A stretch of 64,000 nt of DNA from Sipunculus nudus (Eukaryota > Annelida > Sipuncula > Golfingiida > Sipunculidae). The position numbers and the translations under genes were made by a program. Shown here one piece after another: positions 1 through 64,000 of this stretch. The stretch is from contig CM049310.1 in NCBI GenBank assembly GCA_026874595.1, positions 42,721,558-42,785,557 of the forward strand, written 5' to 3'. The notes beneath the pieces were generated by a model. The model worked only from the letters and a program-made list of their open reading frames with translations, was not told where the DNA came from and ran no database searches. Numbering within the stretch: the first letter of the stretch is position 1; each line of letters begins with the position of its first letter.

Positions 1-174
1 GGCCTGTCGCACAAGTGGTTACTGAATCGTTTTACATTGTATGACATCACCCTCTTACTTTATTATTTCCAACTTGTAAATTAATCACCATCTGTGTCTA
101 AAACTGGTATTTTGGGAGCGACGGGCAACTCCGTTCACACATATCAAACCGTTGTTCTCATGGTGCCCGGTGAA
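1..174. other. Left edge, nothing recognised
   Basis: Short AT-rich stretch before the first clear unit of the following array. No coding exon or element end was recognised. Confidence 0.4.
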
Positions 175-2620
175 AAAAGAGGAAGAAAATGAGCCTTAGT
201 TTGTGAAGGTATGACAATTATTTACAAAGTAATGATCGAAATAAGATTCTGACGAGATTTGATGACCTTGAGCACCGACCTATTAAATATAAAAATACAG
301 CTTTTAGAAATCTTCCTGATATACGATATGTGTAATTTACAAAAATATATATATAAGACAAGACCAAGCAAATTGGCGAAGTTGAGGACAACTGACAAAC
401 ATACAGACATGTTGACAAGGTGACATATTAAGGATAAGCTTATGGAGAAGGTGAATTGAAACAAAATGAGCTATAGTTTATGTAGGTAAGGTTTATAGTT
501 TTGGAGAGATATCCAAAAATGACATGTTGTAGTATCTCTGGTACAGCGCCCCCAGCGGCCATTTTCGGAAAATGAAAATTCACTTTCGAGGTTTAAGTAT
601 AAGACATACGATGTACTGGATTATAAAGAAAGCCCGCAAGACTGTGGCCTGTAGAATGCTTAATGGAAATACGCACTCAAGTGAAATTGAGGCCTACTGA
701 CAAACAGACAGACATACGGACATAGTAACACACCTGAGATATCAAATGACTAGATAAGCTTATGGACTGGTTAAAGAGGAACAAAATGAGCTATGGTTTA
801 TGTATATAGAATTTGTAATTTTGAATATATGCCCAAAAATGATATGTTGAAGTTTTTTATTGCAGCGCCCCCAAGCGACTATTTTCGCAAAAGAAATCGC
901 TTTCGTGATATTAGTATAACACAAAAGATGTGCCAGTTTCAAAAGAATTCCTGGCAAACTTTGGCCTGTAGATTGCTAATTGTTAGGTACAAGAACAAGC
1001 AAACAGTCGAAACGAGGACAACAGACAAAAAGATAGACATATTAACAAAGTGACATGGGATTGAGACTAATCGACTAGACCAGAGAAAGATATTAAGCCT
1101 AATATTGTGAAGGTAGGACCAACATTGACGAAGTTATAATAATAATTTTTTTTACTTGTTTGATGACCTCGACCGTGACCCTGACCATGACCGAAGTAAT
1201 TCCTGCAAAACTTTGGCATGTAGAATGCTTTATGTCATGCGCAAGAACAAGCAAGCAAGCGGAATTGAGGACTGAGGAACTGACAGAGGGACATACTGAC
1301 AAAAGTTACACAAGATTGAGACGAGTCGACTAAACGAAGTTATGATAATAATAATATTTTGGGTTTTTTTCAGACCTTGCCCTTTGACTTATATTGACCG
1401 AAAACTATAGGCTCCTGTAACTTTTGATTGTGTAACAACTGTGTAAGTTTGTAGATAACAGACACAGACAAACAAATAGACAAAAAAGACTGGACGACCA
1501 TAGGTCGAACACTTGCCGGAAATTGAAATGATAGACAGACGTAGAGAAAGAACCAACAGACGGTTTTTTTAATCAATTGAGTGACTGTCAGAGCGATTGC
1601 AGAGAAGTTGTTGCCTATTGAACGACATATATCACAAATAAGAAAGCACAAATAGTTGACAACAACAGACAAACGGACAGATATACTGACACACTGACAC
1701 ATCTGAGCTAACAGGTGACTAGATTTCAATATGGAGAAGGTATTTCGAAATAAAATGAGTTATAATTTATGCAGATGAGGTTCACAGGTTTAGAGATATG
1801 GCCATAAAATTATACGTTGTAGTGGCCCTAGTACAGCGCCCTCCAGTAGCCATATCCCGTAAAAAAATAACTGTCGAGATATTAGTGTATGGCATAAGAT
1901 GCACTAGTTTCAAAAGGGTTCCTGCAAAACTGTGGCCTGTAGAATGCTATATGTGAGACGAAAGAACAAGCAAGTATGCGAAATTAAGGACAACTGACAA
2001 ACAGACAAACATACTGACAAAGTGACACAGGATTGAGACAAGACCACGTAACCAGGGGTTTGAAAAGACGCAGAGGAAGAAAATAAGCTACAGTTTAGGT
2101 AATATAGGCTTATTCTTTCGGAGGTATGACCAAAAAATGATGTGTAGATGTGGTTCCACAGCAGCGCCTCTAGTGGCCATTTCAAGAAAATGAAAAATCC
2201 ATTTCTCGATTTTAGTGTAAGACATGAGATGTACCAGTTTCAAAAGGATTCCAGCAAGCAGGCGAATTTGTGGACAACTGATAAACAGACAGACATACTG
2301 ACACAGTGACTCAAGAATGAGACCAGATGACTTACCTAGGTTATCATAAAGACCCAGAGAAAGAAAATAAGCCATATTTTCTGTAATTGAGGTTTATAGT
2401 TATTGAGATATGGTCAAAAAGCGAAATGTGGTGGTGGTTCCAGTGCAGCGCCCCCTAGCGGTCATTTCCGGACTCTGAAAAATATTACGGTAACACATAA
2501 GATGTACCAGTTTCAAAAGGATTCATCCAAAATTGTGGCCTGTAGAATGCTATATGTGAGACGCGAATACCAGCAATCAGGCGAAACAAATAATACGTTT
2601 TTGTAGGTATGCTGACCTTA
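175..2620. repeat. Diverged tandem array, unit about 300 bp
   Basis: The same block recurs in order. It opens with an AAAATGAGCTATAGTTTATG-like segment (near 188, 465, 783, 1753, 2073 and 2365). A core resembling ACAGCGCCCCCAGCGGCCAT follows (near 543, 863, 1835, 2161 and 2444). It closes with a CAAACAGACAGACATACTGA-like tail (near 390, 700, 1680, 2000 and 2285). Spacing is about 290-320 bp where units are intact, with one disrupted region at 1080-1700. Units differ at many positions, so the array is old. The short ORFs in it have no coding character. The family is not identified. Confidence 0.75.
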
Positions 2621-2639
2621 AATGGTTGCAGACCTTTCT

Positions 2640-3870
2640 AGGGTAATAGTGACCAGTATCAAACTTTTATTAGAAATCTCGTTTATTCTCGTTTGATAAG
2701 AAATAGTGAGACGTTTTCAGATGTCTTCCTTACCAAGTTTTAACGAAACATGATCTCAATTTCTATAAATGTTGCCAAATTATAAACATTTATGTAAAAT
2801 CTCATTTTTTTCTCGTTTGACGACATACAGTGCGTGATTTGGAGTTCTGTCTTGTCAAGCTCATTAAATATTTCGAAATGCCGAAAACTAGACCTTGTCA
2901 CCTTGTCTAGCATTTCCGTGAAATCTCGTTTTTCTCGTGTGATGAGATATAATGCGAGATTTGGCATACCTTCAGTTCTATCATAGCAAGCTGGCCATAA
3001 GCTACCAAATGACGAAAACCAGACCTCTCTAGCTACATATTTGATAAAGGTAGAAAATGTAATTCTGTCATGCCAAGCTGGCCAAATGATAACTAGAGTT
3101 ATTAACATTTATGTGGAATCTTGTTTTTTTCTTATTTGACGAGATACGTTGCGAGTTTGGCGAGAATTTTAGTTTTATCATATCAAGCTAGCCAATGTTA
3201 CAAAACTAGACCTCTCTATTGTTGAAAGTCACCCAGTTATAAAAAAAAAAAAACATGTGAAATTTCGTTTTTTTTCTCGTTTGACGAGATATGTTGCGAG
3301 ATTTAGAATAGTCTCATTTTTATTATGTCAATGTGTCAAAATGTTTGAACATTAAGATTTGCAGTTCTGTCATGACAAGCTGGCCTATTATTACGAAATG
3401 CCGAAAACTAAACCCGTATAGCTTTAAAAAATCACGGACTTAAAAGTATATTTGCAATATCTCGTTTTTTCTGTTTATCGAGATATAGAGCGAGATTGGG
3501 CATGATTTGCAGTTCTGTTATATCTAACTGCCCAACTGTTAGGAAATTCCGAAAACTAGACCTGTCTAGCTTTAACAGTATTTCTGTGAAAATTTTTTTT
3601 ACTCGTTTGACGATACATGGTGCAAGATTTTGCGTGATTTCAAATTTTGTCAGGTCAAGCTCGCCAAATGTTTCGAAATGCCGAAAATGAGACCTATCCA
3701 GCTTTAAAAGTCGCCGAGTTATAAGCATTTCCGTGACATTTATCGTTCGACGAGATATAATGCAAGATTTCGCGTGACTTGCAATTTTATCATGTCAAAC
3801 TGGCTATCAGCTACCCAATGGCGAAAACCAGACCTCTCTAGCTGAATAATTGACTAAGATAGTAAATATA
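2640..3870. repeat. Second tandem array, unit about 130-200 bp
   Basis: About eight diverged units. Each has a CTCGTTTGACGAGATAT-like core (best at 3274-3292), then a TGCAGTTCTGTCATGTCAAG-like stretch, a CGAAATGCCGAAAAC-like stretch and a GACCTCTCTAGCTTTAAAAG-like end. The core contains a small inverted repeat (CTCGT, three bases, ACGAG). It abuts but does not resemble the preceding array. The minus-strand ORFs across it are translations of the repeat and are not genes. Confidence 0.7.
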
Positions 3871-4118
3871 TAGCTTGAATATTTTCAATTTATCAAGATT
3901 CAATCCAAATATGCGTAACCATAGTAACCGCAGAAAGTCCGCTACACATCAGAAAGAGGGCAACGGAATGACGAATTAAAGAGTAAAAGTGTAAGTGCTA
4001 TATCCATTTGTGACAAAGTTATACAGCTAAAACTATTTTCAATACTTTTCGTGATCTTGACCTTGACCTTGATGCGATGTTGACCGCCCCCTAAAAAAAT
4101 TGGCTGTGAGGATTATGA
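3871..4118. other. Non-coding spacer with TGACCTTGACCTTGA repeat
   Basis: No coding exon seen. Positions 4056-4072 read as overlapping CTTGACC half-sites. This resembles a tandem FTZ-F1/ERR-type monomer site, but such sequences are also common in dispersed invertebrate repeats. Confidence 0.4.
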
Positions 4119-4459
4119 TTAAATACCAACTGTAAGGGATTCAAAGCGAATCTGTTGTAAAAGTGTTTCCATCAATATATGCGTCGCATGTCCTTGACAA
4201 CCATATAGATGAGGCGCTGGAACGATCCTCGAAATCGGGAACGTGTCAAGCTTGGTGACAGAGTTTGGTTTTCGATAATCTGTGCACATAAAGTAACTTC
4301 CATCAGGTTTTGGCACAAGAATGCATGGTGAACTTCAGTTACTGTTAGGTTCAGTAAAAAAATTGTCCAGCAAATATTGAACCTCATCTTGTAGATACTG
4401 TTGCTTTTCTGGATTCGGTCCATAAGGATGCTGCTTGACTGCGCTTGCCTCGCAAACAT
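4119..4459 (-). pseudogene. Gypsy reverse transcriptase N-terminal fragment
   Basis: Two overlapping reading frames give the start of a gypsy RT. One contains the hallmark stretch PKPDGSY followed by CTDYRKPNSVTK and FPISRI; the other covers the preceding part in a different frame, showing a frameshift. The catalytic YxDD motif and RNase H are absent. It lies just downstream of the integrase C-terminus on the same strand, which is what reveals the unusual domain order. Confidence 0.75.
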
Positions 4460-4515
4460 TTACGTGATTGTACAATATGTGAGTTCGCGATGGAATGTCA
4501 CTAAACAAATGTTCA

Positions 4516-4956
4516 TTATTCTGCAGCAGGTTCTCGAGGTCTTGTTGTTATTGTGCGGTAAGGTGTGACAGTTTGGCATCCAGGTTGTAAAGCACGTCTG
4601 AGTTTTAGTGGTACAGTTTCACACTGAATGTCTACATAACACTTATAATCAGTATTTACTTTAACTGGGTCATGGTCAGTTTTTACACAATTAACAGCAG
4701 TAACATTATGTAAAACATCTGATGTGCTATTTCTGTCATAATATGGTTTAAACATGTTAACATGGCACAGTTGTTTTTTCTTACGCCTATCTGGTGTTAA
4801 AAGTATATAATTTAAATCACTGACTTTCTTGTCAATAATGAAAGGACCAAAATACCTAGCTTGAAGAGGTCTGCCAGGGATAGGTAGTAAGGCAAGGACC
4901 TTTTCACCAGACTCAACCATCCTACTTGCAGTGTGCTTGTCATGCTTTATTCTCAT
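4516..4956 (-). pseudogene. Gypsy integrase C-terminal region
   Basis: An open frame of about 146 codons has the typical post-core integrase signature: a GEKVLALLP stretch, QARYFGPF, and near the middle LCHVNMFKPYY. In this family that region links the integrase core to the downstream RT. It is separated by stops from both neighbours. The last third has no recognised domain. Confidence 0.75.
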
Positions 4957-4973
4957 TTTACTTTGTGCAGATT

Positions 4974-5180
4974 TTAGATTATACTTTGCAATCTCACAAG
5001 CATTATGTAGTTTAGTGCGAAAGTCTTAGACATACTGCAATAAACTAAGAGAATCAGGATTTTCACAAAAGAGTTTCTCTTTAAAAGTTTTAATGGACCT
5101 CGAACTGAGTATCCGAAAACTAGTTCAAAGGGACTGAAACCTAAGGACTCTTGAAATGATTCTCTGACAGCAAACAGCAA
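4974..5180 (-). pseudogene. Gypsy integrase core, distal part
   Basis: Contains ESLGFSPFELVFGYSVRGPL, the conserved end of the Ty3/gypsy integrase core (GFSPxELVFG with RGPL). The frame then drifts into non-homologous sequence. A disrupted stretch (5181-5346) separates it from the N-terminal integrase fragment. Confidence 0.75.
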
Positions 5181-5346
5181 TAGGTGGATTCCTTCATCCC
5201 AGTCTTTCTGTGTGTCATAACAGTGTTATTTAATGTCTGGTGAAAACGCTCGAGGGCGCCCTGACTATGGCAAATGGCTGTACTGTTTTATACCTAGCTC
5301 AAGCATAACTTGCTGGAATAAGCCAGACATAAAATTAGACCCTTGG

Positions 5347-5859
5347 TCAGACTAGATGGATTTTGGTAATCCAAAAGTTGTAAAAGACTTGGTCAGAGCC
5401 ATGATAATACCAACACCTTACAATGGCATTTATTTTGCGTAATGGTATTGCCTCAAGGAACCTGGTAGATGCGCACATAATTGTCAGGAAGTATTCATGT
5501 CCAGATTTTGATTTGAGCAGTGGTCCAACACAATCAACAAGGGTCCTACTAAATGGTTCCTCAAAATCAGGAATAGGCCTAAGTGGAGCTTTAGGAGGAT
5601 TCTGATTTGGCTTGACTACCATATGGCATGTGTGGCATGATTTACAATATTGTACAACATCTGTCCTGAGGTTAGGCCAATAGAAGTGTGCACTCACTTT
5701 CTGATAAGTTTTATTTATACCTAAAAGGCCAGACAAAGGAGCCTCATGTACCATGCCTAGAATTTCATTGGGATAACTTATGGGCATTACTGTTTGATGT
5801 TTGATGGCCCACTTATCATCAGCGCATACATCGGGTGGTCGCCATTTAAGTATAAGCAC
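5347..5859 (-). pseudogene. Gypsy integrase zinc-binding and proximal core
   Basis: About 170 codons. The zinc-binding region shows HEAP, then GINKTYQKV, FYWPNLRTDV and CKSCHTCH. The second histidine of the usual HHCC pattern appears replaced by leucine (GLLG). The core follows with LVDCVGPL, which carries the first catalytic aspartate, then SKSGHEYFLT. Near the end the frame shifts around the expected second aspartate (GSDQ). The integrase is therefore inactive. Confidence 0.8.
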
Positions 5860-6269
5860 TCCATTTTTAACAGAGAAACAAACTGGGTTCTGTGACGGTT
5901 CATCGTTAGAAACTGCTCTGGGAAATAAACATGAAATATCGGGGCCTTTATGCTGTACCGCGATAAGTTCTGACTTTGAAAATGCTGCATCCTATACGGG
6001 TGAGGCGTTAAACGAATCACTAGTGACTCCTAGACTCCTAGACTGTTATTATCTGGACCAATTTCCTCAGGTATGTTTTTCTTTGCCATAAATCTAGTAA
6101 CAGCACATGAAGGATACAAACCAGGAATGTCCTGATTTTCAGGATCGTTGTCCGGATCAAGTGACGGCTTTTCTTTTGCTATTCGTACGGGCTGTACTAT
6201 GTCACCTGCAACATCATTGCTTAGTAAGACCTGAAATCTCTTAAAGGGTAAAGTAGTTCTTATGCCCAC
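5860..6269 (-). pseudogene. Gypsy polyprotein spacer upstream of integrase
   Basis: A minus-strand frame at 6030-6269 contains VLLSNDVAGD and, further on, YPSCAVTRFMAKK. These resemble the linker between protease and integrase in Gmr1-like polyproteins. A second frame at 5787-6020 continues toward the integrase after a frameshift. No protease active-site DTG/DSG motif was identified with confidence. Confidence 0.5.
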
Positions 6270-6911
6270 AGTTATATTATTTCCCAGAAATCAAATCTGA
6301 CTTTAAATGTACACCTATTAGAAAATGGCAAAGTGATTGCTAACATGAGAGTTTGGCCTGAATCAGTGTCCCTCAAAATTCTAATAGGGATAGAATCTGA
6401 AAAATCACTTGAAAGTGATACAAAACCAGCATGTATGAATGGCTAAAATAACTCCATTTCAGAGTCAGGAGAGGAATCTACTACCTCAGTTTCATCAAAC
6501 AAAGAACCGACACTGACAGTGTCAGTCATAAACTCTTTTTCAGAGTCATTAAAGGAATCTACATCCTTATTACAATCAAACTCCTCATGGGAGTCAACAG
6601 AGGAATTTTCCTCAGCAGAAGCAGACTTCTGTTTGTTATAAAAGGACCTGACCTCATTTGAAATACTCTCGCAAAAGTCATAGTCTTAATAAAAGGACTT
6701 AGCCTTTTTAGTAGATACTCCTCGCAGGAGTCTTTAAAGGGCCTAGCCTTATTAAATTCCTCGCAGGAATCAAATGAGGTTTTTACCCTAAAGGCACGGA
6801 TTCAGTACCATTTGTACCCCTTATTTACATGAAAAGAGCTTGGCTCTTGTGCGATGCTATGCATAGATTTTGAAACAAAACCAAAAGGTTTGTTCTTCGG
6901 TTTATTTGCAA
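6270..6911 (-). other. Degraded gag/protease region
   Basis: Many stops in all frames. The plus-strand text has repeated CTCATTTGA/CTCGCAGGAGTC-like pieces, suggesting internal acidic repeats in the ancestral protein. No domain recognised. Confidence 0.35.
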
Positions 6912-6967
6912 GTTTCCAGCAGTCAGATATTAGATGACCTTCCTTTTTTCAGTAATTACAGATGTAC
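6912..6967 (-). pseudogene. Remnant gag CCHC zinc knuckle
   Basis: On the minus strand this reads C-N-Y-stop-K-K-E-G-H-L-I-S-D-C-W. That matches CX2CX4HX4C except that the second cysteine codon is now TGA. The upstream sequence (about 6967-7060) is a serine/threonine/proline-rich linker in a neighbouring frame, so a frameshift also separates the two. Confidence 0.6.
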
Positions 6968-7140
6968 TGACTGGTCTTTGTTGGATTCAGACACAGTGGA
7001 TGTGGACTGAGGTGTAGCAATGGGCTTTGTTGAACTATCAGGACTACTAGTACTGGGTGACTGCGCCTTAAACTACGTCTTAAACAAAGTAACACCACAC
7101 GTATTTAATTTATCCATTTAGTTTTCATGGTTTTTGCTAA

Positions 7141-8589
7141 CAATGCAATCATATATTGAGTGAACCTTTGTCACACCCCTAAAAAGTAAAAAAAAAAAAA
7201 AAAACAGGACTTTTTCACGAACGTAACTATGGTGATGTATACGTGAGTTATAATAGTGTGTACATAACTACAACAATGCGATTATTAAATGGCGCTGTAT
7301 TTCTATTAGGAGTAAACAACTCAGGAGTACTGCCCCCCCCCCCCCCTCTCTCTCTCTTTCTCAATAACAAATCGACACGGTTCAGAAGTGAAGAAAATAC
7401 GGGGGTCCCAAGACGTTGACCAGGTGATTAGATTTTTACCCGTCCATGATCATTATTTCTTTACAATGAATTCTTACATAACGTGAACGTGGTGACTCTG
7501 GATCAGTCACAGATGCCTTTTCTCTAAACCATTACATCGCTATCTTCTGTGCCTCCCAACCCGCAAAAGTTAAGTGCAAATTGTTTAAGTTCGTTTGGCG
7601 CCCGAGGTATTTTTGGCCACTGGTTGACTTCAATAATCCTTGGCATTGGGGTTCGAGTCATGGCGTGTAATCGACTTATCTCGGTTATTCTGAGAGATTC
7701 AACCCTGCAATTTCGCCCGGTCAAGCGTACCAATGCACGTATTGAACTGGTTTGCATCTAGTATTGTTAACCGGTAATGTTCATTTTCATTTATTGTTAA
7801 TTGTTATTATATATATATTAATATATTACATATCATTAGTATATTTACCAACAGTTTCTCACCTGAATTACATTCTCCTCAGAATGCACGTATATTTAGT
7901 GAGTTCAGAGGTCACCAGATACACGACGGGCGCATTACGCACGTTTGCGGTGCTCTTTGTTTTATTTATTAATATTTTATTCAAATTTTGTGGTAGGGGG
8001 TACATGGATTAGATTTTAGACTTGTCATCCGTTCAGTGAATACTTTAATATTCAAGGATACACAGCTATTTAAAGGAAAAAGTCTAAGCTCATTTAAGGT
8101 GTAATAATCGAAATTTGACATTTTTTATGAAAATCAATGATCTTATAGATGTTTGTTATATTTATCTCTTCACAAAACCACGTTTTTTGACGTTATAGTG
8201 TATTGGTTCAGAAAAAATAGCATATTATTTAAGATGTCAATCCCACCTGGGGTGCCAACAAGATCACCTATAGGCTTTCGTGTGTTGTATACACAAAAGC
8301 AGACAAACAAAACTCGATTATATAAAATATTTATTGGCACAGTTTAATAAATATTGCTGATAATATCATATATAATCCACAATTGGCGTCCCTTTCCCCA
8401 AAGTCGTCAAAGCCACATCCTCTCAAAAAGATAGTATTAACCGGAGTAATAACCTGTACTCCTCTATCTGGATATAGCTGGGCTCGACTTTCTAGGAATC
8501 GTCTAGCTGACACAAAAAACTTCAAAATCATCTATATGAACACTGCAGAACACAAGGTTCCCGTGTCCGTAACGAAACTACAAAGATGA
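7141..8589. other. Non-coding stretch with homopolymer and low-complexity runs
   Basis: Contains an A run near 7191-7204, a C run followed by (TC)n at about 7332-7359, and AT-rich DNA. Open frames at 7524-8012 and 8383-8589 show no known domain, no splice context and no supporting homology. Nothing else seen. Confidence 0.4.
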
Positions 8590-8735
8590 CAATTCCGAGT
8601 CATCACGTGACGAAAACATTTATTCAGGACAACAGGGAGTCGACCACTTACCGTCTGTGGCATTGCGGCCAACTTGCTATGTTGTTGGCTATGGTAGCTG
8701 TCAGTGCCATATGCCATGGGGGGAATTTATCGTTT
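8590..8735 (+). repeat. Copy of the 14825-14970 sequence block
   Basis: Strong match by eye to 14825-14970, starting at a GAGTCxTCAxGTGACGAAAA block and continuing through a CCGTCTGTGGCA stretch to GGGAATTTATCGTT. In translation both share a YRLWxCGQLxMLLA motif. This copy lacks an ATG at the equivalent place and is interrupted, so it looks like a repeat or pseudogene fragment. Confidence 0.6.
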
Positions 8736-9363
8736 AGTCCGGGAGCCAAAAAGGGTTAATTGTCCCTAAAAATTTATAAACATTTCATATCCACAAAAAA
8801 GAGAAAAAAATTATTTTTAAATATAGTGGGGGGGGGGGGGGGGCGCACATGTTAAAATAACTGTTGTCATTTCAAATTGATGCAAAAGTTTACGTTTTGG
8901 TACCAAATTAAAGCTAAAGTTCCAATTGACAATTTTAATTAGAGTGGATAACGATCAGCCTAAAAGGGGGCGCTTGGGGTCTTGATAAACTTGAACCCTC
9001 TCTGATGACAAAAATAAAAAGTCATTTCAAATTGATGCAAAAGCTTACTTTTTTGTATCAAATTTAAGCTTTACTTTCAATCGACAACTTTAGTTCGAAT
9101 GGATAACGATCAATCCACAAGGGGGCGTTTGTGGTCTTGGTGAACTTGAGCCCTCTCTGAGGACTAAAATGAAAATATAATTGGTTCAAAACGTATGAAT
9201 TGATGCCTCAATTTGATTTTTTTTGGTTATTCATTGTACTTGATTTCGTATTATAGAGCGGGTGGACAGTGGTTAGTTACCGGCAACTAGGTGGCCCTCT
9301 TGCCTGAAGCAGAGTAGAAAAATTTGAAAAAATGGCCTTATCGGTGGGACAAACATCAAACAT

Positions 9364-9418
<55 letters not shown>

Positions 9419-9984
9419 TATACATGTTCTCATTTTATATTTCGTAGAGGACTTTTTTGTGTATGATTCAACTACCAATGAAAAATGATCCTGTTCAATT
9501 TAAAAAAAAAATTATACCCCTTTACAAAAAAAAACATAATGCATGCAAGAGTATAAAAATGAATTAAGGCACCTGAAAGCATGTAATTCGGAACTTGGAT
9601 AATAATCAGTTTTCTTTAAAACAAAGAAAACAAAGGAATCGTGTGAAACGTCTTGGAAACAAAAAAAAAAGGTCACAATCTGGTAGGAAATGTTTAGTTT
9701 TCTTTTTTATTTAATAGGAAGTTTTAGGATAAAATTACTAGCAACTTTCGCGTGGAAACTTTGAAATGTACTTAAAGTTCTAAATAACATATGTTCTATT
9801 ACAACATAAATAATTTTAAAAACAATACAACATTCTAAAGACTCGAAGGAAACTGTTTAAGAATTTTACAATGTTATGAAAATAAAACAAAAAAATCACT
9901 AAACAAGACTAAAGACATCAGGATAATCTAAAACTTCATTATAAATATTTTATGGGCTTTTTCCATGGGGAAACCTGAAGAAAA
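8736..9984. other. Non-coding; internal duplicate and TA microsatellite
   Basis: Two related blocks (about 8855-9000 and 9010-9165) share TCATTTCAAATTGATGCAAA and a GATAACGATCA...GGGGGCG...GGTCTTG segment, so this is a two-unit repeat. A G run lies at 8828-8843 and a (TA)n tract at about 9361-9418. No gene. Confidence 0.5.
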
Positions 9985-10560
9985 ATGTAAACTTTTCCAT
10001 GAAAATCACTTCGTAATGGTCGTGTAAAAACTGGAATGTTGTGTCATAACGGGATGGTAGTGTCAGAGTGGGGTGTTTGTGTCATAACGGGATGGTAGTG
10101 TCAGAGTGGGGTGTTTGTGTCATAACGGGATGGTAGTGTCAGAGTGGGTGTTTGTGTCATAACGGGATGGTAGTGTCAGAGTGGGGTGTTTGTGTCATAA
10201 CGGGATGGTAGTGTCAGAGTGGGGTGTTTGTGTCATAACGGGATGGTAGTGTCAGAGTGGGGTGTTTGTGTCATAACGGGATAGTAGTGTCAGAGTGGGG
10301 TGTTTGTGTCATAACGGGATGGTAGTGTCAGAGTGGGGTGTTTGTGTCATAACGGGATGGTAGTGTCAGAGTGGGATGTTTGTGTCATAACGGGATGGTA
10401 GTGTCAGAGTGGGGTGGTTGTGTCATAACGGGACGGTCTTAACACAAAAATTGCTTTCAGTAGGGAACTGAAGGGGTGATATTTTCATATTTTTCGCCAT
10501 GCCAATCCCTGATCTATCTGATTATGTTCTTATAATTAAAAGAATTACAAGTACTTATTA
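9985..10560 (+). repeat. Block homologous to 48470-48850
   Basis: Starts with GGGGAAACCTGAAGAAAAA and ends near ATATTACCAGAC. Both flanks of the minisatellite (GTAAACTTTTCCATG on the left; GATTGCTTTCAGTAGGG-like and CCCTGATCTATCT on the right) match the block at 48.47-48.85 kb in the same orientation. It may be a further piece of the large duplication. Confidence 0.7.
10041..10438 (+). repeat. 38-bp minisatellite, about 10.5 units
   Basis: The unit is GTGTCATAACGGGATGGTAG followed by TGTCAGAGTGGGGTGTTT. Units are nearly identical, one lacks a G and a few carry single substitutions, so expansion or homogenisation is recent. The homologous site at 48.5 kb has only a few degenerate units. Confidence 0.92.
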
Positions 10561-11226
10561 TTGAAAAGTATTTATTACTTTCTAATTACAAATATTACCA
10601 GACTGTTCTGATATATCCCTCTTTTCCTAGAGAACCGAACGCAATCATCCATGCATGGAAGTTTATTTCAATAGTTGTGATGACAATCTATATACATTGT
10701 ATATACCTTTGTCTCTATGTAATACACATTTTAGAGCTGCAGGCGAAAGAAAATACCATTATTCGTAATAAATAGTGCGACAACGGAAGAAAAATATTTT
10801 ATTGTAAAATATTAATTACATGTATGACGGCTATCGGTTTTTATATCCCTTCTTGTTCAAAGTTGGGAAAGCAGATAACATTTAACAGCATTTAACTCAT
10901 TCAAATATTAACATATATACCAAGAACTACGAATCCTTTAAGGGGTTGCGGATGCAGTACGGGCGTGATTGTGGATCGAGTTCAAATTATGATTTTACGA
11001 AGTACCCATTCCTTTTATTCGGTTGTGGAACATATCCGGCCTCATCGGACATCGAGCAAAAAAATGTCGGATTATATAGCGACCCGTCTAATAACAAAAT
11101 TTAAACGCGGATAGGGTCTGGAGAGCAACCACGTACATTTTAGTTTGGGTATCCCAGAATTTAATGTGTTAATCGTTATAAACCATAAGGAAAAATATAT
11201 TCGCCTGGAAACGAAATCATTGCTAA
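10561..11226. other. Non-coding stretch
   Basis: AT-rich sequence with no domain, element end or tandem repeat recognised. Confidence 0.4.
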
Positions 11227-12024
11227 TACAGTAGAGCCCCGTATTTCCGAATGCCGAATTTCCGAAAATTCGTTTTTCCGAAAATTAAAATGGGGAACCG
11301 AAAATTTATTCGTATTTCCGAAATATAGTTCAAGTATGTCAAAACCTAAAATGAGTATTGTAATTACGAGTCAAAGGCCTGTAGTCATGTGTTAGGCCCA
11401 GTGATGACCCTATTAATTAGTTCTGGGCCGAAGATGTCGCTGGGGCAAAGGTTTGAATAGTACAACTAGCCACGCAACGCTCGGCCCCCTGTACCCCCAG
11501 CAAGCGACTGAGCAGTTTATCCAAGAGCACTTGTGTGTTATCAACCATATCTCTTTTGTACACAAGCAGGCACAGTTCGTCGGCTTGGGACATCATGTCA
11601 TGCCAAATAACTGAGCAGTTTACTCGCATGAGCATTGGTGAGGTATAATTCATTAAACGTTTGTGCTCGAGCAGCTTTTATATGTCCCAGTCTTCAATTA
11701 CATAGATCGATAAGAAACACCGTGTTCGTTGGCGATGTCATTTGAACTTTCCCTTGAGTGAATATGTTGACAAAGAAGAGCACGCACGTATCCTTAATGC
11801 AGGTTAGACTGATCTTTGCCAATTATGCTCAGCAATAATTCAATATCTTTTATACGTCCAGGTCGTCAATTACGAATATCGAAAAGAAACACCATGTTCC
11901 TCGGGTAAAATGGCAATAAGTTAATCATTGACTGTCGTACTAACTAGCCGCTAGACCCTTGTCCGCTTTTTACGAACAAAAAGCTTGTCCCCCGACGCTT
12001 TCGGAAAAACGGCGCTCTACTGTA
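11227..12024. mobile_element. pogo/Tigger-like DNA transposon remnant
   Basis: Bounded by inverted ends: left TACAGTAGAGCCCCGTATTT, right complement TACAGTAGAGCGCCGTTTTT. Both continue into TCCGAAA-type sequence with few mismatches, and TA sits at each edge as expected for a TA target. The left end has internal repeats of ATTTCCGAA. A minus-strand frame at 11417-11653 (78 codons, containing a short cysteine-poor stretch) may derive from the transposase, but no DDE motif is visible. Length about 0.8 kb, so non-autonomous or internally deleted. Confidence 0.7.
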
Positions 12025-12137
12025 TATATAAAACTTTCCCTTATGATCCACTCTTGATTTTTCAATCATGTTTACATATAAGCTGCCGTTTTCTTAATCT
12101 TATCCAGTCATGTTTTACATTACAGGGAAAATAGTCG

Positions 12138-12185
<48 letters not shown>

Positions 12186-13243
12186 CGCTATATATATATA
12201 ATACGCATACATGTATTTTATCCGCGACCGCATACCTGGACCACATTCCGAATCATATGAAGGTTTACAGCACCTAACAAACCAATGAACTGAGAAAAAT
12301 TGCTCGTGATTATGAGGGAAATATTTTCTAAATGCATACCGGTATAATGATATTTTTGTTGTGTTGCATTTATCTATATTGCTTGCATGAGAATGGAAAA
12401 TAAGAGGCAAAATCAGCCATATAATAAAAGACGAGCTGAGAATGTCCCTTCAGTCCCTTATTGTAGATGGACATTGTGCAATAAGTCCCTGGTTGTAATA
12501 TTTAATTCTGTAATTTATGCAATGAAAAATGAGTGTGTACAATCCACGATAAATATATCGGTATAAAATATAATTTACTGCAAAACGTTCCATCACGTAT
12601 AATTATTGATCGAACCGATTTTAAATGACCGAGGGGAATGTAATCATAATAAAGATAGTTTTCCTGAAACAATATAAAACTTGTTAAAACGTATTTTAAA
12701 CAAATTTTACAATACTGATATCACATCTCAGTTTTGAAACGTAGAACGGATAATTTGTATACATATAAGTAGAAAATGTGCATGTGTTTTATTTCTCCCA
12801 TACAAAATAATCTCAGAATAAGTGTTCATTTCAACCGTAAGCATAGCTGTGTTTCCATGTGCGTGTATATGTGTAAAACATCGCTCATATATGATTTGCC
12901 AATTGGGGTGTTTCCATGTATTCGTCATCGTATTTGCGAATGTGCGTGTATACGTGAAAATCGTCACAGGAGCGATTTTCACGCATAGGATCTGCGTGAA
13001 CTCAGGGATCCGAGCTAAAATCACGTCACACTTTTTTTGTTGAAGGACTGCTCGATACCATTGTACACACATATATGCATGCTAGTCTGCATACACGCGC
13101 ATATGGAAACAACCTTTACAATAACACAAATTATTAGAAATAAAACAGGATTTATAACACCATACAACACCATTTTGATGTTATTCATTATAAATATAAT
13201 ACAAATAATCATGATTTAAAAACACACATTAAAGGTGTTGAAG
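12025..13243. other. Non-coding with TA microsatellite and inverted repeats
   Basis: (TA)n at about 12139-12200. An imperfect inverted pair, GTTTCCATGTGCGTGTAT near 12850 against its complement at 13091-13110, encloses a perfect 11-bp hairpin (CGTGAAAATCG at 12953-12963 with its complement at 12973-12983). The enclosed interval may be a small foldback element. No gene. Confidence 0.45.
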
Positions 13244-13712
13244 TTAAGGGACATAATCAGAAGCTATATTATGAGTGTTCTTTCACATTATCAATTCAGT
13301 TTTGCTTTTCACAAAAGTTTCGGGCCTACACCATCCCAGCACACAGTTTCAGTCTCAGTCTATGGTTGTTTGATAATTTTATATGACTCCGCGTGTTTGT
13401 AAACACAGTCCATGTGTTTCTGTTTTCCATAACAAGGCTGTCTAACCGGAAGTCTGAATGTGAGGCGCAAACGTGATGTTTCAGCCAGTGGGAACATGTA
13501 TTACATTTTTTAGGCCAAGTCAGTCAGGGCATATCCTAGTGTACACATGTTGTGGCCCGGCGATGCATATGCTGTGTTTATGTTTACACCTTTGGTCCAC
13601 TATTTTGAATAATTTCAAGGGAAAATTTTGGCAATTACAGATTTATTTTAAAGAGAAAAATCTATGTTTCGTATTTATTCAACATGCTTTATAGGTGATT
13701 GGGTCCCTTTAA
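13244..13712. mobile_element. MITE-like element, related copy at 40131
   Basis: Ends read TTAAGGGACATAATCAG at the left and, as the complement of the right end, TTAAAGGGACCCAATC. The interior matches 40131-40621 along its length (shared GTAAACACAGTCCA, ACCATAACAAGGC and GTACAGATTTATTTTAAAG-like segments). No transposase. The two copies are strongly diverged, so the insertions are old. Confidence 0.6.
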
Positions 13713-14430
13713 AGAATGTTTAACCAAATCGCTTTTGGTCTACCATCATGGAATGGCTATTTTTCTAAATATGCAATTTATTGTTATGAGCTTTTCTAAC
13801 TTTCAAACATTTTGAGACATCCTGTAGCAGAGCACACATCGTAAATGTTAGAGCTTTACAAATCTCGCTTAATACCTGCTAGCCATTAAGTGAAACCATT
13901 CTTTTGATCACCATGAACCTGTGTTGAGAATGACCGGAAGTACCTGTTTGCACAGGTAAATCCAGCAATGCCTTCTTCTGCCGTTTGCAATCTCGTATGG
14001 TTCCGTATTGTTTGCCTACAGAAGGCCTTTTTGGATTACGATTGGCGGCTATTTAAAAATTAACAAAAATGCTTTATTTCTTAGCCGTGTTTTTTTTTAT
14101 TATTATTCATCTGATAATATAGATGAGGAATTTTGGAAGTTCGGCATTTTGACACTGACAAGAATAATTCAGACACTTCACAATATAAGCTCGGATACAG
14201 TCCCTCCAAAACTGATGTAAAAGTATTCCCGTTGCTTTCGGTCTCAATCGTCATCTTAAAGTTGCTTTTAAAACAATGTTTATAGTTTGTAAACATGATT
14301 TGGTAGCAGGACACCAACAAAGACTTCCAGCTTGATAATTGAGGACCGCTTTGTATTGCGTCAAGTGAAGCTTTTATGTATGCACATTAAAACCAGCTTA
14401 CATATCATGGAGATTATTAGGGGATGGTCA
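13713..14430. other. Non-coding stretch
   Basis: Short ORFs only (for example 14008-14220) with no domain or splice support. Nothing recognised. Confidence 0.4.
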
Positions 14431-14454
14431 CTCTCCCTCTCTCTCTCTCTCGCT

Positions 14455-14534
<80 letters not shown>
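14431..14534. repeat. (CT)n microsatellite
   Basis: About 100 bp of almost pure CT with a few CG interruptions. The open frames on both strands encoding Ser-Leu or Arg-Glu repeats are products of this tract. Confidence 0.95.
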
Positions 14535-14537
<3 letters not shown>

Positions 14538-14824
14538 TCCCAAGCCCAAAAAATGGTTATAAACTCTCACAACTAGCACGGGATTCAGAAAAGTCTAGGA
14601 ATATTGGCATTACATGCTTCAAAGAACCTTATTAGAAACGGCAACGAAAGAGGCTAACGCTGTTTCGTTACTTAAAATGTGGATAAATATAACGAGACAA
14701 CAACGAAGGGTTTCGAGTTACGCTCGTTGTTTTCTCGTTTGATTCTCGTTGTTTTCTCGTTAAAGTACACCTAACGAATGAGATAACGACAAAACTTCAA
14801 AATTTTCGAGTTCACCCCCCCTGA

Positions 14825-15095
14825 GTCGTCAAGTGACGAAAACATGGAATCAGTACAACCTGGAGTTCCAGAATCAGTCAGCTACCGTCTGTGGCAGTGC
14901 GGCCAACTTCCTATGTTGTTGGCTACCGCAGCGGTCTGTGCCATATGCCGTGAAGGAAATTTATCGTTAGTGGAGGATTTCACGGAGAAACCCCTCGTGC
15001 ACCAAAGCAACTTATTTGTCGTACATGCGGCAAACCAAAACGGGGTCATCCAAGAGGACCTTGCACGCAGTAATAGTGCTTTCCTATATGAATGA
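14825..15095 (+). other. Duplicated ORF fragment of unknown nature
   Basis: An open frame of 84 codons starts at ATG 14844 and ends at a TGA after 15095. It contains YRLWQCGQLPMLLATAAV, a hydrophobic stretch, and a less conserved acidic tail. The first half matches 8590-8735; the second half has no partner in the window. I recognise no family. It could be a retrocopied exon, part of an unidentified repeat, or chance. The upstream 14690-14820 has repeated TTCTCGTT motifs. Confidence 0.35.
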
Positions 15096-15498
15096 ACACG
15101 ATATAGACGTTTTCATACGTGAATGTAAATACTGAATGTATAATGTATACTGAAGTGAATGTACATACTGAGTACAGGCTGTGTATAAATCTTTAAAGGT
15201 GAATATTTATGTATACAAATATATATTATATTTATTTATGTATACGCAAAAAAATGTTTTACATATATTTGTCTGGTACTGTGTTCATTATTGCAATTGG
15301 GTGTGTGCATTTGTGTGTGGTATATATGAATGGTGTATATAAATCTAATGAGAGAGAGATACGTGTTGCTGCTAGCTATGTAGTGTCTCATATACAATTG
15401 AGAGCGGGAGAGACAAGTTGTTAATTGGATTAGGGCATATGGTAGTTGGAATGAGAGCGCAGAGGAAACAGAGTGATCGTTCTTATCAGTCACTTCAC

Positions 15499-15564
15499 AC
15501 CTGACGCTAGACCCAGTTGTGGCTCTGTTGTAAAGCAGAGCCACAACTGGGTCTAACCTGACGC
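15499..15564. repeat. Perfect 20-bp hairpin flanked by 9-bp direct repeats
   Basis: Left arm 15508-15527 (TAGACCCAGTTG...CTCTG) and right arm 15536-15555 are exact complements with an 8-base loop (15528-15535). The hairpin is bracketed by the direct repeat ACCTGACGC at 15499-15507 and 15556-15564. The arrangement looks like a tiny insertion that duplicated a 9-bp target, or a foldback remnant. Confidence 0.9.
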
Positions 15565-16372
15565 GTGCCCCGGCCCGGTAGCCCATGACCTGAATACCGA
15601 TGACCGGCCCCTCGGACCAGTAAGCTCCGCCTACTTCAGTTTGACAGTTTTACAGTTGTCATGATGCCTAACAAAATCCCTTTTTTAACATTGATAAACC
15701 ATTAAATTTTATAATTTATATATTGAAACCGATTCTCATCGGAACATTTAGTGAAAAAATACAACTGTCACTTGCGCTTATATCCCTGTTTTCCACTCAA
15801 AACGAAATTTCTCTTCCCAAACAGTTTTTGGCCGTTTTCTCAAAACAGTATTTCAGGAGACTGTACGGTCTTCAAAGCGATATTTCTCAAAAACCGTCAA
15901 ATATAGAGTCTTCAAATTTTGAATATAGGTAAATCAACAAGTATTCTAAAATGTGATTTTTTTCTTTTTTCTATATCGTTTTTAGTATAGTAGAAATACG
16001 TTATTTAAACAAAATAAGTTATGTAAACATCACACATTTTTTTAAAATTTAAATTTCATTATGAAAAAAAGACTTTAAATATATAACCAAAAAAACGCCT
16101 GGAGATATTTGTATGTAGTTTCAAATGATACTATTTCCACACACATACCCTATGCCAATTTTGAGATATATCCAATTAAAAAAAAATATTTTAAATCATT
16201 TCAAGTTTTAAATTTTCAAAGTGGACACTGTTACACTTTTTAAATATACCTCATCTGATAAAGAATTTTCCGAGGATTCTAAATATATATACATCACTGT
16301 GTCCAAAATTATTATTAATATGAATTCTAAAGCTAAATTAACCCAAGGTTGTTTGACGATGATTAGACCTTA
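15565..16372. other. Non-coding AT-rich stretch
   Basis: No domain or element end recognised. Confidence 0.4.
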
Positions 16373-16377
16373 AAGTG

Positions 16378-16432
<55 letters not shown>

Positions 16433-16954
16433 CTGAAATTGAAAGATAGCATAAACACAAAAATATTATGCATATTAAAGATATTTCATAGATACATAAA
16501 TATATTATTATTCATATTAAATATATTAATTATCGTGAATAAGTGAATGTACGAGAATTAGAATGTAGAGTTATGTAGAGTAAACTGCTGGTGCATGTGC
16601 ATGCTTTTAGATGAAACAAAAAGCAGGTCAAAGCTCTTTTTTCATGCAATTCACAAATCAATGTTTGATGCGAATATTTTTTTAATGTTTGATGAAATAC
16701 ATTTATGACAATATAGACAATAATGTACTTATCTTTACTGCAGTTAATATCAAAATAAAAATTAATGGTGAATGTTTTATATTTTACAAAAATAAATACT
16801 CCTTAATTTTTTATACATTAGTATTAATTTAGTAGTTTAATACCTCTGTTCTGGTCAAAGCATAAAGAATAAAATGCTATATAGTATAAAGCCACGAGTG
16901 CAAAATATGGTGGATTACAAATAGGGCACGTAACTCTATAAATGCTTTATTTAC

Positions 16955-17255
16955 TGTAGGCCCACCTGTTACTGTCAGTTGTGCACTCCTTCGCTCCAAA
17001 GAGTACCCATTGTTTGCTACGCACGTGTACAACCCCCTGAACCCTGACCCTTGATGTTCGGCGTTCTCCGTCACAATTCGTAGAGAATTGTTGGCAATTT
17101 GTACCGGAAGAAGTCATAGAGAAGAGGTCCTTCATTCCAGAGCCATTCTACAATTACAGGCGTGCTGGGATCAGTCACAGCCACACAGTCGAAGATGACT
17201 GGCTCACCAGGTACGAGATGAACGTTCCCGGGCGGTGTCACGATACGGGTCCTCT
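16955..17255 (-). pseudogene. Copy A exon 10, Ig5, frameshifted
   Basis: Acceptor GTAG after 17255, then the Ig5 coding sequence with EPVIFDC, a WLWN tryptophan and GLYTCVANN. A one-base deletion at 17093-17094 breaks the frame. The best donor (GTAAAT) ends the exon one base earlier than in copy B, so the exon is 301 nt against 303. Confidence 0.8.
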
Positions 17256-17897
17256 CTACAAGAACAATTTACCACTTTTTAGAACATGCGCAGGGCAACC
17301 CGTTTTAAATAAAACCCCGTTTTATTATTAAAACTATGTCATATACGCTCCCATAGAAAATGAAGACCTATCATTTAATTAGGGTAAGGGCAGCCAATAT
17401 GTCCAAAATGGGTAAATGTTGACCTGATAGTCTGGGGCTGAACTAACAACGTGGCATTGCACCTCAGTGTGGCATGAATCGCGCTTGTGCATAGCTCCTA
17501 TAATTTTTTTCTGTTCTTAGACGTGCTTTAAAAAATTAACGTACAAAAACATTCTTTGACAAGGATAAAAATTGTATTTTTGTATTCTAATTTCTTTTGT
17601 CCGGCTTATAGAGTTTAGTGTTTCATGGATGAACATGGAGGAGGGTATTGGGTGACGCATCCCATGCCAACTCATAAAAATAAATATTTAAAATGATAGA
17701 AAATGCACGCTTTATACGCAAAATTTTCCGGACTGCTCTTTTCAAACTGCCCAGGAATGTATTATTACGGCCTAAATTTTCAACGGAGACACTGGCGGAG
17801 GCCCATATAACTATCGTGACGGTCATAACCAGGATATAAACAGGCTTTGTTCTTTTGTTATATCGATTCAATGCCAAAATTTTATAAAACGTGTGTA

Positions 17898-18899
17898 TCT
17901 ATCTAATACTTATAAAAAGGATTCGGTTCACTTTTGTTCGCAATGTTCTCTAAAACCGCGTTGTGTACAATACTGTGCCATGCATCATTTCAAAGGTTTT
18001 TATCCCCGCAGTGACATAGGCGATATAAGAATAAATAATTTTTATGTACATATAATATTGAGTGATTTTTCCCTTTTTACTGACTAGCACGGAGGTTAGA
18101 CCAAGCACAGCTGAACTGACTTCGGCAATGGCCGGAATGCGTGCATCGTGGTCATTCAACCTCAAACACTATTAAGGACTATTGTTCATATGAATAATGC
18201 TTGCTTTCAGTGGGGGATTTGAGTATGTCTGGCCTTACATTTGAACGAGCCTCTCACCCACGTGCGTCGTCAGTAAAAGAGAAAAACACAAGTTTCTCGC
18301 TTTATGAAATAGAGAGTTCAACCCAGGAGGATTAATGACAACACCTAATTCAAGGTCCCAATTTAAGAAACAGGGGTGGGGTGGGGTTGAGTTGTGGCGG
18401 GAGTTTCAGGCCTCAATATTTGTCTGATACGATGAAAAAAGGTTGCGGTGGCTCAAAATGGGAAACGGACCCTCTGCATGGACTCCCGTTGGGTTCGCTT
18501 ATGCTACTAATGAAGTATGCATATTTCTGTTTCTTTCTTCAGGAACAGTTTACTTGCAACGTACATTTAATAAATCTTTCATGTGTTCCTCACAACAACC
18601 TAATCTTTATACGTCCAACGATAGAATCCAGTCAAATATCACCGAAAACCGGAATGCCCCCGCGTCTCATCCCGGTTCGCAAATGTAAACACCATCACTG
18701 ACCAGGTCTTCAAGGTAAACATACCGCGTATGAATTTCTTGCCACGAGCACAGCGGCACAGTTTCCCAGACAGTTTCCCACTGAAAACCTTTATTTTCTG
18801 TTAACTTTTGGAATAAAAATGAGCCAGCATTCCACATCTTAGTTAATATATCTCACCAAACCCCGGCAATAAGCCCGGTATACCCGGTTTATCAGCTAG
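17898..18899 (+). mobile_element. Helitron-like non-autonomous element, copy A
   Basis: Starts TCTATCTAATAC and ends with a GC-rich palindrome (CCCGGTATACCCGG) eight bases before a terminal CTAG. It sits between A and T with no target duplication. These are the structural marks of Helitron ends (5' TC, 3' hairpin, CTRR). Copy B of the gene has an uninterrupted site here (GTGTATCATATATAAG near 53160), proving insertion after the duplication. No Rep/helicase is encoded. It lies in the intron between the Ig5 and Ig4 exons. Confidence 0.82.
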
Positions 18900-19085
18900 T
18901 CGTATATAAAGAGACCTAATTGCCGCTCTCGCATCCTTTGTTCGCCTGGGGCATGGCCACCCTTTTGAAACCACACTATCCAAGACCTTCAGGTCAAGGG
19001 AATGCAGTAAGGGTTATACGTTGATATCACAAGCAGGTTATATATGTCGGCCTAAAATCGTGGTCAGTGAAGAGTAATCAAAAAG

Positions 19086-19205
19086 GTATCTTACTTAAGG
19101 TGTAGGTGTCTTACTTAAGGTGTAGGTGTCTTACTTAAGGTGTAGGTGTCTTACTTAAGGTGTAGGTGTCTTACTTAAGGTGTAGGTGTCTTACTTAAGG
19201 TGTAG
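19086..19205. repeat. 20-bp tandem repeat, six units
   Basis: The unit is TTACTTAAGGTGTAGGTGTC. It lies in the intron about 50 bp downstream (in gene sense) of exon 9. Copy B has a single related unit at about 53350-53372, so this array grew after the duplication. Confidence 0.95.
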
Positions 19206-19254
19206 TTACGAATCTGACACAAGGAGATTAATACTTTCATAAAGTTTCCATTAC

Positions 19255-19419
19255 CTAGCACATTCAGGTAGGCTCCTCCTATCAGTTTACCATGAGTGTT
19301 CTCCAAGACGCACTGCACGTTCATCAGATCACTGCTTCCTCCAAGCCGAGCCTTTCTGACATTGGTAACGGTCAAGTATTCTCCACTGATCACCAAGTTA
19401 GGCTTTATTACCGTTGCAA
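19255..19419 (-). CDS. Copy A exon 9, Ig4 second half
   Basis: 165 nt. Acceptor TTACAG, donor G|GTAATG, phase 1 to phase 1. Encodes the C-terminal half of Ig4 with the second cysteine in MNVQCVLEN and a THGKLIGGAYL strand. Confidence 0.85.
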
Positions 19420-19809
19420 CTGTAAGTCATAACTTTTATTTTACATGTGCTTGTATGGGTAATATGATTTATCACTACAAAATGATTTGGAGATAAAAAT
19501 ATATTTACATAACGGCGGCTCGGCGCTTCGTTTTAAAATGAGCCACGTAGATGTGTCATGCAGCTATGAAATACCAATTAACATTATATTTTAATTCTAA
19601 TGGGAATTAAGATCACATTTGGTTCACATGTATCACTGGTGTCCACAGGTATATTTACGGATCGCTTGGGAAAAAAAAGGATTTTTATTCCCAGTATAAT
19701 GTAATATTTAAATACACGTGCCAAAATATTCATGTATTATCGAGCGAAAACTAAGTGTTAGGAAACTTAACGAATAACAAGAGTGACAAAATGTATTGAA
19801 AGTCCCGAC

Positions 19810-19953
19810 CAGACAAGATACTGATGAGCCATTTCCTGGTCACCATGGGAACACCTTCACCATCACACACGAATGTAGCGTTTTCTCCTTCCGTCACGTT
19901 CAAATCCATTGGCATCATTGGATTTCCTTGTTGCTTTATCCACCTTGGCTTCA
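19810..19953 (-). CDS. Copy A exon 8, Ig4 first half
   Basis: Acceptor GTTACAG. Contains NVTEGENATFVC (first Ig4 cysteine, two N-glycosylation sequons) and the RKW tryptophan. The homologous donor is a poor GTCGGG at this boundary; a better GTATCT donor would end the exon at 19822, four codons shorter, in the same phase. Confidence 0.8.
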
Positions 19954-20620
19954 CTGTAACAGTAATTCCAACATGCATTACGCAAACACCATATACCATA
20001 TTAACCACATATTTCCACATGAGTTTGACTACATTTTGGTGTGATCAGAATTGTATTACAACATTATTAAAACATATTGTCATGTCATGTGAAAGTTCAT
20101 GGCTTTGAGGTTTCAAGACAACGGATTTTGTAGGTGATTGATACAACATAATTGTCCTGTTGGTAGCGGTAATCGCAAACATGTTTTTTTTATTGTTGAC
20201 AGATTTTACGGAACATGAATATAACTCAAAGGGGCACAAGCTACCCGTCAAATGTATAAAAATTTACAAGGAAAAACAGAATTATTGAGATTTTGAGACA
20301 TTAATATGAAGGCTGATATTTTTTTCGGATTTGTTTCGTAATTTAAATAATATTTTTATGGATGTGCTACACTCTGAAGTAGACATACTTAAGAATGTTG
20401 CCGAGAAGAGGCCAGTATTCGGTGCATCAATATTCAAAAGCTGGCGTGTTATTGTGCCCATGGTGTTTGATTTATATAAACTATCTATGTTTCTGTTATT
20501 AACAAATATGACAGAATCCTAAACCGTAGTAGACTGAGGATCATTTATTAGAGATTTTTCATTCATTTATTCGTTGAGTGAAATATTAAAATTTGAACCG
20601 ATTTATGCTTTTTTTCAAAC

Positions 20621-20790
20621 CTTCCACTTTATGCTCTATGCTGTGTTGTTGTGACTGCCCAGCGATGTTGGACGCTCGACAGTTGTAGGTTCCTGAATGT
20701 TCTACTTTGGGATCTTTGATCCTAAACAGATGGTTATCCGCCGTATGGTCCTGAGGGAGATCGCCAGTCCAATACACTGTGGGTAATGGG
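20621..20790 (-). CDS. Copy A exon 7, Ig3 second half
   Basis: 170 nt. Acceptor TTTACAG, donor G|GTTTGA. Contains LPTVYW (Ig tryptophan) and HSGTYNCRASN (second cysteine). Phases 2 and 1 match its neighbours. Confidence 0.85.
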
Positions 20791-20994
20791 CTGTAAAGTA
20801 TAAAGCACATCAGAATGATTTTATTAGTACACATAGTTTGTACAATGTAACATCAGAAAATCAAGAAAGTGCTCAAGCCTTGTGTTGTTATCTTTTACAA
20901 TTCCCGGTATTATTGTTATATGGCATTATTATAATTATTATTATTATTATTATTATAGCTTTTGCTTAATGTTCTATCACACACTGACACCTAC

Positions 20995-21100
20995 TATCCA
21001 CTGAATATACAGCGTAGAGTGACTTCTGCTACTCTTTCCAGAATCTTGACAACAGGACCAGGCTGGTACATCAGCTCTGGAGCTTTAGGTGTCTTTGGCC
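20995..21100 (-). CDS. Copy A exon 6, Ig3 first half
   Basis: 106 nt. Acceptor ATTTAG, donor GTAGGT. Contains AEVTLRCIFSG with the first Ig3 cysteine. Confidence 0.8.
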
Positions 21101-21177
21101 CTAAATATACAACAATGATAATTCATGAATTAGGGCCAGAAGCCTTTAAGCCTCAGGTTTATATATATATAATATAT

Positions 21178-21230
<53 letters not shown>

Positions 21231-21232
<2 letters not shown>

Positions 21233-21405
21233 GGGAAACCTCGAAATTACGATCACCAACGGGATCTTGATAAAGTGGTCGCATTTTCAAGGTGGTCGCT
21301 TAAGCGATGTGTGATATAAAAAGCAAAAAAATAAGAGACCATGGAAAATGTGGTCGTTATATTAAGGTGATCGCCTAACTTAGGTGGTGGTTAAGCGAGG
21401 TTTTA

Positions 21406-21410
<5 letters not shown>
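21231..21410. mobile_element. MITE-like element with TACAGTAAAACCTCG-type end
   Basis: The left end reads TAGGGAAACCTCGAAATTAC; the right end, on the other strand, reads TACAGTAAAACCTCGC. Internal GGTCG/AAGTGGTCGC motifs repeat in both directions. TA microsatellites flank both sides. A right-truncated relative lies at the matching place in copy B (55722-55835). Confidence 0.55.
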
Positions 21411-21450
<40 letters not shown>

Positions 21451-21556
21451 TTATAATTATATATAATATTGCTGATTCATTTAGAATGATTTACCTGCAA
21501 CGTTTTTGTTCCATATAAGAAAACTCCGGCAGCAGTTCCTTGAAGAACCAACCAAA

Positions 21557-21593
<37 letters not shown>

Positions 21594-21689
21594 TTATAAA
21601 CAATACAAGTGATAATGTTTCTCTCTTTCCGTTTTTCCCTTGTATTTAACACAATGTTGAATTAATATTATGTATCTTATCCTACAGAC

Positions 21690-21815
21690 CAGGCAAGACA
21701 TTAACTGAAGAGTAGCTTCCCCCTTTGGCAACATCAACTTCAGAATTACGGATGTAACATTTGTACAGTAGAGTTCCTCCATCACCTGGCTCAGTGTACA
21801 CAAACAGCAGGTTGC
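21690..21815 (-). CDS. Copy A exon 5, Ig2 second half
   Basis: 126 nt. Acceptor TTTCAG, donor G|GTCTGT. Encodes GNLLFVYT and LLYKCYIRNSEVDVAKGG, the second Ig2 cysteine. Phase 1 on both sides. Confidence 0.82.
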
Positions 21816-22801
21816 CTGAAATGGTAAAATATGATTTTATAAGGTACAACTGAAGACCACTGGATCATACACTACACTCATGAAACCATCTGACAGTGTT
21901 AAATGTTACCATTGCGATATTATAGCAATGTTAGGAAACAGACGACTCGGTAATCAGTGATGAAAGTAAGATGTCAGCTGATATCATACTACTTTAAAAG
22001 TTACATGTAATCACAAGAGGCAACATTAAACATCAGTATTTCAACTCTCACGGACATTTTAATGAGGAGTAAAGTATGTATGTAAATTTTATTTTATTCC
22101 CTAAATGAAGAATACATACATTTATTTTCATTTGATTTTTTAAAGTTATCCTGTTCAGAGTAGCAAAGGAAAAGATGCATTAATCTGTACAAAATATATA
22201 TTGTTTAATATAGCTATATAGATAATATTTTGAGATTAAAGAAGTGAAAAGTAATAATTATCATTGTGAATTAATCCCTGCATTTAAACTACACCAGACG
22301 TAAAAGTGTATCAAGACATGAAGGGGTTCCTCCAATTATCTATGTGTAAACCGTATCAGCATGGACCAGGACCTCATGTAAAAAAAATTGGGCAGTGGGA
22401 ATATTTGATCTCAATACCCGGTAACGAGATAAATAAATACATATAAAAAAAAAATAAAACAAATAAATACAAAACTACCGGTTTTGTATTACAATGAAGT
22501 TTGTAATGATTTCTCCCAATGTTGGGCCAGTATCCCCGATTGCTCTGTCAGATTTTCTCAATGGTAAATCAATTTCCCCTCGTGCTGTGGACGAATTTTC
22601 CCCAAAGCTGACCCATTTCCCGCAATGCTTTGGGAGAGGAAACATTCAAAAGAATGAAGCTGTCGGTCTTGTTTGATGTCAATATAACTGCCTCTAGTCT
22701 CTTTATTGAAAGATATTTCCTTGGCTCCAAAAACCTTTAACCAATAAAAATATGAGGAAGCCCTCGCCAACCCCACACCCCCACCCAGCCTGTTTCTTTG
22801 C

Positions 22802-22993
22802 CATTATCATCTATGGTACGCCTCCTGTTAGGTCTTATGGGTATTGGGTATTTGTCAGAGATGTCATTAGCTCTGCTCCAGGTGTATGTCGGTGCAGGAT
22901 TACTCGCCAGTGACTTCACATATACTTGCAAACTGTTTCCCTCTTTCACCTGGTAGTTACGGATACTGGGTTTTTCCTGATAATCATCTATGT
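22802..22993 (-). CDS. Copy A exon 4, Ig2 first half, GC donor
   Basis: 192 nt. Acceptor ACATCAG. Encodes RNYQVKEGNSLQVYVKSLAS and the YTW tryptophan. Valine stands where the first Ig cysteine is expected. The donor is G|GCAAAG, against G|GTAAAA in copy B: either a rare GC-AG intron or a splice-site mutation. Confidence 0.82.
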
Positions 22994-23268
22994 CTGATGT
23001 AAACAAAATACTGATCAAGTCATTTAATTGATCGAGTGACACACGATCCATGGAGCTAAGCATGATATCACGTAATGACTTCTTTGCATGACCGTCTGTT
23101 TGTTACATGAAACCAAGATAGCAAAGACGAGGGGTTTGAAAAATTAAATGATAATTTAATACTTTTGTTACAAGGTGGATATAAAAGTAATAATAAATAA
23201 CCGATATACTGAAGAAAGAACATTCATAATTTTAAGATGGATTTATAGATTTTTAGTGCTAAACTTAC

Positions 23269-23444
23269 AGGCTCTTGTGATGGTAGCAATTGGGGACATA
23301 GCTGTTCCATGGCTATTTGTTGCAAAACACTGGTATTTTCCTTCGCTTAACTTTCCAGGTCCACGTAATCTGTAGCCGCCATCAATATGAATGGCCCCCG
23401 TCCCAGAAAAGTCATAAGCTGCTCCATTTCTTTCCCATCTTATA
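23269..23444 (-). CDS. Copy A exon 3, Ig1 second half
   Basis: 176 nt. Acceptor TTACAG, donor T|GTAAGT. Contains IRWERNG, GGYRLRGPG and EGKYQCFATNSHGTAMS, the L1/neuroglian Ig1 signature. Confidence 0.9.
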
Positions 23445-23445
23445 C

Positions 23446-23671
23446 TGTAAATATTAAGATCAGCATATGAATATTTATAAATCCTGATATTGTAAATATA
23501 AAGATCAGCTTATGAATATTTATAAATCCTGATATTGTAAATATAAAGATCAGCTTATGAATATTTATAAATCCTGATATTGTAAATATAAAGATCAGCT
23601 TATGAATATTTATAAATCCTGATATTGTAAATATAAAGATCAGCTTATGAATATTTACAAATCATAAGGTT
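23446..23671. repeat. 45-bp tandem repeat, five units, abutting the exon 3 acceptor
   Basis: The unit begins TGTAAATATAAAGATCAGCT and ends AAATCCTGATAT. The array starts directly at the 3' splice site of exon 3 and runs into the intron. Copy B has only about two units (57386-57470). Confidence 0.93.
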
Positions 23672-24620
23672 GACAGTATTGTTCCCTTCTTATTCTGGGA
23701 GTACGAAGACAGTTTGCCATTAGATGATGTGACCTAGCATTGACAAGTCATTTACAGGAGCCAATTCCGATATATGACGTGTGTTAAAGCCAGCTATTAG
23801 CCTGTCTTATCTGTAGAATTTATGCGATTTCTGAATTATTCTGTGTATACATATTGATAAACAGCAGATAATTCCTGCTAAGAAAGATGTTCACACGTCC
23901 CTGTAACGGATATATAAGTTTGTCTATCCGGAAACGGTGGGTAAATACGGTCCATGTGATCAATCAGAAAAAAACACGTTAACTTGGATTGTAGGTTGCA
24001 TATGTGAGGAAGTTGAAAGTCACTAGTTGCAATCAAACTGCACAAATCTGGTTCATCTGACTTGTGGCTAGATGTCCTTGTTGACAATTTTTTATTATTA
24101 ATGTGATATAAAGATGTTATAAACTCCAGGGTGCAAACAAAACAAACAGTCTGCGTACCGGGGCGCTTTCTGATCTACTTTTAAGCTGAAAGACTTAAAA
24201 TATCGGAATAGTCCCCTTTAAAGGATCATGTATATCCACGACCTTCATAGACGACGAAAGAAAATATTTGACCATGTGTTAATTATTTTCCTCATAGACA
24301 CTCTGTTCCATTTTTTAAGAAAATTGCTAAATACTCTGAGAACATGGTCCGCTTCGTAGGTCACATACTTATGACGATACAAACCTGGCCCAAGCTTGTA
24401 TTTTATTCACAGATGCATAGACAGTCTAAGTGAATTGGACTGACCCGATGACATCAGACGGATGAACCTTTTTGATAATATCGCTTAGAAATCAGAGGAA
24501 AGATGGACCTTTACAAAGTCTGGTCTGATCATATTCGTTATGCAGGAATAATTAGCCGAACTTGTATAAAAAAACTATAAACAATCTCTTAAGAACGCTG
24601 TTCCTATTTTAATTACTTAC

Positions 24621-24729
24621 ATTGGGACCGGGATTCCTGATGCCTTGCATATGAGGTCTAGGTAATTTGTAGGACCAGGAACAAACGGCGTGTCTCCAAT
24701 GAAAATTTCGATTTTAGGAGGGCGACGCA
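24621..24729 (-). CDS. Copy A exon 2, Ig1 first half
   Basis: 109 nt. Acceptor TTCTTCAG, donor GTAAGT. Encodes RRPPKIEIFIGD and YLDLICKASGIPVP with the first Ig1 cysteine. Confidence 0.88.
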
Positions 24730-25196
24730 CTGAAGAAAAATGTGTTTTACGTTTTAATGTTAACGTGTTAAAAACATTATATCTCAAATATTTAATATAT
24801 TATGTTTTCTCTCAAAATCACAAGAAAGAATTAAACTGCACAGTTATACTATCAGTACAATCAAATTTGATTTAAAATGGTTTGATCATATATTTAAATA
24901 AAAAATAATTATCTAAAGAGACGTAATCAAAGCAAAAAATAATATTGTAAATAAAGAGATTACTGTAGTTGTATGCACGTTATCTCTTCTTCAACTACAA
25001 GTTTACTTTCAATTTTATTTAAAAATTTGTATGAATGCTTTAGTTATAGTATATGAAAACAAGATTTGTCGTTTAGGAACATGGTGGTAACAAATAATAC
25101 TGGGCTAAATCGTTCTTTTAAAGATTATCCCTACTCACTTTTTTTAATGTAATCATTTTATTAATGTGCTTAGAAAGAACGATGAAACCCACTTAC

Positions 25197-25260
25197 TGGG
25201 TTGTGAAAATACTGCAGTTGCTAAAATACAAAGAATGACTGAAACACCGTACAGGCCCAT
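25197..25260 (-). CDS. Copy A exon 1, signal peptide
   Basis: Begins at the ATG read from 25260 and encodes MGLYGVSVILCILATAVFSQ, a typical secretory signal peptide (hydrophobic core, AVFS cleavage region). Donor A|GTAAGT in phase 1 matches exon 2. The start is chosen because it is conserved with copy B. Confidence 0.88.
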
Positions 25261-25385
25261 GGTGATTCTACGCACGCTGTCACTATATGTAGAAGGATCT
25301 ACCAATCAGCGGCGTGTACGTTCCACTGGAACAGTGAAAACGTATTATGTTAGCGATGCCATTCTGTTTGAATAAATTAACTAGT
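25261..25385 (-). promoter_or_regulatory. Conserved upstream block of copy A
   Basis: About 120 bp upstream of the ATG is conserved with 59101-59225. It holds an inverted CCAAT box (CCAAT at 25302-25306 on the plus strand, ATTGG in gene sense) and a GCGATGCCATTCTGTTTG block. It may be 5' UTR and core promoter. No clear TATA box assigned. Confidence 0.3.
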
Positions 25386-25739
25386 GACCCATGTGCCATG
25401 ACGCTCAGTGGAATCTGACACACGGCTAAAGGCCTGTGTATTATTAGGTTTTAACACACCATAGGTATCAGACTGACAGTTGTAGTCTGTCATTCTCAAC
25501 AAAAGACCTAGTCTTTCATTCACCCTATGCACAACTATACATAATGATGGGTAAAAATAAAAAACACAGAGAGTTTCCATTATTAAGCATGATACCTATG
25601 GATACAATGTGCATGCCATTCAGAAAAATGAAAATATACCATTTCCAGGTCAGAGTAAATAGGTAACAACGTTGTATCACCTCTAACAAATCACATGATC
25701 CATATATGGTTATGGACAAAACATCCTATAAGCAATCAC

Positions 25740-28200
25740 AGTGACCTACCTAACGGTTTCGTTTCAAGACCTTTCCGTATGTGAAGTTTGAACTTCCTAG
25801 GTCGTGTGGTTACCACTTGTATCTTGTTAATGATAAACAACGGCTTTCAAGGTTTTCTTTACATACCTGATGAAATATAGGTCACAGTGACGTACGTTCT
25901 GGTTTCGATAGAGTGCCTCCTGGTAGAAGTTATCAGATGGGTCTTCCAGTTACAAATTGAGCCCGGTTGACAGTTTTGATTCTAATATTTCCGCTTCATA
26001 AGTCATAGGTCAAAGTGACCTACTTTTCCACAGAGAATCTATCAGAACCTGTCAGCAAGTGAAGTTCCTGTGCCTCATGGTTTGGAATTGTGCCCTGTTA
26101 ACGGACTTACAGATGTATCCTGATGTTTGCTTCATAACTCAGAGAAAATAGGTCACAGTGACATATGTTCTGGTTTCGAGCTCTTTCGGTTACAATGTGT
26201 GCCCTGTTCACAGTCTGACATATGGATTATGATGTTTTCACTGCGAAATATTTGTTACAGTGGCCTACCGTTTTATTTCCACAGAGAACCTGTCAGTGCC
26301 TGTCAGTGTGTGAAGTTTGAACTTCCTGTGTGTTAAGTATACGGTGTATGCCCTGTAAACGGAGGGAGAGACGGACGCATATATAGACAGACGACGGACA
26401 AAGGCCCATCCCTATAGCTTAGATGACATTCAGTCAGCTGAGCTAAAAAGAATATGAGCTTTAAACATACAATTTTTTAACTCAAAATAAATTTATAACT
26501 TTCGTTTATAAAGTCAGCTAAAGTCAAGTTGTTCCCGTGCGCAAAAACGACAAACCTACCAACGAAGGCAAAACAATTTTACTTCCTGAAGGATGTGAAT
26601 AAAATAAGTAAATCTTTTTCTTCTATGATGCAATAGTTTAAAAGATGACTTGATGTATAGTAAGTCTTATAAATTGAGAAAAATGCAGCCACGTCTCTTA
26701 AAGCTTGTTGTTTCTCGTCCGATTTCTACAAAATACTGGATCTTAATCAGATTCGAAGTCAACTGTAACGAATCATGAAATCTGTCCTAAAGGGTGCTCA
26801 AATCATGTTCGCTCACATATCTTGGAGAATATAGGTAACCGTGGCCTAATTTCAGGTTTCCACAGAGATTTATTCAGGACTTCCCTGAATGTCATGTTAG
26901 AAGAATCTAGGCCAAATGGATACAATTCGTGCCCCATCTGACTCACTAGGTACTAAAATCATGTTTTTGGCATGTAGTTTGCAAAATATAGGTCACCATG
27001 ACCTAATTTCAGGTTTTCAAGGAGATTTGCCATGGACCTCCCTAAAGATGTACTGTTAGATGTTTCTATGTCTACCAGTTCAGGTGTGTACCCAGTTAAC
27101 GACCGGACTGCTTGATTTGAAAGTCTCGAAAATAGAAAAAAAATGCGTAAAAAATAAGGGTGGCGTCACCGGTCTTTAGGAACTGATGAAGCGACCCATG
27201 CTCTGTATACATATAAAGAATGATAGCAATCAGTGCACTATTATTCAGCTACATGAGTTTATGTATCAAATACTTAATTATTCTGGGGTGCAATGGAAGG
27301 CCACCTAACTCAGAGCGTATAAGTTGCAGGGACTTAATTTCAGTTGCCCAGAGAGATTTTTCAAAGAAGTCCCAAGTTATTCCAGGTGCAACAATAAAGT
27401 TTTGTGCCCTGCTTGAGTGCTTAAAATCATGTTATTGGCCAGAAGCTCACAGATTAGGGTCTCCATGACCTAATTTCATGTGTCCATGGAGGTTTGCCCA
27501 AGACTTTCCTGGATGTTACGTTAGAAGATGCTAGTGGTTGCAATTAGTGCTCCATCTGACTCATTTGGTGCTCAAAATCATGTTTTCCGCCTGCATTTCG
27601 CAAAATATAGGTCACCATGTCCCACAGTTACAAGTTTCTAGATCTAACGATTACGACTGGTGTCATTTTAACGGCTGTACTGCTTTATTTGAAGGTTTAA
27701 AGGGACATGAAGGTGCGTAAAAATCCGATTAAATACAGGTGGCGTCAATAATTGTCAGGAGGTCCAGCGATTACGATTTGTGCCGTGTTAACGGACGACC
27801 GGGCGGACGGACGACGGACAAAATGTGGTCGCTCTAGCTCAGATGACTCTCAATCAGCTGAGGTAAATATTGATCAAAGTATTGACCTGCGCAATTTACC
27901 AGACACATTCATGTGCTACAGTCAAGCCCATATATTACAAATCTTAGTGTTTAGAGTATATTTCAGTATATTTAGAGTATATTTGAAAATATGTAAATCT
28001 AACCTTTCTTCACTCGTCAGGGCTTAAGATATTTGTTTTAATTATTTCGGGGAGGGGGGGGGGGGAGGGATACTTAAGAGCCCCATAGCTCGGAGGATAT
28101 TGGTCGCAGTGACCTAATTTTAAAATATTCTAGGAGGATTTTAAATGGACTTCCAAGGGTTTTAGATAGAATTTTCTAGGTCATTCGGTTACAAGGAGTG
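25740..28200. repeat. Diverged array with AGGTCA-type palindromes
   Basis: Units of about 130-200 bp share an ATAGGTCACAGTGACCTAAT-like core, TTTCAGGTTTCCACAGAGAT-like text, an AAGTTCCTAGGT-like block and a GTGCCCTGTTAACGGAC-like block. Sub-arrays end with ACGGACGACGGACAAA and AGTCAGCTGAGCTAAAA (near 26390-26450 and 27800-27865). Perfect AGGTCANNNTGACCT palindromes occur at 26007-26021 and 26990-27004, with near matches at 25879, 26150, 27609 and 28102. Part of it (26460-26640) aligns with 61860-62060 in copy B. No coding exon. Confidence 0.7.
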
Positions 28201-29330
28201 GTCAGCTGAATTGAAAAAAAAATAAGAACTCTGAATAATGATCAAATTTTAATACCTTCTCAATTTACTATACACAGCCATGTGCCGCAGAGAAGACCAT
28301 ATATTACAATTCTTAGTGTATATAGTATATAAAAAATGTAAATCTAACCTTTCGTCACTCGTCGTCTATCTCTTTGCACGTGATACACAAAGGATTTTTT
28401 TTTCTATCAGGGCCTGAACTCTGCCAACTTGTTACATGTATCGGAGCTGATTCCTCATAATAGGAAAATCACAACAGAACCAGGAAGATTCTCATGAACG
28501 CCAAACCCGGTACTAAACATACGCGAAGCAAAGATTTTCCTGATAAGTATTCGTATCCTTCACGCGCATGTAGCTTTCACAGTCCAGTATAATTATTTGT
28601 TGTCCCTTTTTATAGTTAGGAGCTGATGCGAATCTTCTAAAACATCACACTGTTGCGCATTACAGCAACTGTGGTCAGACCACTGCTTTTGCTAAACGCT
28701 GACGACAGATAAATGATTTTTGCCATCATGCATGCAGTGTATTATAACGCTGGTGCCTTTTCTAGCAAAAAAAAAAAAAACACCTATTGTTTCGTGGCTA
28801 CCCATTATGTATAGCTCTTTAAGTACTATTGGCCATCACTTTGGCCGCAATCTTGGATTGTTCATGGAGCGGCTCATTTTTTAGTGCACTCTGTAAACCA
28901 ATGCGACGGCGCACCGTCTGTTAAAGGTTATCTCAACAGCCGCCGCGGTTGTCATTATGGCCCCTTGCAGAATTATTAATCATGTGATGAATATATAGGA
29001 AAAAGCTTATGTTGATCTTGTTTCTGTAGCTGAAATGGTCTTTTCTGTTTTCCCAAGATATCTCATTAAGTATTATTCTTTGACTTTCTTATCTTAATCA
29101 GCATTTTCTGAGAAGAAGGGGAAAAATGAGAATAAATTCAGTCAGTCTGTTTTCGAGATGACATCTTTGCCCAATTTAATATTTTTATTCCATCGCAAAT
29201 TGGACAATGTGATGTGTATTGCCTACAATATTCAATGTCTGTTCTCAAATATCTCAGAAACACCTGCACCCTTATATAACTACATGTGACTGCTATGTGA
29301 TTTTGAGCTGCGCGTCGCGCCACCTATGTT
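28200..29330. other. Non-coding upstream part of duplication copy A
   Basis: Aligns in pieces with 62270-62760 and 63780-64000. No coding exon seen. The minus-strand frame at 29138-29323 has no conserved frame in copy B and is not a gene. Confidence 0.55.
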
Positions 29331-29805
29331 AACCTACTCCCTGTGGGCTTAATAGTGTATCTGTTTTATCCAATGTATGTAATAAAATATTTATATATTA
29401 GTTTTCATACAATAGTCAATAATTCCTTGGAGGAAAAGTAGAAATTTAACTACATACAGTTTACATCCAAGGAATAACTGCAGCTATCAACATGTTACAA
29501 GTAAGATGATTTTAGCCATAAATAGTTCCTCCTGAGTTGGCCTGCTGCTGAAATGGTATATTTACTTTCACTTTCATTTAATGATCACCAATCATAATAC
29601 ACAGTATGGCACAGGGTGAACATGACGTTTTTGGCCACCGGATTTTATTTTCATTATTACATCTAATACAATAACAAGGAACGCTTTATTTATTTATTAA
29701 CTTATCAACCTATTGATAACAGTCAAAGGCACTGGTCATTGTTTAAATGACATCATTAACAGTTTAAAAGCAGAAGTGATGTTTGTCTTTTTGTTGTGTG
29801 TACAT
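29331..29805. other. Non-coding stretch
   Basis: AT-rich, nothing recognised. Confidence 0.4.
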
Positions 29806-30674
29806 TGTTACAGGTGCCACTTTTATTGTGTGCAGCGGTCTTACAGATGTTTGTTTTATTGTGCACACGGATGTTCCATGTGTTGTTGGCATATTGTTTG
29901 TGTGCCACGCGTAGCTCGTGTTGTAGCGGCCTCGCCCGGCCGGATGTTGCAGGCTCGGTTTAATCCGCATTGATTGAACCCTAGATACACAGCGTTCTTT
30001 GTTCTAGTATGTTCCTTGAACGTGTGTACTGTGTAAGATTCTTTAGATTGTTCGAGCAATGGAAGGTTCTCGGCTGGAGGTGAGAAGTTATGAATAGGGG
30101 GCTGTGAGCCGAGAGATAGGTGAGAGAATATTCCAGTGGACACAGAAGCGTGTATGTCAGTTTGTGGGACCTATTCCGATATGTGCGGCAATTATGTTTT
30201 TTCTTCGGATTTTCTCCTGGGTTTTGTGACGAGTCTTGTTTGGTCTTCAGTTACTTTCTTGATTGTTACAAGAGCTTTACATTGGACTGTTATTCTCCGA
30301 GAGAATTTTTGTGAACTTTTCATCCGGCTTTTACATTTAAAAGGACTTATCGCTGTGACAGTGTCACAGTGGTGGTATCCAGGTTCTGTGTACTTTGTTT
30401 ATTTTACTGTGTGATTGTATTGATTTGTTGTTATACTGCTGTTATACTGTGTAATTGTATTGATTTCGTGTATTGTAATGTTAGGGTTGTTTTAAGAATA
30501 AATTATAGTTATTTGTTAACAAACAAAAAAAAAAAAAAAACACTGACTTTCTTTATTCATTCACCTAGACATTTCACGTTGCCTAGTGTTACAGAATCTG
30601 ATTTTCTTTTATCTCCTTGACAAAATTTATGTTCATCAGGCATACGTGATCTGTTGATATTAGGTTCCGTAACA
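29806..30674 (+). mobile_element. LTR-like sequence (solo LTR candidate) 1
   Basis: Begins TGTTACAG and ends CCGTAACA, giving TG...CA ends with an inverted TGTTAC/GTAACA pair. An AATAAA signal lies at 30497-30502, followed by an A-rich run and a U5-like tail. The last 300 bp match 41550-42350 closely, the rest loosely. The plus-strand frames inside are shadows. No primer-binding site or internal coding region follows, so a solo LTR is most likely. A generic long repeat is the alternative. Confidence 0.55.
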
Positions 30675-32100
30675 TAACATCTCGTCTGGCAGGCTTAATA
30701 GTTTTGAAAATTTATTAGGCCATGACCTAGACACATTGTTTTATCATACATTGTTTACAAGATTACATACTGTTTACAATACATTGTTTACAGGATTTAT
30801 CTCAGTGGTTTTATATTATGAATATAAGACTATTATTTATATAGTTATCTTTAATAATATATAATTTTTGTGCTGTTGAAATCAACAAAATTATATCCAG
30901 TACCACTGGACGGATCTTACTTTTCACAATTTGACTTTCAAAATCCCTCGTTTATGTCATTTTTCTTAGTCTCGAAATGAATTTGCCCTTCTGTTACGAC
31001 ATTACTGATAACAATTCATTTTATCTATCATATCAGTCAATTAGTTTCTCTTTATCATTGATTGTACATGTATTCGGATATCACAATGTACGTTTTAGTT
31101 AAAACAACTTGTACGGAGATTAAATATTTCATGGGGCTAAACAGAAAGCACAGTCATACTTTCGGTGCCGCTGTTGGGGATGGTTTGTTGGTTGAAAGCT
31201 GTGCTTTTGCTCCTTGCCGGGTAAGGGACATGAGAAAAAATTGCTAAAATGTGAACCAACAATGTTTGCATGAAAAAAGGCTTGCTACATATGTAAAATA
31301 CCAAAATGGTTCCTCTAACATTAAAACGTAAAACAATTATCTCGCACAAAAAAATTAGTTCTGTATTACCCATGAAGGCTGACCTACTGATCATTTGACA
31401 TAATCGGAAGTTTGAGTCTTCTTTTGTTAGGAGTAGTCAAATTGTTTACTTGAATGATTTGTCAGATGGATAGATGGATAGATAAAGAGACAGACACACC
31501 CATATTCTTCTCTAGTGGTACAAGTTGCATATGTATATAACCAAAATCTATAAACGGTTCATATTTTTCAAGTTGCATGATATATGATGTATGAGTGTAA
31601 AAACTGTGCATGCATGATAACTGGAATTATTATTGCAATCACAGTGTCCCAAACGCTCTGTTTTTGATTGCCTGTGGGATTGCCTTACGTTTATGGCGTA
31701 CTTTATAGTTCACAGGAATCTCCAAGTACTTCCCCTTGTTATACTTGATGAAACCGTGAATTTCTCACATATGACAATACTGGAAAAGCACGAGTTACTC
31801 TTAATTATTTCATTAAAGATAATTCCTGAAATTAAATAGATCATTTCAACTGCAAAATCATGTTAATTTCAGCAGTTTACTATTTTCCCATGGCTGCTAT
31901 ATTGAAATTTCACAAATTGGCACAAGACAGTTTTGAAAAGAATTGTTGGACCGACTCTCGTAAACAAGTGAAACCAACGTTAATGATTATCAAGTGCTGA
32001 AAATAAACCAAATCGAGGTCTGTTGAAGCTTGTCCATAAAAGTAATCATGGAACCTTTATCTATAAGGAAACGAAAATATGTGGGAAAATTATAAAAAAT
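30675..32100. other. Non-coding stretch
   Basis: AT-rich DNA with a short GATA/GATG run near 31467-31485. ORFs (31062-31247, 31633-31839) have no domain or partner. Nothing recognised. Confidence 0.4.
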
Positions 32101-33370
32101 AAAATGACCCAAAAATATAAAGGGTTCTTGCGTTTAAGGTGGGCCATATGTAAGTCAAGTTTGAAATCCATATGTCAATCCAAACTGGAATTATCATCAG
32201 AAAACAAATATGACGGACATACATTAAACCCAAACAGAAGGACAGACGGACAGACAGGGTGATTACGACAGGGCATCCGCTTACTCAAGTGGGGCCTCAT
32301 AACAAACAAGGTTTTAGGACACTAGATGAAACTACAGTTGAAAATTTTATATTATCAATATAATTTGGCGGTCTCAAAATAAAGGGTAAACTATCTCGTA
32401 AAAACAGAAAAAATACAGTTGGCGCCACCCTACTTCAAGAACTGAAAATACAAGTCACAATCAATAAACACACTAGGTTTAAGGACACTAGATGATGATT
32501 TGAGGGTAAAAAAAAAAAGGGGGGGGGGGAGGGGGTAAATTGTAAAAATTAGAAAAAAAATGCAAGTGGTGCCACCAATTTTTGGAAAGTGACAACCTTA
32601 GTCATGGTCAACATTCAAGTCAAGATTCAGAGCAATACATGCATTAATTGTCAAGATACTGGGGGGGGGGGGGGGGGTTGTTTCAAATTTTTAATTATCC
32701 TGGGAGGTACTGGCGAGCCCCAAAGCTCACACAATATAGGTTACAGTGACCTCATTTCAGGTTTCCAAGGAGAGATTTATGAACCTCTCTGGATATTCAG
32801 TTACAGGTTTCTAGGTCTAATGGTGTCAAACGTACCAGTCTAACAGACAGACAGGCGGACGATGGAAGCAGACTGATCACGATAGCCAAGTTGACTTACA
32901 GTCAGTTGAGCTAAAAAGTCTCTATAGCTCCAACTATTCTAATGTAAAGTGAGTAAACATTTTTTCTGATTTTTTAAAAAGTGCATGATGTTCGGGCCCT
33001 TAACTTCAAGAAATTACACTATACTGACCCACTTGCTGATATGTAAATCGGTAATATTTATAGAGAAACAAGTATTTTAAAAAAAATTAAAAAACAGAGC
33101 AGTGGTTTTGATAATAGGCAGTTTTGAAGCGTAACAATGGGTTTTTAATGGGAAATCGAGGTTTTCCTTAGTATCCCGGAGGGACAAAGACTTACTGACC
33201 AAATTTTTGGTATGGTTGGAGATTCTGGGGACATCTTACTGTATGCTTAATTTTGGATTCATATGTCAAATGGTTTCAAAACGTGCCCAGTTAACGGACG
33301 TGCGGTCGGCCCGACGGATGGCAGGACGGAAGACTGACAAAGGAACATGACTACTGTGGTTGCCTTCTTA
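32100..33370. repeat. Dispersed repeat region related to the 25.7-28.2 kb array
   Basis: Contains TTGGCGCCACCC (32419-32430), a GTGGTGCCACC variant near 32566, an AGGTTACAGTGACCT palindrome (32738-32752) and CAGTCAGTTGAGCTAAAAA at about 32900. Another ACGGACG-type end lies near 33300-33330. G runs occur at about 32519-32535 and 32661-32677. No gene. Confidence 0.55.
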
Positions 33371-33568
33371 TTTGGGAGGGTTTTAATTTCGCGATATTCG
33401 CGAATGTGAAATAATCCCTTATTTGAAACCTACGGGAATAAGGTAACATCACATGACGCAGGTACGAAAAAAATGTTAATTACCTTGCACAACCTAATTT
33501 TGCGACATATTTTTTTATATATATATGAAACAGACTGTTGTGAATTAACAGTGTTGTTTTTCCTCAGA

Positions 33569-33569
33569 G

Positions 33570-33651
<82 letters not shown>
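33569..33651. repeat. (TA)n microsatellite
   Basis: About 80 bp of TA with one interruption. Confidence 0.95.
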
Positions 33652-33652
<1 letters not shown>

Positions 33653-33659
33653 CTAGAAT

Positions 33660-35170
33660 ACGGGTTACAGGTATCCGCCAAATAACAGAGGCATAAAATC
33701 TTTCCTGGAATGACAGCCTTCCACATTCGTGGCATCAGAGGTGCCAAAGTATCCAAAGACACAAAGGATGGACGAAACTAAATGGCAAGTTAGGTGACAC
33801 CATCTGTCATGTGTACAAGATCACGCCATCCTAGATAGGGACAAACGAAATTCAGGCCGATCCATTGAACCACTTAAGAGATAGATGCATAAATGTATAT
33901 CACAATACATTATTGTAGAATTCGCTACCTGTCTCATATATGAGAAAGCTTTCCAAGCTGTAAAGACATGCAAAATTTTAGGCCCTTGAATTGAACGACT
34001 TCTGGAACACGTGTGATTCTAGTTGGCTCCGCCAGTCATGTATGTAAGATCAATCATTCCAAGATCTATGTACATGCAAATCAACAGGCGGATACATGAA
34101 ACCCTTCATGAAATAAATGCCTGAGTGTATTTTATAAAATTTGGTAGGAGCCACCAATCTTGTCTACAAAATTGAGCAATCCAAGAACTATCAACATGCA
34201 CAATTTCAGGCCAATACATCAGATTCCTCTAAAATTAAATTAATTAATGTATTATACAAATAGGATTGTAGACAGTATTGCACACGGAACAGATGGATAA
34301 ATATGCAAAATATCAGGTCGATACGCCAAACTAACTCTTGAGAAAAGTGAATCCATGTATTTTGGTGATTGTAGGTGGCGCCACATGTCAGGTTTAAGGA
34401 AAAGCTACCCAAGACGGAAAAACTTGTAAAATAAACATGCTAAAATCTCTTCAGATGTGTGCAATATTCACCAAAACAGATCTATCTATGGACGCTATGC
34501 GGAAATGATATTGGTGTAAGTCTTGCACACGAGAAGGCAACTCAAGATGGTTAAACATGCAAATTATCGGGCCGATGCAACAAACCCCTCTTGAGGAAAG
34601 AGCATCCATGTACTCTTCGAAAACGGATATTAGTTAGTGCCACCTGTCTGGTTCACTATAAAGCTATCCAACACGAATAAACATGTTAAATATACATGCA
34701 AATATGTCTTCAGATGTTAGCAATTTTTAACAAAACTGTAAAGACATGCGTAATGAGGAACTGATGGAAGGTGGTGCCGCCAGGCTCATGTATGAGATTA
34801 AGGTATAAAAGATCTACGGACTTTTTCATCAAAACATCAAACATGCATTAAGATAAATGCATGAATGCATTCTACGAATGTGGCCCCGGCTTTCATGTGT
34901 ACAACAAATCTATCCAAGATGGATAGACATGCCAAATCTCAGGCAATACCTTGAACCACTCCTGAATGATTTCAACTCAAGGCAAACGCATGTAAATGCA
35001 CAACGGGAAAATAAGTGCTTGAGTACAAGATGGAAGGTATCAGTGATCTATGGACATGCACAGTTTCAGTCTTATTCATTGAACCACTCACGTATATGTG
35101 CTATTATCACTAGAAAAAGACGCACAGATGGACACCAAGCGAAAGATTTATAGGTGGCGCCACCAAACTT
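33660..35170. repeat. Diverged tandem array, unit about 120-150 bp
   Basis: Repeated order of a GTAGGTGGCGCCACxTGTCA block, an AAGATCAAGCAATCCAAGAT-like block, ACATGCAAAATTTCAGGCCG-like text and GAACCACTCTTGAGATAAAT-like text. Palindromic cores are at 34373-34386 and 35152-35164. Around ten degenerate units. The plus-strand frame at 34857-35153 is a shadow of the repeat. Confidence 0.7.
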
Positions 35171-35879
35171 TCATTCAGAGTGAAACTCTGTTTTTTGCAG
35201 ATACAATTATACTTCCGCCTGGATGTATTGTTTTTATCTGCGGTTGTTTTGCCTTCTGACAACTTTTAAATTTACTGAAAAGTTGTTAACTGACAGAAAA
35301 AAATTATTTTTTAAAAGGATTTCACCAAAAATGATATTGCTGTTATTTTGATTGCAAACATTGGTCGCGTTTGAGCGATATGAGGAGAAAGAATGGGATT
35401 AGCAAATATTTATAAATACGTATAACTAATTCCGGGCTGAGTGATTTATCTCACGATTCATATAAATGTACCAATGGGATTCGTAAAATTGTAACAAATA
35501 ATTTTATAAACTTTTATTGAAACCTCATCTGCCAACTTAAATAACTATAGATTAAGTCGACCATTGGCTGCCGCCGGAGATATCTGTGACCGTGTGTCAA
35601 TATTTATTTATGACAAATGGACACATATCTAAGATATTTAATGACATGTTTTTACATCTGTCATCAGTTATGAACGTGGGATCGCAGGGACCCCAGGACC
35701 ATTACGCATTGTTGAGATTTTGACTCCAGGGACACATGTTAAACAAAACCGAACGCACGCTTGAAACCGGTGAATAAAATCTTAACAAAAGATTGTAAAA
35801 GATACATAAAAAGAATACATACAAAAATACATATTACAATACATGTAGTACAAGTCCCACCAAAACACTTACAAATGTC
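35171..35879. other. Non-coding stretch
   Basis: AT-rich sequence before the LINE 3' end. Nothing recognised. Confidence 0.4.
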
Positions 35880-36032
35880 GTGAGATTATTTTTAAATCAA
35901 CCGGTATATATATGATCTGATACAAAATACGATTTTGTATCTGTATTTTGTATTGTTGTAAGTTGTTTCCATAAAATTTCATATTTCACACGTTTACCCC
36001 TCAATATTGCCATTTTTTCTTCAATCGAATGG

Positions 36033-36225
36033 TACATCTTAATATAATTAATGGCACTGTCGAAAGTTAATGGACGTTTCTTACAATTTACTTGATATAT
36101 ATAGTATTTCACAATCAGGATCATATTAATCAATGTTACATCTTAATATAATTAATGGCACTGTCAAAAGTTAATGGACGTTTCTTACATTTTGCTTGAT
36201 ATATACAGTATTTCACAATCAGGAT
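36033..36225. repeat. Direct duplication, unit about 90 bp
   Basis: 36033-36121 and 36137-36225 repeat TACATCTTAATATAATTAAT through to TTTCACAATCAGGAT with a few differences, inside the 3' part of the LINE. Confidence 0.9.
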
Positions 36226-36268
36226 CTAATAAATCATCTCGATTTACATTCAAAAGTATTTCACGTTT

Positions 36269-36589
36269 TTAAATTATTGCTGGAAGGTTGAGATTTACCA
36301 GCCATTCTGACATTTCAGACCATAGATGCTTCACAATATCACATTCATAAAATACATGTATCAGTGTCTTCTTAGACTTGATACAAAAAGTACACATAGC
36401 AGAATCAACTATTCCTGCTTTTAGAAACAGGGGATTTAATATTATGATTCCATGTAACATTTTAAATTGGAAATATCTTAGTTTTGTCGATATAGTTTTG
36501 CGATATAATTTTTTAAAAGCCTTAAGAACTTCATCGCTATCACAGTTTATTGCTTCTTTCCATCTTAGAAAACAAGTTCTCGGTTCCAC
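36269..36589 (-). pseudogene. LINE C-terminal zinc-finger-like region
   Basis: 106 codons. LRYFQFKMLHGII, then DSAMCTFCIKSKKTLIHVFY and CDIVKHLW, the CxxC...H...C pattern typical of the C-terminus of L1/Tx1-type LINE ORF2 proteins. Confidence 0.8.
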
Positions 36590-36606
36590 ATATTTTTTAC
36601 TATCAG

Positions 36607-37366
36607 TTACTGATACACAGTTTTTACTAGTTTTATCACCTTTCTTAATTTTTCAATTTTAAATGTATACACACGGTCACATTTTGATGATAGTATTTCC
36701 TTTTTCCACAAAGAAGGAATTGCATGTATTATACTATTATATGTCATAACATCCATTTGTATTTTGTACTTCTGGATAAGTTCTTGGCAAGAACAAAAAG
36801 TATAGGACTGAATTACTTTCTTTGTTGGTTGATGAATGAATCTAATACCAGCTTCAAACCAACTTTTTATAAAATACAACTCTATTATTTTGGAGTTAAA
36901 CCATAAAGACTGATTCAAATACTCGCTCATATTTTCTAGTTTAAAAAAACTGTATCCAAACCATTCTTGAAAGATTTTTTTCCAAAACAAGGTAGTATTT
37001 TTAAATAAATAAGTTAGCTCCACATATTCTGCTCTCAGGTTACACTGAAAAATATACTCGGTCATGTTATTTAACTCCCATTTAACTAGTTGTCTCCAAC
37101 CATAATTAATATCAGATGATAATAATCTGCTAATCCATTCTATTTTGTTGCCTGTAATTTTGATAAACATCAACCATATCTAAGCCTCCTTCCTCCTTAG
37201 ATGATATTAAAGTAACTCTTTTCACTTTGTCTATCTTACTATTCCAAATACAATTAAAGAGACTTTTCTCCACCTCTTTCAAAAGAAGGCAGGTGGTTTG
37301 GCAAAACTGAGAAACAGTATGTAAGTGTGAAATCAGGTCAGCCTTAATAACTGTTATTTTGCCCAA
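36607..37366 (-). pseudogene. LINE RT-downstream (thumb/connector) region
   Basis: Two frames. One (37130-37366) carries GKITVIKADLI and EGGLDMVDV, standard LINE ORF2 motifs after the RT palm. The other (36607-37173) has SLWFNSKI, KSWFEAGI and SCQELIQKYKI motifs. A frameshift separates them. Confidence 0.8.
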
Positions 37367-37639
37367 TTGTGTCAGATGTCATTTATCCCACATGCCCATA
37401 GTTTTCTTCATTTTATCGAATACTGGTTTGAAGTTCAGTTAAATCTGCAGCATACTTTTAATCTCAATACATAGCATTTAACAGGCCCCATAGTCCAATG
37501 CAAACCTAGGTTAATGATTTCTTCTTTATAGATCTATGGTAACCTATTGGCATGACCGCAGTTTTGTCCATGCTAATTTTCCGTCCACTGACCTTTTGAA
37601 ATCTTTAATTTGATCTATGGTTTCTTCTATTACTACATG

Positions 37640-37920
37640 TTACCCTGTTAAGAATAAGAAAGGGTCACCAGCATATTGTGAAATTGCATGCTTTCATTAT
37701 CAATTTCTATACCTTTAATGTTCATATTATGAATTGATGCTAATAATTCTGCACATATTATATAAAGGTAAGGTGAGAGTGGGCATCCCTGACGTACTCC
37801 TCTACCCGCTTGAAAAAATCCAGTGGCCATTAATGGCACAGGATGAGATGTCTTTATAAAAGATCCCAATCCATTTAGAAAATAATTAGGTTTAGAAAAT
37901 AGAGGGTTTCTCTCAATCTA
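37640..37920 (-). pseudogene. LINE reverse transcriptase core fragment
   Basis: Contains [20 protein letters not shown] (RT motif with the conserved GxxQGxPLSP) and, after a +1 shift, [12 protein letters not shown], in which the catalytic ADD is changed to AGD. Inactive. Confidence 0.85.
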
Positions 37921-38279
37921 TGAACCATTTTGTTTTGCATCAGAACATTGCTCCTTCTGTTTTTTCTTGTATTATTTTTTCGATCCCTAATTTCTTTTCT
38001 TTAATATCTTCTATTATCTCATCATCTTGAAATTTGGTATACTGTTCTTATAATATTTTCAATGAACTTTCAAACTTCTGGAGTATTGTTTTTTTTTTCT
38101 TTTTACTTAATTTGATAGAATATGCTATTGTGGCTCCTCTTATTTTTCATTTAAAAGTATCCCACAACATGGCTGGATTAGCACATTTATTTTCTTCCTC
38201 CGTATCTTTTATAACTTCTGTTACTAATTTAATATAATCTGCATTATTTAATAGCTTACAATTTATTTTCCAAATTCAG

Positions 38280-39000
38280 GCCCTCTCTTATTTGGTTTCA
38301 TCTCGAGCATAATTTTAATGACAGAATGGTCAGTTTTGAAACCTGGCAGAATATCTGATTTTCGAAACACAGAGATAAGACCTCTTGAAATAAGAAAAAA
38401 GTCTAATCTACAGAAGACTGCTCTTCGATTGAGTCTTTTCCAGGTGTATTGTTTTTGGTGAGAGTGTTGTTCTCTTCAGATGTCTAAAAGATCCAAATTA
38501 TTTTACCATGTATTGATTACTCCTTGTGCTCTTCTATGACTCTGTGCCCGACCCTTTTGTATCATTATAGGTATTAAGAACTAAATTAAAGTCATCACCA
38601 AGTTATTTATTATCATTTGGTAATGTTTCTGAAATATCCATAATATTAGTAAAAAAATCTGGGTCATCATGATTTGGACCATAAATGTTAACCAAGGGTA
38701 ATCTAACATCTATTGGTAGTGTCTAAAACCATGTACTGGCCTTCTTCATTACATATTATATCACGAATTTCAATATTTATATTATTTTTAACCATAACAC
38801 ACACACACACACACACCCTTAGCTTTGTTTGTCCCATGTGCGAAAAAAAATTGTGCCACCCCATTCTGATTTCCAGCTATTTTCCTGTTTGGGTGTACTG
38901 TGTGTTTCTTATAATATTACTTGTGCCTTATGTTTATGAAACCAGTGGTAAGTTTGTCTCTATTTCTTAAAAAGTCTCCTAATCCTCTAATATTTAAAAA
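38280..39000 (-). pseudogene. LINE endonuclease fragment
   Basis: Visible motifs on the minus strand are IRGLGDFL near 38985, ETHSTPKQ and WGGTIFFSH near 38850-38912, LVNIYGPNHDD near 38680 and DDFNLVLN near 38590. Several stops interrupt the frame. A (CA)n run at about 38800-38817 has replaced part of it. Confidence 0.75.
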
Positions 39001-40130
39001 AATTATTTCTATCATGAAGTACTATGAGATAATATTTATCTTTACATCTTTGAATGAAGAAGAAGTACATATGTGTTTTTGTTTTTTGCATCAACATACA
39101 TACGAGTACTTAGACAAAAAGACATGAAGAATCTATAGACAGCAGAGACTTCATTAACACTAATTGATGGCAATACTTCTGCTTGCCTAAAACACAGTGC
39201 AAAATTGCTTATTACTTTTTATAATCTTATTTAAGCACAACTATCTGTAACTATAACATAAAGAGAATTATAATCAAAATTAACCCCTGTTCTAACACTA
39301 ACCATATTTAAATCATAAGTGATAACCAACTGTGGGATTTCTAATTAATGGATGTGTGTATTATTAACTGGTCTAACCCCCCCCCCCCCCCAAACCCCGT
39401 ATATACATGCATCTCAGTGTTAATGTACTAAGTGTTTGGTGTCTTGTAAGTCTCTACATTCAAAATTTTTTTGGTAGTCCTTACTTTCTAGACTGAATCA
39501 ATGAAAGGTTGTTTTACATTTAGTGCCATTATGTTTGTCTGTAAAATGAAAAAAAAAATTCAATCTGGAATGGAATATTCATTTCTAAGTAAAAAAATAA
39601 CCATAACAACATAACTTGTAGACCATGATGCATCCAAAACATTTGACAATTATTAGAAAAGTATAATACTTAAACTATAACGGACCTATTTAAACAGCCG
39701 TCTCTTAGTGATTCTGCTCAATAGCTGGTAATTTCTTGTCGTCCCATCAACCATTGTCTCTAAATAAGTTGGTCCAAAATGAGTCATTCATATACATCTC
39801 ATCAAACTTACATTAAGCCTCCATCAAACACTTGTATATGGAAAATTCCCATATAATAGCAATAATGAATAAGTGATAAAGCTCATTACAAAGACTGTAT
39901 GATTATTTGACTCCTTTCGAATCAACAGTCATAAAGAAAATAAATATGATAAACACAACCCGTCATTGTTTCTTATCATAACACCACTAATCTGATCAAT
40001 GTAATCCATTTTAGACAAAATTAGCGAATTTCAGTGTAATTTGGATATATGAGAACAATTTTGGGCGTCTCTTTGCTTGACTAAATCGTCATTGCAGTCA
40101 ATCTTTTGTTCAGAAATACAAAAGTATCCC
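39001..40130. other. Non-coding stretch
   Basis: AT-rich with a C run at about 39378-39391. Nothing recognised. Confidence 0.4.
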
Positions 40131-40621
40131 TTAAAAGGACATATTCAGAAGCAATATTATGCCTTTTCTTTAACACTATCAGTTCAGTTTTGCCTTATAC
40201 TAAGGTGTCCCAGCAAAACTATCCCACCAAGGCACCAACCAACGGCTGTTTAACAACTTGTTATGGGTCTGCGTGTTGGTAAACACAGTCCACGTGTGTA
40301 TATTTACCATAACAAGGCCGCGTGACCGGAGGTCCGATCGTGAACCGCAAACGCGGTGTGTCAGCCAACGGGACCATGTATAAGTTTTTTCGGCCGTTAG
40401 TCAGGGCACGTGTTGTGGCTCCGCGATGCTCCCGGCCCCACGCGCTGTGTTTATGTTGACACCTGTGATCGCGCCCGATCCACTGTTGTTAACACTCGAT
40501 TACAGGAGTAAGCAAACGGTTTCAAGGCAATATTTTTGCAGGTACAGATTTATTTTAAAGGGAAGCAGCTATTTTCATGTTAATCCAACATACCTTATAC
40601 GTGATTGGCTCCCTTGAACTT
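40131..40621. mobile_element. MITE-like element, related copy at 13244
   Basis: The left end TTAAAAGGACATATTCAG and right end GATTGGCTCCCTTGAACTT are diverged versions of the ends of the 13.2 kb copy, and the interiors align. No coding capacity; the plus-strand frame at 40426-40617 is a shadow. Confidence 0.6.
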
Positions 40622-41549
40622 AAGTTTGCTAATATGAATCCAACACAACCAAGATATGTCATTCTAAAGAAAACATACATCTCCGCAAAAGAACAACCAC
40701 ATCTGCTCTAAGACTTATCTGAATGGGCCAATGGAGAGAATTGTTCTAGTAAAGGTATATTATTGACTCTAGTTCTGTTATTACAACTTGATTCACTTTC
40801 AGAATGTTTTGTTGTCTATCCATAATGCAATGCCAATATGTAAGAATACATTTATAGGATTATGCCGAACATAAAGCATTTCAAGTAGAATTAAATTATC
40901 CACCCAGAGGCAACAGTGCCAAAAAAGTCCCCCCCCCTTCCCCCCCCCCCCAAAAAAAAATATATATATATATTTTTAATAAACCGAGGTACAGGTGCCT
41001 TTATCGGTAGTCACGTCGATGAAGTTGGAGGCCGGTTGCGGGTTCAGGATTTGAAAACCAGTGAAGCCGGCAACGAGTCTGCTGATTCGCCGTTGGTGAA
41101 TCACTCAAATAATGGCAAATGGTCCTCAGTTTTACGCATCGGCACTAAGCGAACCTAGGATCGCTTCCCTTGGAAAAAAACAAGCAATACAGGTTTATGA
41201 TAGATTTAACACGTTATGCGCATAACATAATTACATTGTTTAGTGTTCTGGACACGCCTGTTTTTTACGAGACAACATTAAAGAAGAAAAATATATCCCA
41301 TGTGTTTTATAAGCCTACCACTGAAACTCTATCGATCATAATCTGGCAATTCACACAAGCACAAAAATTGTCGATCTCGCATCCGAAAGTGCGCACTGTC
41401 AATTCGATTCAGGTAAACTCCTTGAAACCAAAATCTATAATACATTTACTGTGTTCTTCTCTACATATTCACACTTGAAGCTTGTAAGGGTAAAAGACTC
41501 ACAGTGAAGCATGAAAGTTGTTCATTTGTTACATGTATCTGTTTTACAG
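40622..41549. other. Non-coding stretch with GC-richer patch
   Basis: C and A runs at 40929-40961. A GC-richer block at 40985-41160 gives an open frame with no recognised domain and could be a degraded SINE or exon. The rest is AT-rich. Confidence 0.35.
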
Positions 41550-42350
41550 TGTTACATGTATCTATTTTATTATGCTTAGGGTTAGGCATTGTGTTTCGTA
41601 TTAGGCACGCCCTCGGAGTTGTTATGGTACCGTACTGGTTGAACCCTAACAGAGGGAAGAGACACAGCGCTCGTGCTAGTCTGGAAATTTCTGGTCTGTT
41701 CATGCGCTATGGGCGCGTGTGTATTGTTGTGTTCTTTGGGATGTTCGTGATATAGACGTTTCTGGCCTTTGGGACAAAAATCATAAATAGGGGCTGTCTT
41801 TAGAGCCGGCAGAGAGGAAAAGAAAACATTCCAGCGGACAGGGAAGAGTGTGAGTTAGTTTTGGGACCTTTCCGATAAATGCAGAACTTATAGATATTCT
41901 TCAGACTTTGTAATACATTTTGTACAGTCTTCAGTTTGCCTTTGGGATTATTACCAGAACTTCACTTTTGGATTACAACAGATTGATTTATGGATTGAAT
42001 CGGACAATTATCTGAGAAGATATGCAGGAACTGTTCATCTGGAATATTTATGTTAAATGAGCAGTGACAGTGGTGGTATCCAGAAATCAAAGTCTAGGAT
42101 CCGGACACTCTGGTACTGTACATTTAATTTGTTATATTGTGTAATTGTATTGATTTAGTGTATTGTAATGTAAGGATTGTTTTAAGAATAAATTATAATC
42201 ATTTGTTAACAAAAAAACACCGACTACTTTATTCATTCCCTTAGACATTTCACGCTGCCTAGTGTTACTGAATCTGATTTTTTTTTATCTCCATAACAAA
42301 ATTAATGATCGTCACCACTACGTGTTCTGTTGTTATTAGGTTCCGTAACA
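41550..42350 (+). mobile_element. LTR-like sequence (solo LTR candidate) 2
   Basis: Begins TGTTACATG (an alternative start lies 23 bases earlier, at a repeat of the same word) and ends TTCCGTAACA. AATAAA at 42187-42192. The interior aligns with 29806-30674 (ATAAATAGGGGCTGT-like block, GACAGTGGTGGTATCCAG, GTAATTGTATTGATTT, CACGCTGCCTAGTGTTAC). Same orientation as copy 1, but the DNA between them is not a retrotransposon interior. Confidence 0.55.
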
Positions 42351-42549
42351 CATATTTTACTGTCTTCTCACTGCAGGCTTTGTATGTGGGTGTGTGGTAA
42401 AAATAGTCGTTCAAGGGATTATTATATATTTTCTTTTCACGAGCCAATTTAACCCTACCATGATAGATCAGAAAAAGAAAAAAAGGCCAAGGTGGACCTG
42501 CTATTTTGTTTCACACGTATAACTATAGGTATGACATTTTTCTTTTTCT

Positions 42550-42970
42550 AGTACGTACAGACTACAGAGTGATACCTCTTCATTTTCCAGAAAATCTCAG
42601 TTTTAAATTTTTTAATGAATTTGAGTTTTTAAATGTGGCTTTCACCACGGACAGACGACCAAGAACGAAACATGCATGATATCATAAGAAAGAACTTACG
42701 TCTTGCATTTTAATACCATAGTCCATGCAGAGTGATACCTCATATTTTTTCTGAAAATCTCATTTTTAAATTTTATAATAAATTTGAGTTTTTAAATTTG
42801 GTTTTCAGCATAGGCCAACCGACCAAGGACGAAACATGAATGATATCATAAGAAAGTTTTTCTCCAAGGCATTTTAATTCCATAGACCATTTAGAGTGAC
42901 ACCTCTTTATTTTCCCGAAATGCTAAATTCTAAATATTTAAATAATTTTGAGTTTTATTTTTAAAAATGC
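42550..42970. repeat. Three-unit tandem repeat, about 165 bp
   Basis: Units share GAGTGATACCTC, TTTTCxGAAAATCTCA, AATTTGAGTTTTTAAAT and GACCAAGxACGAAACATG blocks. Confidence 0.75.
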
Positions 42971-42974
42971 CTTT

Positions 42975-43530
42975 TATGACAGGTGGCGCCACCTACATTT
43001 ATGTTCAGGCTTCAGGACTGGTTTGATGTATCCTCCTGAAATTTTGCATGTGTGTAGCTCTAACATAGCTCTCTAGCATACGCTACACTGTTGCGCCACC
43101 TGTAACCATTGTTGCACTGCGTCTGTCTGTCTGCCGTGGGGGTAAAATCACTCATATCTCGGCAGTGGTTTGACTTATATGCCGAATATGTTGCATGTAT
43201 ATACATCTAGGATAGCTTTCTTGATTTTGTGGCAGGTGGCGCCACCTACATTCACGTTCAGACTGCAGATATCGAGGCTTAAATCTCAGGACTGGTTTGA
43301 CGTATCCTTCTGAAATCTTGCATGTGTATATATCAAATATAGCTCTTTATCATACACGAAATTGGTGGCGCCACCTGCAACCATTTTTGCACAGTGTCCT
43401 CCTGTTTGTCTGTTGTGGGATAAAATCACTCATATACAAGCGGTGGTTTTATTAATCTACCTAAAATTTTGCATAAGTATACAACTTTCAGAGCTTTCTG
43501 GATTTTATGGCAGGTGGCGCCACCCACATA
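42975..43530. repeat. Two-unit repeat (about 260 bp) with GGTGGCGCCACC palindromes
   Basis: Palindromes at 42981-42994, 43234-43247, 43364-43375 and 43512-43524. Between them are AGGACTGGTTTGAxGTATCC, TGAAATxTTGCATGTGT and AAAATCACTCATAT blocks in repeated order. Confidence 0.8.
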
Positions 43531-44212
43531 CACATTTCGGCTGCAGACATCCATGGGAATATGCGACACACCCAACTCTTTTCCCCTTGCCACTCAATTC
43601 ATACCTCACTTCACCCATCCCACTCTAATTTCGGCGGATACACGTAGTCGCTTGTCGTCTACCCGTATTCAAGTTTTATTAAGTGAATAACATATATTTA
43701 TAATGAGGGTCTACAGATGCTTCATACCACAAACCCATACTGTTTTAGGGGTTATTGTCATAGTGTTTTATATTCTGCAGTTTCACTGAAAAAAAACACA
43801 CATTAGTGACAACCAGACCTTGAATAAAAGTTTGATAATGAAATCCTCAATATACATGTTTGCGACCTTGGGAGACTTGTCTGAGATCAGAGGGGTCAAA
43901 TGGCTGCCTCCAGAAGTAATGATCCTGTTTAACTGATAATGTTTTAGAGTTAAATCTTGATAGTATCTGCTCAGAACTTTGACACATGTTTGTTATGTTA
44001 CATATGACATCTGCAAGCAGTTTGGAAAAAGTGTAGTTCTTAAATATCACAGAAGGTATGAGATTGTTCCGCCTGTGTTAATCAGGTGGAGCAGCTCACA
44101 TGCTGTTAATAAAGTCGCAATTAAATAAGGTGGACAAGGGGTGCTCAAACCGTCCAATAACCAAGTTTAATTTGTAGAGCCTCGTTCGGCGCTCGTTCGT
44201 TTACTTTTCATC
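43531..44212. other. Non-coding stretch
   Basis: No gene or element end recognised. Confidence 0.4.
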
Positions 44213-46009
44213 ATGTCTTCTTCTCATTTATTAGGCTTGGTAGGGTTGTGTTTCATGGGGTTATTCTGTACGTTTAATTATTTATATAATATCAGGTTAG
44301 ACTAGATTTAAAGATGTATGTGCCCTTGTTGAGTTACTAACATAGATATGGTTACAATTAACTCTGAAATATACATTGTTTCTATACCTGTACATTTAAA
44401 GACACATACATACCAATAAAAAGAACACCAAATACACGGGATAGTTGGAATTACAGAAAATGTTAACGCCTATTATACACTATCACTGCTGGGCCACTTC
44501 AACCAGTTATATTTCACCAGTCTTAAATATTATTATTTGTCAACAGTTTAATTCCTTCAGACACTCATATTAAGCTTTTCAACCAAACTGGTAACTTGTG
44601 TTGATTCTGGGTGTTCGGGGTCTGCAATGTCTGGATTTGTTAGAGTAATTGTTTTTCTTTGATTTAGGGTCTAACCATTTTAATTGAATTTTAATAAGTT
44701 CAAGTTGTGTTTCTCGTCAACACAGTCACTCGTTTCTAGCACTAAAATGGCTTTGAAACAATCAACACACTGACTATGGTTGCTCATGAACTTTTAACTT
44801 ATTAACAAATTATGTATGCCTGTCATGCTGAAATATCTCTCCGAGGCGGCCAAAGGCCATACACTCGCTTAACCATCACTGCTGCTATCAGCGCCCATAC
44901 TGGCTCAGCCAGTACAAATTTAGATGAGCTAATAGATCAGGCTGAAGGGAGAGACTTGACGTATGGCCTGTGTGAACGACTGAATGATTTTTGAAAACTG
45001 AGGAGTTCTATATAACTGTCTCTAATTATAATTATTAACGAATGATATCTGTCAGATGATGTGATTAGCACAGAGTGTATTTTAGGACTGTATAAGGATA
45101 CCATGTATTCAGCCAAGAAAGTAAGAAATGTATTTATCTTAAACATTCCATGCCTTCGGGGGTGGCGTTTTCTTTGTTTCATAAAGTCAAAGACTAACTT
45201 TGAAAATCCTGCATTTAAGGTGCTTATAAAATTCAGAGAAACGTCGATATATATTTTTATGAAGGGTATATTGTTGATATACATGATTTGTATAAGGCTT
45301 GGTATAAACATATACTGTATATTTTTGTATACAACTCAGTATTGCTTTTAATTCAAAGGACTCCTAACATGGTTGTGATCTATATTAACTCTTTTTCCCT
45401 ATTCTTTGTAGAACCAGAGTATTTCCCTTATTCGTTATGTATATCTATTTATATAAAGGGGTTATGGAATGGGCTTGAAGTTTGTACTATGTAGTTGTTT
45501 TCAATAGGAAAACAAACTTTTGATTATAAATTTCTAGTATTATTTCTTTGTGAGCACCATTTAATTTTATCAAACAAACCTTACAATGATTATTGGGTCC
45601 ATGGGCCTTGTATCCGTGAGGGACATGTCTCCTTCATTGTAGATGCCACAGCCAGGAGGATATGGGTTTATCCCCGCTTTTTTTTTTTTCTTTTTTTTAT
45701 TTGGTGTGTATGTGCAGGTGTGTGTGTTTGTTTGTTCACTGTGTATCTCACATAATTATGAACGGAATCTCATAAATATTTCAGGGTGCTCCAGGAATGG
45801 CAAATGTAGAATTGACTAGATTTGATGTCCCTCCGGAAAATGATCCGGATTCAGGAACGTCAGCAAAGAATATTTACAGGACATGCAGTCATTTATATGC
45901 ACGAATGAACCTTAATATGAACCTTGAACGGACGATATATACATACGACTGCAAACACGGGTCGGTGAGCTCCTTCATCCACGACACGGCGGAGGCTTGC
46001 ATTGCTTAG
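44213..46009 (+). CDS. Weak candidate small secreted-protein gene
   Basis: The ATG at 44213 starts MSSSHLLGLVGLCFMGLF, signal-peptide-like, followed by a good donor GTACGT in phase 1 (exon about 44213-44270). At 45786 a TTTCAG acceptor precedes an open, GC-richer 224-nt segment. It encodes GMANVELTRFDVPPENDP and ends HDTAEACIA-stop at 46009, followed by AATAAA near 46069. Phase does not join the two directly, so a middle exon (perhaps within 44812-44994) would be needed. No family recognised. It may be chance. Confidence 0.2.
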
Positions 46010-46400
46010 AATGTAGCTTCCTAGTTTCGTCATATTTTCACTAATAACATTTCTGTAATCATTTGTGAAAATAAAGGATATTACAGGTGTAAATTGCCTC
46101 ATTGCATTGTCATTAATTCTAGCCGATTTCTTTGAATATTTAAATCAAATATAAATTGTGAATAAAATGGTGCTGACAATTAAGCAAAAATATATAATTT
46201 CATGATATATCGTGGGAGTGAAGAATATTCTTGCAGATATGTTTTGTCCTGTTTGTCATAAGGCCGGGAGTGTCCATATTTCAGATGGTGCCTTCTGCCG
46301 ATACTCCACTGGTTTGTCCTCCTCACCAGTAGAGTCAATTTATCTTCAAAAGTAAAGGGGTGGAGGGGTTGGAGATGAGATGACTCGCATACACACGCAT

Positions 46401-46454
<54 letters not shown>

Positions 46455-48469
46455 TCTGTATTGTCTGTATAACACATTTCAATATATATACTTAATCACA
46501 TTTCAAAAATATTACAATTAAATAAGATAAGGTTTTATGTTTCTAGAGAAAGTCCATACCAAACCAGGTTTAGATATAATATTTCATAGTAAACTCATAG
46601 ATGGAACCAAAGTCTATAATTCTATTAATTAAAATATTTCTTTGGCAATATATAAATATTATTCTTTGAATAGCGGGGGAGAGGGGATGATTACATTGAC
46701 CACCACCCCCTTGCCACAAAGTGGGAGGAACTCAGGAAGTGCATATAGATCTACGTCATTGCCTTGATCAGAATGTAGATTGCCCATGAAATGTAATAGA
46801 TCCCTTTGCCCAGGTCTTTCTCCCATAAAGTCCTCGCAGTTCATAACGTACAAAAAAGAAAACCTGAGAACATTTGAAGAATTTGGCTGAAATCGCATCT
46901 ATTTCTGCCCTCTAATTGATCAACCGAAATTTTAGCAGAACGTCGCCTCGTCCTTTTGGCAATCTGACAAAATGTCGTAAATTCGTTGTTGAATTATTTT
47001 TGGGGAAACAAACGGACAAACAGGGATGGGGTGATATTAGCCATGAAACAGGACTCGCAGGCTATTTTTTGGATAACTGATGGGCTCAACGTCCTCAGAA
47101 CTTAAATATCGATGTTTGGGCGGCAGACTGCCGCAACGGTGGCAAACAACCTGTGTCACCTTCAAGTGGGTTATTATACCCTTAAGAAGAGACCAAGCCC
47201 TGTGGAACCACCGCAAGGTAGAATTGAAATCAGCGTTCTTCTTAATATATTCTTTATTAATTGCACATAGACGCATTTTTTTCAAAATTTATTTTGATTT
47301 GATATGTCAAAAACAACTATGGATGTCTTACTATATTAAAAATAAGACATAACTTTTGCGTGCTTGTAAATTTTATGCTTTGTTAATCATCGTCAAAAAC
47401 GTATCCCTTATTTCATGCTATTGAATTACTACATCCATTTCATTAATAGTTTAGAAAATAATTACATTTTAGAATTTAATTTAGATTCTTCATGGCAAGA
47501 TTAGTATTGCACACCGAAACCTGATGGCGCCTTCAGCAAGTTTTCCCTTTTATACATTGTAATTGTATTTTTAGAATGGGAAATAATAACAGTCGTGTAA
47601 CAAGGCTCAGTTGTTGCACTACACAGATTCACACAAAGTGTCTAATTTTAAATTGTCGAAACCAAGTCGGTCCAGTCTGGTTAAACTGCCTTCTAAAGTT
47701 TGTTCCACCTAGGGTTCCAATATGTTTTGGGAACAAAATTAGTTGTTGTTACTTCCATTGAACTTAATTCTGTTCGGTCTATGAACAGTTTCCTCGCTCC
47801 TTTTTTTATTGCCATTCTACCGAATACTGAGCACCACGCTAAAACTATAACATACAAGTCTTGGCTGTGAATCTGGGTCTTGGTGAAATGCTAAGAGTTG
47901 GGCCCGGACGAATCATAGATTACTTGGGCGAGTAACGACAATAGTAAATATAAAAGTAATATAAACGCGCGCAAACACACACAAACTCAAAAAGAAACTT
48001 CGGTATAATTCAATATGTATGTTTATTATTCAATTAAACCCGTTCAAAGTTCTTTTTTGCATATGAAAGTATAGACAAAGATGTGGGGAAAAACGAAATA
48101 CACATTTGTATAAAAAACGATATGGCATATATCCAGATGCAACTGTATTATGGCTTTGTGTAAGCTGGTGACACTTTCATTAGATACATGTCTTTTTTAA
48201 CACTCAAAACATCCAAGTTTATTTTTGCTTTTTTCAATATATCTTGCAATTCAAGATAGATAGCTTGATGTGTAAATTATTTACTTTTTGATTTCTAAAT
48301 ATGAAAAAGATGCTTTTGCAATAAAAGGTGCCGTGATTCATTGTCAGTGGCATTTGCTTGATGAACGTGAAAAAGTTCGTTCTAAATTAAAATTTTACAT
48401 TAACACTGTTTTCAAAATCTTGCAATTAAATATGTTGGAATTACATATTCATCCGCAACTTCCATGTCT
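46010..48469. other. Non-coding stretch with TA microsatellite
   Basis: (TA)n at about 46400-46452. ORFs at 46659-46898 and 47037-47352 on either strand show no recognised domain. Nothing else seen. Confidence 0.4.
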
Positions 48470-48850
48470 TGGGGGAAACCTGAAGAAAAAATGTAAACTT
48501 TTCCATGTAAATAACATCGTTATGGTCGTGTCATAACGGGAATTTTGTGTCATAATTGGGTGGTCTTGTCATAACGGGATGGCCGTGTCATTATGAGGTG
48601 GTCGTGACATAACGGGATGGTAGTGTCAGAATGGGGTGATTGTGTCATAACAGGATGGTCTTGACACCAAGATTGCTTTCAGTAGGGCACTAAAGGTGTG
48701 ATATTATTATAGTTTACGCCATGGTTAGCCCTGATCTATCTAATAATGTTATTATACATGTAATTAAAGAACTACAATTAATTATTATTTACAAGTATGT
48801 ATTTCTTTCTAATTAAAAAATATTACCAGACTTTTATTCCTTTACAAAAA
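48470..48850 (+). repeat. Block homologous to 9985-10560, few minisatellite units
   Basis: Matches the left and right flanks of the 38-bp minisatellite. Here the CATAACGGGATGGT motif occurs only a few times and is diverged, so the long array at 10 kb is derived. Confidence 0.75.
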
Positions 48851-50111
48851 TATAAAATCGAAGAAAGGAAATTTTCACCTGCAAATGACTCAATGTTAGG
48901 CCATCCTAGACCATAGCGCAGAGTGAATTAAGCCTCGCGGATCCATGGAAAATACTTCTTATTAGAGGAGTCCGCTCCTGGACCATGTGATACACCATCG
49001 AAGTATCTGTTTCAAAATTAGAGATAGGCCTATATAAATAGGGCATTTATGGAAACATTCTTTTACAATGCAATCAGAACATTATTTTTCGGATATTTCT
49101 ATTTATCCGTTTAGTTTGTACAACAAAATCAACAGATATATATTGAAATAAAAACCCGTAGAACATTTTTTTACAAACCGTTGCCTTCCGATTGTGCCGC
49201 CGAGGTCGCTCATGGTGTCAAGGACCTGCTGTCATTAAGCCTTTTCTTGTAGACCAAAACACAATTGATGTTACAGAAACCATACAAATCACTTCATCAA
49301 TGCGATGAATGAATTCCGTATTCACCCAAGTTCCCTCTGATTTGCGGGTTGATAGACTTTCTCATATTCACAGAAGAACATGTATTCTTTTAAGTTTAGA
49401 TTTAAAATGTACCGTCTTGTCTGTTCTCAAACAGCAAAATTATCGCTAAACCATGATAAGTCACAAGGGTTAAGCAAGTATTAGTTGTTTTGATTTAGCT
49501 GAATACATCAGGATTTATCACGGATTTCTTCTGAAACAGCACTTTAACGAATGTAACCTCACACTTGTACAACTGTCAGGAGGCCTCTTCTGATTAGAGA
49601 TTTACGGTATTCATTGAACCATACGCGTGTTCTTCTGCTTTACTCAAGCCGCCTGATTTGTTTTATTGTTTTGTTAAGAAAATTGTTGAGAATCCAGCGT
49701 TAGGATCCCGTGCGGCGTTCACTTTATTTACGGTGAACTACTCACCTATGTCTTCTTTTACTATTTATAAGAATTAAAGATCACTTAAATATACAAGGTT
49801 ATTCTATAGCCTTACCTTTTTTATCAATGTAAGTAATGAAATAACAATGTGATTGCTGAAAAAGATATTTATATGCAAAGATATCATGGCAAGTGATCAC
49901 CGAAAAGTAATACATACTTGCTTATCTTAACTTATGATACTTATATACTGATTTCCCCTTTTTTTGAATGTAGCCGACAAAGCCGTGTCAGATTTCCTGC
50001 CACTATACACATATATAGTTAAAACATAGCATTAAACCATGGTAGAACTGTATCACTGTGCCTGAACCGCTCTTCCTGCCATGTGGCGGTTACTTCATAA
50101 CTAGCTCGATT
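48851..50111. other. Non-coding stretch
   Basis: No gene or repeat recognised. Confidence 0.4.
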
Positions 50112-50117
50112 AAAGTG

Positions 50118-50160
<43 letters not shown>

Positions 50161-50441
50161 TAAAAAAACTGAAATTTAAAGATAACATAAACACAAAATA
50201 ATATGTAAATTAAAGATATTATATGGATACATAAATATATTATTCATATCAAATATATTAATTATCGTGAATGGGTGAATGTACAAGAATTAGAATGTAG
50301 AGTTATGTAGAGTAAACTGCTGGTGCAAGCGCATGTTTTTAGATAGACAAAAAGCAGGTCAAAGCTCTTTTTCATGCAATTCACAAATCAATGTTTGATG
50401 GAATTTTTTTGGAATGTTTGATGAAATACATTTATGCAATA

Positions 50442-51568
50442 CTAGCTGATAGACCCGGTATACCGGGCTTTATCTCTGGGCTGGGGAGATAAATAACTGA
50501 GATGTGAAATGTTGGCTCATTTTTTTTATTCTAAAAGTTAACAGAAAATATAGGTTTCAGTGAGAAACTATCTCCATAAGACATGTATAAACATTTTGGC
50601 ACGACTGCAGAATAACCGACGCATCTCTCTGAGGCACAACACTTCTGTGATCAGAAAACGTTTCTATGTCCAACTGCCACTTACTTTTAAATTACATGAA
50701 TCATAAACGTCATACCGTCCGTCCGTATAAACTCATCACCTAGTGGAGACAGTGCGTGAGTGATCCTGCAGTCGCTCCAATATTGTTAACATTTATTTTG
50801 TGGGGCTGTCCTCATGGCAAGAAATTCCTTCCCCGTAATGTTTACCTTGAAGACCTGGCCTTTGATGACGTTTACATTGCGAACCGGAATGAGACGCGGG
50901 GGGAATTCAGGTTTTCGATGATATTTGACTGGATTCTATCATTGGACGTATAAAGATTAGTTTGATGTGAGGAACACGTGAAAGATTTTTAAATGTACAT
51001 TGCAAGGAAACTTTTCCTGAAGAAAGAAACAGGAATATGCATACCTCGTAAGTAGCAGAAGCGCGGACCCAACGGGACTCCATGCAGAGGGTCCGTATCC
51101 CATTTTCAACCACCGCAACCTTTCTTTCATCGTAACAGACAAATTTTGAGGATTGAAACCCCAGCCACACCCAATCCCCCCCCCCCCCCACCCCACCCCA
51201 GCCCTATTCCTGAAATTGGGACCTTGAATTAGGTTTTGTCATTAATACTCGTGGGTTGAACTCTCCAATTAATAAAGCGAGAAACGTGTTTATCTCTTTT
51301 ACTGACCACGCGCACGTGGGTCAAATCCTTCATTGAAAGCAAGCGTTATTCATATGAACAATAGTCCTTAGTGTTAGAGGTTAGGTGACCACGATGCACG
51401 CATTCCGGTGTATGCCGAAGGCAGTTCGGCTGTGCTCGGTAAAAAACGGAAAAATCACTCAAAATCATAATGTAGATTAAAAATTATTCATTTTCATATC
51501 GCGGGGATAATAACATTTCAAATGATGTATGGCACAATATTGTACACAACGCGGTTTTGGATATTAGA
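50442..51568 (-). mobile_element. Helitron-like non-autonomous element, copy B
   Basis: On the minus strand it starts TCTAATATCC (or four bases earlier, TCTATCTAAT) and ends with a perfect palindrome CCCGGTATACCGGG (50454-50467), eight bases, then CTAG, followed by T. The empty site is intact in copy A near 16706-16720 (TTATGACAATATAGACAATA). Its interior aligns along its length with 17898-18899 in reverse orientation. No protein is encoded. Confidence 0.85.
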
Positions 51569-51853
51569 TAGACAATCATGTACTTATCTTTACTGCAGTT
51601 CTGAACGGAATTTTAATAAATCGGTTGAAAACAGGTACATTTTCTACTATCAAATTAAAAATAATGGTGAATGTTTTATATTTTACAACAATGGATACTC
51701 CTTAATTTTTCTCATACATTAGTACTAATTAAGTATTTTAACACCTCTGTTCTGGTAAAACCATAAAGAATAAATGCAATATAATATAACGCAAAGAAAC
51801 AAAATATGGTGGATTACAAATTAGACATGTTACTCTCATAACTGCTGTATTAC

Positions 51854-52156
51854 CTGTAGGCCCACCTGTTACTGCCAGTTGTGCGCTCCTTCGCTCCAAA
51901 GAGTACCCATTGTTTGCTACGCACGTGTACAACCCCCTGAACCCTGACCCTTGTTGTCTGGCATTCTCCGTCAACAATCGTAGAGAATTATTGGGCAATT
52001 TGTACCGGAAGCAATCATAGAGAAGAGGTCCTCCATTCCAGAGCCATTCTACAATTACAGGCGTGCTGGGATCAGTCACAGCCAGACAGTCGAAGATGAC
52101 TGGCTCACCAGGTACGAGATGAACGTTCCTGGGCGGTGTCACGATACGGGTCCTCT
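51854..52156 (-). CDS. Copy B exon 10, Ig5
   Basis: 303 nt, open. Acceptor CTTGTAG, donor G|GTAATA. Contains VTPPRNVHLVPGEPVIFDC, VEWLWN and GLYTCVANNGYS. An extra cysteine lies in YDCFRYK (Phe in copy A). If the donor is not used, the frame runs on for about 38 codons, ending in a hydrophobic stretch. Confidence 0.88.
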
Positions 52157-55100
52157 CTACAAGAACAGTTTACAGTTATGTAACTTATGTTAACCTTCAT
52201 TATACTGAGCCCCTATTGTTGAACATGCGCAGGGCAACCCTATGTTCAACAACCCTATTATTAAAAATACGTTTTATTTGTCCAAAAAGGTATGGGTTTC
52301 GGCACTTTTATTTTTGATCTTTTTTGTATGTTTCGATAAAAATGTCATATGATCAGGGAATTGTATGGCAAAAAAGGTAAACAAAGAAAACTTATCAACA
52401 TTGTTTTATTTTATCTCCTTTAAAGATGAAAATCAAATAATTTTTTTAGGGGGGGGGGGGGTAAAATTGACTCGGGCGGTGCTTGACAACCACACCTTTA
52501 TTTTTTTGGCCTTACGCTCCCAATTTGTTACTGTCCGATAGGAAATGGAGACCTATCATTTAATAAGAGTAAGGATAACCCATATGTCCAAAATGGGTAA
52601 ACTTTGACCTGATAGTCTTGGGCTGAACTAATAACGTGGCATGGCACCTCAGTGTGGCATAAATGGCGCTTTTGCATAGCTCCAGTAATTTTGCTGTTCC
52701 TGGACGTGCTTTAAAAAGTACAATACAAAAATATTCTTTGACAAGGATACAAAATTGCATATTTGTATTCCATTTTTATTTTTGGCCGGTTTATAGAGTG
52801 TAGCGTGGAGAAGGGTAATGGGTGATGCATCCCACACCAACAAATAAAATAAATATTTAAAATGATAGAAAAATGCACGCTTTATACGGATAAATATCCC
52901 GGACTTCTCTTTTCAAACAGCCCCAGAATGTACCATTCCGGCCTTAATTTTCAACAAAGTCTCTACAACAAGCCTGCTCACCACCCAATACGCATTCGGG
53001 TCTCGCTATATGAGCACTACACACGAGCACACGGACGGGAAGTAACACATACCCTCCTGGCGGAGGCCTAGATAACTATTGTGATGGTCATAAAAGAAAG
53101 ATATAAACAGGCTTTGTTCTCTTTTTATATCCATTCCATGCCAAAATTGAATAAAACGTGTGTATCATATATAAGGAGACCTAACTGCCGCTCACGCATG
53201 CTTTGTTCGCCTGGGGCATGGCTACCCTTTTGAAACCACACTATCCCAGTCCTTCAGGTCCGGGGGATGCAGTTAGAGTTTATACGATGATATCGTAACC
53301 AGGTTATATATGTCGGCCTAGAATTATGGGCAGTGAATAATAAATAAAAAGGTGTCTGACTGGAAGGTGTAGGTACGAATCTGACACAAGGAGATTAAAA
53401 CTTGCATAACGTTTCCATTACCTAGCACATTTAGGTAGGCCCCTCCAATCAGTTTACCATGGGTGTTCTCCAAGACGCACTGTACGTTCATCAGATCGCT
53501 GCTTCCATCAAACCGAGCCTTTCTTGCATTAGTAACGGTCAAGTATTCTCCACTGAACACCAAGTTAGGCTTTATAAACCTGGAATCTGTAAATCATAAC
53601 TTTTTTTTGACAAGAGCTTGTATGGGTATATGATTTATCACTAAAAAATGATTTGGAGATATAAAGATATTTACATAACGGCAGCACAGCACTTCGTTTT
53701 AAAATGAGCGACAGGGATGTGTCATGCAGCTATGAAATATCAATTAATATTATATTTTAATTATAATTGGAATTAGGATCACATTTGGTTCACATATATT
53801 ACTGGTGTCCACAGGTATCATTACGGATCGCTCCGGTAAAAAAATTATTCTCGGTATAATGGAATATTTAAACACACGTACCAAAAATAACCTAGTATTA
53901 TCGAGTGAAAGACTATTTGTTAGGAAACTTAACGAATAAAAGAATGTGACATAATGTATTGAAAGTCCCTACCAGACAAGGTATTGACGAGCCATTTCCT
54001 GGTCACCATGGGAACACCTTCACCTTCACACACGAACGTAGCGTTCTCTCCTTCCGTCACGTTCAAATCCATTGGCATCATTGGATTTCCTTGTTGCTTT
54101 ACCCACCTTGGCTTCACTGTAACAGTATTTCCAACATGCATCGCGCTAACCACATAAACCACATATTCCCACATAAATTTGACTACCTTGTGGTGTGATC
54201 AGAATTAATGAGAACATTATTAAAACATTTTGTCATGTCATGTGAAAGTTCATGGTTTCAAGACAAGGGATTTTGTAGGTGACTGATGCAACATAATTAT
54301 CCTGTTTGTGGCGGTAATCGCAAATATGATTTTATTATTGTTGACAGATTTTATGGAATATGAATATGAATATAACTCTCGAAGTGGCACAACCTAACCG
54401 TAAAGTGAATACAAATTACAATAGCAGAATTATTAAGATATTTTTGAGACACCAATATGTAGGCTGATATTTTGTTTGGATTTGTTCCGTAATTTAAATA
54501 ACATTTTTTTATGTTTAGGGTGTTTACTCGCTATGGAACCCACCGATGGATGTGCCACACTCTAAAGAAGACATACTTAAGAATGATGCAGAAAAGAGGC
54601 CAGTATTCATTGCATCCATGTTATAGTGACCATGGTAATCATCTTTATTTTTGTTGTTAACAAATATGGCTGAATCCCAAATCGTAGTAGTCTGAAGATC
54701 ATTTATGAGAGATTATTCGTTCATTTATTCGTTAAGTTAATTATTAAAATTTGACCGATTTATGCTTTTTGTCATACTTTCCACTTTGAGCTCTATGCTG
54801 TGTTGTTGTGACTGTCCAGCACTGTTGGATGCTCGACATTTGTAGGTTCCTGAATGTTCTACTTTGGGTTCTCTGATTATCAACAAATGGTTGTCCGTCG
54901 TATGTTTCTGTGGGAGATCGCCAGTCCAATACACTGTGGGTAATGGGCTGTAAAGTATCAGGGACATCAGAATGATTTTATTAGTACACATTATAGTTCG
55001 TACAATGTAACATCAAGAAAGTGTGTTGTTATCTTTTAATAAGCAATCCAAGTTTTCTGGATGGAGAGCCACAACAGCTATCCATGTAAGATTAGGGACA

Positions 55101-55594
55101 ACATTTAAATATTTCGGATTATATTCTTTATACAATCAAACTGCAAACCTGAAAAAATAGATTTAGCAATTTTTATATTAAATTATAAAGAAACACATTT
55201 TCTTCTTCTTTTTTATCGATAGGCTCGCAGTTTAAACGTAATTTGACCCAAATGTTATTGCCATATTTTCATAAAGGGTATTACCCACAGTTATACTTCC
55301 AGCTTGTACCTGTATAGTGTTTCAATTAACGGTATTATTGTTTAATGGCATTATTATTATTATAATTATTATTATTATTTTTATTATTATGATTTAAGTT
55401 TTCGCTCAGTGTTCTATCACACATTGATACCTACTATCCGCTGAAGATGCAGCGTAGAGTGACTTCTGCTACTCCTTCCAGAATCTTGACAACAGGACCT
55501 GACCGGAACATCAGCACTGGAGCTTTACGTGTCTTTTGCCCTAAAATATACAAAAATGATAATTCATGAATTGGAGCGATGAGCCTTGAAGCCT

Positions 55595-55641
<47 letters not shown>

Positions 55642-55830
55642 CATATATATGTGTATATTTATTTATATATATAACATATATATGCACGCACACACGCACA
55701 AATTAAATATATATATGTATATAGTTAAACCTCGAAATTCCGATCACCAACCGGACCTCGATAAAGTGGTTGCATTTTTGAGGCGGTCGTCGAAGCGAGG
55801 TGTGATATAAAGAGCAAAAATATAATCGAG

Positions 55831-55881
<51 letters not shown>

Positions 55882-58800
55882 TATAATTATATATAATATT
55901 GCTAATTCATTTAGAATGATTTACCTGCAACGCTTTTGTTCCCTATAAGAAAACTCCAGCAGCAGTTCCTTAAAGAACCAACCAGATTAATAATATGAAA
56001 CATGTGAAACCATACAAGTGACAATGTTTCTTTCCTGCCGTTTCTACCTTGTATTTAACACAATGTTTGTATTAATGTTAAGTATCTTTTACTCTACAGA
56101 CCAGGCAGGACATGCACTGAAGAGTAGCTTCCTCCTTTGGCTACATCAACTTCAGAATTACGGATGTCACATTTGTACAATTTAGTTCCTCCATCCCTTG
56201 GCACGGTATACACAAACAGCAGGTTGCCTGAAAATGTTGAAAATATATATATGAGACAAAAAGTTCTTTACTGAAAGGAGAAGGGTAATATCAATAAAAA
56301 TATTCCAAAATAAGCTTAAAGGACTATGTACCCATCCACATCTCAAACTAAAAAGGTTTTCCTGAGGTAATATCCTACTCCGTTTGAATGTACGACACAT
56401 TTACTTTTTTTTATAAACTATTACATTTTGGAAAACATTAAAATAGAAAAATAATTAAGATGTCTGTGGACCTATCTTCATGATTTGATCCTTGCTGAAA
56501 GTTTAGACAATTCTAAGAGACTGTTACTTATACCTCAGCATGAAAGTGTCAGCACAGCCAATACCAACAACATTTGTTTGCAGCAAAATTAGCCTTACCT
56601 TAATATGCACAAAATTCCTGAGAATCGGGCTAGCCATTATTTAGAAAATCTGCTTAAAGACACTGGTGAACAAAAAGGGGGTTTCATGGGGCATGTTAAA
56701 GTGCGTAAAGTGTGTTAATAGTACAGGGAACAAGGCAAAGCTTTTTACCATTGTCATCTACCGTGCGCCTCCTGTCAGGTCTGATGGGTATTGGGTATTT
56801 GTCAGAGAGGTCATTAGCTCTGCTCCATGTGTATATCGGTGCAGGATTACTCGCCAGTGGCTTCACATACACTTGCAAACTGTTTCCCTCTTCCACCTGG
56901 TAGTTACGGACACTGGGTTTTATATGATAATCATCTATGTCTGAAGTAAACAAAATACTGACCAAGTCAATAAATTGATCGAGTGACATTCGGTCCATGG
57001 AGCTAAGGATGGTATCATGTTATGACTTCTATGCATGATCGTCTGGTTGTTACATGAAACCGAGAAAGCAAAGACGAGATGATTGAAAATTCAATTATCA
57101 TGATACTTTTGTGAGGTAGGTATAACAATGATCTAATAGTTCACCTATACATTGCAAAAAGGAACATTTATATTTTTAGATTTTCTTTTATATCTGTACA
57201 AAACTTACAAGCTCTTGTGATGGTAGTAATTGTGGACATGGCTGTTCCATGGATATTTCTTGCAAAACACTGGTATTTTCCTTCGCTTAACTTTCCGGGT
57301 CCACGTATTCTGTAGCCGCCTTCAATAGGAATGGCCCCCGTTCCAGAAAAGTCATAAGCTGCTCCATTTCTTTCCCATCTTATACTGTAAATATAAAGAT
57401 CAGCTAGTGAATATTTATAAATCATGATACTGTGAATATAAAAGATTGGCTGATGAATATTTATAAATCATAAGGTTGGCCGTATCCTTCCCATCCGATT
57501 TTGTGATTTCTGTGATTCACAGTTTGCTTTTAGATGATGTGACCGAGCACAAAAAATTCCTGAAAAAAAGGCCTGTTTCGATATATAACCTGTGTTAAAA
57601 TTAGCTATTCACAACTTGTGTAGAATTTATGCGATTTCTTACTTATTCTGCGTACATAATAATGAGCTCTATATAATTGCTGCTAACGTCTCTGTAACGG
57701 ATTTTTAAGCTTGTTTATGTTTAAACTATTAGGAAACACGGTACATATCTCCATGTTGACCAACAGAAAAAAAAACTTTGTAGGCGCAGGTTTTTGATTG
57801 CATGTGTGCGAAATTTGTACGGTCACTGGCTGCAACAGAACTGGAAAACTCTGGTTCGTCCGACTTGTAGCCAAATGTCCTTGTCGACAGTATTTGGATT
57901 GTTTTGCCGGTCCTCATATGGTCCTCAATGATAACGTGGTTATAATCAGAATTAACAGCCTCTGTACTGTGGGATCGTCGCTTCTGAATTATTTTTATAA
58001 AATTATCAGGGGAATATCTTCAGTTAAAAGACGTAAAATATCGGAATAAATCCCTAAAAAGGAGCATATATATCCACAACCTTCACAGACGAAAGAGAAT
58101 AGTTGACCATGTGTTGACCGCTTTGTAGGTCTCCTACTTATGACGACACAGATCTGGGTCAGGCTTGTACTTAATTCACAGATGCATGGGCAGTTCAATT
58201 TAATTGGCCTAGCCCGATGACATAAGACGGAAGATATTTTTAGAGAATATCAGTGATGAGATAACCTCAAAACAGCTTTGAAATCTTAGGAAAGACGGGC
58301 TTTTACCATGTCTAGGCTGATCATCCGTGTTATGGAGGAATGAATAGCCGAAAAACACTATAACCAATCTCTTACGAAAACCAGCTGTTCCTTTTCTAAT
58401 TTCTTACCTTGGGACTGGGATTCCTGATGCCTTGCATATGAAGTCTACGTATTTTGTAGGATCAGGGACAAACCGTTTGTCTTCTATGAAAACTTCGATT
58501 TTAGGAGGGCGACGCACTGAGAAAAAATATGCTCTACGTTTTAATGTTAACGTTCATTTAAATATTTAATAAATCTCAAATAACATTCAATATATTTTTT
58601 CTTAAAACAGTGAAAAAGAATTAAACTGATCAGTAATACAATCAAGACAGTCACATTTGTTTAACATTGGTTTGATCCTTTAAGCTCTAATTGGTGATAA
58701 CAAATATTTCTCCAAAGAGTTTTAATCTATGCAAAACAAACCAATATTGCAAACAGAGTTACCTGATGGAGCATGCACGTTATCTCTTCTTCATTCACCA

Positions 58801-59100
58801 GCGTATTTACCTTTTTATTCAAGAGCTTGTCTTAATGCTTTAGCTATTTATTTTGTATAATCTGTGTAATTACATATAAAATTTGTTGTCTAACAGGAAC
58901 ATCATGGTAGTAACAAATAACACTGGGCTAATATCGTTCTTTTAAACTGATTTTTTGGACCATTATCCCGAACTAACTTTTCTTTAATGATATCATTTTA
59001 TAAATCTGTTTTGAAAGAACGATGAAATCCACTAACCGTATTGTGAAAATACTGCTGTGGCTAAAATATAAAGAATGACTGAAACACCGTATAGGCCCAT
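51854..59100 (-). CDS. L1CAM/neuroglian-like five-Ig protein gene, copy B (5' part)
   Basis: Ten minus-strand exons with GT/AG sites and consistent phases give about 518 codons: signal peptide (residues 1-19), Ig1 (about 22-116), Ig2 (117-222), Ig3 (223-314), Ig4 (315-417), Ig5 (418-518). Two exons per Ig domain and the Ig1 signature EGKYQCFARNIHGTAMS point to the L1CAM/neuroglian/NrCAM family of neuronal surface adhesion proteins. Ig1 has Cys49, Trp61 and Cys97. Ig2 has Trp155 and Cys200 but Val142 where the first cysteine belongs. The last exon ends at an open phase-1 donor (G|GTAATA). No Ig6, fibronectin-III, membrane or cytoplasmic exon was found down to 25 kb, so the product is incomplete here. 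Alternatives: a secreted hemolin-like protein, or a 5' module spliced to distant 3' exons. Confidence 0.8.
53422..53586 (-). CDS. Copy B exon 9, Ig4 second half
   Basis: 165 nt. Acceptor TTTACAG, donor G|GTAATG. Contains SRFIKPNLVFSGEYL and MNVQCVLENTHG. Confidence 0.88.
53973..54116 (-). CDS. Copy B exon 8, Ig4 first half
   Basis: 144 nt. Acceptor GTTACAG, donor G|GTAGGG. Contains LNVTEGENATFVC with two N-glycosylation sequons, and TRKW. Confidence 0.88.
54778..54947 (-). CDS. Copy B exon 7, Ig3 second half
   Basis: 170 nt. Acceptor TTTACAG, donor A|GTATGA. Contains LPTVYWTGDL and HSGTYKCRASNSAG. Confidence 0.88.
55435..55540 (-). CDS. Copy B exon 6, Ig3 first half
   Basis: 106 nt. Acceptor TTTTAG, donor GTAGGT, phase 1 to phase 2. 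Contains GPVVKILEGVAEVTLRC. Confidence 0.83.
55598..55636. repeat. (TA)n microsatellite
   Basis: Pure TA tract in the intron upstream (gene sense) of exon 6; a second lies at about 55835-55876. Confidence 0.95.
55722..55835. mobile_element. Truncated MITE-like element
   Basis: Left end TATAGTTAAACCTCGAAATT matches the left half of 21231-21410. The right half is replaced by a TA tract. Confidence 0.5.
56102..56227 (-). CDS. Copy B exon 5, Ig2 second half
   Basis: 126 nt, donor G|GTCTGT. Contains GNLLFVYTVPRDGG and LYKCDIRNSEVDVAKGG. Confidence 0.85.
56749..56940 (-). CDS. Copy B exon 4, Ig2 first half
   Basis: 192 nt. Acceptor CTTCAG, donor G|GTAAAA. Contains VRNYQVEEGNSLQVYV and PIYTWSRAND. 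There is no cysteine in this exon, although the Ig fold would place one at the final valine of QVYV. Confidence 0.87.
57209..57384 (-). CDS. Copy B exon 3, Ig1 second half
   Basis: 176 nt. Acceptor TTACAG, donor T|GTAAGT. Contains IRWERNG and EGKYQCFARNIHGTAMS. Confidence 0.92.
58408..58516 (-). CDS. Copy B exon 2, Ig1 first half
   Basis: 109 nt. Acceptor TTCTCAG, donor AG|GTAAGA. Contains RRPPKIEVFIEDKRFVP and VDFICKASGIPVP. Confidence 0.9.
59037..59100 (-). CDS. Copy B exon 1, signal peptide
   Basis: ATG read from 59100 gives MGLYGVSVILYILATAVFSQ. Donor G|GTTAGT, phase 1. Conserved start with copy A. Confidence 0.9.
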
Positions 59101-59225
59101 GGTGATTCTACGTAAGTTGCCACAAAATGAAGAGAGATCTACCAATCAGCGACGTACAGGTTCAGCTGAAACATTGAAAATGTATTATGTAAGCGATGCC
59201 ATTCTGTTTGCATAAATGAAATAGT
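59101..59225 (-). promoter_or_regulatory. Conserved upstream block of copy B
   Basis: Aligned with 25261-25385. Inverted CCAAT at 59142-59146 and the GCGATGCCATTCTGTTTG block are retained in both copies. Confidence 0.3.
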
Positions 59226-61264
59226 GCTCTATAGACCTTGACGCTCAGTGAAATCTGACACACTGCTAAGGGACTGTATATGATTAAGTTTTAACATATC
59301 ATTCGTGCACTGCTTAGTATCAGACTGATAGTTGCAGTCTGTCATTCTCAACAAAAGACCTAGCTGTCTTACATTTACTGTATGCAAAACTGTCATAAGA
59401 ATCGGTAGCGATGAAAAAAATCAATGAAACTGCAAGAATATGGTAGTATGGTGAAGCCCATTATTCGGAGTGCTGCCTATAGGTTAAATGTGCATACCGT
59501 TTAGAAATAATGGAAATAACCCATTTTGGCTCATAGGAAATTGATAAAAAAGTTGCATTACCTCAAACAAGTCACATGATCAATGCTTGGTGATGGACAA
59601 AACATCTTTTAAGCAAACTCAGAGACCTACTTTAAGGTTTCTTTTATGGACCTATCAGCATGTTTCAATTTCCTGCTCTATATGTTTGGATTTGTGCCTT
59701 GTTTATGGACTGATGTATAATGTTTTCTTCATAACTTGATAATAAGGGTCAATCTTCTGGTGAGATAGACAAAATCAGCTTGAAAAACTATTCATCAAAT
59801 TTAAGAAAAGTTCTGGGAATAAGGTTTAGCAATTTACGGTCAGCATCAGATATACAAGTAAATTTGCAAAACAAATCAGAGGAAACCAAATCTATCATTT
59901 AAATATTAAGCCGGAGAATTTATCAATTATCGGACAATTTCTTGTAGTCAGTACTTTTATCATCTTGAAATATATCTATTTATTTCAAGCATTAAACGCT
60001 CCAGTGTCGTTTATTAATTAATTTAAAAAGATTTTGTTTATAAATTTATATGACATGAGCAATACAAAAACAGGCAAGCTTTCGAAAAAAAGGAAAAACA
60101 CTCGTTACTCTATACGAAGCAGGAGAGTCTGAAACTTATAGATATCTCCGCCATGCAAGATGCCCTACATGTAAAAGTTATATAAAAACTTATCACAGAA
60201 ACATGGAAAAATATAGCCCATTCTCATACAGAAAATAAGGTAATATCTTAGTGTTTTTGAAGGCAATGTTAAGCTGGAAGACTTTAAGGGATTGGTACTA
60301 ACTGAGTACCCCTTTTACAATATTATTTTTGAGAAAATGGTTACATTAAAAAAATATTAATGAAAATAAATGCTCTCAAGTAATATTGAATAAAACAAAC
60401 ATTTTGTATATAATAAAAGAGTACTTTATTTTTATAACTGGAATCATTCTGGTATTGTATATATACATGATATTTTAAAAGATATTTGAGAAATAATATC
60501 TTAAGATCATATTTCAAATTTGAATAAAACACTATGTCCTGCCGAATTAAGGTTGCAGTATATAAGAATGTTGGTGACTACGTTGCTGCGCACATTTATC
60601 GAATCCAGAGACCAAATAGTGACTGAAGATAGAAATATTCATTTTCATGGAGAGCCACTACTCGACTGGAATACAAAATCATTACTATTTAAGTAACAAG
60701 ATGAAGAACTATTGGCCAGATATCGATCATTTCTGGCAAAAAAAAAATATCCCTAGCATTAAGTTAACAGTAATACATGGACAAAGGCGCGACAATGTTC
60801 TGGCGAAATGAGACTGGAACGCTACAATAGAAGATATTGCACAACATTTATCCTATAAAATCCTGTTGGAAATGATGAAAATAGCTGATGGCAATAGATG
60901 CACTCAATGCGGAGAAGTCGAATATATTTTTTTTTCTTTTCATGTTAAAACTTGGAGTATTTTGTGCTGAAGTTAAACGAAACATGCGATGACAAATAGG
61001 GAAATTTATAAAATTTCAAGAATCGGAGCTCTCGGTTCCCAAGGAGCCTTTTCTAAATCAACTATATAAATCATAAACCTTTATATATTGATAGCAAAAA
61101 TGTGTGTCAGTCATTAAAAGTATGACAAGACTTTTCATGGGAATATGAACTACAACTAAGCGGAACCCAGTGAGAAAAAAAGATAAAAAAGTGTGTCAAA
61201 TCTGAGGAACACATAGGCAATACTTCCATCGTTATTGTAATACAAAATGCCAAATACGAAGGGT
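59226..61264. other. Non-coding upstream DNA
   Basis: 59240-59360 aligns with 25400-25510. The rest is AT-rich with no recognised gene. A stretch near 60540-60960 reads like scrambled ORF debris but no domain could be assigned. Confidence 0.45.
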
Positions 61265-61840
61265 AATCCAGCTGATTTAACCTTGAAGATAAAGGCCAGG
61301 TTCACAAGTTTTTGACTCATCCGAGAACAAGTGTCATATTTGAAGAGAAAAACGTGCAGTACATCAGAGGGATCATAATAATCAAGGTCAAGGGCACAGT
61401 TTTCCCACTCGTCGGGGTATTTGTTAGAAAAAACTTTTGCGTGAAATTTGAGAGGACAATATGCAATACTTCCAAATATATTACGTTCACAAAAAGTCCT
61501 ACAGACAATGAACTATATAAAATATATGAACTTTATATATGAACTATATAAAAAAGCATTAATTCTTGAGGCTCATGGACAAGGTTTCCTTTTTCAAACT
61601 CACCCAAGAGCTTGATGGAAACAATGTGTGTGTAAAATTTGAGGACAAAATATGCAGTACTTCAAAAGTTATTGAGTTCACCAAAATGTTATACTCGGCT
61701 GATTTGCCCGTTAAGATCAAGGTCAAGGTCGCCGATCCTCGAAATCCCGAGAATTTGGCAGAAATAATTTGTGTCTCGAATATCAGGGGAAATATGCAGC
61801 GCATCGCATTCACAAGATATCCTACAATTCTTTAGCAGGG
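61265..61840. repeat. Two-unit repeat, about 250 bp, with TCAAGGTCA motifs
   Basis: Units share GTGAAATTTGAGxACAAxATG, CAxTACTTCxAAA, TTCACxAAAA and ATCAAGGTCAAGG (61378-61390 and 61716-61730). The open frames on both strands are shadows of the repeat. Confidence 0.65.
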
Positions 61841-62185
61841 GAGGAAACTTTCTATGATAAAAAAGCATGCAAAATTATAAACATACAATAACGTAACTCA
61901 AAATAAATTTATAACCCTACGTAATTTAGCTGAAGTCATGTTTCTTCCAATGTCATTATAATACTAAGAAGCGCAAAATCGATAAACTTACCAACGAACG
62001 CAAAATATTATACTTCCTGGCGAAGGTGAAATAACTATCTCAAAATGATTGTCTCCCATGGAACAAATATGTCTTTTATATTGTGAAAAAATGCAACCAA
62101 GTCCTTAACAAATTGTTGTTTCCATTTCGGGTTCCATAAGACACTGGAAGGTAAATCACACAACCCCAGATGATGTCATAATGTG

Positions 62186-62232
<47 letters not shown>

Positions 62233-63287
62233 TATATATACTCTATATCTTTAAATCATTATTCACAGAAACCCTTAAAAAATAAGAACTCTGAATTAAA
62301 TATTGATCAAAGTTTTGACCTTCTGAGTATAATAAAGAAAGTCGTGTGCCACAGATAAGGCCATATATTACAATTCTTAATGTTTAGAGTATATTTTGAA
62401 ATTGTAAACCTAACCTTTCGTCACTCGTCGTCTCAATCCTTTGCGCAGTTATTTCGGAGCTTATCCCTCATTATAGGGAAATTCGCGTCATCCTGACACA
62501 GAAAGATTCTCAAGGAAACCAACCCCGGTACTAACCATATGTGACCCAAAGATATTCCCGATGTGTTCTTATCAGTCACGCGCATGTTGTTTTCACGGCC
62601 CAGTATTGTCATCTTTTGTCCTTTTTTATAGTTCTGAGCTGATGTTAATCTTCTTAACCTTCACACTGATGCCCATTACAGATCAACTGTGGTTACATCA
62701 CGGCTTTTGATAAAAGCTGATGAAAGATAAATGATTTTACAACCATGCACGCAGAGAGTGCATTTAAGTGCCATTTATAGCAAAAAAGAAATTTTAAGTC
62801 ATTACATAGGGGTTCATAATTACAACTTTTAATACTTATTTTAATTTTGCATTAAAAATTGTATTTTAAGGGTAAATCAAATTTATATTAAAATTAGAAT
62901 TAATATAATAATGAGAAAATATATAATTTATTGCCAATGAAGACTTTTACGTTTCATTTAGCGCATATAAACTAATACTGTGTAGATGAACACACGATAA
63001 TGGTGAAGAAAAATATAAATAATATACACGCAAAATGAACAAACGCACTTTACTGCACACGGATGAGTCTTTAGGCAGTTAGGTTTGCATTTGCAATTGA
63101 GGCTTACGAAAATATATATTAATTGCAGAATTATGAGGAAAGCCATCAAACTCTCTACGTCTCTGATAAAAAAAAGTTGGGCTAAATACGAATGATAGAA
63201 AAAAGCACGCATGCAGTTGATTCAGTCAACTTAGGAAAGGGTCGGGCTCTGCCATGTAATGTACAAGTTTAGTTCTGAAAAGTGAAA
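61841..63287. other. Non-coding part of duplication copy B
   Basis: 61860-62060 and 62270-62760 align with 26460-26640 and 28230-28740. (TA)n at about 62189-62231. No gene. Confidence 0.55.
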
Positions 63288-63600
63288 CCGGCTTTTGTTG
63301 CTCAGAGGTAGAGCACAGGACTCAAAGCCGGGAGATCGTGAGTTCGAATCTCAGCCCAAGCGGATGAGATTTTTCATGGTTGGCCCCCACCCAGGAGGAG
63401 CGCTCTGCAGGCTTAATGTGGAGGTCGTGCCCAACGGCCGTGTTTCACTCCTAAACGAGTGCGCCTTTCGGGGGTTCCTCGGTGGTATGACCCAGTAATG
63501 GGAACGATTTCACACCCAGGCCCGCAGGTGCAGTAGTCACCGGGCCTGGTTGACACTAGGATATTATATCAAAGGAAGCATGTGATACTTCCCTGTCAAT
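63288..63600 (+). mobile_element. tRNA-derived SINE
   Basis: The head resembles a tRNA: A-box-like TTGCTCAGAGGTAGAGC (from 63298) and B-box-like GAGTTCGAATCTC (63340-63352) at normal spacing. Anticodon and acceptor stems do not pair well, so it is not a functional tRNA. A GC-richer body follows to about 63600 (GGGCCTGGTTGACACTAGG near 63541). It lies in a segment absent from copy A. Confidence 0.7.
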
Positions 63601-63610
63601 TATCAATAAC

Positions 63611-63720
63611 CTTTTAAAAGGGCCCAATCACCTGTCTGAGCTATATAAACCAAAGGTAATCCCTTTGAGCTTTTTTAAAAAAAGGGTTAGTAAACGTTGA
63701 TATCACCGCACACTTAGATA
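63611..63720. mobile_element. Possible MITE end
   Basis: TTTTAAAAGGGCCCAATCACC resembles the right ends of the 13.2 and 40.1 kb MITEs in reverse orientation. The body is not recognisable. Confidence 0.3.
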
Positions 63721-64000
63721 CGCCATTTTTTTAGTTTTTCTGTTTTCCTCAGATATGCCTTTTAGAATTAATATTTTGGCTTTCATATTCATAGTCAACA
63801 TTTTCTGAGAGGAAGGGGAATAAAATGAGAATCAATTCAGTAAGTTCATTTTCGAGATGGCGCGCATCTTTCCTGAACATCAATTTTTTTTTCATCGCAA
63901 ATTTTACAATATAACGTGTGTGCATACATAATGTAATGTCTGCTACTAATATAACAGGAACAGCAGCTGCACCCTAAGCTCTATATTTCACAGTAAGATT

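Follow-up and report, generated by a model that had tools for sequence, protein, structure and literature searches.

Reciprocal Empty Sites and a Phased Downstream Target Preference in a Probable Canonical Helitron Family of Sipunculus nudus

Introduction

The sequences surrounding Helitron insertions have been described in both animals and plants. As reported in the available portions of the respective papers, the A+T richness around insertions of the bat element Helraiser is greatest at the 3′ flank (PMC4778049), and A+T-rich 3′ flanks are found for rice Helitrons and, to a lesser extent, for those of maize (PMC2575219), where the published logos may hold a phased signal. For an active wheat family, the accessible text gives the AT dinucleotide only (PMC13286980), and its logos may likewise hold a phased signal. 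Barley Helitrons are reported to prefer targets with an AAA triplet that begins 8 bp past the A-T at which they insert (PMC5738225), and this paper was the only one found to address an asymmetric Helitron target or an AAA triplet in the literature as far as its text was accessible. The non-autonomous Helitrons of the Pacific oyster are described in the available text as having a mean length of 1092 bp and a palindrome of 16–20 bp, with 86% of them located at A-T (PMC7992393). With respect to the enzymes, the motif RGSPHxH is given as the Helentron form and RGLPHxH as the Helitron form in the accessible part of the source (PMC4067079).

Here, we analyzed a window of 64,000 nucleotides from S. 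nudus, that is, the whole stretch of DNA under study, in which a first-pass annotation had noticed two Helitron-like elements caught with reciprocal empty sites. We addressed the structure and insertion history of these two elements, the family to which they belong, the host sequence downstream of their insertion sites, and the possible source of the transposition enzyme.

Results

Reciprocal Empty Sites in a Local Duplication

Part of the window is duplicated; the two copies have diverged, and each of them contains one element. The main blocks of the duplication, as defined by comparison within the window, extend from about 16370 to 25764 in the first copy and from about 50110 to 59645 in the second, and weaker blocks reach as far as 29272 and 63975, respectively. 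Block alignment bore out the description of two related elements in opposite orientations, at 17898–18899 on the plus strand (element 1) and at 50442–51568 on the minus strand (element 2). For each occupied site, an intact empty counterpart in the other copy had also been claimed, and both were recovered by flank joining: the empty site of element 1 lies at 53164..53165 (A, T) in the second duplication copy, and that of element 2 lies at 16713..16714 (A, T) in the first. In particular, the joined flanks of element 1 matched the junction of the other copy, GTGTA^TC(A/G)TATA (the caret marks the insertion position), and the joined flanks of element 2 matched GTCTA^TATTG, where the empty site carries one additional base a few positions off the junction compared with the filled copy. 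At both window junctions, comparison with the empty sites placed the insertion between A and T without duplicated target bases, in agreement with the annotation. Because the joined flanks of each filled site reproduce the junction of the other copy, we concluded that two independent insertions occurred and that both are later than the local duplication. The K2P distance was 0.09–0.14 between the duplication copies (five aligned blocks) and 0.07 between the window elements and the family majority, the latter figure being inflated by source-copy differences; judged from the sequences, these values appear compatible with insertion soon after the duplication.

Structure of the Two Window Elements

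Element 1, a non-autonomous Helitron of 998 bp, extends from TCTAATAC to CTAG at 17902..18899 (plus strand), as delimited by its sequence and by comparison with the empty site and the family. The 5′ TC terminus had been placed at 17898; a TC start was confirmed, but the family terminus is at 17902. The four extra bases TCTA at 17898..17901 (plus strand), on the boundary between the host flank and the family terminus, are present neither in the empty site nor in the remaining scored copies, and they may represent either a 4-base tandem duplication that followed the insertion or a start at a TC located further upstream in the source copy. Near the 3′ end, the subterminal palindrome CCCGGTATACCCGG (18874..18887, plus strand) differs from the family tag by one mismatch, and the CTAG terminus (18896..18899, plus strand) is followed by a host T.

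Element 2, a non-autonomous Helitron of 1127 bp, lies at 50442..51568 on the minus strand, with its CTAG terminus at 50442–50445 and its 3′ subterminal palindrome at 50454..50467 (minus strand); relative to the family, about 40 bp are absent just inside its 5′ end. A 3′ end consisting of a palindrome plus CTAG had been proposed for both elements, and CTAG was indeed present in both, but the palindrome is perfect in element 2 only. Folding of the 3′ end gave a z value of −2.63 for element 2 and of −1.23 for element 1, whose palindrome is mutated and whose 3′ end is only slightly better folded than shuffled sequences.

Several further features were observed in the window. A fragment of a retrotransposon-type integrase (Integrase_H2C2) lies at 5347–5991 (minus strand). 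An immunoglobulin-type frame (Ig_3, I-set) is located in the second duplication copy at 51738–52169 (minus strand), and its first-copy counterpart at 16745–17272 (minus strand) contains no frame of more than 90 residues; for this reason, one copy of the frame may be decaying, as far as the sequence indicates. Related 38-bp tandem repeats occur at 10039–10437 (10.5 copies) and 48522–48660 (3.6 copies), about 38 kb apart and both beyond the main duplication blocks. A 45–46-bp tandem repeat is present in each duplication copy, with 4.9 copies at 23442–23663 versus 2.0 at 57382–57471.

A High-Copy Family with Shared Termini

The palindrome had been put forward as a family tag; with at most one mismatch, it was found at 2046 sites in the 1.43-Gb genome, compared with 92 for the reversed control. 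The copies read were 50 listed palindrome places of these 2046, a non-random sample located entirely on contig C1 and without palindrome mismatches, which comprised 24 long loci (3 kb each) and 26 short loci (174 bases each, without the 5′ end). As the copies were selected by the palindrome without mismatch, its conservation among them is by construction.

The family 3′ end was recognizable, with at most five edits, on one side of all 50 places. When the two window copies were included, the exact CTAG terminus was present in 48 of 52 ends and lacking in four, and a T directly followed the element in 51 of 52, the exception being a G in L071; none of the 50 listed places was left out of this 3′ flank count. 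The 5′ ends were scored in the long loci and the window copies, with the omission of L003, L004, L006, and L020, which had no usable 5′ match, and of L009, which has an irregular 5′ end without A. At all 21 scored junctions an A directly preceded the element, and TC formed the 5′ terminus in 20 of the 21 (AC in L014), a count that is partly by construction because the 5′ starts were located with the pattern TCTAATA. The family 5′ end is mostly TCTAATACTTATAAAAGG and the 3′ end is CCCGGTATACCGGGT(T/C)TATCAGCTAG, with the palindrome stopping 12 bases short of the 3′ terminus. The aligned elements (n = 22) measured 868–1226 bp, giving an overall family length of about 0.9–1.2 kb; L003, L004, L006, and L020 were also omitted from the divergence table.

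A Phased ATAA Preference Downstream of the Insertion Site

The 3′ flanks of the 50 listed copies and the two window copies (n = 52) were numbered with the T after the element as +1. ATAA was present at +7 in 20 of the 52 flanks and at +8 in five, and no further offset between 1 and 40 accounted for more than three. The preferred host site can thus be written A^T N5 ATAA(A). It is a preference and not a strict rule, since 32 of the 52 flanks lack ATAA at +7. The shorter ATA was found at +7 in 32 of 52 flanks, and AAA peaked at +9 (14/52). In 5000 rotations of the 52 flanks, the maximum at any offset was 9 compared with the 20 observed, and for the first 46 copies the observed count of 18 compared with maxima of 7 in 2000 shuffles and 8 in 2000 rotations. 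The motif is also strand-asymmetric, with A exceeding T at +7, +9, and +10 and T exceeding A at +8 (p from 4e-5 to 4e-3).

In the window, the host flank next to each element reads ATAAA from +7 through +11, at 18906..18910 (plus strand) for element 1 and at 50431..50435 (minus strand, in element orientation) for element 2, as judged by the flank count and the empty sites. The empty site of element 1 holds ATAA at +7, from which we concluded that the target motif was present before element 1 inserted. That of element 2 holds ATAAA too, although shifted to +8, and it is one base longer than the filled copy.

General A+T richness or easy melting downstream of the insertion, with no recognition of a motif, would be in line with the A+T-rich 3′ flanks of Helraiser and rice Helitrons, as the available texts describe them (PMC4778049, PMC2575219), and with the location of 5 of 46 copies in TA repeats. 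However, plain A+T richness accounts poorly for a signal confined to a single fixed offset, for the excess of A over T on one strand, for 20 occurrences in 52 flanks versus at most 9 in rotated ones, and for the occurrence of ATAA at +7 in the unoccupied site of element 1, and we regard it as an unlikely explanation of the phased ATAA. Specific recognition of the motif is the reading that we followed. In this regard, the family 5′ end reads A^TCTAATACTTATAAAAG, with TATAAA a few bases further in, and because of this resemblance the target may loosely imitate the site at which the donor is nicked.

Search for an Autonomous Partner

A search with the Helitron_like_N profile gave at least 143 matches with E ≤ 0.001 (150 of 195 candidates scored), with some loci holding more than one match. 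Fifty Rep loci were considered, namely the best 30 and 20 weaker hits selected by hand. Among the best 30, RGSPHxH was found in 26, RGLPHxH in one (L026), and neither in three; among the 20 weaker hits, the corresponding numbers were 13, one (L103), and six, and all 20, L103 included, were nearer to the Helentron query than to the L026 query.

L026, taken together with L080, is a single broken copy with Rep and PIF1 pieces spread over several frames. Its 3′ end, GGGTATATCAGCTAG, lies 24 bases past the last helicase frame and is identical to the family 3′ end at 22 of 29 bases, compared with a maximum of 19 in 50 shuffles. At the boundary, the terminal ...CAGGGTATATCAGCTAG is followed by the flank TGTATAATAAAC, which has ATAAA at +7. 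In the 3 kb examined upstream of L026, the family 5′ end was not recognized, and its helicase seems to lack the C-terminal part, judging by the family motifs. Since the helicase seems to be cut short and the family 5′ end was not seen, we consider L026, on the strength of its sequence, only a probable relic of the partner's lineage, short of proof. The search for an autonomous Rep/helicase partner that the annotation had suggested therefore produced one broken, truncated candidate and no intact one among the 50 loci, in which the canonical-type loci were broken relics only (L026, and L025 as assigned by profile score and by eye). For L025, with its broken Rep, 6.7 kb were examined and the family 3′ end was not found there, and the L028 and L036 regions were rejected as partners owing to the absence of the family ends. 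A repeat of about 69 bp was observed near the frame start in both the L028 and the L036 regions.

The same genome holds long open Helentron frames. In the L028 region, a frame open over 2235 residues includes DUF6570, OTU, Helitron_like_N, PIF1, and Exo_endo_phos domains, and the Helentrons L027 (G000 C7:31576948-31580559) and L028 (G000 C11:50383793-50387404), both with long open frames, are 99.7% identical over 1204 residues; this near-identity suggests that Helentron activity has been recent. The window elements could accordingly be imagined as Helentron-derived elements (HINEs), mobilized by the resident OTU-Rep-helicase-endonuclease elements. Element 2 has a single 12-base inverted pair (92%), 45–60 bases inside its ends, and Helentrons carry repeats subterminally at a comparable position; no pair of this kind was found at that place in element 1. 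Against a Helentron derivation, neither the palindrome (at most three mismatches) nor the family 3′ end (at most four edits) was found in either of the two Helentron regions examined (L028 and L036 with flanks, 10.6 kb each), and the window elements insert between A and T and terminate in CTAG, whereas Helentrons target T-rich sequence according to the accessible part of the source (PMC4067079). We thus hold a HINE origin to be very improbable.

Terminal inverted repeats were found in neither window element, both having been examined, and three of the 21 copies with two flanks showed a 4–5-base match near the junction, which is not remarkable given that shuffled flank pairings had a mean of 1.27 4-base matches (Poisson P(≥3) ~0.14). 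The elements are short, non-coding, and present in many copies, as a MITE or another cut-and-paste element would be, but the missing terminal inverted repeats and target duplications leave such an origin with almost no credibility. Scarcely any weight can be given, too, to the idea that the empty sites were once filled and lost their elements afterwards, which would need two precise reciprocal losses, whereas the family occurs dispersed through the genome (2046 palindrome sites). Consistent target duplications or different termini, named in the first-pass annotation as observations that would speak against a Helitron, were not seen in the 21 copies and the 50 palindrome sites, and its view of Helitron-type transposition after the duplication was upheld by the TC and CTAG ends, the palindrome, the A^T position, and the reciprocal empty sites.

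Discussion

We propose, with a probability of about 0.93, that the two elements belong to a high-copy family of non-autonomous canonical Helitrons, or rolling-circle transposons, of about 0.9–1.2 kb, with the target-site preference included in this reading. Under this proposal, a canonical-type Rep/helicase provided in trans would nick the element at A^TC, and the 3′ hairpin would serve as the terminator. The strand would then be joined at A^T, the target being chosen in part through contact with an ATAA that lies roughly one helical turn past the insertion point. The source of the enzyme may be extinct or rare, as the 50 Rep loci gave broken relics only.

The reciprocal empty sites in the duplication prove the Helitron landing position at the level of a single base, and with the flanks of many copies this empty-site proof can be used to test how targets are chosen. 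As a Helitron family it is unremarkable; what merits further attention is the phased target motif. A motif at a fixed distance and near that of barley suggests that target recognition by Helitrons exceeds plain A+T richness. Whether the canonical Helitron Rep/helicase recognizes an asymmetric A^T plus ATAA(A) about one helical turn further on, in plant (barley) and animal families alike, is in our judgment finely balanced; a specificity common to plant and animal families would therefore be old.

Among the known systems, Helentrons and HINEs are rolling-circle relatives with long open copies in the same genome, but they differ in their T-rich target, endonuclease domain, and RGSPHxH motif, as given in the available text (PMC4067079), whereas the present family has A^T and CTAG. 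The non-autonomous Helitrons of the Pacific oyster, likened here by description, are similar in size, in their TC...CTAG ends, and in that no autonomous element was detected there; however, 257 of 751 of those elements have subterminal inverted repeats, and the accessible text mentions no phased motif (PMC7992393). Helibat/Helraiser of the bat, also likened by description, shares the 5′ TC, the 3′ CTAG, and the insertion between A and T, and its palindrome lies 11 nucleotides before the end; the available text gives no phased ATAA, although the logo may (PMC4778049). The barley Helitrons, as described in the accessible part of the report, have a similarly asymmetric target, compared with which the AAA peak is at +9 here (PMC5738225). 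Since the AAA preference had been reported in that plant, the present motif extends the plant observation to an animal, in the fuller form ATAA(A) from +7 and also in the empty site.
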